From a virus: DNA of 47,726 nucleotides. Shown one piece after another: positions 1 through 47,726 of this stretch. How positions within the stretch are numbered: the stretch's first letter is position 1; the number at the start of each line of letters is the position of its first letter. Below the pieces are notes generated by a model. The model did no database searches, was not told the origin of the DNA, and saw nothing but the letters and a program-made list of their open reading frames with translations. A program made the translations under genes and the position numbers. The stretch is from positions 1 through 47,726 of IMG/VR virus record IMGVR_UViG_3300006737_000052. The stretch is one strand, 5' to 3'.

Positions 1-1
1 G

Positions 2-1240
2 GCCTTCATCCAGGACGTGGTGCAGATCGTTAGCGCCGCGTTCCAACAACAACGGGACAGCGGGGCCGACCCGGTGTGGTCCTTGGTGACCGTGGGCAAG
101 ATCTGCGAGCGGGAGGGGCTCTCTCGCGACTGGGCCATCAACGTGGCCTATCTCGCGGACGTACACCTTGTGGAGTCCAACGCCATAGAGGAGATCTCTG
201 GGTTCGACGAGGACAAAATCCTGTCCGTGCCCGCAACTTCGCTGTTGTCCTTGGGAGACGGCGCGGAGCAAGACCGCGCTGCCGCCCTGGCAGCTGCACC
301 TCTCGCAGCTTTCCGAGACCTTGCAGACCGCAGCCCACGGGAGATCTTGCTGCTCGCACGCCCTCTGGTGGACGACCGCAAGCGCCTCGTCATCGACGAG
401 CTGCTGGACGACGGGCGGCTTACGACCCCCTTCGACGGCATTGAGGAGACCAAGGAAGGAGAGCGCGCCGCACTGCGCGCCCTGTACGTGATCCACCTTA
501 GCGGCGAGGAGCTGACCGACGAGGTCGTGGACAAGACCTTGAAGATCCACGGGTACTACCGGCGTAAGACCACCAAGACCATCGCGGCCTTCCGAGACCG
601 AGTCACGGCGGCAGGACACCCAGAGCAACCCGCTCAAGACACGGCTACCGCCGAGGAAGAGACCGCCCAGGAAGAGGTGGTGGAGGGCAACCACCTGGAC
701 ACACGCTCTCTGGGAGAGCTGATCCAGTCCCTGCTTCGGGGCGGCAGCAAGCGGTTGGTCGACCACGCCACCGCCCTGCTAACCGTGCATGAGGCAAAGA
801 TCCGCTCCGAAAGTGAGGCCGACCAGCAACGGCTGAACAACGCAGAGAGCCACGTCTTGGACTTGCGCAAGCAGCTGAACGAGGCGCTGTCCGCGACGCC
901 GCAGATCTCCTCCAACACGGAGTTCACCCTGTACGCGGGGTGCCGCCCCTTCAGCCGCCCCGTGTCCCACATAAGGGACTTTCTCGCAGAGATCGATGAG
1001 CGGGCTCTGCGGAAGGTCCGCATGTTGGATGGGCACGCATCCATCGACGCTTGGTTCTTGGCGGACTACGGCAAGGGCAAGCAGATCTTCATCCAGGAGC
1101 TGCGAGCGCACCTGGCCAACAACCCCCTCCCTGCAGGCGGAGAGTACCACTTCCCGCGCAACAGCATCTACCAAGACATTCCGCTGGCGGAGATGTTTGA
1201 AGCAGCGGGCGCGAAGGTAGTGCTGGGCGTCTACGGCTGA
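2..1240 (+). CDS. Hypothetical protein, 5' end cut by window edge
   Basis: I do not recognise this protein. The reading frame is open from the first bases of the window. A GTG at 17 could serve as a start, but the AGGA before it is only one base away, too close to act as a ribosome site, so the true start probably lies upstream. From the GTG it is 407 aa. The middle (about residues 210-225) is acidic and low in complexity. A coiled-coil-like stretch rich in E, Q, K and L follows at about 262-295. The C-terminal 110 residues look globular. The next gene, a UvrD-type helicase, starts 11 bases downstream, so the two are probably co-transcribed and this may be a DNA-metabolism accessory factor (inference only). 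Confidence 0.75.
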   Translation, partial: AFIQDVVQIVSAAFQQQRDSGADPVWSLVTVGKICEREGLSRDWAINVAYLADVHLVESNAIEEISGFDEDKILSVPATSLLSLGDGAEQDRAAALAAAPLAAFRDLADRSPREILLLARPLVDDRKRLVIDELLDDGRLTTPFDGIEETKEGERAALRALYVIHLSGEELTDEVVDKTLKIHGYYRRKTTKTIAAFRDRVTAAGHPEQPAQDTATAEEETAQEEVVEGNHLDTRSLGELIQSLLRGGSKRLVDHATALLTVHEAKIRSESEADQQRLNNAESHVLDLRKQLNEALSATPQISSNTEFTLYAGCRPFSRPVSHIRDFLAEIDERALRKVRMLDGHASIDAWFLADYGKGKQIFIQELRAHLANNPLPAGGEYHFPRNSIYQDIPLAEMFEAAGAKVVLGVYG

Positions 1241-1251
1241 AAGGGGGCGTC

Positions 1252-2820
1252 TTGAGTACATTCTTCGACATCGAGGCCCAGATGGACACCGTCTGGACCG
1301 AGGAGCAGCTCGCCATCTTCGAGAAGGTGGCGGGCATGGAGCCGGGATCTTCCCTAGCCGTGAAAGCTAGGGCGGGGACAGGAAAGACAACCACCGCCAT
1401 TGAGTCGCTGTTTCACATCCGGCGACCGGGGGAGGACAACAGAGCGGCGTTCCTGGCGTTCAACAAGAAGAACGGGGCAGAGCTTAACCGAAAGACGCCG
1501 GGCAACGTGCGGGGGGCTACCTTCCACGCGATGGCTATGTCGATCTTGAAGAAGAACCCCGACGTAGGCAAGATGTGGAAGCTGGCCAAGAAGAAGATCG
1601 AGGGCCGCAGGTACAAGCTGCGCGCCCCCGCTGTCCAGCTGGCAAGCCTGGGGAAGAACCTGGGGATCGGTCTGCCTGGGGGGGTGCCCGACCGGCTGGA
1701 TATCTGGGAGCAGTTGGTGACGGAGTACGGGATCAGGCACCAGAAGAGGTTCTCCGTCGAGGAGGTAGCCTTCGAGGCCCGATCCCTGTTCGAGGTATCT
1801 CTGCGCGACTTCAGCACGCTCGACTTCGACGACTTCTTGTACTCGGTCGCGAGGGACGGCGTAGGGGCCGGGTTCAAGCCACTAGACTGGCTGTACGTGG
1901 ATGAGTTCCAGGACAGCAACCCGACGCAGATGTTGATGATGGACCAGATCAGAAAGGCCAGCGACGGGCACACCCGCTTCGTATTGATTGGAGATCCTAA
2001 GCAGGCCATCTACGGGTGGCGAGGTGCGGGGGTACACTCCTTCGACCTAGGGGTCCGCAGGTACAAAGCGGACGTCCTGCCGCTCACGACATCCTGGCGC
2101 TGCCCGCAGAAGGTGATCTTGAGCGCGCAAGAGCTAGTGCCCGACATTCGAGCCCGCCCGGAAGCTCCGGAGGGCGAGGTGCTGTCCGTCACCGCCAATG
2201 CCTTCGACGTAGCCGAGGTGCAGGACGGCGACGTCGTGCTCTGCCGCAACAACGCGCCCCTGTTCTCCCTAGCCTTGGAGGCCGTAGACAGGGGGCGCGC
2301 GGTGCATGTGGCGGGGAAAGGCCTGGACCGAAAGATCCAGAAGGTCTTCGAGAGGCTGTTCGGTAGCACCAAGCGCCGCAGCCGCGACCCCAACGACCGC
2401 TCTGTGTTCTCCGACGAGATCGTTCGGGTAGGAGACGAGTACAAGGACAGGCCCTTCGCTAAGGCCCTCATCCTAGACGAGGTACTCGCAGCCAGATCTG
2501 TGTGGGATATCCTTCGCCGGACAAGCGACCCCTGGCAAGACCATGAGGAGTTCTACCAGGATGCAGAGACACAGCTGCGAAAGCTGTTCTTCGATCCGTC
2601 TGGGGGAAAACCCGCTCGCGGCGTAGTGCTGTCCACCATACACATGAGCAAGGGGATGGAGTGGGACAACGTGTACTTCTACCAGCCCGAGCTGATCCCC
2701 TCTAAGGCGTCCCAGGCGCTGGGAGGCTGGCACCTAGAGCAAGAAGCCAACCTCGACTACGTGGCTCGCACACGAGCCAAAAACCGACTGATCTTCGTAA
2801 GCGGAAAGGAGGAGAGATGA
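1252..2820 (+). CDS. UvrD/Rep-like superfamily 1 DNA helicase (first copy)
   Basis: ATP-dependent SF1 helicase, 522 aa, expected to unwind DNA during replication, repair or recombination. Visible motifs in order: Walker A ARAGTGKTTT (about 40-49), motif II DEFQD (217-221), motif III GDPKQAIYGWRGA (247-259), a TIHMSKGMEWD segment near 464, and motif VI YVARTRAKNRLIF near 505. It is shorter than bacterial UvrD (about 720 aa), so the 1B/2B insertions are reduced. It starts at a TTG preceded by AAGGGGG; an ATG at 1282 is a weaker alternative. Its stop overlaps the next start (ATGA). A paralogue of similar size lies at 7823-9403. GATC words are frequent in this gene (about 15 by eye). Confidence 0.93.
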   Translation: MSTFFDIEAQMDTVWTEEQLAIFEKVAGMEPGSSLAVKARAGTGKTTTAIESLFHIRRPGEDNRAAFLAFNKKNGAELNRKTPGNVRGATFHAMAMSILKKNPDVGKMWKLAKKKIEGRRYKLRAPAVQLASLGKNLGIGLPGGVPDRLDIWEQLVTEYGIRHQKRFSVEEVAFEARSLFEVSLRDFSTLDFDDFLYSVARDGVGAGFKPLDWLYVDEFQDSNPTQMLMMDQIRKASDGHTRFVLIGDPKQAIYGWRGAGVHSFDLGVRRYKADVLPLTTSWRCPQKVILSAQELVPDIRARPEAPEGEVLSVTANAFDVAEVQDGDVVLCRNNAPLFSLALEAVDRGRAVHVAGKGLDRKIQKVFERLFGSTKRRSRDPNDRSVFSDEIVRVGDEYKDRPFAKALILDEVLAARSVWDILRRTSDPWQDHEEFYQDAETQLRKLFFDPSGGKPARGVVLSTIHMSKGMEWDNVYFYQPELIPSKASQALGGWHLEQEANLDYVARTRAKNRLIFVSGKEER

Positions 2821-3122
2821 TGGAGATACCCAAGCAGATCCCGTTCATAAAAGAGCTACCCCTAACGTCGGCAAACCTCAAGCTAGGAAACACGCCGGTA
2901 GAGTGGCAGGCGAATGAACCCTTCGAGGACACGCTGCAGTTCGTAGGGTTTGTCACGGGGTGGACAACCCGTGCGATCTGGTTCTCCGACACCTTCGCAG
3001 CCGAAGTGGAGATGTTTTTGGAGGACTTCGAGGAGGTCGTGCCGGACATCACCCTGGGGATGCTGCGGGACACCTTTGTGTTCGTCCAGGTTCGAGACCG
3101 CTACGGGATCCGGAGAGGATGA
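2817..3122 (+). CDS. Hypothetical protein, 101 aa
   Basis: Unrecognised small protein. Its ATG overlaps the helicase stop (ATGATG arrangement) and its own stop overlaps the start of the following gene, so translation is probably coupled along helicase, this gene and the 3119 gene. The sequence is mixed and mildly acidic, with aromatic residues (WQ, GWTTRAIWF) and an acidic helix-like stretch (EMFLEDFEEV). It has no cysteine cluster, membrane segment or nucleotide-binding motif. The tight coupling suggests a helicase partner or regulator, but that is inference. Confidence 0.75.
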   Translation: MMEIPKQIPFIKELPLTSANLKLGNTPVEWQANEPFEDTLQFVGFVTGWTTRAIWFSDTFAAEVEMFLEDFEEVVPDITLGMLRDTFVFVQVRDRYGIRRG

Positions 3123-3577
3123 GCGAGTACGTCTTCCAGCCAGGGCAGATCGCGGCGGTGGTTCGCGGTAAGAAGGTGGAGGCCTTGTTGACCGTGCTCC
3201 GACAAGAGCACGGCATCGTCTGGCTGGAAGACGACACCGCGTGGTACGCGGCGTCGGGTCTGCCCGTAGCTGGATCTTCCGCTCGACGCTTGACGGCGCT
3301 CAACCACGTCTTGGAATCGCAGATACGCAAGAAAGCCACCCTGCTACGGATCGCAGAGCTTGCGACCGTCTTAGTCGAGTGCGCGGACAAGAGATCGAGG
3401 CTACGAGCAGTAGACCTGGATAGGGTAGAAGCGGCCATGCGAACCGTCCTCAAGGGCAGGGCGGATTGCCTCTCCGCAGAGGGCAGGGAGTCCTTTTGGA
3501 ATCGCGTCGAGGCGCGGTTGGAGGAGGCCGAAAGAGGAGCCGTCGACCGCGTCAAGTACGATCTAGGAACCTGCTAG
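3119..3577 (+). CDS. Hypothetical protein, 152 aa
   Basis: Unrecognised protein. I place the start at the ATG at 3119 because it overlaps the preceding stop (ATGA) and has GGAGAGG just upstream. The longer frame beginning at 2960 would run inside the previous gene. The N-terminal 50 residues look beta-rich (VFQPGQIAAVVRGKK, IVWLEDDTAWY), like a small SH3 or KOW-type barrel. The rest is mostly helical and charged. It ends the first coupled group; a 59-base gap then leads to the primase-helicase. Confidence 0.75.
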   Translation: MSEYVFQPGQIAAVVRGKKVEALLTVLRQEHGIVWLEDDTAWYAASGLPVAGSSARRLTALNHVLESQIRKKATLLRIAELATVLVECADKRSRLRAVDLDRVEAAMRTVLKGRADCLSAEGRESFWNRVEARLEEAERGAVDRVKYDLGTC

Positions 3578-3636
3578 ACCGCGTTTGACCGGTGGGTATG
3601 TAACCGCTAGAAGAGCTAGACCAAGAGGAGCCCACT

Positions 3637-6072
3637 TTGCTGCACCCAGTCTTTGAAGGCATAAAGGCCGTGTCCTGGGACGGGGACGAGGACAACGTCC
3701 CCAGCGTCAAGGCTTACGCCTTAGAGGAGATGCTCCAGCGGGAGTTCGACTTCGACGCCTTCACGACCGGCTACGGAGTCATCACCCCGGACGGAGAGAG
3801 CCTAAAGCAGGTCCCCCGACTGACTTCTAAGAAGTCGAAGCATGCGATCCGAAGCATCCGAGAGGAAGGCGGCGACGTGTTGATGCGGGCGGTGCTTATA
3901 GACCTGGATCGAAACCCGCACGACCCCTGGCCGACGTCGGACGAGGCGCGTCGATGGGTCGAAGATCTGGCCACGCTTCTGCCGGAGGCCGCCCTATACG
4001 CGACTACGCGGGGTATCCGGGTGGTGTTCAAGCTGCGCCGGTTAGTGGAGGTGGAGCACTTCTACAAGATCGCTCGCGCCGCCATGCGCTACGTCTCCGG
4101 GGCGGTCAAGAGGATCGGAGCCCCGGTCATTATCGACAAGACGGCAGAGGAGTGGGACCGCCTCGCGCGCCTGCCCTACGTGCGCCGGGACGGTAACAGC
4201 ACGGCGGACAGTGCTTTCTTGCACATCCCTGACGTGTGGGTTGGCTGGTACCCAGGGCACTCGGTGCTGGCCGAGGTAGAGCGCGAGATAACAAAGATCG
4301 CGTCCTCCTACGTCGAGGGAGATCGACCTAGCGACATACCAGACTTCTCGGAAGCGACCGAGCAGCACGTCCAAGACATCGCCTTGGCGGGACCTCCCCA
4401 CCTGAAGACGGCGGCAGCTGCCCTGCTGGATGGTGCAAGGTTCTACCGCACGGGAGACCGCAACAACAAGACCTGGGAGATCATGCGCGGCCTGTATTCC
4501 TTCATGCGGGCCAAACACCACGTCCCCTCCCCCGAAGAGATCTATGGGCTGTTCTACCCCTCCATCCTGAAGTCGACTGGTACCGATCCGGAGACCTCTC
4601 TAGAAGAGACCTGGAGCATGGCGCAGCGGCTGTACGCTAGGCAGAAGGCCGCCCGCGAAGTCGACGACCGCGAGCGCGAGAACGCGCTGTCCGCTGCGAA
4701 GGATCAAAACCCCCGCGTGGTCTTCATGAACCGAGGACGCTGGGTGTGGGACCCGGAGTCCAAGGCATATGGCCAGGCCATCACGGACAACAACACCTTC
4801 ATGGCGGAGATCTCTAGGTACCATCCGCTCATCTCCATGGACGACAAGGGCAAGGTCCTGCCGCAGTCCTCGATCTTGAGAGAGCACGGCGTGCGCGCCC
4901 ACGGGATCAAGCAGGTGCTGGGACAGAGCGGCAGCCGCTTGGTGAAAGATCCGAGCGGTAAGACCTTCTTAGAAGTAGGCGTAGGCGAGATAGTAGCGGT
5001 ACCGCCCGTCTACCACGAGCACTGCCAAGAGTATCTGGACAAGATCGTAGAGGGTGCAGGCGAGGCGGATGGCAAACTCTTCTTGGAGTGGCTGGCCACC
5101 TGCACCCGACTCCAAGATCCCACGACGGCCCTGGTGCTGCGGGGGGCGAGCGGTGCAGGCAAGGACATGCTGGCAGAGTCCCTTGCCCGGTTGTTTGGTG
5201 GCAAGGCAGCCTTTCGCAAGTCCATGGATCGGTTCAACTCCCAGATGTTGGACAGCGCCCTGATCCACCTCAACGAGGGCGTGGACGACAAGGAGAAGAG
5301 CGGGCCCGTAGCCAACCGCTTCCGCGAGATCGTCGCAGGCGGCACGGTCGATATCGAACAGAAGGGCGTCGACCCCACGATGGTGGTGGGAAACTACCGA
5401 GTCATCATCACCGCTAACAACCCGCAACCCCTGCCCGTCCAGAACACCCGCACATTGGAGGACTTCCGGGCCATCGCGAAGCGCGTCCTGCACGTCTGGA
5501 TCGACCAAGATGTGACGGACTGGCTGGAGCGAAAGGGGTCGAAGAACTACACGGCGAGCTGGGTAGACCGGGACCTAGGCGACCGCAGAGAGCCTGGAGA
5601 TCTGGTGGAGCACATCGCTTGGCTGGTGGAGAACTACGAGGTCCGCAACCACACCACGCGGTTCCTGGTGCCCGCCAACGTAGGGGCGTGGCACGTCCGC
5701 TCGTTGCTGCAAGGTGTTCTTCGGGACATCATCCAGGCGGCAGGCAAGGCAGCCACGTCAGAGGCCTACGAGAGATCCGTGCTTGTGCGCAGAGGTCGTG
5801 TGTGGGTCTGCGCAGACGCCGCGTTCGCGGGGATCGTCAACAACATTAACTACACCAACTACGAAGTCCGAGAGGTCAAGGACGCGGTGCGGGGATCTCT
5901 GCTGGACGGCAAGCCCAAGAGGTTCCCCGTCAACGGCGCGGGCAAGGTCTTCTACCCGATGCCTATGGACATCCTCCTGCCTCTGATGAAGCCCGAAGAT
6001 CCCGAGGTCTTCATCGAGGAGGCGGAGGAGTACGACCTTCTCTCGAAGCTAGTTGCGGAGAGCTTGGAGTGA
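3637..6072 (+). CDS. Phage primase-helicase, D5/SF3-like
   Basis: Large 811-aa replication protein expected to prime and unwind at the fork. The N-terminal third carries acidic and histidine positions like those of archaeo-eukaryotic primase domains (LIDLDRN near 90, YATTRGIRVVFKL near 125). The C-terminal half is an SF3/D5-like helicase with a P-loop RGASGAGKD (catalytic Lys509), a Walker B-like LIHLNEG about 35 residues on, and a sensor-like IITANNPQP. The Lys of the P-loop is followed by Asp rather than Ser or Thr. The start is TTG at 3637 with AAGAGGAG seven bases upstream. The stop overlaps the GTG of the next helicase. Helicase assignment is firm; primase activity is inferred from architecture. 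Confidence 0.85.
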   Translation: MLHPVFEGIKAVSWDGDEDNVPSVKAYALEEMLQREFDFDAFTTGYGVITPDGESLKQVPRLTSKKSKHAIRSIREEGGDVLMRAVLIDLDRNPHDPWPTSDEARRWVEDLATLLPEAALYATTRGIRVVFKLRRLVEVEHFYKIARAAMRYVSGAVKRIGAPVIIDKTAEEWDRLARLPYVRRDGNSTADSAFLHIPDVWVGWYPGHSVLAEVEREITKIASSYVEGDRPSDIPDFSEATEQHVQDIALAGPPHLKTAAAALLDGARFYRTGDRNNKTWEIMRGLYSFMRAKHHVPSPEEIYGLFYPSILKSTGTDPETSLEETWSMAQRLYARQKAAREVDDRERENALSAAKDQNPRVVFMNRGRWVWDPESKAYGQAITDNNTFMAEISRYHPLISMDDKGKVLPQSSILREHGVRAHGIKQVLGQSGSRLVKDPSGKTFLEVGVGEIVAVPPVYHEHCQEYLDKIVEGAGEADGKLFLEWLATCTRLQDPTTALVLRGASGAGKDMLAESLARLFGGKAAFRKSMDRFNSQMLDSALIHLNEGVDDKEKSGPVANRFREIVAGGTVDIEQKGVDPTMVVGNYRVIITANNPQPLPVQNTRTLEDFRAIAKRVLHVWIDQDVTDWLERKGSKNYTASWVDRDLGDRREPGDLVEHIAWLVENYEVRNHTTRFLVPANVGAWHVRSLLQGVLRDIIQAAGKAATSEAYERSVLVRRGRVWVCADAAFAGIVNNINYTNYEVREVKDAVRGSLLDGKPKRFPVNGAGKVFYPMPMDILLPLMKPEDPEVFIEEAEEYDLLSKLVAESLE

Positions 6073-7709
6073 CGGGCGCGGAGCTACGACGAGTGCTCTC
6101 CCACCCCGTAAGAGATCAGGGCACCCTGCCTCCACTGCCGCCGATCTTGAAGAGGTGGTCGGAGCATCTTTGGCCGGTGCAGGTCGAGGCCCTTGCCACC
6201 TTGTACCACCAAACCCCGCCGCTGGGGATCTACGGTGACATCGGGGTCGGCGGAGGTAAGTTCCTGATCGCCACGTTGGCAGGAGCCGTCCTAGGCGCGA
6301 GAAAACCGGTTGTATTAACACAGCCAGATCTCATCCGCCAGGCGCACTTCGAGCTGGACGCCTTCCGGCAGCTGTTCCCGGAGCTAGAGGACCACCTACC
6401 GGAGTACGTGGCCTACTCGACGTTGTCCCAGTCCAAGCACACAGATCTTCTTCACCGACTGTCCCCTGACGTCCTGGTCCTGGACGAGGCGCACGCGGTG
6501 GCGTCCAGAGACAGCGCCAGGGGTCTACGACTGCGGGAGTATGTGATCTCCAACCCGGACACACGGGTGGTGGTGTTGTCGGGGACGCTCAACAAGAAGA
6601 GCCTGTTGGACGTGTACGATCTCGCAGAGCTGGCCTTGCGAGACACCACCTGGCTACCCCTGACCGATCCTGTCCAAGAGGCCTGGGCCTCCATCCTAGA
6701 CCACGGGGCTAAGCCTAGCGACAAGATCCGAAAGCAGTTCCTGCAACCCATGGTGAAGTGGGCCGCCAAGCGCGGGGTGGACGTGGGCGGCCCCGACGAG
6801 GAGGTCTACCAGCGAGCCTACCGAGAGAGATACCTCACGACTCCCGGCGTGATCGCTCCCAAGGAGACCTCGGTGGGAGCGAGCCTGGTGCTGCACACCT
6901 GGAGACCTAAGACGCCCCAGTTGATCCGAGAGGCGATCAAGCACCTGGACGAGACGTGGGAGCTACCTGACGGGACAGAGCTGGTGGACGCCTTGGAGTA
7001 TTGGCGGCACGCAGGCACGCTCTCCCTGGGCTTCTACTACAGGCCGATCTACCGGGGGGAGGTCGACCGCCTAGAAGAGTGGCAGGAAACCCGGTTGGAG
7101 TGGACCAGGGCAGTCCGGAGACAGATCAAGTACATCCGACGACCCGGCGTAGACTCTCCGGCAAACGTGGTCCGCGCCTGCGAGAGCGGGACGGCCCATC
7201 CCGATGTGATCCGAGCATACTGGGCGTGGATGAGCATCCGGGACAAGGTGGAGCAAGACAGCGAGCCTGTCTGGGTCACGCAGGATCTTATCGACCTAGC
7301 GGCAGACAGAGCCCGCGCGATGGGTCGGGGAATCCTCTGGTACGAGTCCTCTACCGCCCTAGAGCCGGTCCTGAAGGAGCGGGGCTTCTGCACCTACGGA
7401 GCAGGATCGAACGCTCCCACGCCGGACGTCAAGATACCAGCCCTCTCGCGACTGGTGCATGGCACCGGCAAAAACCTGCAGGCCTGGGACAACCAGCTGA
7501 TCTTAGAACCCCCCGCCAGTGCAACCCCCTGGGAGCAGCTGCTAGGAAGATCACACCGACCTGGACAGCTGTCCGACACCGTTCGGGCCGAGATCTTGGC
7601 ATCCACCTGGATAACTCGGTCCAGGATATATTCCGCCATGGCCGAGGCCGAGTATGTAGGTAGAACCTCAAATAAGAAGCACAAACTGACGTTCTGCGAC
7701 TGGGCGTAG
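6069..7709 (+). CDS. SNF2-like superfamily 2 helicase/ATPase
   Basis: 546-aa SF2 ATPase, probably a DNA translocase or helicase. Motifs: a motif I-like GDIGVGGGKF (Lys64, followed by Phe instead of Ser/Thr), motif II DEAH (139-142), motif III SGT (171-173) and motif VI QLLGRSHRPGQ (490-500), the last being typical of the SNF2 group. It begins at a GTG overlapping the primase-helicase stop (GTGA), so it is translationally coupled to it. The unusual motif I may reduce ATP hydrolysis or may be a family variation. Phage SNF2-like proteins usually sit in replication or recombination operons, as here. Confidence 0.85.
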   Translation: MTGAELRRVLSHPVRDQGTLPPLPPILKRWSEHLWPVQVEALATLYHQTPPLGIYGDIGVGGGKFLIATLAGAVLGARKPVVLTQPDLIRQAHFELDAFRQLFPELEDHLPEYVAYSTLSQSKHTDLLHRLSPDVLVLDEAHAVASRDSARGLRLREYVISNPDTRVVVLSGTLNKKSLLDVYDLAELALRDTTWLPLTDPVQEAWASILDHGAKPSDKIRKQFLQPMVKWAAKRGVDVGGPDEEVYQRAYRERYLTTPGVIAPKETSVGASLVLHTWRPKTPQLIREAIKHLDETWELPDGTELVDALEYWRHAGTLSLGFYYRPIYRGEVDRLEEWQETRLEWTRAVRRQIKYIRRPGVDSPANVVRACESGTAHPDVIRAYWAWMSIRDKVEQDSEPVWVTQDLIDLAADRARAMGRGILWYESSTALEPVLKERGFCTYGAGSNAPTPDVKIPALSRLVHGTGKNLQAWDNQLILEPPASATPWEQLLGRSHRPGQLSDTVRAEILASTWITRSRIYSAMAEAEYVGRTSNKKHKLTFCDWA

Positions 7710-7754
7710 CTCGCTCCAAATGTCAAGAGGAAGTAAAGCATCGAGCCCAGGCAG

Positions 7755-7770
7755 TGACAGCCCTCTGTCA
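7755..7770 (+). promoter_or_regulatory. Inverted repeat TGACAG-CCCT-CTGTCA
   Basis: A perfect 6-bp inverted repeat with a four-base centre, in the 113-base gap before the second UvrD-type helicase. It could be an operator half-site pair or an mRNA hairpin. There is no T-run, so it is not a classical terminator. Confidence 0.35.
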
Positions 7771-7790
7771 ACGAGCCATAAGCATCTCCT

Positions 7791-7809
7791 GGCGGGGGGA
7801 CACCCCGCC
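7791..7809 (+). promoter_or_regulatory. GC hairpin just before the ribosome site of the second UvrD gene
   Basis: GGCGGGG pairs with CCCCGCC around a GGACA loop, ending four bases before the GGAGG of the 7823 gene. The position suggests control of translation or protection of the mRNA 5' end. A comparable CCCCCC/GGGGGG hairpin precedes the 9518 gene. Confidence 0.4.
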
Positions 7810-7822
7810 GCTTGGAGGTCCC

Positions 7823-9403
7823 GTGAGCAAGCTCGATACCCTAGTCGCCAGCCTTCCCTACACCCCTTCGGCCTACCAGGTGGCCATCGCGGAGTGGGTC
7901 ATCTCCGGTCGCGGAAACGCCGTGGTGGACGCCAAGGCGGGCGCGGGCAAGACCTCCACGCTCGTGGACATCATCGCTCCGCTGCTCGCAGGCACCGCGA
8001 CCTTCTGCGCGTTCAACAAGCACATCGCGAACGAGCTGGGCTCCAAGTTGCGCGGCACCTCCGTGCAGTGCAAGACCCTGCACGGCATTGGTTTCTCGGC
8101 CATCGGCTACTCCTACGGCAGCCGCCCTCGCGTCGACCAGTACAAGTACCGCAACCTCGTGCAGGACATGCTGACCGATATCTGCGAGCGGGGCCGCTTC
8201 GACGGTCGCGAGGCTTCGCAGGACATCGTCACCTCCGCGCTGGCGGACTCCGGCAGCGACAACACCATCCACCGCGCCGCCGCCGACCTGGTGTCCAAGA
8301 TCCGCACCGCGCTCGTGGACGTCAACGACTGGACCGCCATCCAGGCCTTGGCCCTGCACCACGGCATCACCCTGGAGTCCGCGTGGACTCCCGCCCTGCA
8401 CCTGGTGCTGCGCGCTGCGCTTCACTACGGCCTGCAGGCGGCCCGCCACACCGTGGACTTCGACGACATGGTCTGGGTTCCCAACGTGGACTCCAACGTG
8501 CGCCCCTACCAGTCCGACTGGGTCCTCGTGGACGAGTGCCAGGACCTCAACGCCGCGCAGCGCGGGCTGGCCCTGCAGTGCGTTCGCCGTGGCGGTCGTA
8601 TGCTCTTCGTTGGTGATCCCAACCAAGCCATCTACGGCTTCGCCGGGGCGGACTCCGAGTCCTTCCAGCGCATCATCGACGCCACCGACGCCGTGGTGCT
8701 GCCCCTCAACTTCTGCTACCGCTGCCCCAGCAAGGTCATCGAGCTGGCGCAGGCCATCGTGCCCGCCATCCAGGCCGCCCCCGGCGCTGCCGAGGGCACC
8801 ATCACCAACCTGCCCTACGGCAAGGTCGCGGACGTCGTCGAGGAGGGCGACATGGTCCTTTGCCGTCTGACGGCCCCTCTGGTGTCCTTGTGCCTCTCCC
8901 TCATCGGCTCCGGCGTTCCCGCACGAGTGAAGGGCCGGGACATCGGCAAGGGCCTCGTGAAGCTCCTTCGCAAGGCCCTGAAGCGCGCCCGCAAGACTGG
9001 CCGCCCCTCCACCCTGGCGGACGTGCCCGAGGCGCTTGAGGCGCAGATCACCGTCGAGCAGAAAAAGCTCGAAGCCAAGGGCCTGGAGGAGGACGACCTC
9101 AAGATTCAGGCGCTGCACGACCGCCGCGACGCCCTCCTCGCCATCTACAGCTGGGCGGAGGACGCGGAGACCGTCCAGGACTTGGAGCGCGCCATCGAGG
9201 AGCTGTTCGCGGACACCCGCGCCTCCGTGACTCTCTGCACGGTTCACCGCGCCAAGGGCCTGGAGTCCGATCGCGTCTTCATTCTCCAAGAGGAGAAGAT
9301 GCCCCTGCCCTTCGTCTCCAAGCCGTGGGAGGTCCAGCAGGAGTACAACCTGCGGTACGTGGCCTTGACCCGCGCCAAGAAGGAGCTGGTCTTCATTCGA
9401 TAG
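7823..9403 (+). CDS. UvrD/Rep-like superfamily 1 DNA helicase (second copy)
   Basis: 526-aa SF1 helicase paralogous to the one at 1252. Motifs: Walker A DAKAGAGKTST (36-46), DECQD in motif II, GDPNQAIYGFAGA in motif III, TVHRAKGLESDRVF, and YVALTRAKKELVF near the C-terminus. I place the start at GTG 7823 because GGAGG lies at 7814-7818; the in-frame extension back to 7754 would translate two hairpins. Codon choice differs clearly from the first copy: mostly C or G in third position, few AGA/AGG codons, and only about four GATC words by eye. That fits high expression or separate acquisition. Confidence 0.92.
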   Translation: MSKLDTLVASLPYTPSAYQVAIAEWVISGRGNAVVDAKAGAGKTSTLVDIIAPLLAGTATFCAFNKHIANELGSKLRGTSVQCKTLHGIGFSAIGYSYGSRPRVDQYKYRNLVQDMLTDICERGRFDGREASQDIVTSALADSGSDNTIHRAAADLVSKIRTALVDVNDWTAIQALALHHGITLESAWTPALHLVLRAALHYGLQAARHTVDFDDMVWVPNVDSNVRPYQSDWVLVDECQDLNAAQRGLALQCVRRGGRMLFVGDPNQAIYGFAGADSESFQRIIDATDAVVLPLNFCYRCPSKVIELAQAIVPAIQAAPGAAEGTITNLPYGKVADVVEEGDMVLCRLTAPLVSLCLSLIGSGVPARVKGRDIGKGLVKLLRKALKRARKTGRPSTLADVPEALEAQITVEQKKLEAKGLEEDDLKIQALHDRRDALLAIYSWAEDAETVQDLERAIEELFADTRASVTLCTVHRAKGLESDRVFILQEEKMPLPFVSKPWEVQQEYNLRYVALTRAKKELVFIR

Positions 9404-9408
9404 TAACG

Positions 9409-9450
9409 CCTGGGTTGCCGCCCCCCGGACGGGGGGTTACGGTTCCCAGG
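9409..9450 (+). promoter_or_regulatory. Extended hairpin after UvrD-2, before the SSB-like gene
   Basis: Nested inverted repeats: outer CCTGGG/CCCAGG, then CCG/CGG, then CCCCCC/GGGGGG around GGAC. There is no T-run, so it is either a weak terminator, an RNA-processing signal or a 5' leader structure of the 9518 gene. Confidence 0.45.
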
Positions 9451-9517
9451 TCCCGTTTGGTAGGACACCTGCCGATAGGAAGCAGGTTTGACGCGCTGCG
9501 GCGCAAGGAGAGATATC

Positions 9518-10141
9518 ATGGGTTTGTTTTCCAAAGGTGCTGACTCGTTGGGTGGTGGTAACCGGGCTCCCTGGTTCCACGGGAACGGCAAGGCTCTCAT
9601 CCGTCTGACGGCGGCTACGGCCAAGATCAACCGGTCCAACAAGGCGCAGACGGTCATCACCGCGAAGGTCATCGCCGCCGAGGAAGGCTGCGACCTGGTG
9701 CTGGGTCGGGAGTACGCCTACCGCTACGAGGCGGACGGTCGCTACCCGGAGTCGGATGCGGCAGAGTACCTGGGCTTCATTCTGGGCTTCGCGGGGCTTC
9801 GCCACGACTCCAACGACCTCTCGGTCTTGTTGGAAGGTCTGGGCCTGGACGCCAGCGACTACAATCTGGAGAGCGAGAAGGGTGTCGCCCTGGCAAAGAT
9901 CGACATCGATGAGAAGGTCACCGAGCTGCGCAACGAGCTGGAGTCAGGCGAGGGCGACGCTTGGAAAGACCGGGTTTGCGAGATCCGTCTTTACACCAAG
10001 AACGAGGGCGGCTACTGCAAGATGTACGCCAGCGCCATCCCGGCCTTCATGGTCGAGGACGGAGACCTGACCGAGAAGGGGGCAGCGGCTCTCGCCCGTA
10101 CAGGCTGGCGTTTCGGGGGAGCTGCTTCAGCCGCCGCCTAG
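9518..10141 (+). CDS. Candidate single-stranded DNA-binding protein
   Basis: 207-aa protein. The ATG at 9518 follows AAGGAGAG at ideal distance; the frame could extend to 9488 without a ribosome site. The first half is beta-rich with basic residues (ALIRLTAATAKINRSNK, TVITAKVIAAE), then an acidic segment, then KDRVCEIRLYTKNEGGYCKMYAS, and an alanine-rich tail. This layout (short MGLF leader, beta strands, internal variable part, second strand set) resembles phage proteins annotated as SSB-like. The place between a helicase and the DNA polymerase, its own leader hairpin and a strong terminator behind it suggest an abundant stand-alone product. The function is inferred. Confidence 0.6.
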   Translation: MGLFSKGADSLGGGNRAPWFHGNGKALIRLTAATAKINRSNKAQTVITAKVIAAEEGCDLVLGREYAYRYEADGRYPESDAAEYLGFILGFAGLRHDSNDLSVLLEGLGLDASDYNLESEKGVALAKIDIDEKVTELRNELESGEGDAWKDRVCEIRLYTKNEGGYCKMYASAIPAFMVEDGDLTEKGAAALARTGWRFGGAASAAA

Positions 10142-10171
10142 CACTTGAGACCTACCCATTTCGCTACCTGG

Positions 10172-10211
10172 CGGGGGCAAGGGCCGGAAGGACCTTGCCC
10201 CCGTTTTCTTT
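10172..10211 (+). terminator. Rho-independent terminator after the SSB-like gene
   Basis: An 11-bp GC-rich stem (CGGGGGCAAGG with CCTTGCCCCCG) around a ten-base loop, directly followed by TTTTCTTT. It ends the SSB-like transcript 12 bases before the polymerase start, so the polymerase depends on read-through or its own promoter. Confidence 0.9.
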
Positions 10212-10223
10212 CGGAGCCAAGCC

Positions 10224-12602
10224 ATGCTCAACGTGCCTAGTTGGATCGAGAACATAGACAGCTTCACGGTGCGCCCCCCGTATTACGGGCTGGGTGCCGT
10301 GGACCTTACCCAGCGCCCCGTCGTCGCCTTCGACACCGAGACCTACGCCATGCCCGTGCAGCGATTCCGCACCGGATCCGGGCGTGAGAAGATGTACATG
10401 CGGAGGAAGGCTCCGCGCCTGGTCTGCGCGACTTTCGCGGGCAGAGGCCGCAACACGCCCGTGCCGGAGAGCATCTCCCAGGCCGCTGCGGCGGGCCACG
10501 CCCTCGTCTACAGGGAAGGGGCGGCCTGGAAGGCAATCGTCGACCGTACCGGGGCGGAGGACGTCTTCCACGAGCTGCTAGAGGACGACAGGACGCTCCT
10601 CGTGGCCCACAACACCCCCTTCGACTTGGGCGTGGTAGCCAACGCCTGGCCCGTCCTTCTCCCGGCTGTGTTCCGCGCCCTACAACAGGACCGGGTGACG
10701 GACACCATGATCCGAGAGATGCTGCTCAAGACAGCCTTCGGGCAGATGCAGGACGACGGCACCGGGCGCGGCCCACGCTTCGGCTTGGCCGCCGTGGCGA
10801 AGGAGTACAACCTCGCAGACAGGTCCCACCAGAAGAAGGGCGGGGACGTGTGGCGCATCCGCTACCACGAGCTAGACGGCGTCCCTCTGCGGGACTGGCC
10901 GGAGGCCGCCGTGCAGTACGCGCTCGACGACGCGGTCGACGCCCTCATGATCTTGCTCCTACAGGCTCCGCTGGGCAAGGAGCGTCGGTCGGACCAGTTC
11001 TTCCCCGTCTCCACCCTTGAGGGAGGGATCATCAACGAGACGCCCCAGGTCCGGGCGCATTGGGCGCTGCACCTCATGGGGATGTGGGGCCTGCGCGTGG
11101 ACCCCGCGCTCTACGAGAGCTGGGGCAGAGAGATCGATAGCGCCGTCACCTACGCGAAGGCCGTGGCCCGCAAGGCGGGCTTCTTGCGCCCCAACGGGAC
11201 GATCAACAAGAAGAAGCTGCAGGAGTACGTGCGGGACGACTACGCCGCCCGTCGCCAGCCCTACCCGCTCACGCCCAAGGGCAACGAGGTCTTGGGTCAG
11301 ACAGGGGAACGCCCCGAGGATCTGAAGTACGTGTCGACCTCCAAGGAGGCCCTACTGGAGTGCAAGCGACTGACGGTGGAGTACGGCGGGGAGCAGGTCG
11401 AGGTGCTCCGCCTGTGGGGTGAAACAGCGTTCATGATCCGCATGCAGACCACCTACTACGAGCCCGCTGGCATGGGCAGAGATCACGCCATGCTCTACGA
11501 CTTCAACCCGATGGTGGCGACGGGCCGGACGTCGGGCCGCTCGCCCAACATGCAGAACCCCCCGAGGTCGGGATCGTTCCGCGAGCTGTTCGTCGCTCGC
11601 CCCGGCAAGGTGCTGTCCTCCGTCGACTACGCAGCGGAGGAGCTTCGGACCCTCGCCCAGATCCACTACTGGTGGTTCGGGTCGTCAGCTCTGCGGGACG
11701 CCTTCCTGGAGAAGGAGGACCCGCATGCCATGTTCGGCGCGATGCTGGCCGGGGAGACCTACGACGTCTTCAGGACCTGGAAGCGGAGTGAAGACAAGGC
11801 GAAGCGCAAGAGATTCAAGGATCTGCGGCAGGCTGCCAAGGCGGCCAACTTCGGCTACCCAGGTGGACTCGGTCCAGAGAAGTTCATCCAGTATGCCTGG
11901 GACACCTACCGCGTAGACCTGGCGGATGTCGCGGTCCTGACAGAGTTTGCTCCAGCTGTAGAGAGGTCCGACGAGGATCATAAGGCGCTGCAGATGCGAT
12001 ACGCCAAGGCGCTCAAGGCGCAGTGGCTTCGGCAGTGGGGCGAGGCCAAGAGGTACATGGACATGATCGGGGACGAGGTCCGCCACGCGGAAACCTTCAC
12101 CTACCTCCAGCCGGTCTCCTGGCGACAGCGTGGGGGCTGCTACTACACCTCTGGGAACAACACCGGTTTTCAAGGGCTGGCCGCAGACGCCGCGAAGGAG
12201 GCCTTGTGGCGCGTGGCGGCGTTGTGCTACCTCAAGCCCGAAGAGGCCGCCGCCGTCCTTCAGAACGCGCCCTGGCCTGACGACGTCGATGCTACCGTGG
12301 TGACGCGCTGGGGGAGCAAGCTACACGGCTGCCGCCCGGTGCTCTTCATCCACGACGAGATCTTGGTGGAAGGCCCGGAGGAGACGGCCCACCTGTGGGC
12401 AACCGCCCAGGCCGAGGTCATGTCCGCCGCCGCGCAGATATACACGCCCGACGTCCCCCAGATCGCAGAGGAGGCCATCATGCGGAGATGGTACAAAGGT
12501 GCAGAACCTGTGTGGCAGACCCCCTGCGGATCGCGTTACGAGGACAAGGAACAGATCCCAGCGGGAGAGAAGAGCAAGCTCGTACCCTGGGAACCATCCT
12601 AA
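10224..12602 (+). CDS. A-family DNA polymerase with 3'-5' exonuclease
   Basis: 792-aa replicative polymerase without the 5'-nuclease domain of bacterial Pol I. The exonuclease domain has DTE (Asp37, Glu39), HNTPFDLG and YALDDAVD. In the polymerase domain, motif A is SSVDYAAEELR (Asp468), the O-helix is RQAAKAANFGYPGG (Arg535, Lys539, Phe543) and motif C is HDE (710-712). Phe543 sits where E. coli Phe762 discriminates against dideoxynucleotides. The position of E. coli Tyr766 is Gly547, a departure from the classical motif. The start is ATG 10224 with CGGAG upstream. It follows a terminator and precedes a RuvC-like gene by 12 bases. Confidence 0.95.
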   Translation: MLNVPSWIENIDSFTVRPPYYGLGAVDLTQRPVVAFDTETYAMPVQRFRTGSGREKMYMRRKAPRLVCATFAGRGRNTPVPESISQAAAAGHALVYREGAAWKAIVDRTGAEDVFHELLEDDRTLLVAHNTPFDLGVVANAWPVLLPAVFRALQQDRVTDTMIREMLLKTAFGQMQDDGTGRGPRFGLAAVAKEYNLADRSHQKKGGDVWRIRYHELDGVPLRDWPEAAVQYALDDAVDALMILLLQAPLGKERRSDQFFPVSTLEGGIINETPQVRAHWALHLMGMWGLRVDPALYESWGREIDSAVTYAKAVARKAGFLRPNGTINKKKLQEYVRDDYAARRQPYPLTPKGNEVLGQTGERPEDLKYVSTSKEALLECKRLTVEYGGEQVEVLRLWGETAFMIRMQTTYYEPAGMGRDHAMLYDFNPMVATGRTSGRSPNMQNPPRSGSFRELFVARPGKVLSSVDYAAEELRTLAQIHYWWFGSSALRDAFLEKEDPHAMFGAMLAGETYDVFRTWKRSEDKAKRKRFKDLRQAAKAANFGYPGGLGPEKFIQYAWDTYRVDLADVAVLTEFAPAVERSDEDHKALQMRYAKALKAQWLRQWGEAKRYMDMIGDEVRHAETFTYLQPVSWRQRGGCYYTSGNNTGFQGLAADAAKEALWRVAALCYLKPEEAAAVLQNAPWPDDVDATVVTRWGSKLHGCRPVLFIHDEILVEGPEETAHLWATAQAEVMSAAAQIYTPDVPQIAEEAIMRRWYKGAEPVWQTPCGSRYEDKEQIPAGEKSKLVPWEPS

Positions 12603-12614
12603 GGGTAGGAAACC

Positions 12615-13106
12615 ATGGACGTGGTTGCTATTGATCCGGCTGCGAGCAGATACGCCTACGCTATCTTCCACGACGGCGAGCTTATTCAGTGCGGCTACGA
12701 GTACAAGGCCGCTGCTCTATCTCGCGTAATAGATCCCAACCGCGTCTACGTCTGGGTCCTAGAGGTCCCGCGAAACTACGGAAGGTTCGCGGTGGCCCAC
12801 AAGGACCTGGACCGGCTCCGCCGCGTCTTGAAGAAGATCAAGAGCAACGCGGTTAGACCCCAGGACAAGGTCGTCCACTTCGCTCCGTCCGCGTGGAAGG
12901 GCAACGTGCCCAAGAAGATCCATCACAAGCGCCTGTGGGAGATCTTGACCGAGCAGGAGAAAAGGCGTTTGCCGGATCAGCCGGGTACGTTAGACTACGC
13001 GCACGATATACATGACGCCGTAGCTTTAGGTGCTACCTATCTGGAGCGAATGGGGCGAGGCGGAAAGAAGAGGAGAACTACCCATGCGAAAAGGCTCGAC
13101 TCGTGA
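12615..13106 (+). CDS. RuvC-like Holliday-junction resolvase/nuclease
   Basis: 163-aa protein with an RNase H-like RuvC fold signature: VVAIDPA at the N-terminus (Asp7), LEVP (Glu50), and the C-terminal acidic pair in HDIHDAVALG (Asp131, Asp134). These match the four-acid active site of RuvC-type nucleases that cut branched DNA. The C-terminus is basic (GKKRRTTHAKR). It starts at ATG with GGGTAGGAAACC upstream. The 3' end overlaps the next gene by 23 bases. Expected role: resolving replication or recombination branches before packaging. Confidence 0.8.
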   Translation: MDVVAIDPAASRYAYAIFHDGELIQCGYEYKAAALSRVIDPNRVYVWVLEVPRNYGRFAVAHKDLDRLRRVLKKIKSNAVRPQDKVVHFAPSAWKGNVPKKIHHKRLWEILTEQEKRRLPDQPGTLDYAHDIHDAVALGATYLERMGRGGKKRRTTHAKRLDS

Positions 13107-13494
13107 TTCTACTGGAGGATCGCTGCTTCTCGGCGTGACCGTTCCTGTCCCCTTCATCGGAGGCAACTTCAAGTGGATGGTGGGCAGGATCTTGAGAGGC
13201 GGGTCCGCTGGCCACCCGCTGGGAGATCCCGCGAAGTATCGATGGAAGAGAGAGCGAGACGAGTACGTCCTTCGACCCGTCGAGAGCGCCCCTGCAATCG
13301 CCATGTTCCGCAGGAACGGCCAGTGGAGAATCCGCTTCGAGACCGAGGCCCTCCAGGGCGACACCTATCTCTTCGACCAGGAACACCTCGACGAGCCCAT
13401 CTACACCCCCGTGGCGGTCGTGTACGCCATGACCGTTGCGACCTACCCCAAGCTACGAGACGCCGCTATGAAGCGGATCATGGAGGGATCATGA
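13084..13494 (+). CDS. Hypothetical protein, 136 aa
   Basis: Unrecognised. I chose ATG 13084, which has AGAGGAG seven bases upstream, although the frame is open to 13030. Inside are a glycine-rich start, a basic segment (KYRWKRERDEY) and a beta-like RIRFETEALQGDTYLF. Its stop overlaps the following ATG (ATGA), so it is coupled to the 13491 gene. It shares an operon with the polymerase and RuvC genes, so a replication-linked role is possible but unproven. Confidence 0.7.
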   Translation: MRKGSTRDSTGGSLLLGVTVPVPFIGGNFKWMVGRILRGGSAGHPLGDPAKYRWKRERDEYVLRPVESAPAIAMFRRNGQWRIRFETEALQGDTYLFDQEHLDEPIYTPVAVVYAMTVATYPKLRDAAMKRIMEGS

Positions 13495-14063
13495 GCAACG
13501 ACTACGCACCCCTGCACATCCCGCCCGCATCTATCTACCTGGGCAAGGCAGATCCTTCGGACTGGCGACACTTCTCCCCGCAGCAACAGAGAATCCTGCG
13601 CGGCGTGTTCGCGGGCCGCGTCATCCCGCTACGCACGGGAAAGATCAAGAACAACCAGTACATTCCCAGCTGGCTTGAGATCTTCGGAAGCGTCGATGAG
13701 GCCAGAAAAGCGTTAGGCACCGAGATCTTTGAGGGCGTTCTCAAGATCACCGTAGACCACGTCAGCATTAAGCTCGCAGGGGTGCAGTGCCGCAACAGCA
13801 GCAAGTCGGGAACGGGCTACGCCCAGTTCGGAAAGACCGAGACCTTACTGCGCCAGATGCCTGCTCGATTTACCTGGGACGACCTGTTGGCCACCAAGAA
13901 GGGATCGACATCGGAGGTCCGTCGGATGTCTATCCGGTCCATCGCAGCAACCCTGTATCTGCACATCGTCGCAGGCAACATCGAGTACATCCCCAACCAG
14001 CACCGCCCGGAGAACGCCAGCTTTCGCAAGATCTCGGCGTTCTTCGACGTCCCCAGCCTCTAG
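13491..14063 (+). CDS. Hypothetical protein, 190 aa
   Basis: Unrecognised soluble protein. The ATG overlaps the previous stop. It has a QQQRILRGVFAGRVIPLRTGKIKNN region that could be basic or DNA-contacting, a helix pair with DEARKALGTEIFEG, and an arginine-rich SEVRRMSIRSI region. No catalytic motif is visible. It is followed by GTG 14073 after nine bases containing AGGAGC. Confidence 0.7.
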   Translation: MSNDYAPLHIPPASIYLGKADPSDWRHFSPQQQRILRGVFAGRVIPLRTGKIKNNQYIPSWLEIFGSVDEARKALGTEIFEGVLKITVDHVSIKLAGVQCRNSSKSGTGYAQFGKTETLLRQMPARFTWDDLLATKKGSTSEVRRMSIRSIAATLYLHIVAGNIEYIPNQHRPENASFRKISAFFDVPSL

Positions 14064-14072
14064 GAGCAGCCC

Positions 14073-14555
14073 GTGAGCAACTTCGCCATACAAACGATCT
14101 TCTCTGACTCCGTGCTTGGAGTAATCAGATCTGTTCTTCTTGCAGCCGTGCCAGACCAGTGGGACTGGATCCCTGCGACGGTCATCACCATCATCTCCGT
14201 GGTCGACGACATCGATGCCCTCGACGACTTCAGCGGATCTGAAAAGTTCAACGCCGTGGTGGACGCCGTGGTGGACGCCCTGGACAGCGCCGACGACATC
14301 CCTGGATGGTCCTCCCTGCCGGAAGCTAGTCGGGACGGGCTCATCGAAGGTGTCGCAGAGATCGTGGTGTTCTCCATGCGGGCTGCTGAAGCAGACGGCG
14401 TACCGGGAGAGGACGCACGAGTTCGCTTCGCAGACGCTCTACGAAGCCTAACGCTGTCGATCCTAGACCTGGTCGACGTCTTCGAGAAGCAGACCTCTGT
14501 CCCCAACGCCTTGGACCAGGTCGGAGCTAAGGTGGCGGCCATCCTAGAGGGCTAG
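14073..14555 (+). CDS. Acidic hypothetical protein, 160 aa
   Basis: Strongly acidic, helix-rich protein with repeated valine-aspartate runs (FNAVVDAVVDALDSADD). No membrane helix is long enough to be certain, though residues 12-42 are hydrophobic. The GTG start has AGGAGC upstream. It is the last gene before a clear terminator, so it closes this transcription unit. An acidic DNA mimic would fit the composition, but nothing specific supports that. Confidence 0.65.
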   Translation: MSNFAIQTIFSDSVLGVIRSVLLAAVPDQWDWIPATVITIISVVDDIDALDDFSGSEKFNAVVDAVVDALDSADDIPGWSSLPEASRDGLIEGVAEIVVFSMRAAEADGVPGEDARVRFADALRSLTLSILDLVDVFEKQTSVPNALDQVGAKVAAILEG

Positions 14556-14578
14556 GAACGGACTCCGCAGACCTTACG

Positions 14579-14608
14579 CCCCCGGTCCATCTAGGATCGG
14601 GGGTTTTT
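14579..14608 (+). terminator. Rho-independent terminator
   Basis: CCCCCGGTCC pairs with GGATCGGGGG (one G-T wobble) around a five-base loop, followed by TTTTT. It lies 24 bases after the stop of the 14073 gene. Confidence 0.9.
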
Positions 14609-14699
14609 GTTGTTGCTGCATGTCAAACCCCCTAAGACACACTCCTCGGAGCGAGAGGCATGTCGCCTTCGCCTTCGGGAGCCACGCGGAGGTTTCGTT

Positions 14700-14906
14700 A
14701 TGCCTACCAGAGTACGAGTATCCTTTGAGCTTACGGTGCGAGAGGGAGCCGATCTCTCCCAAATACTGGACGCCCTGCACGACGCCGTGCCAGACCTAGC
14801 CGCGTGCATGCACGCCTACGGAGTACCGATCTGCGAGGAAGAGGCCGAGGAGACCGCCTGCGTCGTAGACATTACCCCTCGTGGCTCCAACCGAGAGGAG
14901 GTCTGA
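14700..14906 (+). CDS. Small acidic hypothetical protein, 68 aa
   Basis: Short protein beginning at ATG 14700 behind GGAGG (14688-14692). The frame could extend to 14607, but that would run into the terminator T-run. The first 20 residues look like a beta strand (TRVRVSFELTV), then a helix. It contains Cys in ACMHAYGVPIC. Its stop overlaps the next ATG (TGATG). Confidence 0.7.
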   Translation: MPTRVRVSFELTVREGADLSQILDALHDAVPDLAACMHAYGVPICEEEAEETACVVDITPRGSNREEV

Positions 14907-15523
14907 TGGACCAGCAAAACAGCACGATCTTGGCTGCCCTGGAGTCCGGCTGGGAGGCCATCCGCAAGCACCAGCCCGACATCCCCCCTGTGCGGATCAT
15001 CTTGGCGAGCGGCATGCAGCGAGGTGTCTACAAGAAGCGCGGGCACTGGTGGGCCAAGCAGTGGCGCGAGGGTGAGGAGGAAGCCCACGAGGTCTTGATC
15101 GCGGGCGAGCGCCTCGCAGACGGGGCGGAGCAGGTCTTCACAACGCTCATGCATGAGGCAGCCCACGCCCTGGCCTTTGCTCGCGAGATCAAAGACGTAT
15201 CCAGGCAGAACAGGTACCACAACACGCGCTTCAAGGCGTTTGCCGAGGAGATCGGCTGCGTGGTGGAGAAGAACGACCGCTTCGGGCACGTCACCACCGG
15301 GCCCAGCCCCGTGGCCTGGGAGCTGTACTCCGAGGAGATCCACGCCTTGGAGAAGGCCATCGGGAAGACCTACCGGGTCCGAGCCGCGCCCAAAGCCGCT
15401 CCGAAGAGGGAGACGCCCAAGACCTGCACCCTGTCCTGCCAGTGCGGCAGAAAGATCCGTGTGATGACGGAGCAGGACAACGACGAGATCCTCTGCCTTC
15501 TTTGCGACACCCTTTTCGAGTAG
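14906..15523 (+). CDS. SprT-like zinc metalloprotease with C-terminal zinc ribbon
   Basis: 205-aa SprT-family protein. The active-site helix is HEAAH (83-87), with the third ligand probably His105 in RYHNTRFK, followed by FAEEIG as in SprT/Spartan domains. A C-terminal zinc ribbon is formed by CQC and CLLC pairs. Spartan-type proteases cleave proteins crosslinked to DNA. In a phage replication operon the job may be clearing such adducts or degrading host DNA-bound proteins; that is inference. The start is ATG 14906, coupled to the previous gene, with AGGAGG upstream. Confidence 0.85.
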   Translation: MDQQNSTILAALESGWEAIRKHQPDIPPVRIILASGMQRGVYKKRGHWWAKQWREGEEEAHEVLIAGERLADGAEQVFTTLMHEAAHALAFAREIKDVSRQNRYHNTRFKAFAEEIGCVVEKNDRFGHVTTGPSPVAWELYSEEIHALEKAIGKTYRVRAAPKAAPKRETPKTCTLSCQCGRKIRVMTEQDNDEILCLLCDTLFE

Positions 15524-15532
15524 GAGCACGCC

Positions 15533-15769
15533 GTGGGAACACACATCAAACAGATCGACCCCGAGAACGGAACGTACACCCTGGAGGAGATGCAGAGGCT
15601 GGTCGGCGGATACGTCGAGGCTCACCCACTGGGGGACGGAGAGCATGTCCTGTTGGTCAACGAGGACGCGGCTCTGCAGGGCCTCCCGGTTAACAGTCTG
15701 GTCTCCGCCCTCCTGGGGCTGGAGATCCGAGGAGACGCGGCCATCGTCAAGCGGGAGCAGATAGAATGA
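15533..15769 (+). CDS. DUF3846-like protein, 78 aa
   Basis: Small protein matching the pattern I know from DUF3846: TLEEMQRLVGGYVEAHPL, then LVNEDAALQGLPVN, then a GDAAIV ending. Function unknown; the family is common in actinobacteria and phages. The GTG start follows GAGCACGCC. The stop overlaps the following ATG. Confidence 0.75.
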   Translation: MGTHIKQIDPENGTYTLEEMQRLVGGYVEAHPLGDGEHVLLVNEDAALQGLPVNSLVSALLGLEIRGDAAIVKREQIE

Positions 15770-16011
15770 AGTGCCCAAACTGCGGACACCACACATGGCA
15801 CGTCGACCGCAGCGTGCATGAGGAAGCCAACGACCACCACAAGATCTGCAACGCCGGGGGCATTAGGAAGGTCCGGCGAGTCCTTGCCCACCACGGTATG
15901 GAGGACAGCACCGCGTGGCACTTCCGAAGGCGCAAGTGCCGCAGGTGCGGCGAGGTAGGCTACTTCGTAGAGATGCCTCTGCCCGATCTACCTCAAGAGA
16001 AGGAGATGTAG
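15766..16011 (+). CDS. Zinc-ribbon protein, 81 aa
   Basis: Starts with CPNCG (residues 3-7) and has a second CRRCG near residue 60, so it should bind one zinc in a ribbon. The segment between them is rich in His and Arg. It overlaps the preceding stop (ATGA). It is the last plus-strand gene of the block; its 3' end overlaps by 19 bases the 3' end of the minus-strand metallophosphoesterase. Confidence 0.75.
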   Translation: MKCPNCGHHTWHVDRSVHEEANDHHKICNAGGIRKVRRVLAHHGMEDSTAWHFRRRKCRRCGEVGYFVEMPLPDLPQEKEM

Positions 16012-17540
16012 CGAAGCGCCAAGAGCCCATCCTGCCCCGAGAAGTAGGCCCCGATCGTGGCCTCTCGACTGGTGGCGTACCCGTTGGTGGTGTGCCATAC
16101 GTCGCTGGCAGCGGGGGAGGGTTGCTGGATCAGGGTAAGACCCGCGTGCTCGTGGATGTGCAGGTGGTGAAGGTTCCCCGTCAGGGCGTACCGGTGCTTT
16201 GCAGACAGGTCGTGATCCCTCAACCAACCGTCGAGGGTGGTTGCAAGATCGGAGGCCTTCTTCTCGCCGTGCCCGTGATGCCCCACCAAGGCTGTCCTTC
16301 CGTAGATGTGGAAGGCGTGCGAGGACGTGAAGTTCCCGAAGGAAACCCTGGGATCGTCTTTGTAGGCAGCCCAACACACCGCCATGAGAGAGCGAGAGAT
16401 CAACTCGTCGTGGTTCCCTGGGATGCACTCCAGGAAGACCGCCAGGCCTTTTGACAGCAACCCATCAACTGCCTGCAGGTAGATCTCTGTTAGCTCCTTT
16501 GGAATCGTGTGCGGGATACCGTCCATGTCCTGGTGGTGTCGCATGGACGTGGTCGCCCCATGCACGTTGTCAACGTGCGCGATATCGCCGCCCACGGCGA
16601 GAAGGACGTAGTCGGGCATGCCGAACGCCCGGATGCCGTGCTCCACCGTTGTCTCTAGCCCGGCGTGGAACCTCTCCGCTGCGATAGCTCTGTTGTAGGC
16701 CTCCCCAGACGAGGCGAAGGAGTCGTCCACCAACAGCCCGAAGTGTAGATCCGAGGCCTGGTAGAAGCAGATGTAGCCCTGATCTTCTTCGCCCTTGCGT
16801 ACGGGAGGCGTTGTGTCTGGCTTGCGCCCTACGACGGACTCCAGGATCTCGCTGAAGGGGTCGAGCAGCCCTTGCTGGAGGGTGAGCCACTTACCTGCGG
16901 CCTTCTTGATCTGCGCCAGGTCCTCTTGCTCGACGCGCTTCGCCAGCTGGTACCTCTTGAGCGCCAGCTGCTCGTCTGCAAGATCATCTACTTCCCTCTC
17001 CGCCATCTCTTCAAGCGTGAAGGGCTCGTGTTGCTTGGTCAGGCCGTACAGGGACTTGATCTTGTGGAAGTCTCGCCGCGTGAGGCGGTGCTGGACCGCC
17101 ACCTGCTGCATGGTTTGACCCATACCGCCCTGCGCCTTGTCCACGTAGGAGCGGATCATCTCACGCAGCTCGTTCTCGGACAGGACAACCGTGCGGGGGA
17201 GCCCCGAAGCGGACACCCACTCGAAGAGATGTCGGCCGTTGGCCAGGGGAGTATGAGATCCGCTGTCTTTGGGCCCCTCGCCGTCGACCTGGGCCTCCTG
17301 CGTGTCTGGAGCCTCGCGGTTGTAAACCTTCCTGCAGAGCGCCCCTACGGGCAGATCACCACGAGCCTCTCGTTCTACCAGGTCTCTATCTAGATCCCCT
17401 CGAAGAACTTGGCTGACGGCTCGCGCTACGCGCTCCGACACCTTGTAGGTCCGCCGTATATAGCGGACGGCTTGGGGATCTCCAGGCCGCACCTTGTCCA
17501 GCACCTCAAGGACGCGGACGGCGACAGGTCGTTTACTCAC
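15993..17540 (-). CDS. Calcineurin-like metallophosphoesterase with helical N-terminus
   Basis: 515 aa. The C-terminal half carries the two-metal phosphoesterase motifs: SDLHFG, GGDIAH, PGNHDE, VGHHGHG and GNLHHLHIHE. The first 200 residues contain short helices that look like helix-turn-helix units (RRTYKVSERVARAVSQVL; QQVAVQHRLTRRDFHKIKSLYG). The combination suggests a DNA-binding nuclease or phosphatase related to SbcD/Mre11, but no ATPase partner is seen. The GTG start is preceded by AGGAG. It is the promoter-distal gene of the late operon and meets the early genes tail to tail. Confidence 0.85.
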   Translation of the reverse strand: MSKRPVAVRVLEVLDKVRPGDPQAVRYIRRTYKVSERVARAVSQVLRGDLDRDLVEREARGDLPVGALCRKVYNREAPDTQEAQVDGEGPKDSGSHTPLANGRHLFEWVSASGLPRTVVLSENELREMIRSYVDKAQGGMGQTMQQVAVQHRLTRRDFHKIKSLYGLTKQHEPFTLEEMAEREVDDLADEQLALKRYQLAKRVEQEDLAQIKKAAGKWLTLQQGLLDPFSEILESVVGRKPDTTPPVRKGEEDQGYICFYQASDLHFGLLVDDSFASSGEAYNRAIAAERFHAGLETTVEHGIRAFGMPDYVLLAVGGDIAHVDNVHGATTSMRHHQDMDGIPHTIPKELTEIYLQAVDGLLSKGLAVFLECIPGNHDELISRSLMAVCWAAYKDDPRVSFGNFTSSHAFHIYGRTALVGHHGHGEKKASDLATTLDGWLRDHDLSAKHRYALTGNLHHLHIHEHAGLTLIQQPSPAASDVWHTTNGYATSREATIGAYFSGQDGLLALRYISFS

Positions 17541-17549
17541 GGGAATCTC

Positions 17550-18227
17550 CTACTTAGGAGGGGTGCCTTCGTACCAACGGTCGAAGACGTTCACCAGCGC
17601 GGCAACAGCCACGCGGATCCTATCTCTGTAGAGCGCATCGTCTAGAGCTGGGGCGTCTTGCTCCTTCAGGTGGATGGAGAGGTAGTAGAAGGTACCCTCC
17701 GTAGAAAACACAGGAAACATGTGGACCACAGGGGATCCAGCGGCCTGGATGTTACCGCGCATGATCCCCTCTGCCTCGTCTGGGAGAACTTGAACGCCCC
17801 CCTTCTGGTACATCTTGACGAGTAGGTGGGTCAGCGGGGCGTCTAAGATCTGGTGCTGCCACTCCATCTTCATCGAACGCACGGCGTCTCCCACAGCCTC
17901 TAGGTCAATGGAGGACGTCAGATCTCTACCTACAGACGGGAGCTTGCCACCGTTCTCCTGCCGAGACAGAAAGACGCGATCTGCAGAGACCTCTTCGCGG
18001 AGCCTCTCCAGCGTATGCCACATAAGATCAGAATCCCGGAGGACCTCGATGGGGCGGAGGACGCGAGGGGGCTCCTCTTCGTCCTCGTGAGACAGCTCGA
18101 TGGCCCGCAGAGCTACATCTCGAAGAGCCTGGATCGCAGCTCCAGCGCCTCCTCCCAAGAAGAAGACGACGCCAAGCAGGACCCAACCGGGAACCTTGCC
18201 AGCTAGATCTGACAGCCCTTCTATCAC
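17550..18227 (-). CDS. Membrane-anchored hypothetical protein, 225 aa
   Basis: One clear N-terminal membrane helix (about residues 12-31, VPGWVLLGVVFFLGGGAGA) followed by a charged, acidic soluble region. The soluble part (residues 70-220) has alternating strands and helices and could be GAF-like. GTG start. It sits between tail-fibre genes and the metallophosphoesterase. With one membrane helix near the end of the late operon, a lysis accessory such as a pinholin or spanin cannot be excluded, but it is large for that. Confidence 0.7.
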   Translation of the reverse strand: MIEGLSDLAGKVPGWVLLGVVFFLGGGAGAAIQALRDVALRAIELSHEDEEEPPRVLRPIEVLRDSDLMWHTLERLREEVSADRVFLSRQENGGKLPSVGRDLTSSIDLEAVGDAVRSMKMEWQHQILDAPLTHLLVKMYQKGGVQVLPDEAEGIMRGNIQAAGSPVVHMFPVFSTEGTFYYLSIHLKEQDAPALDDALYRDRIRVAVAALVNVFDRWYEGTPPK

Positions 18228-18236
18228 TAGATCCGC

Positions 18237-18467
18237 CTACGACGTAGAGGACAAGGCGTTGAGGGCGGCCTCCCAGCGAGCCAGCAAGTCTTCAACGGGT
18301 TCCACCGAGATCCACTCCTTCTCCCGTTGACGGGTAACAACGCGAACCTCGCCGGTGGGGTCTCCCTCTCGATCGATCATAGCCCAGATGCCGTAGATGG
18401 ATGTGGGGAGCAACACGATCTCGGTTGGGCCCTCGGTGCAAACAAAGCGAAACAATGGACTGCTCAT
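18237..18467 (-). CDS. Hypothetical protein, 76 aa
   Basis: Small soluble protein with a beta-rich first half (LFRFVCTEGPTEIVLLPTSIYGI) and a helical end. The ATG has TTAGGAG nine bases upstream. It follows the fibre gene with a 15-base gap. Function unknown. Confidence 0.65.
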   Translation of the reverse strand: MSSPLFRFVCTEGPTEIVLLPTSIYGIWAMIDREGDPTGEVRVVTRQREKEWISVEPVEDLLARWEAALNALSSTS

Positions 18468-18482
18468 GGGTTCTCCTAACCG

Positions 18483-19319
18483 CTAAGCGGTCTTTAGTTC
18501 CGTGCAGACAATGAACGTGCCGGTTTTCATGGTGAAGTCTGTGCTGCCGTTTACGTTCTCTGCCACCAACAGATCTAGGGTTCCTGCGGTGCTACTTGTA
18601 AAGAGCGCACCCATGAAGTAGGCCACCTGGGTAGTGCTCCCGCCCGCGCCATTCACGGTGATGGTGTCCGTTCCGTTGAAGTTCTTAGGCACCTGATCTC
18701 CGTCCAAGTCTTGATGCCAAGCACCGCTCGCTCCTGTGGGGGGATCGAACGCGATCTTACCGTCGCTAGATGTACCTGACGTGTAGTGGATCATGCAGAT
18801 CATGTTGTACTTGGTGTTAGCCTCTAAGCTAGGACCAGTCATGACCTTGGTGAGGGTCGTACCGTTTACCGGCGTAGCGTCAGACGCTAGAACAGTGGAG
18901 AGAACCGTCTGGGTCGTTAAGAGCTTGGTTGCTAAGCCGTCCGTGAAGGCGTTGGTGTCTGCCTCTCCTTCGTAAAGCGCCTTGATCTGCGCACCGGTCT
19001 GGTCTTGAGTGGCCCCTGCTTCTACGCCGTTGAGCTTGGTGAGCAAGGCGTCCGTGAAGGCGTTGGTGTCTGCCACCGCTTCGTACGCGGACTTGATCTG
19101 GGCACCGGTCTGGTCTGCAGTAGCAGAGGTCTCGATGCCGTTGAGCTTGGTGAGCAAGGCGTCCGTGAAGGCGTTGGTGTCTGCCACCGCTTCGTACAGA
19201 GCCTTGATCTCCGCACCGGTCTGATCTGCCGTAGCAGAGGCCTCGATGCCGTCGAGCTTGGACTCGTCGGAAGAGCTGAACTCCGACCCAGAGCTGCCTC
19301 CTGGAAAGATCGCGGGCAT
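18483..19319 (-). CDS. Tail fibre protein with 37-aa tandem repeats
   Basis: 278 aa. I start it at ATG 19319, two bases after the previous stop, with GAGGTCTGAT before it. Residues 25-140 are three near-identical 37-residue repeats of the form LDGIEASATADQTG...NAFTDALLTK, a pattern familiar from fibres of many environmental phages. The C-terminal 130 residues are beta-rich (SGTSSDGKIAFDPPTG, NGAGGSTTQVAYFMG) and are probably the receptor-binding or trimer tip. It is the last structural gene of the tail set. Confidence 0.8.
   Translation of the reverse strand: MPAIFPGGSSGSEFSSSDESKLDGIEASATADQTGAEIKALYEAVADTNAFTDALLTKLNGIETSATADQTGAQIKSAYEAVADTNAFTDALLTKLNGVEAGATQDQTGAQIKALYEGEADTNAFTDGLATKLLTTQTVLSTVLASDATPVNGTTLTKVMTGPSLEANTKYNMICMIHYTSGTSSDGKIAFDPPTGASGAWHQDLDGDQVPKNFNGTDTITVNGAGGSTTQVAYFMGALFTSSTAGTLDLLVAENVNGSTDFTMKTGTFIVCTELKTA
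18910..19260 (-). repeat. 111-bp tandem direct repeats inside the fibre gene
   Basis: Three copies of a 111-bp unit, each encoding 37 residues; for example GAGCTTGGTGAGCAAGGCG recurs at 19031 and 19142. Copies are almost identical in DNA, more than protein constraint needs, so recent duplication or recombination is likely. Confidence 0.85.
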
Positions 19320-19320
19320 A

Positions 19321-20103
19321 TCAGACCTCTGCAATAGCGGGAGCGATGTAGACCCACGGGCGAGCCGTAACGCCTGACCCGTCTCCCGAGTCCTTGGTGA
19401 CGCTGTACGTCTCGACGTACAACCGCATGAAGCCCGCCACGTTGACGCGCTCCACAAAGCCCTGCGCGCTGATCGCCCCGATGTCTCCGGCTTGCGGGGT
19501 GACCCACGGAGCCGCTACGGGGATCAGGGTGGAGGTGGGCAGCTGGACCCACAGACGAGCACTGAAGCTCGCAGGATCGACGTAGCCCTCTAGCGCGGCT
19601 GCAGGAACCGCCGACCCACTACCAGGCGAGGTCTCGCCGGTAAAGTTGATCGTCATGTTCGCCGCTGCGCCGCCGTTGACGTCCGTCTCGTAGACCCAGA
19701 CGGTGTCCAAGACGCCGTCCGTAGTTCGCGCCACCGCACTGGCCCGGATGTTGCCCACGGCGGCGGTGTTGATCTTGCTCACCAGGTCGGCAACCGTGGC
19801 CATGGCGTCGGCCTTACCGGTGGAGGCGTAGGCCGTGCCGTCAACGGTCACGATGTAGTTGTAGGCCGACAGGAAAGCAGATCGAACAACCGTAAGGTGC
19901 GCCGACTTCCGCCCCGCCACTGCGCGGCGAGAGAGAAGCACGTAGGTGGAGACGGAGTTCGCGGTAGACACGCCGATGTTGACCGCGTTGGTGCCGGTAC
20001 CGGGCGGGTACAGCATCTCGGCGGGGGTGTCGATCCATGTGGCGTTGGGGTTCCGACCGATGGAGAGTTCGGTCGCGCCAAGGAGGTTGCTTATGATTGC
20101 CAT
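19321..20103 (-). CDS. Tail/baseplate structural protein, 260 aa
   Basis: Beta-rich protein low in Cys, with GVSTANSVSTYVLLSRRAVAGRKSAH near the start and a region similar in style to Ig-like or discoidin-like virion domains (TVDGTAYASTGKADAM). No catalytic motif. The ATG is at 20103 with GGAG upstream. It lies between two fibre-type genes, so it is probably a fibre or adhesin subunit; the precise role is unknown. Confidence 0.7.
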   Translation of the reverse strand: MAIISNLLGATELSIGRNPNATWIDTPAEMLYPPGTGTNAVNIGVSTANSVSTYVLLSRRAVAGRKSAHLTVVRSAFLSAYNYIVTVDGTAYASTGKADAMATVADLVSKINTAAVGNIRASAVARTTDGVLDTVWVYETDVNGGAAANMTINFTGETSPGSGSAVPAAALEGYVDPASFSARLWVQLPTSTLIPVAAPWVTPQAGDIGAISAQGFVERVNVAGFMRLYVETYSVTKDSGDGSGVTARPWVYIAPAIAEV

Positions 20104-20106
20104 GGT

Positions 20107-21231
20107 TTACTCCACCGCGTACTTGGTGACTGTGAGATATAGATCTTTGAAGAACCAAGCCTCGTGGGCCTGCCCGTGGGGAGGGTGACCAACCCCTTCT
20201 ACGTAGTATCGATAGTTCCCCAGATCGACTCTCTCCGCGATAGAGGCCGCCGAACCGAAGTCCCAGTCCGCCGTACCGGACGTAGAGACCCCGTTGTGTG
20301 TCAGGGTCAAAGTGGCCAGATTGGTTATCGTGCCGTCGGATCGAGCTTGTTTTCTTAGGTACCAAACAAAGTGGTTACCGCTCGACAAGCCGCCATCCCC
20401 AGTCAGGGGAACAGAGTGAAAAGACACATTCAAACCTGTGATGTAGATCTTTCCAACAGACCCGGCCTCGGTCTCTAAGTTTCTGCCTCCCAGGATCTCT
20501 GTAAGATCCCTCTGTACCACGATCTCTTGGTCTGCCGGAGCGTTAGAAGTGCTACCTGCGTTAGCGAAAGTACCGCTAACGGCTCTGGCCCAAACAGAGA
20601 AAACACCGTGTGCGTAGGCAGCGGCGAGACTGCCTGTAAAGGTCACGTTGTAGCCGTACCCGGCCTGGTAAGATACACCTGTCCCAAACGCTATTGCGCC
20701 TCCAGAGGAGCCCCAGCTTGCGGCAGAATCGCGCAGCAACGGGTCAGACCAGCCTCCGGCGCTGTCCATGAGGTAGTGTTTAAGCTCTAGAGCGGCGGTG
20801 TATCCGTACCGAGCGCGAGTCGTGGTGGCTGTGTTGGCCGCAGCCGTGAACCCTTTCCCGGCGTGGATCTGTCCCGAATAGGACCAGATATCTGTAGAGA
20901 CAGCCCAGGAAACCCGCCCGGTACCGCCTGTTGGGGACTCCAGCGTACCCCCCGTGTAGCTGATAACTGACCAGGAGTCCGTGTCGAGTTTCAGCTCGAT
21001 GATGTCCCCAGCCGAAGCACTCCCCCCTCGAAGAACCAAGGCGGTGCTAGATCCTCCCGAGGCCGCCGTCACGTAACCCCGCCAGGCCGAGGGACCCAGC
21101 GAGTCGAGATCGTAGAGCTTCCAGTTCAGGAACGCCACCGGAAGCGGCAAAGCCGGATCGAACCCCTGCAGCTGGTAAGAGTCTGGGGGGGTTGTACGGA
21201 AGGTGGCTGTGGTTGTCCAAACGGTCGCCAT
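20107..21231 (-). CDS. Tail fibre/receptor-binding candidate, 374 aa
   Basis: Glycine, serine and aromatic rich, nearly Cys-free and beta-dominated (WSYSGQIHAGKGFTAAANTATT, ARYGYTAALELKHYLMD), as usual for fibre shafts or lectin-like tips. Starts at ATG with TAGGAG upstream. Position after the gpJ-like and DUF2612-like baseplate genes fits a distal tail protein. Confidence 0.7.
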   Translation of the reverse strand: MATVWTTTATFRTTPPDSYQLQGFDPALPLPVAFLNWKLYDLDSLGPSAWRGYVTAASGGSSTALVLRGGSASAGDIIELKLDTDSWSVISYTGGTLESPTGGTGRVSWAVSTDIWSYSGQIHAGKGFTAAANTATTTRARYGYTAALELKHYLMDSAGGWSDPLLRDSAASWGSSGGAIAFGTGVSYQAGYGYNVTFTGSLAAAYAHGVFSVWARAVSGTFANAGSTSNAPADQEIVVQRDLTEILGGRNLETEAGSVGKIYITGLNVSFHSVPLTGDGGLSSGNHFVWYLRKQARSDGTITNLATLTLTHNGVSTSGTADWDFGSAASIAERVDLGNYRYYVEGVGHPPHGQAHEAWFFKDLYLTVTKYAVE

Positions 21232-21240
21232 CGAGATCTC

Positions 21241-21840
21241 CTAAGAGACGGGGTGCCACACCTTTGCGCCAGTAGCGGACTGGGGTGCGGTCGCGGGGAG
21301 CGGGTAGTAGTCGCGGGAAGATCCTCCCACGTAGGCTAGTAGGCTTTCAAGTAGCACAACAGATCCGATGGGGCAAGCCTGGGCCACTACGACGGCCACC
21401 CTCTCGGCGTACCCGTCCGGCATCCACTCCGTCCTCCAAGCCGTGAGGATGATTAGGTTTCGTTTGTACCGCGTGAACTCTACCGCGAGGGGTCCGTCCG
21501 TGGCCGTGCGCCACAGCTCCACCAGCTCGTCTACAGATCCGGTGCATCTCTTGCTCTGGAAGGCCGTGGCGATCAGGTGGCGATACCAGTAGTCGTCAAG
21601 GCCGTTGCGGGGGGTGCCCGCGACCCAGCCGTAGAAGTCCAGCTGCTTGCCCGTGGCGTGGGGCAGCGTGTTGCCTACGTGCGCGTCGAAGACGGTGTTC
21701 TCAAGGTACTGCAGGGTGCGGGCCACGGCCTGCAGGATCCCCACGCGCCCCGGAAGGGACTTGTGGTGCAGCGGCGAGAACTCCCCGACGGTGTCTTCAT
21801 GCAGTTGGTGCTTGATCGCAAGGTCTTCGGCGGTGGCCAT
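21241..21840 (-). CDS. Baseplate/tail protein, DUF2612-like
   Basis: 199 aa. The central pattern KQLDFYGWVAGTPRNGLDDYWYRHLIATAF followed by a GSVDELVELWR helix matches the layout of DUF2612 baseplate proteins, which take the gpI-like place next to gpJ and connect fibres to the baseplate. It follows the gpJ-like gene with a 19-base gap containing an AAGGAG site. Confidence 0.7.
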   Translation of the reverse strand: MATAEDLAIKHQLHEDTVGEFSPLHHKSLPGRVGILQAVARTLQYLENTVFDAHVGNTLPHATGKQLDFYGWVAGTPRNGLDDYWYRHLIATAFQSKRCTGSVDELVELWRTATDGPLAVEFTRYKRNLIILTAWRTEWMPDGYAERVAVVVAQACPIGSVVLLESLLAYVGGSSRDYYPLPATAPQSATGAKVWHPVS

Positions 21841-21859
21841 GAGGGGCGCTCCTTAGGGG

Positions 21860-23104
21860 TCAGCTCTGACGAACCACGATCCCGCCGCTCGCCGCAGAGG
21901 TGTCCAACGTGGCGAAGGACGCGGCATCGATGGCTACATCGTTTGTGGTCAAGGCCGCGCCCGCGACAGAGAAGGAGATGGTGGTGCGGGCCACGCCTTC
22001 GACAGCGGCGACTAGCCCCAAGAGATCTTGTTGCCGGATAGTCTCTCCAGGCTCCAGGCTCTCGAAGTAGAGACGCACAACCTCTTGGATCGGAGCGGTG
22101 ACAGACGAGAGGGTGCCCCCTGGCTCGTAGCCCGTGCTAGGATCTATGAACACGTCCACGGTGATGAGCGTGGCGGACATGAACCAGAACCCCTCGCGGT
22201 GCGGCCTTAGGTCTGCGCCCGTCACCTCGCCCACTACGCCGTCCGCGCCCGTCGCGGTCGGAAGAGATCTGTTGACGTTGCCGCCCAGCATGCCGAACAA
22301 CTGGGACAAGATCTGTTGTTGGACTACCGTAGTGATCGTATTGGGGTAAACCCAGATACCTACGCCGTTCTCCGGAATAGACCGGGTCGAAACCGTGACC
22401 GGGGCGAAGGTGGGGTTGTAGACCACGCGAACCTTCTGCACTCCGTTCAACGACTGCAAGACCGTCTGAATGGCCAAGGAAGATCTAGAGGAAGAGGAGC
22501 CCAGTCCCTTGGAGATCTTATTGCGGATCGATGCATCCGTCTCCGCCGACGTCCCCACGATCGCTGCGGCGTCGTTCGTCACGCCCGTCCAGCCCGCCAC
22601 ACCCGTGACGCGGTTGACAATGGTGCCCGCTGCGGCGGAGATCGGGCCTACGGCAGAGGCCTCGAAGACCGCCGTAGCCTGGTAGGGTGCGGCAGAGGGC
22701 AGGGTGACGTCCTCCAGCAGAACCCACTCGTTGGTGCCGTCGCTGGCCTTCGCCGCCCCTGCAGAAAGAAGCACGGGGCCGTTGGCCCACCCCGTGAGCT
22801 TGAGCGTGACCCGCGACTTCGACCCCTCGTCGATCGGAATGTGCGCCAGCTGCGCCAAGTACCGAAGCAGAAACCCGCTGGCTTGGTTGGGATCGTGGGC
22901 GTCGAAGACGGCGGAAACGCCGTTGTCGATCTCGCTGGCGATCTGGGCCGTGATGAGCAACACCGCCGTCGAGAACTCTGCGCGGTCGTAGCGAGGAACA
23001 GAGAACCCTAGGTCCGCGCAGATCCTATTGTACTCCGTCTTCGCGATGTCGAACCACTCGCTCGCCGTGCGGGCAAGGTATCCGGTGCTTGTGAGTCCAG
23101 CCAC
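21860..23104 (-). CDS. Baseplate J-like protein
   Basis: 414-aa protein resembling the gpJ/gp6 baseplate wedge family: N-terminal helical part (FDIAKTEYNRICADLG...DNGVSAVFDAHDPNQASG), central beta region with VGPISAAAGTIV and TGVTNDAAAIVGTSAETDA, and C-terminal ITVDVFIDPSTGYEPG. J-like proteins form the ring that changes shape when the tail contracts. GTG start with AGGAGG upstream. Neighbours are the gp25-like wedge and the DUF2612-like gene, the usual order. Confidence 0.85.
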   Translation of the reverse strand: MAGLTSTGYLARTASEWFDIAKTEYNRICADLGFSVPRYDRAEFSTAVLLITAQIASEIDNGVSAVFDAHDPNQASGFLLRYLAQLAHIPIDEGSKSRVTLKLTGWANGPVLLSAGAAKASDGTNEWVLLEDVTLPSAAPYQATAVFEASAVGPISAAAGTIVNRVTGVAGWTGVTNDAAAIVGTSAETDASIRNKISKGLGSSSSRSSLAIQTVLQSLNGVQKVRVVYNPTFAPVTVSTRSIPENGVGIWVYPNTITTVVQQQILSQLFGMLGGNVNRSLPTATGADGVVGEVTGADLRPHREGFWFMSATLITVDVFIDPSTGYEPGGTLSSVTAPIQEVVRLYFESLEPGETIRQQDLLGLVAAVEGVARTTISFSVAGAALTTNDVAIDAASFATLDTSAASGGIVVRQS

Positions 23105-23152
23105 GAGTAGACCTCCTTGGCGAGGGTAACACGGGTGATCTAAGAACGCTAG

Positions 23153-23590
23153 TCAGATCGCGGTGTATCCCCAGCTCAAGACCAGCGGCACCAAGATCGC
23201 GTTGTCCCCGGACGACTCGGCCCCAGCCCCGGCGTCCTGTTGACCGAGGACAGTCAGCTGGAAGGGCCGCTGCGAGATGAAGCCCTGGACGGACAGAGTG
23301 ATGACCCGCCCGCTCTGCTCCCCGTAGGACTCTCGCACCGCGATGTTGGGGATCTCTTCCAAGGTACGGGCCACCTCTTGAGCCAGGGCGGGCACGTTGA
23401 CGCCCCTATCGGTCAGATACCCGAGCCAATCGATCCCCTGCAGGATGTTGATGGGCCACTCGCCCTCCGCGATGGACAGGATCGTATCTGCCTGTTGGAG
23501 GATGAGCTGTTGATCCCGCTCCGTATCCGATATTCGGTCGGAAGGAAGAAGATCTCTGTTGTCTCCAGTGCATAGAACGTCGGCGCTCAT
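23153..23590 (-). CDS. Baseplate wedge protein, gp25/gp46-like
   Basis: 145 aa. The start is ATG 23590 because it sits right after the spike stop (TGACATG); the longer frame to 23668 would run inside the spike gene. QQADTILSIAEGEWPINILQGIDWLGYL followed by ALAQEVARTLEEIPNI resembles gpW/gp25 and Mu gp46 wedge proteins, which anchor the sheath to the baseplate. The next gene downstream is gpJ-like. Confidence 0.7.
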   Translation of the reverse strand: MSADVLCTGDNRDLLPSDRISDTERDQQLILQQADTILSIAEGEWPINILQGIDWLGYLTDRGVNVPALAQEVARTLEEIPNIAVRESYGEQSGRVITLSVQGFISQRPFQLTVLGQQDAGAGAESSGDNAILVPLVLSWGYTAI

Positions 23591-23591
23591 G

Positions 23592-24257
23592 TCAGTTCCC
23601 CTTGAGATCAGAAGTGCCGCTGACGGCGGGCGCGGTCGAGGTGAGTGTGTAGGCGAGACTACCATCACCTGCTAACGCTAACGCCGTTGCGATCTTTCCA
23701 AACTCCGCCCAAGCATCGGAGATTGCGTCTTGAACGCTGTTTTGGAACGCTAGGCTCTTCGCGGTGGCGGGGTTGTCGCCTATGCGAACGTCGCCTCCGA
23801 AGATCACCCTGTCTGCCGTTCGCGCTGCACCCGTAGGTAGCGTCCTGTTCATGATCAGCGGGAGGAAGAACCCGTCCCGGATCCCGTGTAGGCTTGTATC
23901 GGTAACATCCACGGGCCCCTGGATGTTCGTATCTAGCAGATCGTCCAACGAGTACATGGTCGGGATGTAGAGGCCTACGTCGTTTTGAGCCAACTTCAAG
24001 GACTGATCTGACGCCCCGCTCGCAGGCAACAGTACAGGTACGTCCGAGATCACCTGCGCCTGGACGTAGGTCCGGTCCTTGGTCTCTCGATCGGTGCGAG
24101 GGAAGTTCACCAGCGGCTGGATATCCGCCCGAGTGTTCCCGGTCTGCGCCTCGCCTACACGAACCACACGGGCGGGCATAGGGCCGTAGTGGTGGCGCAA
24201 CATCCGTTGGACGACCATCTCGATCAGCTCCATGAGGCCCGGCTCGAAACTAGCCAT
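23592..24257 (-). CDS. Baseplate spike protein, gp138/gpV-like
   Basis: 221 aa with an N-terminal OB-fold type pattern (ARVVRVGEAQTGNTRADIQPLV, VPVLLPASG, DVGLYIPTMYSLDDLL) as in Gp138 N-terminal-domain puncturing proteins. The C-terminal half is beta-rich with a repeated DNPAT/GDVRIG style and would form the spike. Role: piercing the outer membrane during contraction. Its start and the hub stop are joined as TGACATG. Confidence 0.75.
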   Translation of the reverse strand: MASFEPGLMELIEMVVQRMLRHHYGPMPARVVRVGEAQTGNTRADIQPLVNFPRTDRETKDRTYVQAQVISDVPVLLPASGASDQSLKLAQNDVGLYIPTMYSLDDLLDTNIQGPVDVTDTSLHGIRDGFFLPLIMNRTLPTGAARTADRVIFGGDVRIGDNPATAKSLAFQNSVQDAISDAWAEFGKIATALALAGDGSLAYTLTSTAPAVSGTSDLKGN

Positions 24258-24258
24258 G

Positions 24259-25176
24259 TCAGCTCCTAAGGATCTTGCCTACGCACTCGACGTAGAAGTC
24301 TTTGTTGTAGTTAGATCCCTTATAGGTAACCTCCCGAACAGCGACGCGCTCCTCGATCCAGCCCTGCATCCGTAGGTCGTAGAACTCCAGGAGCACATGA
24401 TCCCCAGGAGAGATGGAGGGCTCCAGCAACCCCTTGAACTTCACGCCCTTGTCCGTCCGCGTCACGCTCCCCACCAGATTGCCGAGATCAGGCATAGAGG
24501 AGAACCGGGTGACCAGCACACCGTCCCCGACCTCCGAGGCGTCGGGGTCCAGAAAGCGCACCTTGTCCCCTACGATGGACAGCTCTGTCTGGGTGTATTC
24601 CGCGATCTCCTGCAGCCCCTCCACGCAGTTTCCGGACCACACAAACCCCCGCGGGTAGATGATGCTGGGGTCGATGTCGCTTCTCTCGATCTCCCACTTG
24701 GACTCCGGAAAGGTGAACGTCCCGGCTACGTCGACCAACATCTCTGCTACCGCTTGTGCGGTCTGCCTCCCGGACAGAGAGACCTCCGAGACCGCTCGCC
24801 GGTAGCGAGGCCCTCCGGAGTGAGCAACGATCTGCAGCTTGACGTCCCCGGCAGAAGTCTTGGAGAGCGACACCCCGTCCCGAATGGGGATCCCCGCAAA
24901 CAGCAGGCCGAACCGGTTGGTGTACCCCGCCGAGATCGACAGGAAGCTGTCCTCCCCCCGGAGCAGGTCGTCCACCATCTGATCTGGAGGATTACATATC
25001 GACACAGATCCCGTGACCGGCTTCCCGTCCGTGCTGTACTTGACCTGGAAGTCGACGTGCAAGGACGTGGACTTGCCGTTCAAGAACTCCGGCTCCGCCA
25101 CGAACTTATAGCCCTCTCTCCCCTGGATCCCGGTCACAATCTCAATGACTCGACCGTATAGCTCTTGACTAGCCAT
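24259..25176 (-). CDS. Baseplate hub protein
   Basis: 305 aa, probably the hub that carries the spike (gp27/gpD/Mu gp44 functional class). Beta-rich, with LHVDFQVKYSTDGKPVTGSVSICNPP, a GYTNRFGLLFAGI segment, and a C-terminal SPGDHVLLEFYDLRMQGWI. Assignment rests on size, fold pattern and position between the plug-like and spike genes rather than on a unique motif. Confidence 0.7.
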   Translation of the reverse strand: MASQELYGRVIEIVTGIQGREGYKFVAEPEFLNGKSTSLHVDFQVKYSTDGKPVTGSVSICNPPDQMVDDLLRGEDSFLSISAGYTNRFGLLFAGIPIRDGVSLSKTSAGDVKLQIVAHSGGPRYRRAVSEVSLSGRQTAQAVAEMLVDVAGTFTFPESKWEIERSDIDPSIIYPRGFVWSGNCVEGLQEIAEYTQTELSIVGDKVRFLDPDASEVGDGVLVTRFSSMPDLGNLVGSVTRTDKGVKFKGLLEPSISPGDHVLLEFYDLRMQGWIEERVAVREVTYKGSNYNKDFYVECVGKILRS

Positions 25177-25180
25177 CTGA

Positions 25181-25531
25181 TTACACCAGTGTGAACGCGG
25201 GATCTACGCCCAGCGCGGCGTCCTTCCTCAATGTGAGAAGCTCCGCGTTGGTGTAGTAGATAACGGAGAGGGTGGATCCTAGATCCTTCCTAACGTACGG
25301 GTCCGCCCCGAACACGTAGAGCTGCCCAGTAGGGAAGCTGACGACCATGCTGCCGGAGGACATACGCCGGTTTGTAGCGATGTAGTCCCCAGCCGCTATG
25401 TCGAATACGCTGATCCTCCAGTCCTCGGTTCGCCAGTTCCAACGCAACTGAAGGGTGTAGCGCACCTCTTCGATCGTAACGCGGGTGTCGTAGGCGCAAG
25501 GCTCGCTCTGCAGGGGGATGATCGTAGGCAC
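25181..25531 (-). CDS. Small baseplate plug protein, Pam3 gp18-like
   Basis: 116 aa. The pattern YTLQLRWNWRTEDWRISVFD followed by TNRRMSSG resembles the baseplate plug family named after cyanophage Pam3 gp18 (formerly DUF6983). Such proteins close the central channel near the hub. GTG start. Four bases separate its stop from the hub start. Confidence 0.75.
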   Translation of the reverse strand: MPTIIPLQSEPCAYDTRVTIEEVRYTLQLRWNWRTEDWRISVFDIAAGDYIATNRRMSSGSMVVSFPTGQLYVFGADPYVRKDLGSTLSVIYYTNAELLTLRKDAALGVDPAFTLV

Positions 25532-25564
25532 AACGCCCTCCGTGAGAAGTAACAGATCTAGACG

Positions 25565-26398
25565 CTAGTTGGCGGCACCCGTAACCAGCTTGAAAAGAGC
25601 GTTTGAGCTGGTAGACTCTTGGAGCAGCTGACTGAAGCTATCGGCCGAAGGGGACGGACCTTGGGGATCTGATGAAGTAGTGTCGCCGTTGATGTAGTCG
25701 ATCACATCCGCAGCGACGGACTTGTCGCCCCCGAGGAAGTTGGAGACGTCGTCCTTCAGCTGCGCAATCTCCCCCTTGTTTGCCACGGGCTCCTGGTTTC
25801 TAGCTCTTGGGATCTTGGGGATTATGACTCTGTCTACCGTCGCGCGGCGAATCTTCTGGAACGAGAGATCTATCCCGATGCGGGTGGAACCATCTCTCTG
25901 GTCGTTGTAGCTCGTAAGCACAAAGTTCTTGATCTTTCCGTATCGCGGAGAGAAGAGATCGACCGGGACTCCAAGCAACATCTCCAAGGCGACTAAGATC
26001 GAGGCACCCCGGTCGTTGAAGATGGCTGCACCGAACGGACCCTGGGTGGCGGCGGCGGGGGGGTAGATCATGACAGGAACGTCGCTGTACGCGGCGACGA
26101 ACTCTTGGGCGTTCCGTTTTGGAGGGATGTTGTCCCCCACCAGCGGAGTGCCCAAATAGCCCTGCACGCTGTAGGCCTTAGACCCCTTGACCGCGTGATC
26201 GCTCACAGCGGAAGACCTCTCCAAGGGGTGGGTCGGGACGTTGGCTCCGTTGGACAAGGTCTCGCCCGAGATGCCGTCGAGGTAGATCAGACGGTAGTAC
26301 CCTGCGACGGGCTCTTGGGACAAGACCATCCAGCGGGACTTGGTGCGATTGTGGGTATCGCCCCCGCCGAGACGGGACATTGTGGAGATAGCAGGCAT
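25565..26398 (-). CDS. Dit-like/tail-tip adaptor protein
   Basis: 277 aa. The N-terminal 170 residues have the Dit-like pattern (TKSRWMVLSQEPVAGYYRLIYLDG..., FVAAYSDVPVMIYPP, LEMLLGVPVDLFSPRYGKIKNFVLTSY, GIDLSFQKIR). The tail is polar and serine-rich. These proteins join tube and baseplate hub. The gene lies directly after the tape measure, the normal place. Confidence 0.7.
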   Translation of the reverse strand: MPAISTMSRLGGGDTHNRTKSRWMVLSQEPVAGYYRLIYLDGISGETLSNGANVPTHPLERSSAVSDHAVKGSKAYSVQGYLGTPLVGDNIPPKRNAQEFVAAYSDVPVMIYPPAAATQGPFGAAIFNDRGASILVALEMLLGVPVDLFSPRYGKIKNFVLTSYNDQRDGSTRIGIDLSFQKIRRATVDRVIIPKIPRARNQEPVANKGEIAQLKDDVSNFLGGDKSVAADVIDYINGDTTSSDPQGPSPSADSFSQLLQESTSSNALFKLVTGAAN

Positions 26399-26408
26399 CG
26401 GTCACCCC

Positions 26409-28073
26409 TCATGCGACGTTGGCAATACCTCGCCCTTGACCCATCATAAACATGTTGATGAAAGAGTCTGGATCTGAAGTCACGGCGTTGACGTTGTTGT
26501 TCTGCGTGATCTGTATGGGAGGCGCGGGGGCGGCGGCCATGCCCGCCCCGTAGAAGAGCTGGTTCGTTGTAGTGGGACCCGCGCCCGTGAAGGCGTTGGA
26601 GATCGCTCCGCTAAAGCCTCCAGACCGACCCAACCTCCGCGTAAAGGCGTCGAGAGGGCCGGAGTTTCCGAACAAACCGATAAGGCCCCCGGTAAGGAGT
26701 TGGACAAGTAGACTGACTGCTTCGACGACGACGTTGACTATACGTACCACAGTGTGGAATAGGTGCCCCATAAACTGCAGCACGAGCCCAAAGGTCTGGA
26801 GGACGCCTGCCGCCATCACAAGCAGTAGCGGGAAGACAGGCCCCCGAGCAAAGGCGATCACACCCGATACGACCTGCTGGATCGTATCCCGAAGCTGCAG
26901 CGCGAACAGGAAGATCGACCTCATCATTAGGTCGATGAGGGGCATGCCTCTCAACCACTGGCCCAGGGCCTTGAGGTAGGGAAGCAGGCGACCATCCCCC
27001 CCGCGTAGACTGGTCATGATGTCGTCTACTGCGATTGCGATGGCTAGAACCGCAGCCCCCAGAACAGCGGCCTTACCTATGAAAGGACCGAACACGACTC
27101 CACCGATCAACATCACCGCAACCAACATGCCGTGCAGCAACCGAGCCATGGTCTCGCCGTCGTCTTTGATGAACTTATCGAAGAACCCGCGCAGCCTGTC
27201 CAGCCCGTCCAGGAGCGGCTTGAAGGACTTGTCGATATGTGTTCCAAACTTGACCGCGTTATTGTTCAGGAACACAAGCAGAGGCTTGATCGTGTTGCCC
27301 AACACGTCCGCAGCGCGGGTCAAGACCGGCAGCAAAGCAGATCCGACCGTGTTGGACAGCGCCTTCATAAGACGCCCGATCCTTCTCTGGGCGCGAGCGA
27401 ATCTCTGCCCTTCTTTGAGCTGTTGCTTGGACAGCACCAGGCCCGTGTCGATAGCCTCCTGCATCGCAGCGGCGATCTCCTGCACGTTGCCCATCTGGCC
27501 GAACTTCTGGGCCAGTCCGCCGCCCAAGATCTTCTCCAGAGCGGCCATCCTTCGGTCTGGAGCCAGTGTGTCCAGCTGCTTCATCATCGCCAAGAACTTC
27601 TCAAGTCCTCCGTTGGCGTTCTGAAAAGTGCTGGCTGTAAGGCCGAAACGGGCGAAGTCCTCCGCTATTCCCTTCTCTCCAGATCGGACGTCGTCTATCC
27701 TCTCTGTCAGCGTCTGGAACAGATCGGACACGTCGTTAAGCTCTGCTCCCACCACGGACGCTGCGCCCGCAAACGCCTGCAGCTGCCCCGTCGCCACGCC
27801 CGAGAACTTGGACAGCTTGAGGATGTCCTCACTGGTCTTCGCCACGCGCATCACGCCGAAGACCTCGTTCAGTCCCCTCCAAGCCCTCGTGAGGGACTGG
27901 ACCAAGCGATCTAGAAAGATCGTGGTGATGCCCATCGAGATGAAGCTCTTTCGCAGCCCGAAGACCTTCTTGCCTAGCGCAACTAGGCGGTTGCCTCCCG
28001 AGGTCCCGATGTTGATCCGCAGACCCATTAGGATCTGCCCACCGGTTCCTGCAATACCGCTAAAGATCGACAT
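26409..28073 (-). CDS. Tape measure protein
   Basis: 554-aa helical protein with alternating charged coiled-coil segments (about 115-240) and a long hydrophobic block (about 313-349), then further hydrophobic helices to 470, and a short polar tail ending in an asparagine-rich ITQNNNVNAV. These are the marks of tape measure proteins, which set tail length and enter the cell membrane. At the family rule of roughly 0.15 nm per residue the tail would be near 80 nm, a short contractile tail. It follows the frameshifted tail-assembly pair. Confidence 0.9.
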   Translation of the reverse strand: MSIFSGIAGTGGQILMGLRINIGTSGGNRLVALGKKVFGLRKSFISMGITTIFLDRLVQSLTRAWRGLNEVFGVMRVAKTSEDILKLSKFSGVATGQLQAFAGAASVVGAELNDVSDLFQTLTERIDDVRSGEKGIAEDFARFGLTASTFQNANGGLEKFLAMMKQLDTLAPDRRMAALEKILGGGLAQKFGQMGNVQEIAAAMQEAIDTGLVLSKQQLKEGQRFARAQRRIGRLMKALSNTVGSALLPVLTRAADVLGNTIKPLLVFLNNNAVKFGTHIDKSFKPLLDGLDRLRGFFDKFIKDDGETMARLLHGMLVAVMLIGGVVFGPFIGKAAVLGAAVLAIAIAVDDIMTSLRGGDGRLLPYLKALGQWLRGMPLIDLMMRSIFLFALQLRDTIQQVVSGVIAFARGPVFPLLLVMAAGVLQTFGLVLQFMGHLFHTVVRIVNVVVEAVSLLVQLLTGGLIGLFGNSGPLDAFTRRLGRSGGFSGAISNAFTGAGPTTTNQLFYGAGMAAAPAPPIQITQNNNVNAVTSDPDSFINMFMMGQGRGIANVA

Positions 28074-28076
28074 CGA

Positions 28077-28367
28077 CTATCTCCTGGATCTCCCAGACTC
28101 TCGCATCTTCTCTTCTATCTCCTTCATAGAGGAGATCTTGTCCGCGTCTACTTTGTCTAGGATTGCGTGCATTTGGATGATCTTACGGAAGGATAGCCGT
28201 GCTGCGGTCCCTGGGAGCATCTTTAGGAAGGGGTGGATCTCAAGTCTCAAGTATAACCAGTCTTGCCCGACTCCGAGGGCTAAAAGATCTAGGACAGATT
28301 GATCGGCTACGCCGGGGCTGGCTCCAGCGGGTGGGTCGTCCTCGACTACTCGCTCTCGTCGAACCAT
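28077..28367 (-). CDS. Tail assembly protein, T part of a G/GT pair
   Basis: The -1 frame relative to the upstream 28858 gene, open through the overlap and 96 aa from the ATG at 28367. No ribosome site precedes that ATG, and a slippery TTTTTTC lies just upstream in the right phase. The likely product is therefore the C-terminal part of a frameshift fusion of about 260 aa (159 residues of G plus about 101 from this frame). This is the usual arrangement between tube and tape measure genes, where G and GT act as chaperones for the tape measure. Confidence 0.8.
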   Translation of the reverse strand: MVRRERVVEDDPPAGASPGVADQSVLDLLALGVGQDWLYLRLEIHPFLKMLPGTAARLSFRKIIQMHAILDKVDADKISSMKEIEEKMRESGRSRR

Positions 28368-28858
28368 CCAGCCAGTAGCTCGAAAAAACCGTTGATCTCC
28401 ATAACTCGCTGGAAGGCGTCTCTGAACTCTCTCCAGTTTCGGGTGTAGGCCAGATCGAACTCGGCGGTGTTTCCGCCTCGCCCAACCAGTCGCTTTCCGG
28501 CACGGGTCGTGTGCTGTAGGACCAGAGGAGCCAGCTTGGTCATGCCGCCCATGGACTGGATGCCCGTCTGCGCCGACGTGACGATGTGGTCTAGGTCGAT
28601 GTGTTCCAAGATCTTCGAGAAGGAGATCTCCTGCTCGTCCTTCTTGAGGGCGGCGCTCTCCATCCGCTGGGCCTCTGCGGCTCGCGCCGAGGAAAACACC
28701 GCCTCCGCCAGAGGACCCATGCCTACAGCGAGCATGGCGTCTACAACCTTGAGGCCGGAAGATCCGACGTGAGGAGAGACCACGTACTGGACGGGCTCTC
28801 CCTTCCGGTCGTAGAGGGTGAAGGAAAGGTCTTCGAGATCAGCTAGGCTTTGAGACAT
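28346..28858 (-). CDS. Tail assembly chaperone, G part
   Basis: 170-aa protein, helical and acidic, with LEHIDLDHIVTSAQTGIQSMGG and an aromatic end (NWREFRDAFQRVMEINGFFELLAGW). It lies between the tail tube gene and the tape measure, the canonical gpG position. ATG start with AGGGGGA upstream. The last 22 bases overlap the T frame. Confidence 0.8.
   Translation of the reverse strand: MSQSLADLEDLSFTLYDRKGEPVQYVVSPHVGSSGLKVVDAMLAVGMGPLAEAVFSSARAAEAQRMESAALKKDEQEISFSKILEHIDLDHIVTSAQTGIQSMGGMTKLAPLVLQHTTRAGKRLVGRGGNTAEFDLAYTRNWREFRDAFQRVMEINGFFELLAGWFDESE
28382..28388 (-). promoter_or_regulatory. Slippery heptamer for -1 ribosomal frameshift
   Basis: Read on the minus strand the site is T-TTT-TTC, aligned with the zero frame codons GGT-TTT-TTC, the X-XXY-YYZ form. 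A -1 slip here moves the ribosome from the G frame into the open T frame with no stop between. This matches the programmed frameshift known for tail assembly genes of many phages. Confidence 0.75.
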
Positions 28859-28896
28859 GGGTAGTCCCCCTGGGGTAGGTCAGTAGGGCTTCAGTG

Positions 28897-29379
28897 CTAC
28901 GGAACCGCGATATTCAGCGGACCATGCACAGTCAAGAAGCGGGCGTAGGGCAGCTCCACTTGGTACTCTCGCGTGCCAACAGCCTTGGCCTTTGAGATCG
29001 TGGGCTCTTGGAGAAACACGCAATACTCCGACGAGATCTCGTCGCCGTTCGCGGGGTCCTTCAAGTAGAAGGGCACGGCGGCAAGAGGCCCACCAGCGAA
29101 GAGCAGGCCAGCCTGCGCCTTCACCAGGGCGTCGAGAAGCGGGATCGCTCCCGACGTCTCCATCAACGTGATCGTCGCCCGAACCCGCTCGTCGTTGTTC
29201 GCGGAGTAAACCACGTACCCGTCAGCGGAAACCTCGCTCTCCACGAGCTGGGACGGCAGCTCGAATGAGATGCCGCCGTCTGACCCGAAGTTCGACAGAG
29301 GAACGGTGCCGATGATGCACTGCACAGCGGCGAAGTTGTATGCGAAGGCGGGACGAGGAAGCCCCGGATAAGTCGCCAT
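28897..29379 (-). CDS. Tail tube protein
   Basis: 160 aa, beta-rich with a single helix, short and without Cys-rich parts. Patterns FAAVQCIIGTVPLSNFG, ISFELPSQLVESEVSADGYVVYS and RVRATITLMETSGAIPLLDALV fit myovirus tail tube proteins. It directly follows the sheath gene and precedes the tail-assembly pair. ATG start with GGAG upstream. Confidence 0.8.
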   Translation of the reverse strand: MATYPGLPRPAFAYNFAAVQCIIGTVPLSNFGSDGGISFELPSQLVESEVSADGYVVYSANNDERVRATITLMETSGAIPLLDALVKAQAGLLFAGGPLAAVPFYLKDPANGDEISSEYCVFLQEPTISKAKAVGTREYQVELPYARFLTVHGPLNIAVP

Positions 29380-29404
29380 GGTGATCTCCGATTAAATGAT
29401 GGGG

Positions 29405-30580
29405 TCAGGACGTAACGAAGGCGTTGATCGTAATCTTTCGGGCGTCCTCAAGGAAGTACGCCAAGACCGTGAAGGTGAGGGTCTTGTTGTTGAGTGCGGT
29501 CGCGTCGATCGGATCTGCGCTCTCGTAAGGCACCGCCTTCCCAAGTCGCTCCGCCTCTGAAGGACGGAGAGTGTGCTTGGCGCGAAGGGCGTTCTGCATG
29601 ACTGCCTTGATCTTGTTAAGGACGACCGATTGCCCCTGGGAGTCCATGGGGAGCTTGCGCCGCAGGTTGGCGTACTGGGCCTTGACCTCGGCCACCGCCA
29701 GCTGCAGTCGGTTCTCCAACCAGTCCCGCGTGAAGATGTGGTAGACAGGCCGTCCGCTGACCATCACGCCTGCGTCCACGTAGGTCTCGGTGCCAAACAT
29801 AGGCAGCGCGTGGTTCACGAAGAGGGCGTCTAAGGCGTCCTTGTTGGCTTGGGACAGATTGACGGTCATGGCCTTGGTCTTGGTCAGCACCAGGTTGCCG
29901 CCCGCAGCCTCGTTGTTCCAGTCCGTCGAAGCGTACAGGGCGCAGATCTCGGCCCAATCCGCCACGCCGTCGGTCACCGCGTTGAGGTTGTGGTAGGAGA
30001 CGTAGACCTGATCTTGGTGAGCGGCGCTAAGCTGCTTGATCGTAGCCAGGTTCTTCACAGCCGCTGAAGCGTCGGCGTCCAGGATGTCGGGAACGCCGTC
30101 GTTGTCCGCGTCTCCCGTGACTCCAGCGAACACAGGGTGTGATCCGCCCGTGTTGGAGTTGAAGGCCTCGACGCAGGCCTTGATGTCGTCCTGGTCTTTC
30201 GACGCGCAGATCACGGAGTGAAACTTGACGCTGTTGCTCTCCAGGTAGTTAGCCACAGTGGCGTAGGTATCGCTGCCTCCGATGGAGACGAACTTGACCG
30301 TGCGCGGGTGAAACTTCGCGCCGAAGAAATGCGAGACACACAGCGCGCCGATCGTTCCGAGTTGGCCGGAAGGGATCACTTGGGTTTCGCTGAAGGTAGC
30401 CAGCTTCGAGTCCGTGACGATCGTGGATGCGTTGAGGGATCCATCGCTAAGCGGGCTGTTGGCCGTCTTGTCGATGATCAGAACATCGGAGAAGTTCAGG
30501 ACGAAACCGAGCGTAGGCAGCAAACCTAGGTTCAAGTTCACTACAAAGTTGTCGAAGTGGGACTGGACGGGGGAGGTCAT
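29405..30580 (-). CDS. Tail sheath protein, DUF3383-like
   Basis: 391 aa. N-terminal VNLNLGLLPTLGFVLNFSDVLII, central YATVANYLESNSVKFHSVICASKDQDDIKACVEAFN and C-terminal TLTFTVLAYFLEDARKITINAFV follow the DUF3383 sheath-like family. The sheath polymer contracts around the tube to drive it through the envelope. A sheath plus gpJ-like and spike genes show that this is a contractile-tail phage. The start overlaps the tail terminator region by a 6-base gap with GGAG. Confidence 0.85.
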   Translation of the reverse strand: MTSPVQSHFDNFVVNLNLGLLPTLGFVLNFSDVLIIDKTANSPLSDGSLNASTIVTDSKLATFSETQVIPSGQLGTIGALCVSHFFGAKFHPRTVKFVSIGGSDTYATVANYLESNSVKFHSVICASKDQDDIKACVEAFNSNTGGSHPVFAGVTGDADNDGVPDILDADASAAVKNLATIKQLSAAHQDQVYVSYHNLNAVTDGVADWAEICALYASTDWNNEAAGGNLVLTKTKAMTVNLSQANKDALDALFVNHALPMFGTETYVDAGVMVSGRPVYHIFTRDWLENRLQLAVAEVKAQYANLRRKLPMDSQGQSVVLNKIKAVMQNALRAKHTLRPSEAERLGKAVPYESADPIDATALNNKTLTFTVLAYFLEDARKITINAFVTS

Positions 30581-30586
30581 GGCGAA

Positions 30587-31168
30587 TCACTCCAAAGATT
30601 GCGTGACCGAGATCACAGTAGCGGAGGCGTCAGGCGGGGAAGGCGTAGCTGGGATCCCGATTTGAACGGTTTCAGTGTGAGTGATAACACGATCTCGGAT
30701 CGCCCGGCAAGTAACAGTGATGAGTGCAGATCCACGGGTTTGCTCTCTAGCACCGAAAAGACTGGATATATCAGAGATACCGGCCCCGTCGGACTCCACG
30801 GAAAAACCCTTCGATCGGAAGTATTCGATCACGGTCAAGTCCTCCAACGCCATCAGGAAAGCATCGAGCCAACCCCAGGCTTGGGCTCCTAGGCATTGGA
30901 TACGGACGGTAGATCGGACCAAGGAGATGCTCTTGTCCGTGTCCGAGAGCGATCCCGCCTTGTAGACGGTCTGCGGAACGAGGTCCAGCCGTTGATTGTA
31001 CTGTATGATCCTGATAGACAAGAACTGCTTGGTCTGTGGAGCTTCGGAGGGCTCCGAGACGATGTTCTGGGAAGATATGCCCCAGATAGCGGCGGAGAGC
31101 ACCTGGTTTAGCAGGGCGTCTCGAAGGCCTTCGTAGATCAAGACGCGGATCGTGTTGGCTTCGGACAT
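30587..31168 (-). CDS. Tail terminator/neck protein
   Basis: 193 aa from ATG 31168, which overlaps the previous stop (TAATG) and has GGAG before it; a GTG at 31174 is less likely. The pattern (helix, SSQNIVSEPSEAPQTKQFLSIRI, LDLVPQTVYKAG, STVRIQCLGAQAWGWLDAFL) resembles the gp12-like neck terminator family, which caps the tail tube. Position just before the sheath agrees. Confidence 0.7.
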   Translation of the reverse strand: MSEANTIRVLIYEGLRDALLNQVLSAAIWGISSQNIVSEPSEAPQTKQFLSIRIIQYNQRLDLVPQTVYKAGSLSDTDKSISLVRSTVRIQCLGAQAWGWLDAFLMALEDLTVIEYFRSKGFSVESDGAGISDISSLFGAREQTRGSALITVTCRAIRDRVITHTETVQIGIPATPSPPDASATVISVTQSLE

Positions 31169-31617
31169 TACCACTCCACCGTGTTGGATGCGTTTCCGGG
31201 ATCTACGGTGTTCTCGGTAGCCGGGCGACTAAGACCCAACAGCTCTGCCTCGGCGTAGATGTGAGGCAGTAGCCCAGTCTGCCAGTCCTTGACGAACTGC
31301 ACCTCGTAGTAGAGCCCCCCGATGTAGAAGAGCGTAGGCAAGAACTGCGCCGAGAGATCTGGGCCGCCCCGTATGGTGGGCCAGGTACCGTCCGCGTTCT
31401 TGTAAATCCAGATCTTGTAACGCGCCAGCTGCTGCGATCCGGCTAGTTCGACAGATCTCCTAGCCCCCATGGGCTGGACTACGGCGTAGACCGTGGAGGC
31501 CGCGTAGCCCGTCATGCCTTCGGTTGTAAGCTGACCTGCGGCAGTCAAGGTCCACCCCGAGGCAAACGCCGCTGCGTTGGACATAGACACAGAGATCTTG
31601 TTCAGGCCGTGGCTCAT
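31168..31617 (-). CDS. Head-tail connector candidate, 149 aa
   Basis: Unrecognised beta-rich protein (TGYAASTVYAVVQPMG, YKIWIYKNADGTWPTIRGG, PTLFYIGGLYYEVQFV). It overlaps its neighbours by one to four bases on both sides, within the block of small genes between capsid and sheath that normally encode neck proteins. Function by position only. Confidence 0.65.
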   Translation of the reverse strand: MSHGLNKISVSMSNAAAFASGWTLTAAGQLTTEGMTGYAASTVYAVVQPMGARRSVELAGSQQLARYKIWIYKNADGTWPTIRGGPDLSAQFLPTLFYIGGLYYEVQFVKDWQTGLLPHIYAEAELLGLSRPATENTVDPGNASNTVEW

Positions 31618-32210
31618 TTCTTGCCTCCTAGTGCCTTAACAGCCTTCGCGAGGGGCCCTAAGGGGTTGCCCATACCTACGCTGGGGGTCCAGGTCGGCTC
31701 GAAGGCAGAGGCCAGCTTGCGCGTCTCAACGAGGGGATCGTCGAAGCCTTTCTTACGGATCGTCTCGTCGGCGTTTCTGGGCTTCGCCCACCCGAGGATG
31801 GACCTGCGGATGTCGTCCGCGACCATCTTCCCGAGGGCCATCATGCTCCGGCGCATCGCTGCTTTGTGAGCCCTGGGGCTTCTCTTCTTCTTGGCGGTCT
31901 TGGAGGCCTCGATCCCTATTCGGGTCTGCATGCTCCTGCGATACTTCGACTCGTTCTTGGCGAGAGCCGTACCCACGGCAGGCCGAGGAGGTACCTTCCA
32001 ACCCTTCCCACCGGGTACGCCGTACTCGTTGAAGGCCGCCACGCGAGCGATGGAGATCGGCTTCTTACGCCCGGCGTAGTATCTCCGGTTGGGATTGATC
32101 CCTACCGACAGCGAGCCGTCTTGGTTCTTGAGAGCGAGCCCTAGATCTCGGAGCATCCGGCTTGCTTGCCAGGTTCCAGTGACTTGCGTTTTTACCTTTG
32201 GACCTACCAC
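31614..32210 (-). CDS. HK97 gp10-like neck/minor head protein
   Basis: 198 aa. I start it at GTG 32210 with GGAGGGGGAG upstream; the frame is open to 32285 but that lies within the upstream gene. VAAFNEYGVPGGKGWKVPPRPAVGTAL is the typical gp10-like segment (N-E-[FY]-G ... P-P-R-P). The C-terminus is basic and helical. Such proteins join the portal/connector to the tail. Confidence 0.75.
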   Translation of the reverse strand: MVGPKVKTQVTGTWQASRMLRDLGLALKNQDGSLSVGINPNRRYYAGRKKPISIARVAAFNEYGVPGGKGWKVPPRPAVGTALAKNESKYRRSMQTRIGIEASKTAKKKRSPRAHKAAMRRSMMALGKMVADDIRRSILGWAKPRNADETIRKKGFDDPLVETRKLASAFEPTWTPSVGMGNPLGPLAKAVKALGGKK

Positions 32211-32221
32211 GACTCCCCCTC

Positions 32222-32656
32222 CTAGATGACGAAGAGGTGGGCATCCGGCCTGGTGTCTCGGTAGGATAGGTACCGCTTGCCCCACGACGTCTCTTTGTAC
32301 TGTACGTCACTGGGGCCGCCGCCGCCCACGCTCATCGCGCTTTGTTGGAAGCCGATGGACTCGTCTCCTGTGCGGATCGAGGTCACTGGTCCTGCCACGT
32401 TCGCTCCGAACGCCGTGGCCTCCTCGCGCTCTTGCAAGATCAGCCAATGCAGGGCCCAGCAAGACATGGCGTCGATGTAGATAGCCGAAGTCACGTAGGC
32501 AGCGAGAGTATGGGATCTCTCGGCAGCCTGGATGAACGCGAGTACGCGAGCACCCGGCTCCGAGGAATCAGATCCCCACCAGGCGGCGTCTGCGAACCGA
32601 GGCACCCAGAGCTTGATCCGGTTTCCTATAGCCAGTTCTGTAGATGTAACCGCCAT
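32222..32656 (-). CDS. Head-tail adaptor, DUF4054-like
   Basis: 144 aa, mostly helical, with WWGSDSSEPGARVLAFIQAAERSHTLAAYV and ALHWLILQERE, then a polar loop and TSWGKRYLSYRDTRPDAHLFVI. This helix layout and its place after the capsid gene resemble DUF4054/gp6-like connector adaptors. ATG start with GGAG upstream. Confidence 0.65.
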   Translation of the reverse strand: MAVTSTELAIGNRIKLWVPRFADAAWWGSDSSEPGARVLAFIQAAERSHTLAAYVTSAIYIDAMSCWALHWLILQEREEATAFGANVAGPVTSIRTGDESIGFQQSAMSVGGGGPSDVQYKETSWGKRYLSYRDTRPDAHLFVI

Positions 32657-32669
32657 GGTCTACTCCAGA

Positions 32670-32945
32670 TCAGGTCCCGATGAGCAAGCCTGGAGCGCGG
32701 AACTCGATCCTACGGAGCCTGACTAGCTCCTTCAAGATCGGGTGCGCCTTCAGCCGTTGAAAGGAGTAAGCGTTCAGAGAGATCTCTGGAGCTGGCTTAC
32801 CGACAATACCGCGATCGATCGCCGCGCCTAGGCAGAGGGCTTGCGGGTTGCGTTTCGCATCCTCATCCGCCTTCGTAAGATAGAAGATCGGAAGTGCGAG
32901 CGAGGCATCTTCATTGTTCACTAGAACAGCTACGTCTTTGGCCAT
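32670..32945 (-). CDS. Hypothetical protein, 91 aa
   Basis: Small soluble protein between the capsid terminator and the DUF4054-like gene. ATG start with AAGGA upstream. Mixed alpha/beta composition, basic C-terminal third (LKELVRLRRIEFRAP). Probably a virion or neck component from its position; no motif seen. Confidence 0.65.
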   Translation of the reverse strand: MAKDVAVLVNNEDASLALPIFYLTKADEDAKRNPQALCLGAAIDRGIVGKPAPEISLNAYSFQRLKAHPILKELVRLRRIEFRAPGLLIGT

Positions 32946-32988
32946 GATGGAGTCCTTGGGTAGAAGGGTAGAGATCGGACATAAAGAA

Positions 32989-33020
32989 CGACCCCGGTGC
33001 CTACCCTAACACCGGGGTCG
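32989..33020 (-). terminator. Hairpin terminator after the major capsid gene
   Basis: An 11-bp perfect stem (CGACCCCGGTG with CACCGGGGTCG) around a ten-base loop, followed on the minus strand by TTCTTTAT. It lies about 40 bases past the capsid stop and probably gives partial termination, so capsid mRNA exceeds that of downstream genes. Confidence 0.7.
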
Positions 33021-33060
33021 AGAATCCGTCAAGCCGAGGCTCGATGGCTTCCGAGCCGGA

Positions 33061-34227
33061 TCAACCGGCCCAAGAGACGTAAACGAGCAGGTTGTTTCCG
33101 ACTTCAAGCATACGCACACCGGCGTGCGGCATGAAGAACACTTGTCGGCGCTCGATGTCAGTCTGGTGCAGAGGCAAGGACCGGATGCCGCCGCCAGGGA
33201 TCACGTTCTGGATGCCCAAGGCGTCGTCGCGGTAGAGCAAGATGCCGTCGACATTCGCGCCGAGGATACCTTCAAGCTCCCAAGCCTGCTCGATCTCGCC
33301 CTCAAGACGGCTGCTCGCAAGGAGCACCTCGCCAATGGTGCGGTCACGGAGGCCCGTGCTGTCCTTGATCAGGGTCTGCATGATGAAGTCCGCAACGCGC
33401 GGCGAGGTCACCATCTTGTTGGGCCCCATGACGCCCTTCGAGGCGTGGCGTTGACGGTTGATGAAGCCGTTCAGCTCCTTGAGGTGCAGGTTGGTGTCGG
33501 CAGGCGTACCACCGAAGCTCACCGAGCTGACTTCCTTGTCGAGCCACGGGTAGTTCAAGACACCGTAGATCCGCGCCGTGGCGTCTCCGTTCCACGTCAT
33601 GTCGTTGGTGAACCGCTCCAGCACGTCGCGAGCGATCCGCGCCAGCTGGGCCACGTAGTCCAAGGACACGCCGCTGGACTGGGCGTACTGCGCGCTCATC
33701 TCCTCGAAGACGTCCCAGACCGCCGACGTGATGTAGTGACGGACCTGGAAGTCCATCTCTGCTTGCGCCAGGCTGACCTTAGGAATCGAGCTATCACCGC
33801 CTCGGAAGATCCGAGCCTCGCCCGCCTCGTAGATACGACGGACGCCCACAGTGCGGGCTCCCAGAGGGACGGTGGAATCCACCGAGAAGAGCCGCAAGCC
33901 GTTAGGCGTGGGGTGCTTCTCTTCGAGCACTTCGCTAAGAACGTGCCGGAGCTGGCCAGCCAGAAGACCGCCGCCCTCCGCGCCGATGGCATCGTACCGA
34001 GTGTTCGAGGTATTCAGGGCCTTAGCAGTCACTCGATCCACAGCTGCGTCGAAGCGATCCAGCATGTGCTGGGCCGTGCCGCCGTCGTTGCGTTCCGAGA
34101 TCGTTGAGCGGGCCATTTGAAGCGCGCGACCAAAGAGAGAAGCCGAGGCCCGCGCGTCGGCAGAGGACGCCGGGACGACCTGCCCGTGGCGGAGAGACGC
34201 CACTGCGTCGATATGCATTTTAGACAT
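33061..34227 (-). CDS. Major capsid protein, DUF2184-like
   Basis: 388 aa from ATG 34227, which has TAGGAT at good distance; ATG 34257 would add ten residues but lacks a ribosome site. Features of an HK97-fold capsid protein: helical N-arm, FQVRHYITSAVWDVFEEMSAQYAQSSG, FTNDMTWNGDATARIYGVLN, MVTSPRVADFIMQTL and a C-terminal beta strand VRMLEVGNNLLVYVSW. This resembles the DUF2184 capsid family. It lies between the cement-like gene and the connectors and is framed by two hairpins. Confidence 0.85.
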   Translation of the reverse strand: MSKMHIDAVASLRHGQVVPASSADARASASLFGRALQMARSTISERNDGGTAQHMLDRFDAAVDRVTAKALNTSNTRYDAIGAEGGGLLAGQLRHVLSEVLEEKHPTPNGLRLFSVDSTVPLGARTVGVRRIYEAGEARIFRGGDSSIPKVSLAQAEMDFQVRHYITSAVWDVFEEMSAQYAQSSGVSLDYVAQLARIARDVLERFTNDMTWNGDATARIYGVLNYPWLDKEVSSVSFGGTPADTNLHLKELNGFINRQRHASKGVMGPNKMVTSPRVADFIMQTLIKDSTGLRDRTIGEVLLASSRLEGEIEQAWELEGILGANVDGILLYRDDALGIQNVIPGGGIRSLPLHQTDIERRQVFFMPHAGVRMLEVGNNLLVYVSWAG

Positions 34228-34279
34228 GGGGTCGATCCTAGGTGTTGAGGTGTCCATGGGGTCGGAAAGAGGTGAAGAA

Positions 34280-34304
34280 GGTGCCAGGCTTCAAGCCTGG
34301 CACC
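34280..34304 (-). terminator. Hairpin between cement-like and capsid genes
   Basis: GGTGCCAGGCTT and AAGCCTGGCACC form a 12-base inverted repeat around a single C, so a stem of about ten pairs. On the minus strand it is followed by CTTCTTCACCTCTTT, only moderately T-rich. It may be a weak terminator or an RNA-stability element in front of the capsid gene. Confidence 0.5.
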
Positions 34305-34310
34305 GAGGGA

Positions 34311-35468
34311 TCAAGCGGAGAGGGGGAGAAGACGACAGAGGGTGAACCCGTCGCGAGCCGCCGAGACCGCCACACAGCGTGCCCAGGAGACGCGAGTAGT
34401 GCTCGAAGCGAAAAAGAGCTTTCCGGATTCGGATGCCGAAGTACCGATGAAGAGGCTCTGACCTGCCACGGTTGCGGAGTCGCCCATCTTAATCAGGAAG
34501 AAGCCTTCCGTCAGCAAGATGCCTTCTTCGCCTGCAGGGACGCCCGTTGCGGCAGTCCCGATCAGCTTGGTGTCGTACATGGTCGGCTTGTAGGCCACGA
34601 CGCCCAGAAGCTGGTCTTGTCGGATCTTCAGACCCGAAGTGGCGTCCGCAATCGTGATCGCGACAGTGCTTGCCACGATGTCGAAGAAGGACACGTCCAA
34701 GGACTCGCCGATCTTACTCGCGGTGATGGTCACATCGGCGGTATCCACCGCGTTTGTAATGCCCGCAAGGGTGAGGGCCGCCCCAATGGCGGTCGCCGTG
34801 GTGCCCACCGCGTTTGTGGACGTCACGTCCACAAACATCTTGTCACTGCCTTGCTTCACTACGAGGCGAAAGACCTTGCCGTTATCGGCAGCTGTAACGG
34901 TCAGCTTGGTCTTGAGGGCAGCGGCTGCGGCAGGAACGACGGCCCCGCTGGTCTCGCCGATACGGGACGAAGGGCTAGGCACGGCGTAAACGGCAGCGCC
35001 GTACGGGGCCGCACTGGGGTCTGCACCCGACACGGTCACCACGGTGCCGACGGTCAGGCCGCTGGAGCCCGCAGGCGTTCCCACGGTGAAGGCCCATTCG
35101 GCTCCGTAAGCGGGAGCGGTGAGGATCAGGTTCGCGCCGTCGCGCGAAGCGAAGGCGAACTGCGTACGCGAAGCGGAAGCGTTGAACAGATCCACAAGCT
35201 CCGCCGCCGCGAGCGCAGGGGTGTTAGCATCGCCCGTGGTGGTGAGCGACACCGCCACGTCCGAGAGATCTGCACGACCTCCGAGCGTCAGGGTGAAGCC
35301 GTCCGTGCCGTCCGCCGCAGAGATCGGAATGGTGATCTTGTGCGTGACAGCGGCTGCTGCGTTGATGAAGTCCTTCTCGGCGTTACGCGGGTCCTCTACG
35401 ACCTGCCCCGAGAAGCCTACGAGAGTCTTGGCGCGGACGTCTGAAGCCCTGCGGTGGATGTTAGCCAT
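34311..35468 (-). CDS. Head decoration/cement-like protein
   Basis: 385 aa, alanine, threonine and valine rich, beta-dominated and low in Cys. The middle has repeated TVTAADNGKVFRLVVKQG and DVTSTNAVGTTATAIGAAL patterns like Ig-type or repeated virion domains. The last 90 residues (EGILLTEGFFLIKMGDSATVAGQ...RDGFTLCRLL) look like a cement-protein domain (gp24/DUF2190 type). It sits between protease and major capsid protein, the normal place for a decoration protein. ATG start with AGGAG upstream. Confidence 0.75.
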   Translation of the reverse strand: MANIHRRASDVRAKTLVGFSGQVVEDPRNAEKDFINAAAAVTHKITIPISAADGTDGFTLTLGGRADLSDVAVSLTTTGDANTPALAAAELVDLFNASASRTQFAFASRDGANLILTAPAYGAEWAFTVGTPAGSSGLTVGTVVTVSGADPSAAPYGAAVYAVPSPSSRIGETSGAVVPAAAAALKTKLTVTAADNGKVFRLVVKQGSDKMFVDVTSTNAVGTTATAIGAALTLAGITNAVDTADVTITASKIGESLDVSFFDIVASTVAITIADATSGLKIRQDQLLGVVAYKPTMYDTKLIGTAATGVPAGEEGILLTEGFFLIKMGDSATVAGQSLFIGTSASESGKLFFASSTTRVSWARCVAVSAARDGFTLCRLLPLSA

Positions 35469-35492
35469 AGGATCAACTCCTGGTGAGGTGGG

Positions 35493-37511
35493 TCAGCCCT
35501 TAGAAGGACCGTAGGTTGTACGCACTTTGGTAGTGAGGGGGATCTCAAGGGCATCCTTACGGATAACCCCTGCCTTGTTCGGGCTTTGCACCATCTCGGC
35601 AGCGGCGATGTAGTCCAGGTCGCTATCGAAACGGATCTCTGGTCTGGCGAAGTGTACCACCTTGCGGGCAAGATCCGCAAGACTGACGCATCCCTCGTAT
35701 TCGATCTCCAGATCGCGCGCAAGGGCGTCTAGTCGGGTGCGCTTCATATGGTAGGTTCCAGAGTCCATGTCCAGGGCGTCTGTTCTTCCTGGCATCTCTT
35801 CTTCCTCGCCTTGAGGAACCATCTTGAGGATCGGAGCCATCATGCCGGAGATCTTCTCAAGCATCTCGGACATAGCAGCTTCTAGCTGGGAAGCCGTGAG
35901 AGGAGCATCTTCGGACATCTCCTCCTCGTCCTCCTTCTCTTCTTCGGCGTCCTCGGCCATCTCTTCCTCGGCCTTGTGCTCCTCGGTGTGCTTGTCCGCC
36001 TTCTCTTCTTCGGCGTCCTCGGCCATCTCTTCCTCGGCCTTGTGCTCCTCGGTGTGCTTGTCCTCCTTCTCTTCTTCGGCGTCCTCGGCCATCTCTTCGG
36101 CGTCCTCGACGACTTCTTCAGGAGCATCGGATCGGGACTCCTCGCAGCCCTCGCAACCTTCGCACTCCTTGCAGCCTTCTTGGTCGACCTTCATCTCTTC
36201 CTCTTCGTAGGAGTCCTTCTCTTCCATAGAATCCCCCTCGTCGGCACCCGTGATCTTACGGGCGAAGTCGACGCCGGTTGTGCCACCCCAGCCGAGCCAG
36301 GCCACATAGCCTGCATCACGCCAAGGTTCGTTTTTGTATTTAGGATCGACTTCGGCGTTTTTCCGATGTCGAGCAAAGCCTGCCATCTTGGCAACGAGCG
36401 AGAGAGGGATCTTGTCCCCCGACGCCAACTTCCGCGCGGTTCGCATGCCCGCAGGGGTCATACCTCGCGCGCCTTCCTTCTCTGCGAGCCAACGCAGCGC
36501 CTTCTTGGCGTTGTTGCGTGCGGCCTCCGGCACGGAGTACATCTCCTCCGCGTCAGCTCGTGGATGGCCCTTGGGAAGAAGATCGTTGTCGTTGGTGTAC
36601 TGCGCGTCCTTGGGTTTGCCTGTCCGCACCAGCCGCAAGAAGGCGTTCACCCTGCCCATTGACCATTGGTTGCGGGTCATGCCGGGGCGGTGACTGGTGG
36701 AGAAGGCTCCAGCGCCGCGTCGGTAGACCGCCTTGAGCATACCGAGATCCACCTTCTTCGAGGGGGTGTCGCCGTGCTTCTCGTTGTGCTGGTCGACTTT
36801 GTTGCGGAGCCCCTTCTCGACGGTCTCGGAGATCTTGATACCACCGCGCTTACCGCCCGCGCTGCCGCTGGGGTTCTTCTTAGATCCCTTCACGCGCTCC
36901 GAGGGTTTGGCCGGGGTGCTCTTGTCGTCGCTTCGTAGATCCATCAACTCGCCGGACAGCACCGAGTCCGTCCGGAACTGCATCTGATCTCCGCCCCGAG
37001 CTTGGTCCGTCATGGCGACGTGATTGTAAACCCGGTTGACCTGGATCGCATCGTACCTGCCGAACTCCGGGTGGACTCCCGACTCTTCACGGGTCTCCAC
37101 GCGGTAGCCTGGGGACAGCTGCACCTTGCCTGCACGGACGGCGTCCTGCGCCTCGCGGCTTCTTAGCGCCATGCGGATCTTAACAAACCCGCCGTTGGCC
37201 TCTACGATCTCTTCCCCGACGTCTCCGTGAGAATACTTGAGGACGTTGTCCTCGTCGATCATCTCCGGGGGGTGCTCGATCGTGATGGGGGCTCTGCCCA
37301 ACGTACCGATGCTGTCTCGCTTCCACAGAGAAGAGGCCGGTACCAACTCCCGCCGAACAGATCCGTCGGGCATCATATACTTGTAGATGCCTGGCCTGGC
37401 GACGATTCCTTCCACGAGCAAAGCTCCACCCGGACCCTCGGCGGGAGGTAGGAGCTGTACGTCGTCGACCGGCACGGCGTCGACCCGGTATTGGTAGGAC
37501 GTCTTCTTCAT
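35493..37511 (-). CDS. Prohead protease (DUF2213-like) fused to accessory domains and acidic scaffold
   Basis: 672 aa in four parts. Residues 1-190 match DUF2213-type prohead proteases (APITIEHPPEMID, LSPGYRVETREESG, VYNHVAMTDQARGG, the His and Ser in these segments being candidate catalytic residues). Residues about 220-330 resemble DUF5824 (GAGAFSTSHRPGMTRNQW). Residues about 330-430 hold an NNAKKALRWL...RTARKLASG...RHRKN...PWRDAGYVAWLGWGG domain. A Cys-rich acidic part (GCKECEGCEGCEE) and 22-residue acidic repeats follow, then a helical C-terminus typical of scaffolds. A fused protease-scaffold would shape the procapsid and be cut away on maturation. Confidence 0.8.
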   Translation of the reverse strand: MKKTSYQYRVDAVPVDDVQLLPPAEGPGGALLVEGIVARPGIYKYMMPDGSVRRELVPASSLWKRDSIGTLGRAPITIEHPPEMIDEDNVLKYSHGDVGEEIVEANGGFVKIRMALRSREAQDAVRAGKVQLSPGYRVETREESGVHPEFGRYDAIQVNRVYNHVAMTDQARGGDQMQFRTDSVLSGELMDLRSDDKSTPAKPSERVKGSKKNPSGSAGGKRGGIKISETVEKGLRNKVDQHNEKHGDTPSKKVDLGMLKAVYRRGAGAFSTSHRPGMTRNQWSMGRVNAFLRLVRTGKPKDAQYTNDNDLLPKGHPRADAEEMYSVPEAARNNAKKALRWLAEKEGARGMTPAGMRTARKLASGDKIPLSLVAKMAGFARHRKNAEVDPKYKNEPWRDAGYVAWLGWGGTTGVDFARKITGADEGDSMEEKDSYEEEEMKVDQEGCKECEGCEGCEESRSDAPEEVVEDAEEMAEDAEEEKEDKHTEEHKAEEEMAEDAEEEKADKHTEEHKAEEEMAEDAEEEKEDEEEMSEDAPLTASQLEAAMSEMLEKISGMMAPILKMVPQGEEEEMPGRTDALDMDSGTYHMKRTRLDALARDLEIEYEGCVSLADLARKVVHFARPEIRFDSDLDYIAAAEMVQSPNKAGVIRKDALEIPLTTKVRTTYGPSKG
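35925..36100 (-). repeat. 66-bp repeats encoding acidic 22-aa units
   Basis: Direct repeats within the protease/scaffold gene, each encoding a unit like AEDAEEEKEDKHTEEHKA plus EEEM. Two full copies plus partial ends differ by only a few bases, suggesting expansion by slippage or unequal recombination. Confidence 0.75.
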
Positions 37512-37573
37512 TTGGGAAGATCCAAACAGAATACGGGGACAGAGATAACTTGAACGATCCGAACCTGCAAGGG

Positions 37574-38275
37574 CTAGGCCTCGTTTTCGGTGACGGTGAT
37601 CCCCTCCCCGCTCGACTCTAGCTGCCTCCCTGGCCCTCCCGTCGCAGACGAAGGACGCCGCGCCTGCAGGAGTCTTCTCTTCGAGATCTTTGAGATGGAC
37701 ACCGAGTCCCGTTGGTTACCGCCCAGCACCAAGTAGTGGGCCTCGGTCTCTCCCACGTAGAAGCCGACGTGCCCCATCCAGCCATCCCGGCTACCCCGCC
37801 AGAAGACCAGCACGTCGCCCAGGCCAGGCGACTCCGATCTTTCTCCTAGACCGATCCAGTTCCTGGCTGTCAGGGGGTTGAGCGGGATCTGTTCGTCGGG
37901 GAGACCCACCGAGACGCAGTGCGCCACGAAGAGGCCGCACCAGGGGATCTCATCCTCGGTGTAGACGCCTCCTAGCCCTACACCGTGGGCCCAAGATAGG
38001 ATCTGATCGGAGTGCTCTTCTCCTGGAATCTCCTGTACCCCCATTAGCTGATACGCCTCTTTTAACCAAGGAAAGTCCTGGAGCCCAGGTATCTCGCGAG
38101 TACCCATCTCCATCTCGGCGCGCGTCTTAGGGCCTACGATCCCATCCGCCGTAAGCCCGCGAGATCGCTGGAAAGACCGGACAGCCCTCGTGGTCTTCGG
38201 ACCCTGCTTACCGTCTAGAGGACCGGGGTCAAACCCCAGGTCTTTGAGCCTGCGTTGGATGTCTAAGATCTGCAT
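37574..38275 (-). CDS. Endolysin: peptidoglycan-binding domain plus NlpC/CHAP-like (TIGR02594) peptidase
   Basis: 233 aa from ATG 38275, overlapping the portal stop (TGATG). Residues 1-58 are a peptidoglycan-binding domain (RRLKDLGFDPGPLDG ... TTRAVRSFQRSRGLTADGIVGPKT). Residues 70-215 match the TIGR02594 group: IPWCGLFVAHC (catalytic Cys113), ARNWIGLG, PGLGDVLVFWRG, GHVGFYVG (His169) and LGGNQRDSV. It should cleave cell-wall peptides to release progeny. No signal peptide, so a holin is needed. Its place between portal and protease is unusual. Confidence 0.85.
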   Translation of the reverse strand: MQILDIQRRLKDLGFDPGPLDGKQGPKTTRAVRSFQRSRGLTADGIVGPKTRAEMEMGTREIPGLQDFPWLKEAYQLMGVQEIPGEEHSDQILSWAHGVGLGGVYTEDEIPWCGLFVAHCVSVGLPDEQIPLNPLTARNWIGLGERSESPGLGDVLVFWRGSRDGWMGHVGFYVGETEAHYLVLGGNQRDSVSISKISKRRLLQARRPSSATGGPGRQLESSGEGITVTENEA

Positions 38276-40218
38276 CAACCGACCAGCAGCCGCTGCTCTT
38301 GAGCCCAGGAGATGCCTGCCGATCCTCCCCACCCCATCCAACGTAGGATGTTGGGCTCCGTCCAAGGCTCCTTGTGAGATCTGGCTCTATGCAGGGCTGC
38401 CGAGTAGGCCCCCCGATAGTCCGCCGCCTCGTCCATCTGGCGAAGGGTCTCTTGTCCAACCAGGCCCCTGGAGGCAAACTGCTGGATGCAGCGCCACTCC
38501 ACCTCGTCGAGCAGGTCGTAGATCTCTGGGTACTTCTGCTTCCAGAACAGCGCCTTGTTGGCCGCTTCCTTAACGAAGGCAGGAAGTCTGACCGTCTCCC
38601 CCTCGTAGGTCTCCGCGTCGATCTGCACCCACTCCGTGAGAAGCGACTGCGCCCCGCTGGCCATGGAGTCGAACTGCCCCTTGCCGGTGTTGAGCACCTG
38701 GAGGTCTACGCCTTGCGCCCCTGCCGTGGTCGCTTTTCCTTGCGGAGTTTTCTCGGATGGCTTCTGCCCGTCCGGGGCCAACGGTGCAGCCTCCATCTCT
38801 GGCGCTTCTTCAGGGTCGGCGGGTGCGTCCCAGTCGGCGGGCTCGAAGGGAGGCAGCTGGTCTTGCCAGCCGTGCTTGCCGTATCGGTTGGCCGCCAGGT
38901 ACCGAACGAAGGCCGCTCCGAGGGAGGGGTCCACGGCGGAGATCATGCCTGCGTGGATGGAGTCCCGCTGGGCGTGGATAAGCGACCGAGCGGCAGTGTC
39001 CTTCTCGCTCTCGCGCACCAAGGGGTTGAACTCGATCATAAACTTGCGGTACCGCTTCTGTCCTGCGAACGGGCCGGTCTTCGCGGCAGCGATCATCTGA
39101 TAGATGCGGTTCAAGGCAGGTTGTAGATCTTGCACCTGCGCGGTCTCTACCTTTCGGTGGTAGGCCTCTTGTTCCGTGCCCGGAGCCGTGGCTAGGCCGG
39201 AGGTAGCCTTGCCGTGGAGGATCGCCTCTGGGTATCCGGATGCTGCCACCAGGGCGTCCCTAGCGGTCTGCGACAGATCCCTGAAACCCGCCACGTTTGA
39301 CGCCCTGGACTCGTACTCCTCGCCCGCGCCCAGTACAATCATGCCCAGGAGGCTCTTAGAGAGCTTGAGGAGCTTCATGCGGAGCTGGAAGGCGTCCCTA
39401 GCGTCCGACGTGCCGATGGCCTTCAGGTCGGGGATCCTCACGATGTCCTGCTTCATCTCGCTGGCCAATATTGCCGCTGCGCCGTCAATGCCGTCCGCCC
39501 GAGCCAAGGCCAACCACATCGCCTGGAGGATGGACTCCCCCAGACCATAGGGGTGGTTGATCCTGTCAAACGAGCTAAGGGGGTTCCCGATTAAAGGGAT
39601 GATCCTAGACGGGTGGATGTCGACGGTACCGGTGAAGGCTTGTCCCCACCTACCGGAGAAACCAGAGAGCGAGCCCGCGTTGATCCTGAACGCCGAGGGC
39701 TCTCCCAGGCGTGTGGTGGGCGTGTCCTCCGCGTAGAAGTTCTGCGGTCGGCACTCGTCAGGATCAAAGACCATAATGTCTTGGACCTGGTAGAGCAGGT
39801 CCAGAGACAGCGGCTTGTTGAGCGGCTGGAGATCGTACGTGATGGGGACGATGTAGCCCGTGCCGTAGGCCCTGGCCCACTTCAGAGCTTTCGTAAGGAT
39901 CTGCGGGATATTGTGTTTCTTGTCTTCCTGGGCCCATCGCAGGTCCTGCGTGGCGTCCGGGTCGGACGGGTCCATGACCTTCCAGCCTCGTACCACGGCG
40001 TCCTCTGCGAGCAGGTCGACGATCCTTCGGGCGTAGTAGCTGCCCCGGTAGGCCTGCTTGAGCTGCGGCATACTCAAGGGGTTGATCGACTGGATATCCC
40101 AGGAAGCCCCTTTGTCTACAGCGGAGTCGCCTTGCCCCGTGAGCAGGTTGACGAACCCGTCCAGCCGCTCGTTGGCCGCCCTCATGATCGCAGCCTGGGC
40201 CTTGTCTCGAATCGCCAT
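38275..40218 (-). CDS. Portal protein, DUF1073-like
   Basis: 647 aa. The first 430 residues follow DUF1073 portals: INPLSMPQLKQAYRGSYYARRIVDLLAEDAVVRGW, LKWARAYGTGYIVPI, HPSRIIPLIG, GLGESILQAMWLAL, SGYPEAILHGKATSGLA, LNRIYQMI. A proline-rich linker (about 455-500) leads to a C-terminal extension ending in EPWTEPNILRWMGWGGSAG, which resembles the GWGG segment in the protease gene. The portal forms the DNA channel at one capsid vertex. The start has GGAGG. No terminase lies upstream, where it is normally found. Confidence 0.85.
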   Translation of the reverse strand: MAIRDKAQAAIMRAANERLDGFVNLLTGQGDSAVDKGASWDIQSINPLSMPQLKQAYRGSYYARRIVDLLAEDAVVRGWKVMDPSDPDATQDLRWAQEDKKHNIPQILTKALKWARAYGTGYIVPITYDLQPLNKPLSLDLLYQVQDIMVFDPDECRPQNFYAEDTPTTRLGEPSAFRINAGSLSGFSGRWGQAFTGTVDIHPSRIIPLIGNPLSSFDRINHPYGLGESILQAMWLALARADGIDGAAAILASEMKQDIVRIPDLKAIGTSDARDAFQLRMKLLKLSKSLLGMIVLGAGEEYESRASNVAGFRDLSQTARDALVAASGYPEAILHGKATSGLATAPGTEQEAYHRKVETAQVQDLQPALNRIYQMIAAAKTGPFAGQKRYRKFMIEFNPLVRESEKDTAARSLIHAQRDSIHAGMISAVDPSLGAAFVRYLAANRYGKHGWQDQLPPFEPADWDAPADPEEAPEMEAAPLAPDGQKPSEKTPQGKATTAGAQGVDLQVLNTGKGQFDSMASGAQSLLTEWVQIDAETYEGETVRLPAFVKEAANKALFWKQKYPEIYDLLDEVEWRCIQQFASRGLVGQETLRQMDEAADYRGAYSAALHRARSHKEPWTEPNILRWMGWGGSAGISWAQEQRLLVG

Positions 40219-40271
40219 AGCGTCCTCCGTCTAGATCTCCCCCTAGCATGGAGATCGACAGAGGGCAAGAC

Positions 40272-40296
40272 GTACCTAGGTACGGTACCTAGGTAC
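40272..40296. promoter_or_regulatory. Two tandem GTACCTAGGTAC palindromes upstream of the portal gene
   Basis: Two perfect 12-bp palindromes at 40272-40283 and 40285-40296, one base apart, with a partial third copy (GTACCTAC) at 40310. The site is in the 95-base gap before the portal start, so it may be an operator controlling late transcription. Confidence 0.5.
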
Positions 40297-40313
40297 GGAT
40301 TAGAGATGCGTAC

Positions 40314-40694
40314 CTACTGGACGAAACGAACGAAGCGACCTTGGTAGAACGCGCCGAAGCAGATCTCGTCCCTCACCTCGGCTAGGCGGATGCCGCTCTC
40401 GACATCCTCCAGGTTTGACAGAGGAGTCTTCTGCCCGAGATCATCCAGTTCGTACAGGCCGAAGTCGTCGAAGTCGGACCAGAGCTGCGGCAGGGTGTAC
40501 CAGAAGGTCGAGCCCACGGCCCGGAAGACGGGCGAGTCCGCAGGGTCGAGCTGCTCTTCCTCCGGTGCGTACCCCTCTGGGGAGTCATAGAGCCCCGCGT
40601 AGGGGTCCTCCTCCTCCGGTTGGGGTTGGGCGGGAGCTTGTTTGTAGACCTTGCTCGCCGTAGAGCGCAGAATGTTGGTTATCGCTTTGAACAT
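40314..40694 (-). CDS. Hypothetical protein, 126 aa
   Basis: N-terminal amphipathic basic helix (FKAITNILRSTASKVYK), then a long acidic, proline-rich linker (QPEEEDPYAGLYDSPEGYAPEEEQ) and a compact domain with FRAVGSTFWYTLPQLW. Unrecognised. Located directly upstream of the portal in the same operon; it could be a small head-assembly or host-interaction protein. It overlaps the preceding gene by 16 bases. Confidence 0.65.
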   Translation of the reverse strand: MFKAITNILRSTASKVYKQAPAQPQPEEEDPYAGLYDSPEGYAPEEEQLDPADSPVFRAVGSTFWYTLPQLWSDFDDFGLYELDDLGQKTPLSNLEDVESGIRLAEVRDEICFGAFYQGRFVRFVQ

Positions 40695-40906
40695 GGTTCC
40701 CCTCTAGAGATCTTCTTGTAGGCCTTGCGGAGCTGGGCGTTCTCATCTCGGACGGTCTCCAAGATCTCTAACGCCTCCGCTTGAAGTTTCCAGGCCGCGA
40801 GCTTGTGCTTCTCTTCGCCCTGGCTCGCCCTCCACGTCAGCTGACGTATGATCCGCTGTAGGTTGTTGATGGGCGGACAGGTGAAGTCGGGTAGGTCGTC
40901 ATGCAT
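40679..40906 (-). CDS. Small coiled-coil protein, 75 aa
   Basis: Helical and charged, with LAAWKLQAEALEILETVRDENAQLRKAYKKI forming a probable coiled coil. ATG start with AAGGAG. Overlaps both neighbours slightly. Some small-terminase subunits have similar coiled coils, but there is no further support for that. Confidence 0.6.
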   Translation of the reverse strand: MHDDLPDFTCPPINNLQRIIRQLTWRASQGEEKHKLAAWKLQAEALEILETVRDENAQLRKAYKKISRGEPCSKR

Positions 40907-41114
40907 ATCTGCTCCTTATGCAGATCTTCGAGTGTCCGGTAACGCGCAGCCAACCGAGCGGTCGGCCCCTAGAATACTTCTCCCCGCCCTGCCACTCCCT
41001 GACGCCGTCCGATATTCGACGGATCGTAGAGCCGTCGGGAAGCGTCAGGTGGTACCAGTGCAGCTGCGCCGTAGGGGGCGGAGGCCCCGCTTTCCACTTG
41101 ATCCCGTCATCCAT
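40899..41114 (-). CDS. Hypothetical protein, 71 aa
   Basis: Small basic protein with LHWYHLTLPDGSTIRRISDG, a short beta hairpin pattern. ATG start with GAGG upstream. Overlaps the following gene by eight bases. Function unknown. Confidence 0.55.
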   Translation of the reverse strand: MDDGIKWKAGPPPPTAQLHWYHLTLPDGSTIRRISDGVREWQGGEKYSRGRPLGWLRVTGHSKICIRSRYA

Positions 41115-41120
41115 GGTCCT

Positions 41121-41342
41121 CTAGACCTCCGAACTACGAGGGGCGCTGGCGACCCAAGGCCGCCCACATTCAGAGATCAAGAGCCACCGGTTGTCCTCCG
41201 GACAAAGCGAGGCGTACACCACCGCCGTCCGGGTCGAGCCGTTGTAGAGGATGGCCCCGTGGGGGCCGTCGCCCTGGCGAAGCCACCAGCCGTCCTCCCA
41301 CCGATGGCTGACGACGGGCACGGATTGTTCAGGCGTCTGCAC
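41121..41342 (-). CDS. Hypothetical protein, 73 aa
   Basis: Tryptophan-rich (RWEDGWWLRQGD, NRWLLISECGRPW) small protein of unknown function. GTG start with GAGGTG upstream. Overlaps the end of the upstream gene by 14 bases, in the line of small genes leading to the portal. Confidence 0.55.
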   Translation of the reverse strand: MQTPEQSVPVVSHRWEDGWWLRQGDGPHGAILYNGSTRTAVVYASLCPEDNRWLLISECGRPWVASAPRSSEV

Positions 41343-41727
41343 GGGGCACCTCGCGCGCCAGGGGTTTGGTGTCCCAGATCCTCTGCCAGACGCCGTCAGC
41401 GTCCACGTAGAAGGGCCGAGGCCGCCCGGTGTGGCTGCGCCCGATGTGAACCCGCTGCCAGCCCCACACCCCCTTCGAGTGAGCCCACACCTCGTAGTCC
41501 TCCGTCAGGTTGTAGGCGGGCACCTGGGGGATGTCGGTGATCTCCGACGTCCACTTCCAGGCCTGGTGGAGCGCGTCGAAGATCAGGAGCGGGTCTTCCT
41601 CCGATTGGGGGTTCAGCTCCACAGCGAGGGGGTACAGGGCGTCAGCGATCCGTTGGGGCTCGCACTCGTCCGTCAGGCCGTGGCGACCGTACAGGTACAG
41701 CCGCAGCTCTTGTTCGTCGTATTGCAT
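41329..41727 (-). CDS. Hypothetical protein, 132 aa
   Basis: Starts at ATG 41727, which follows GGAGG at eight bases; the frame is open to 41883 without a ribosome site. It has acidic helical parts (LYLYGRHGLTDECEPQRIADALY) and a Trp-rich region (HQAWKWTSEITDIPQ, VWGWQRVHIG). Unrecognised. Confidence 0.6.
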   Translation of the reverse strand: MQYDEQELRLYLYGRHGLTDECEPQRIADALYPLAVELNPQSEEDPLLIFDALHQAWKWTSEITDIPQVPAYNLTEDYEVWAHSKGVWGWQRVHIGRSHTGRPRPFYVDADGVWQRIWDTKPLAREVPRADA

Positions 41728-41740
41728 ATCTGCCTCCGAT

Positions 41741-41956
41741 CTACTTGACGCTGGCCGTGGGGACGGGAAGGTCGGTGCGGCCCTGCCAGGGCGTAGGCCA
41801 AACGGCGTGGACCTCCCAAGGGATCTCGGAGATGCCCTTGGTCTCCGACCACACGATGGTGCTGCCACCAGCCGTGCGGCCAATAACGCGGAGGTCGGTC
41901 TTCTCTCCGCTGGGGGAGAGCGCGATAGGGGAGTTCTTAAAGGGGGTATTGCTCAT
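41741..41956 (-). CDS. Hypothetical protein, 71 aa
   Basis: Begins at ATG 41956 behind GAGGTG. Small soluble protein with two beta-like stretches (DLRVIGRTAGGSTIVW, WEVHAVWPTPWQG). First gene of the run toward the portal; the 240 bases upstream contain no other convincing gene. Confidence 0.55.
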   Translation of the reverse strand: MSNTPFKNSPIALSPSGEKTDLRVIGRTAGGSTIVWSETKGISEIPWEVHAVWPTPWQGRTDLPVPTASVK

Positions 41957-42196
41957 TCTGCACCTCGTAGTTAGATCGTATTGTTGTTGTCTCAAGCGGG
42001 CAGGACTGCCCAACGCATACCTGCGCGCCACGCCTTCGAGCCCACCTCCACCTTGCAGAGGGTACCTCGAAACCGCCGCCTCGCAGCTCTTGCACTTCGC
42101 TCGCTCTTGAAAAACCGCATGCCCACACTCGCCTGCCGGGTTGTTACGAAACCCTTGTAGCCCGTGCGGGGGGCGGCGGAGCGATCCGCCCTATTT
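41957..42196. other. Gap of 240 bases without a supported gene
   Basis: No convincing start with ribosome site on either strand. On the minus strand, in the frame of the 42733 gene but after its stop codons, an open stretch reads AGECGHAVFQERAKCKSCEA, which looks like a zinc-ribbon fragment without a start. A plus-strand hairpin with T-run closes the gap at 42175-42198. Confidence 0.4.
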
Positions 42197-42198
42197 TT
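42175..42198 (+). terminator. Plus-strand terminator-like hairpin
   Basis: GGCGGA-GCGA-TCCGCC stem-loop followed by CTATTTTTAT in the plus direction. The surrounding genes are all on the minus strand, so it would serve a plus-strand transcript not explained by any gene listed here. Confidence 0.5.
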
Positions 42199-42733
42199 AT
42201 GCCAGACCGCGCCGGGTGGGGTTCGCCACCAGCTCCCGGTCTTCCGAGATGTCCAGGTCCACCAAGGGCAATCCCTTTCGGAGTAGGACGGCGTCCACCA
42301 GCTCCTGGATCGCGGGCAGGTCGGATACCTTCAAGGTCCCGCCCTGCAGCTCCTGGCGACGTGCGACCACCTCGTCCACAACATCTAGCGCAGCTTCGTA
42401 GCGAAGCGTCCCGGTCTTATCAAACAAGAGATCCTCCTCTGGGAGCGGGCCTACGGAAACGCTGGCCTCTCCCTGACTGTCAAGCAGTAGCTCCTGGAGC
42501 TTCCTCTCGATCCTCGTTTGTAGGAGCGTACAGATCAGATCGACCTCCTCGTGGCGCATCGGCACCTGGCCGTACCCAAGGATGCCCTTCTCGGTGACCC
42601 GCACCTTCAGGGTTAGATCGTCGAACACGACATGGTGGTCGATGTCCTGCATCTCCGCCAAGACGATCTCGCAGACCTCCGCCTCCACGGGCTTCTCCGA
42701 GTCTACGCTGATCACAAAACCTACATTCGACAT
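42197..42733 (-). CDS. Acidic hypothetical protein, 178 aa
   Basis: Starts at ATG 42733 behind AGGAG; the longer frame to 43012 would overlap a divergent gene. Rich in Glu, Asp and Val, with an N-terminal beta strand (VGFVISVDSEKPV) and helical acidic segments (EEVDLICTLLQTRIERKLQELLL). Unknown function. Divergent from the 42783 gene with 49 bases between starts, so a shared control region is likely. Confidence 0.65.
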   Translation of the reverse strand: MSNVGFVISVDSEKPVEAEVCEIVLAEMQDIDHHVVFDDLTLKVRVTEKGILGYGQVPMRHEEVDLICTLLQTRIERKLQELLLDSQGEASVSVGPLPEEDLLFDKTGTLRYEAALDVVDEVVARRQELQGGTLKVSDLPAIQELVDAVLLRKGLPLVDLDISEDRELVANPTRRGLA

Positions 42734-42782
42734 GTGCTCTCCTTCTGTGTTATCTCGCCCGGCGCTCAACAACAGGAGCCAC

Positions 42783-43136
42783 ATGGACAATCTAACACGA
42801 CAGAGCCTCCCCCCGTGCTCGATATGCGGCGCGGTGGCCCACGAGGACGTTGGGAAGGCAGGCAAAACCTTGTGTTCTAAGAAATGCTGGGCAGAGAATG
42901 AAGCCCGCTGGTTGTTGGTTGACGAAGCTCTCTTGGAGATCATCGAGGAGAAAGATCTGGCAAACGGCCAGCTACGCTCCCGCCTGGGCGGGGGGGTCGA
43001 GGGCCGCCTCATCCGTCTGCAAGATGGCCTCGCCCACGTCCTTACGGACGACGGCCCGCGCGTTCTGCCCCGGCTGCAGATCCAACTCTTCCGGGAAGAC
43101 GTGGGGCGGTACTGCCCGGAGGGGCTCTTAGTTTAG
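42783..43136 (+). CDS. Zinc-finger-like hypothetical protein, 117 aa
   Basis: ATG 42783 with AGGAG upstream. The N-terminus carries two Cys pairs (CSIC, then CSKKC about 17 residues later), a treble-clef or MYND-like zinc site, followed by a helical segment and a beta-rich tail (LIRLQDGLAHVLTDDGPRVLP) that could be SH3-like. It may be a DNA- or RNA-binding regulator. Its end overlaps by nine bases the end of the convergent 43382 gene. Confidence 0.65.
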   Translation: MDNLTRQSLPPCSICGAVAHEDVGKAGKTLCSKKCWAENEARWLLVDEALLEIIEEKDLANGQLRSRLGGGVEGRLIRLQDGLAHVLTDDGPRVLPRLQIQLFREDVGRYCPEGLLV

Positions 43137-43382
43137 CCCCGCGAGTACGGCCACCGACCGAACGGTGGGCGTCTCGCACTCCTCGCACCAGCCCTCCCGC
43201 TGGTCGGGCTCCATGCGCGAGGCCGTGAACCCGCAGACCCTGCAGATCCCCGGTTGAACAGATCGAAGGGCCACCTCAAAAATCAGGTCGTCGATGCTCT
43301 CGAAGCCCTCCTCCTCCGCGAGGGCCGCTAGGGGCGCGAGGTCCTGGGGATCTACATAGAAACTTGAGCTTAGCTCTGCCAT
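43128..43382 (-). CDS. Small zinc-ribbon protein, 84 aa
   Basis: ATG 43382 with AAGGAG. The C-terminal half carries CRVC and CEEC in the pattern ICRVCGFTASRMEPDQ...GWCEECETPTVRSVAVLAG, which I have often seen in small phage proteins of unknown role. The N-terminal half is an acidic helix pair. One zinc expected. Confidence 0.75.
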   Translation of the reverse strand: MAELSSSFYVDPQDLAPLAALAEEEGFESIDDLIFEVALRSVQPGICRVCGFTASRMEPDQREGWCEECETPTVRSVAVLAGLN

Positions 43383-43415
43383 CACTTCTCCTTGGTTGCT
43401 TCCGTAACCTAGCCC

Positions 43416-43444
43416 GGTTTGGTTTGAAAACCTCGATCTGTCAA
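43416..43444 (-). promoter_or_regulatory. Candidate promoter-like element
   Basis: TTGACA on the minus strand (43444-43439) followed 16 bases later by CCAAACC. The -35-like box is perfect but no TATAAT-like box is seen. Two similar TTGACA/CCAAAC pairs lie upstream of the 46539 gene, see findings. Confidence 0.25.
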
Positions 43445-43549
43445 AATACCTAGGTCCGTCCTGGACAGCCGTTTCAGCTCCCCACCCACCCCACATAGAG
43501 GGACGTCATGGCGGGGACCTAGGCATATGAAGATCGGCTACATTACGGC

Positions 43550-44224
43550 ATGCTTCGCTTCTTGACCGTTTTCTCGATCGCCTGCTCCCCCTCTCGCGAA
43601 CCGGTGTATGTGGGGGATCTAACGCCCGCTCCGACCGAGCCCGTGGTGGAGGTCGTGGCGGAGGCCGACGCGCCCGCGTTTGACACCGCGCTGGCCCCCG
43701 CAGCAGAGGTGACGCAGATCGTTCAGAAGAGGAACTACCTGCAGGTGAGCTACCGGGCGTCCGAGGCCGTCCTTCTTCGGGTAGGCAGCTGGTCCGACGT
43801 GGTATCGGGGATCGGCACGGTGTTGGCTCCGATCCGATGGACAGATCTGAACGTCTTAGATCAGGACATCTGGGTCCGACTTGAAGATCTGCAAGGTCAA
43901 CAGATCTCCTCCGTCCTCTTCGACACCAAGGCCAAGGTTCGACAGCCGGGGGACTGGAGATGGCGCACCGATGGAGACGAATCTCTAACCGTTGACTGCT
44001 TCAACATGGAACGCCCGCTGCTCCTGACCTACTCCGGATCTTTCGAGATAGTCTGGCCGCACGACGTCGACCCTTCTTGGATCACCGTAATGACCCACAG
44101 CGGCGTGTGGGAGATGCGTGAAGATCGGCTTGCTGGATCTCACCCGGACGGGGTTTGGATCACCATTGAGATCGAGGCGGAAGGTACCGTCCCCATCTGC
44201 GTTGTACGGTGGGAAGACGAGTAG
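43550..44224 (+). CDS. Hypothetical protein, possible lipoprotein, 224 aa
   Basis: The first residues (MLRFLTVFSIACSPS) form a short hydrophobic stretch followed by a Cys, like a minimal lipoprotein signal, but the position -3 residue is Ser and the hydrophobic core is short. An acidic proline-rich linker (PTEPVVEVVAEADAPAF) follows, then a beta-rich domain (VLLRVGSWSDVVSGIGTVLAP, LLLTYSGSFEIVWPHDVDPSWI). The linker and beta domain fit a surface or virion protein. There is no strong ribosome site before the ATG. It could be a superinfection-exclusion lipoprotein (inference). Confidence 0.55.
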   Translation: MLRFLTVFSIACSPSREPVYVGDLTPAPTEPVVEVVAEADAPAFDTALAPAAEVTQIVQKRNYLQVSYRASEAVLLRVGSWSDVVSGIGTVLAPIRWTDLNVLDQDIWVRLEDLQGQQISSVLFDTKAKVRQPGDWRWRTDGDESLTVDCFNMERPLLLTYSGSFEIVWPHDVDPSWITVMTHSGVWEMREDRLAGSHPDGVWITIEIEAEGTVPICVVRWEDE

Positions 44225-44469
44225 ATCCGTAACCCTAGCGGGATATAACTAGATCTCGGTCGAAATCACCGAGCACAATATGTGTAGGGGTTTTCTACGT
44301 ACGTAGTACACCCCCCACTGGTGCGGGTGGGCCGCAGGGGGGTTCGGATTTACCGCATCCCGGTGTCCGGGAAAATCCGAAGGGGGGGTGCCCGTATTTT
44401 CTACGGACACCCGAGGGGGTTTAGCACCCGCTTGTCAGTATTGCCCACCCGAGTAGGGTGAACAATACG
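44225..44469. other. Hairpin-rich gap between convergent genes
   Basis: Contains CTCGGT/ACCGAG (44255-44273), a perfect CTACGTACGTAG palindrome (44295-44306), GGGTGCCCGTA paired with TACGGACACCC around TTTTC (about 44388-44414), and GTATTG/CAATAC with an inner CACCC/GGGTG (about 44438-44468). These probably terminate both converging transcripts. Words such as TTCGGATTT and AAAATCCGAA recur at the right end of the window. Confidence 0.55.
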
Positions 44470-45084
44470 TCAAGGATTACCGCACCCGGACCCTTCGGAT
44501 TTTCCACTCTCACCTCCTAAAAACCGCAGGTCACCTGCGGACTTATACCCATACAGGGTGCGGATACCGCACCACACACTCGCCTGACAATCCGCAGGCG
44601 CCATGCGGACATACCGCGCGCACCTTCGGACTTTCGCCACGGCTTCCCTGTAGCGTTTTGCCGTCATGGTCTTGTGGGTTAACCGCATCGCGCGAAACAT
44701 CCACACATCGATGACTACGGCATTTTCCCCCATGAGCGCGCGGGAAAATGCGGACGTCTTGGGGCCGCGTATTTCTCCACATGCTTCGTAGTGCTTTACC
44801 GCAGCAATAACGCTCGGTAACATGCCCGCAGTGCTGCGGGTTTCTACGTAGGCCCGCGTAAGTTGTACGTTGCGGGCTACGGTTTGTCGTGGCGAGGTCA
44901 ATGCAAGGATATCCGCAATACGTTGTGGGTTTTCCCCTACGTCGGCAGCGTATGCGGAAAGCTCCCCATGCGCGCGCGCGTACCATCCGAGACCGCCTAG
45001 CGCGGCCCCGGTACGGGCAAGGGTAGCAAGCGGGGGTATGCGTACGACCTTCCCCCGGAAGTCGACCGGGTAAACCGTCGTCAT
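44470..45084 (-). CDS. HhH-GPD/DNA-glycosylase-like phage protein
   Basis: 204 aa from ATG 45084; a longer frame to 45129 lacks support. The pattern (GLGWYARAHGELSAYA, ADILALTSPRQTVARNVQLTRAY, IRGPKTSAFSRALMGENAVVIDVWMFRAM, ADCQASVWCGIRTLYG) fits a phage family related to helix-hairpin-helix glycosylases; the Asp in VIDVW would be the catalytic acid. It may remove or sense modified bases. The last 25 residues are encoded by the repeat words of the neighbouring gap and may be eroded. The start overlaps the small membrane protein gene (ATGA). Confidence 0.6.
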   Translation of the reverse strand: MTTVYPVDFRGKVVRIPPLATLARTGAALGGLGWYARAHGELSAYAADVGENPQRIADILALTSPRQTVARNVQLTRAYVETRSTAGMLPSVIAAVKHYEACGEIRGPKTSAFSRALMGENAVVIDVWMFRAMRLTHKTMTAKRYREAVAKVRRCARYVRMAPADCQASVWCGIRTLYGYKSAGDLRFLGGESGKSEGSGCGNP

Positions 45085-45194
45085 GGGGTCCCCCCGTCGC
45101 TCGGACGGGGGACGGACGCCCCAACCCACAAACCGAGCGCGAAGGGGATCAGGAGCCCCAACAAGACATCGAGAACGGTAAGCAGGGCGTTCAT
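45081..45194 (-). CDS. Small single-membrane-helix protein, 37 aa
   Basis: ATG 45194 overlaps the stop of the preceding gene and its stop overlaps the next ATG. One membrane helix (ALLTVLDVLLGLLIPFALGLWVGA) fills most of the peptide, followed by a short polar tail. Translational coupling on both sides supports that it is real. It might be a small holin-like or signalling peptide. Confidence 0.6.
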   Translation of the reverse strand: MNALLTVLDVLLGLLIPFALGLWVGASVPRPSDGGTP

Positions 45195-45736
45195 CGTTGA
45201 CCCCCCAAACCCGCGTCCTCGCCGTGTCTCGCGACCGCGTAGAAAATGGCGTCCTGACTGTAGAGCGCGCAGAGCCCAGGCAAGCGCCCCTCTAGCGCGC
45301 ACCGCACGTTCTCCACTGTCTCGCTCATGAAGTCGAAAGGGACCAACCGTAGGATGTCCAGCGGCGTCAAGTCCGCGTCCTCTAAACCCAAACCCATGTC
45401 ACGCTGGACCTCGGTACGATTCTCAACAATGGCTTCGTGTTCGTCGGAATCGATGCCGGTGGCAACGAGCGTACAGGTTTCCTCCTCTACGCCCTCCCAT
45501 GTAGACGTCCCGTATGTGGTTGTGACGAAAGGCACCGCGTCCGGGGGCGCTGGCACGTCGCCGGCTGCATAGGCGCTCCACGGGGCGCGCAACTGCCCCA
45601 CAACAAGCGCGTGGGCGTCTGCTATGAACGCATTCCAAGCGGTATCAGACATGGGAACGGCTCCCACGTTGCGCCCGATGCACATTGTGATCGTGATATC
45701 CCGCGGCATAGCAGGTATGTAGATAAACTCGTACAT
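45191..45736 (-). CDS. Hypothetical protein, 181 aa
   Basis: Unrecognised soluble protein. The N-terminus is beta-like (DITITMCIGRNVGAVPMSDTAWNAFIADAHALVVG), then a TTYGTSTWEGVEEETCTLVATG strand pair, then acidic helices. I have seen this GRNVG...PMSD / W-x-G-V-E-E-E layout in uncharacterised phage and plasmid proteins. ATG start with a conserved intergenic linker upstream. Confidence 0.65.
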   Translation of the reverse strand: MYEFIYIPAMPRDITITMCIGRNVGAVPMSDTAWNAFIADAHALVVGQLRAPWSAYAAGDVPAPPDAVPFVTTTYGTSTWEGVEEETCTLVATGIDSDEHEAIVENRTEVQRDMGLGLEDADLTPLDILRLVPFDFMSETVENVRCALEGRLPGLCALYSQDAIFYAVARHGEDAGLGGQR

Positions 45737-45760
45737 GATGGTATCCTCGATTGTTCAGGT

Positions 45761-45777
45761 TGAAAGGGGGTTTATCG
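45761..45777. repeat. Intergenic linker repeat, copy 1
   Basis: TGAAAGGGGGTTTATCG spanning the end of the 45772 gene; its near-identical partner lies at 46291-46308 at the end of the 46303 gene. Confidence 0.6.
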
Positions 45778-46269
45778 CCGCGCCCAGAATGCCGCGCGTG
45801 CTTGCTCGGTGACATGTCCTCCACGGCATGCCCTGCACGCATTCTGCCGGACTTGGATAACCACGCGGCAACGCCCGTTTTCAGGCGTACCCACGCTGAC
45901 AACGTGCCAGTGTGCGCGGAGGATAGGTGAACCGTCGTCGTCGAGCTTGACGCGTCGGTCCATCTTGCGACGCCCGAAGGCGTCAAGCGGTAGAGCCCCA
46001 CCGCATCCGCTGCAGACGTAGCGCTTGCCGTCGGTGCCTACCTCGCAGACGCTATCCGCGCCCGATAGGCGCGCCTCTAGTCGGCGAGCGACGGTGTTTT
46101 GTCCTGCGGACGTCGCGACGTCGCGCGCTTGTGTGACCACGCCGCGCCAGCCGCCCGATAATGGGCGCGGCAGCTGCGCGACGACTGACAGGCGCTTTCG
46201 GGTTGCGCTGGCGCGCTCGAATGCTGCGAACCATGCGGAATGAGCCTCGAAGGGTAGGGAATCAGTCAT
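45772..46269 (-). CDS. Zinc-binding hypothetical protein, 165 aa
   Basis: ATG 46269 behind GGAG; an in-frame TTG at 46281 is less likely. The central and C-terminal parts hold Cys pairs (CSGCGG and CRACRGG) about 60 residues apart, which may form one zinc site, with a basic segment FGRRKMDRRVKL between. The first half is helical and arginine-rich. Possibly a nucleic-acid-binding protein; family unknown. Confidence 0.65.
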   Translation of the reverse strand: MTDSLPFEAHSAWFAAFERASATRKRLSVVAQLPRPLSGGWRGVVTQARDVATSAGQNTVARRLEARLSGADSVCEVGTDGKRYVCSGCGGALPLDAFGRRKMDRRVKLDDDGSPILRAHWHVVSVGTPENGRCRVVIQVRQNACRACRGGHVTEQARAAFWARR

Positions 46270-46290
46270 CGGTATCTCCAAAATGTAGTT

Positions 46291-46308
46291 TGAAAGGGGG
46301 TTTTATCG
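46291..46308. repeat. Intergenic linker repeat, copy 2
   Basis: TGAAAGGGGGTTTTATCG, spanning the stop of the 46303 gene, one T longer than copy 1 at 45761. Confidence 0.6.
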
Positions 46309-46539
46309 GTCTTCACGATAGGCGCGGATTCCATCCACGACATGCGACGCGACTTCAAGCCAGCCCGCGTCATCTTCGCAGCCGTCGCGCATGACATCGA
46401 GCAACAGATCGTCCACGCTGCATTCGCGGTCTTCACAATCCGCACGGTGGGCTACCTCCCAACCTAGATCCCATGCCTGCATTGTGTCACCTGCTAGGGT
46501 TTTCCAGTGGCTCGCGTTGTGGGGGTCGTTGCTTGTCAT
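46303..46539 (-). CDS. Acidic hypothetical protein, 78 aa
   Basis: ATG 46539 with GAGGTG upstream. Acidic, with Cys residues in RADCEDRECSVDDLLLDVMRDGCEDDAGW. The rest is helical. First gene of the right-arm minus-strand operon; its upstream region holds the TTGACA elements. Function unknown. Confidence 0.65.
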   Translation of the reverse strand: MTSNDPHNASHWKTLAGDTMQAWDLGWEVAHRADCEDRECSVDDLLLDVMRDGCEDDAGWLEVASHVVDGIRAYREDR

Positions 46540-46653
46540 GTTTCACCTCGTTGCACCGGGTTTGGATGTTTGGCGCGCCTTGACTCTCCCATGTCAACGG
46601 CAGAAAATGCAGCGGCCGCCCCGAATCGATCCCGTCGACCGCTCGAAAATGAC

Positions 46654-46683
46654 GGTTTGGGCTGATCTCTCGTCGGTTGTCAA
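46654..46683 (-). promoter_or_regulatory. TTGACA/CCAAACC pair upstream of the right-arm operon
   Basis: Minus-strand TTGACA (46683-46678), 17 bases, CCAAACC (46660-46654). A second pair, TTGACA (46597-46592) with CCAAAC 18 bases on (46573-46568), lies nearer to the 46539 start. Promoter function is only suggested by spacing. Confidence 0.3.
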
Positions 46684-46712
46684 CAGACCGTCAAGTCCCG
46701 TCCGTCTGTTGA
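46680..46712. repeat. Inverted repeat TCAACAGAC / GTCTGTTGA
   Basis: Nine-base perfect arms at 46680-46688 and 46704-46712 with a 15-base centre, overlapping TTGACA boxes. Could be an operator for the right-arm operon. Confidence 0.45.
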
Positions 46713-46856
46713 CGTGTCAAGGGTTATACGGGGCGCGCGTCGTGTCTGCGGATCTCCCGCATCGGGGTCTGCGGATCTTCCGACGCTGCGGATCTGCACC
46801 GGGGTTTACCCCTTTCGACCATCGTAGTTCGCCGCTTGCATACATCGGCAAACCCG

Positions 46857-47030
46857 CATCAGGCCTTCGGTTTTGCCGTACGGGTTTGCCGCAGGGGGCC
46901 TTCGGAAAATCCACATCAGGCCTTCGGATTTGCCGTGCGGGTTTGCCGCAGGGGGCCTTCGGAAAATCCACATCAGGCCTTCGGATTTGCCGTGCGGGTT
47001 TTCCCCTCGATCCGGATCGGGCTTCGGATT
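46857..47030. repeat. 57-bp tandem repeat
   Basis: CATCAGGCCTTCGG recurs at 46857, 46914 and 46971, exactly 57 bases apart, with a fourth copy at 47094. Copies 1-2 are near identical; the third and fourth diverge into TTTTCCCCTCGATCCGGATC. Confidence 0.85.
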
Positions 47031-47600
47031 TGCCGTACGGCTTTCCCGCTTTCGAGCATCGTAGTTTACCGCTTACATACATCGGAAAATCCACATCAGG
47101 CCTTCGGGTTTGCCGTGCGGGTTTTCCCCTCGATCCGGATCGGGCTTCGGAAAATCCGCTTCGGGTTTTCCCCTCGATCCGGATCTGGCTTCGGATTTGC
47201 CGTACGGGTTTGCCGCACCCAGATCCGGATCGGTGCGGGTTTACCGCAGCGGACTGCGGACTTTCCACAGCTGCGGTAAACCCGCAGCCCTTCGGAAAAA
47301 CCACATGTGGATTTTCCACAACCACTGTGGAAAACCCGCAGCTGCGGTTTTTCCGAAGCCCGATCCGGATCGGCTCTAGGGCCCTACTAGGGGCTTTTTG
47401 AGAGATTTTTTGATCTCGAAAAAATCAGAGATCGCGGGGCCCTGCCTGGTTTTCCGATCCGGATCAGGTCGATCCGGATCTAGAGCCCACCCCGATCGGT
47501 TTTCCCTGATCTGGATCAGGCCGATCCGGATCAAGCACTGCGCCCAGCGATACCTGATCCGGATCAGAACAGGAACGCCTGCCGATACCCGATCCGGATC
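47009..47600. repeat. Ten perfect GATCCGGATC palindromes
   Basis: Perfect copies begin at 47009, 47132, 47176, 47222, 47362, 47456, 47471, 47523, 47556 and 47591; a one-base variant GATCTGGATC is at 47508. The first three share flanks TTTTCCCCTC and GGCTTCGG; the copy at 47362 has the flank in inverted order (CCGAAGCCC). A protein-binding array is the simplest reading. Confidence 0.85.
47404..47426. repeat. Inverted repeat GATTTTTT / AAAAAATC
   Basis: Eight-base perfect arms around GATCTCG, preceded by AGGGGCTTTTT. It could be a terminator working in either direction or an easily melted segment inside otherwise GC-rich DNA. Confidence 0.6.
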
Positions 47601-47637
47601 GATGGCAACCCCAGCTCGATGGTCGCAGATCTGGACA

Positions 47638-47674
47638 GGGGGGGTAGGGGGGTACCCCCTAGGGGGGGAGGGGG
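47638..47674 (+). other. G-tract cluster with quadruplex potential
   Basis: Four G runs of 7, 6, 7 and 5 bases separated by short spacers, including the palindrome GGGGGTACCCCC. It lies just before the terminal poly-C and may have stopped sequencing. Confidence 0.6.
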
Positions 47675-47685
47675 TTTGAAAAATG

Positions 47686-47726
<41 letters not shown>

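Follow-up and report, generated by a model that had tools for sequence, protein, structure and literature searches.

The two overlapping minus-strand frames between the tail tube and tape measure genes of this phage very probably represent a predicted tail assembly chaperone gene with a programmed -1 ribosomal frameshift, which would give a 170-aa short form and a minority 260-aa fusion. The window, which comprises the whole 47,726 nucleotides of an IMG/VR virus record, had been the subject of an earlier note that proposed a programmed frameshift joining two tail assembly frames, and this proposal is supported by the gene position, the predicted fold of the zero-frame product, the annotation of Burkholderia phage Magia, and slippery heptamers in 17 of 17 relatives. 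The proposed event is well supported and ordinary for tailed phages, being a -1 frameshift of the G/GT (lambda) or E/E+E' (P2) type. Its elements are the following:

28346..28858, minus strand: predicted zero-frame tail assembly chaperone (G-like), 170 aa, an ATG-start ORF assigned by homology to the relative L009 and by predicted fold
28382..28388, minus strand: slippery heptamer T_TTT_TTC, in frame according to the sequence and its computed phase, with a counterpart in all of the relatives
28077..28382, minus strand: putative extension read in the -1 frame (T-like domain; 101 aa and a stop codon), assigned by a profile of the relatives and a shared DW...MH.ILD motif
28077..28858, minus strand: predicted fusion product (GT-like), 260 aa, deduced from the two frames and the heptamer

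The codons around the slip site read ...ATC AAC GGT TTT TTC GAG..., in which AAC GGT TTT TTC are codons 156-159 of the 170-aa ORF. The earlier note had claimed a correctly phased TTTTTTC within GGT-TTT-TTC on the minus strand, and T_TTT_TTC at 28388..28382 indeed has the X_XXY_YYZ phase, with the zero-frame stop codon ending 36 nt later. It had also described the -1 frame as continuing open into the frame at 28077 and the fusion as having about 260 residues; both statements were confirmed, since the -1 frame is free of stops over 28838..28077, and a slip at the heptamer would add 101 residues (28382..28080) before the stop at 28079-28077, resulting in a fusion of 260 aa.

The neighboring genes on the same strand are consistent with this assignment:

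29405..30580, minus strand: tail sheath (phrog_205 tail sheath, E 3e-18)
28897..29379, minus strand: tail tube-type structural protein, upstream of the chaperone gene (phrog_280, E 1e-21; position after the sheath)
26409..28073, minus strand: tape measure protein, downstream (phrog_8125 and other tape measure families, E 7e-14)

These genes belong to a minus-strand contractile-tail module that consists of portal (phrog_146), DUF2213 head protein, capsid (phrog_264), neck, sheath, tube-type protein, the two overlapping frames, tape measure, Dit-like protein, baseplate hub (phrog_196) and baseplate wedge (phrog_6). The position between tube and tape measure that the earlier note had named was confirmed by phrog_280 on one side and tape measure families on the other, and the same order is found in Magia and other relatives. 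The tape measure ATG (28073) lies 3 nt beyond the stop of the -1 ORF. Searches with PHROGs and Pfam profiles gave no direct match to the chaperone or the extension. Elsewhere in the module, a 66-bp repeat (35928-36098, 2.6 copies) codes for an acidic insert, rich in EEK, within the DUF2213 head protein (35493-37511, minus strand). No large terminase gene was recognized among the ORFs looked at (40218-47726), despite the presence of portal and head genes; in L007, a terminase-like ORF is located just upstream of the portal gene.

An AlphaFold2 model of the chaperone, built on twelve aligned chaperones, reached a pLDDT of 82. When this model was compared with the PDB by VIA-align 2, the HK97 tail assembly chaperone 2OB9 ranked first with a Z of 5.6 versus 4.3 for the next chain (rmsd 4.0, 94 residues aligned of 104), although its identity to the window chaperone is only 8% and the tail of HK97 is not contractile. 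Foldseek alone gave no significant match for the model in the PDB, and the matches in BFVD include proteins named tail assembly chaperone with a probability of 1.00. Taken alone, a Z of 5.6 is weak to middling, but it gains weight from the identity of the first-ranked chain, which is the functional homologue that one would look for at this gene position. In summary, the modeled zero-frame product is predicted to have the tail assembly chaperone fold.

The window phage is very distant from any named phage, and no close relative of it was found. Neither tblastn of the chaperone, extension, tube or sheath against the phage collection nor scans of viral contigs with the chaperone, tube or portal alone returned a relative, and a scan of genome contigs with the capsid gave no match. 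An alignment of the hub was discarded as a scan query for being too divergent. IMG/VR contigs were reached via alignments of the capsid and then of the DUF2213 head protein, and eleven distinct ones carry tube, chaperone and tape measure. Together with six phage records (Bordetella phage vB_BaM-IFTN9, Burkholderia phages Magia and BgManors32, Proteus phage ZX7, Aggregatibacter phage S1249 and uncultured phage ctsHD2), in all of which the gene order around the chaperone is the same, they form a comparison set of 17 distant relatives with the order tube - chaperone - tape measure. In L009, an ORF at 10755-11297 is homologous to the window chaperone (BLASTP E 9e-12), and the alignment stops at the FF of the slip site, while the chaperone of Magia shares only 13% identity with that of the window. 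L009 also encodes, at 996-2678, a Mu-F-like minor head protein with an apparent intein-like insert (CFPGD...VVHNC).

Past the heptamer, the -1 frames of all 17 relatives continue for 68-104 residues and encode a matching C-terminal domain, in which a Trp is conserved and the C-terminal helix ends in M/H/N..LD-like residues; the window shares the DW...MH.ILD motif. No homologous domain was seen in the +1 and -2 frames. With a profile of the extensions of five nearer relatives, built without the window, the window extension ranked first of 887 window ORFs at an E of 0.001 (next 0.087); with a profile of all 17 relatives' extensions, many of them very distant, it obtained an E of 1.3, which is short of significance, and BLASTP of the window extension against that of L009 alone gave no match. 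The model of the extension had a pLDDT of 71, with the first 30 residues being poor, and found no significant match in BFVD. The extension is unannotated in the phage records L002, L004, L006 and L008 (IFTN9, ZX7, S1249 and ctsHD2, respectively) and could be added there as a frameshift product.

Instead of a fusion, the two frames might specify separate proteins, with the -1 ORF being translated from its own ATG at 28367 by reinitiation or coupling. Close to the slip site, the -1 ORF has no ATG other than this one, which precedes the end of the zero-frame stop by 22 nt, and the annotation of BgManors32 has the downstream ORF as a gene of its own. However, no Shine-Dalgarno sequence was found at 28367, where the best match is 3 of 6, whereas the matches reach 5 of 6 at the starts of the chaperone (an SD-like AGGGGG 7 nt before the ATG) and the tape measure, and 4 of 6 at those of the tube and sheath, so that the earlier claim of an ATG without a ribosome site holds. 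Moreover, the extensions of L006, L011, L015 and L022 contain no ATG, GTG or TTG ahead of the conserved Trp, and separate translation would leave an in-frame heptamer in 17 of 17 relatives unexplained. Translation as two separate proteins is thus very improbable.

The case for the heptamer as a site of -1 frameshifting is strong through its conservation. In all 17 relatives, the upstream gene has, close to its end and at the equivalent position, an in-frame heptamer of the form XXXYYYZ (Y = A or T); relatives that keep both frames and lack the heptamer were also sought, and none occurred among the 17 with the order tube - chaperone - tape measure. The heptamer is TTTTTTC in L017, L018, L020, L021 and L022, TTTTTTT in L009, L012 and L006, TTTTTTG in L015 and L004, TTTTTTA in L024 and L008, CCCTTTT in L011, L003 and L005, GGGTTTT in L026, and GGGAAAT in L002. 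In L018, L004, L022 and L024 a stop closes the -1 frame 3-27 nt ahead of the heptamer, and the point of entry into that frame is thereby fixed in these genomes. When the genes were recoded with preserved amino acids and each genome's own codon usage, a heptamer arose in the overlap with a probability of 6-65% per gene; the product over the 18 genes, about 10^-13.5, overstates the strength of the evidence, as the genes share ancestry.

A fusion could also be produced by transcriptional rather than ribosomal slippage on the T run, and the runs of 7-8 T in L009, L011, L012 and L006 could permit slippage of the polymerase. Yet the run in the window has only six T, and the sites of L002, L003, L005 and L026 (GGGAAAT, CCCTTTT or GGGTTTT) include no long run but always show the X_XXY_YYZ phase, which makes the transcriptional origin extremely improbable.

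Considered for the window alone, the statistics on the heptamer provide modest support against a chance origin. The putative genes, with about 11,900 codons in total, contain only 7 in-frame XXX(A/T)3Z heptamers, of which the one at the slip site is the only T6 heptamer, and synonymous recoding with the codon usage of the phage produced a heptamer at the exact site in 2.6% of trials and within the last 60 codons of the chaperone ORF in 11%. In addition, the -1 frame of the window is by coincidence free of stops for 453 nt ahead of the heptamer, and the open overlap in the window is thus by itself little evidence. That heptamer and open frame merely coincide in a GC-rich gene, as the figure of 11% and these 453 nt would allow, is nevertheless hardly credible, given that the heptamer is kept in all 17 relatives and that the -1 domain is homologous.

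With regard to RNA signals that might accompany -1 frameshifting, the 75 nt past the heptamer folded no more strongly than shuffled sequences (z -0.56), and no common downstream structure was found in the relatives. Since sites of the lambda type reach a few per cent without strong stimulators, the missing downstream structure need not count against frameshifting. Upstream, one candidate element was noted:

28397..28400, minus strand: GGAG, SD-like, a possible but weak stimulator, 8 nt upstream of the heptamer

The spacing of this GGAG is matched only in L005 and is otherwise not conserved, and its role as a stimulator is for this reason weak. In this scattered phage group, the slip site stays at one protein position (FF or xF codons) while the heptamer varies among T_TTT_TTN, C_CCT_TTT, G_GGT_TTT and G_GGA_AAT and no RNA structure is shared. 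It is therefore conceivable, though we regard it as rather doubtful, that nothing but the heptamer would determine the slip rate, which its sequence may then tune.

According to the proposed frameshift, most ribosomes would stop at 28346 and yield the short form, while a minority, with tRNAPhe on the UUU and UUC of U_UUU_UUC, would slip back by one base and continue in the -1 frame to complete the 260-aa fusion. By analogy to lambda gpG/gpGT, the short form may attach along the length of the tape measure protein, and the long form may recruit tail tube subunits through its extension, with the ratio of the two forms being set by the slip rate; the slipping itself, its rate and this division of labor are proposed on the basis of such known systems. 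The lambda heptamer is G_GGA_AAG, whereas the window has T_TTT_TTC and, unlike lambda, a contractile tail. The predicted system of the window would share with lambda the short and frameshift-extended products, the gene between tube and tape measure, and the -1 slip near the 3' end. In lambda, both gpG and its -1 fusion gpGT attach to the tape measure, tube subunits are bound by the T part, and the ratio of 30:1 is important (PMC5009743). Phage P2 resembles the window phage in its contractile tail, its T6 slippery site and a downstream frame without a ribosome site, its E/E' slip site being T6G and E' having no ribosome site of its own (PMC3931495), while the heptamer of the window ends in C. 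The frameshift rate of P2 is 2-3 times that of lambda (PMC5009743). Likewise, Magia, whose annotation includes a -1 frameshift product of the tape measure chaperone (gp15/gp16; PMC7883833), shares with the window the order around sheath, tube, chaperone, tape measure and hub and the same kind of D-W extension, and differs in its CCCTTTT heptamer as well as in the low chaperone identity given above.

The proposed frameshift of the window leaves the general picture unchanged and adds support, in a phage without a close named relative, for one of the most widely kept recoding events of tailed phages. Moreover, the analysis yields 18 distant genes with slip sites and an extension that is missed by most annotations, a set that is useful for annotation and for the comparison of slip sites.

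Several other features of the window were observed. The record closes with a run of 40 C (47687-47726), which is probably a sequencing or assembly tail, so that the last bases are untrustworthy. A putatively coding ORF at 46391-47401 contains 57-bp tandem repeats (46845-47001, 2.8 copies, 95% alike), and a fibre-like ORF (18483-19457, minus strand) includes a 111-bp repeat of 3.1 copies (18921-19261) with repeated TGAEIKALYEAVADTNAFTDALLTKLNGIE-like units. Two UvrD-like helicase genes, at 1252-2820 and 7754-9403, are present in the early region of the phage.
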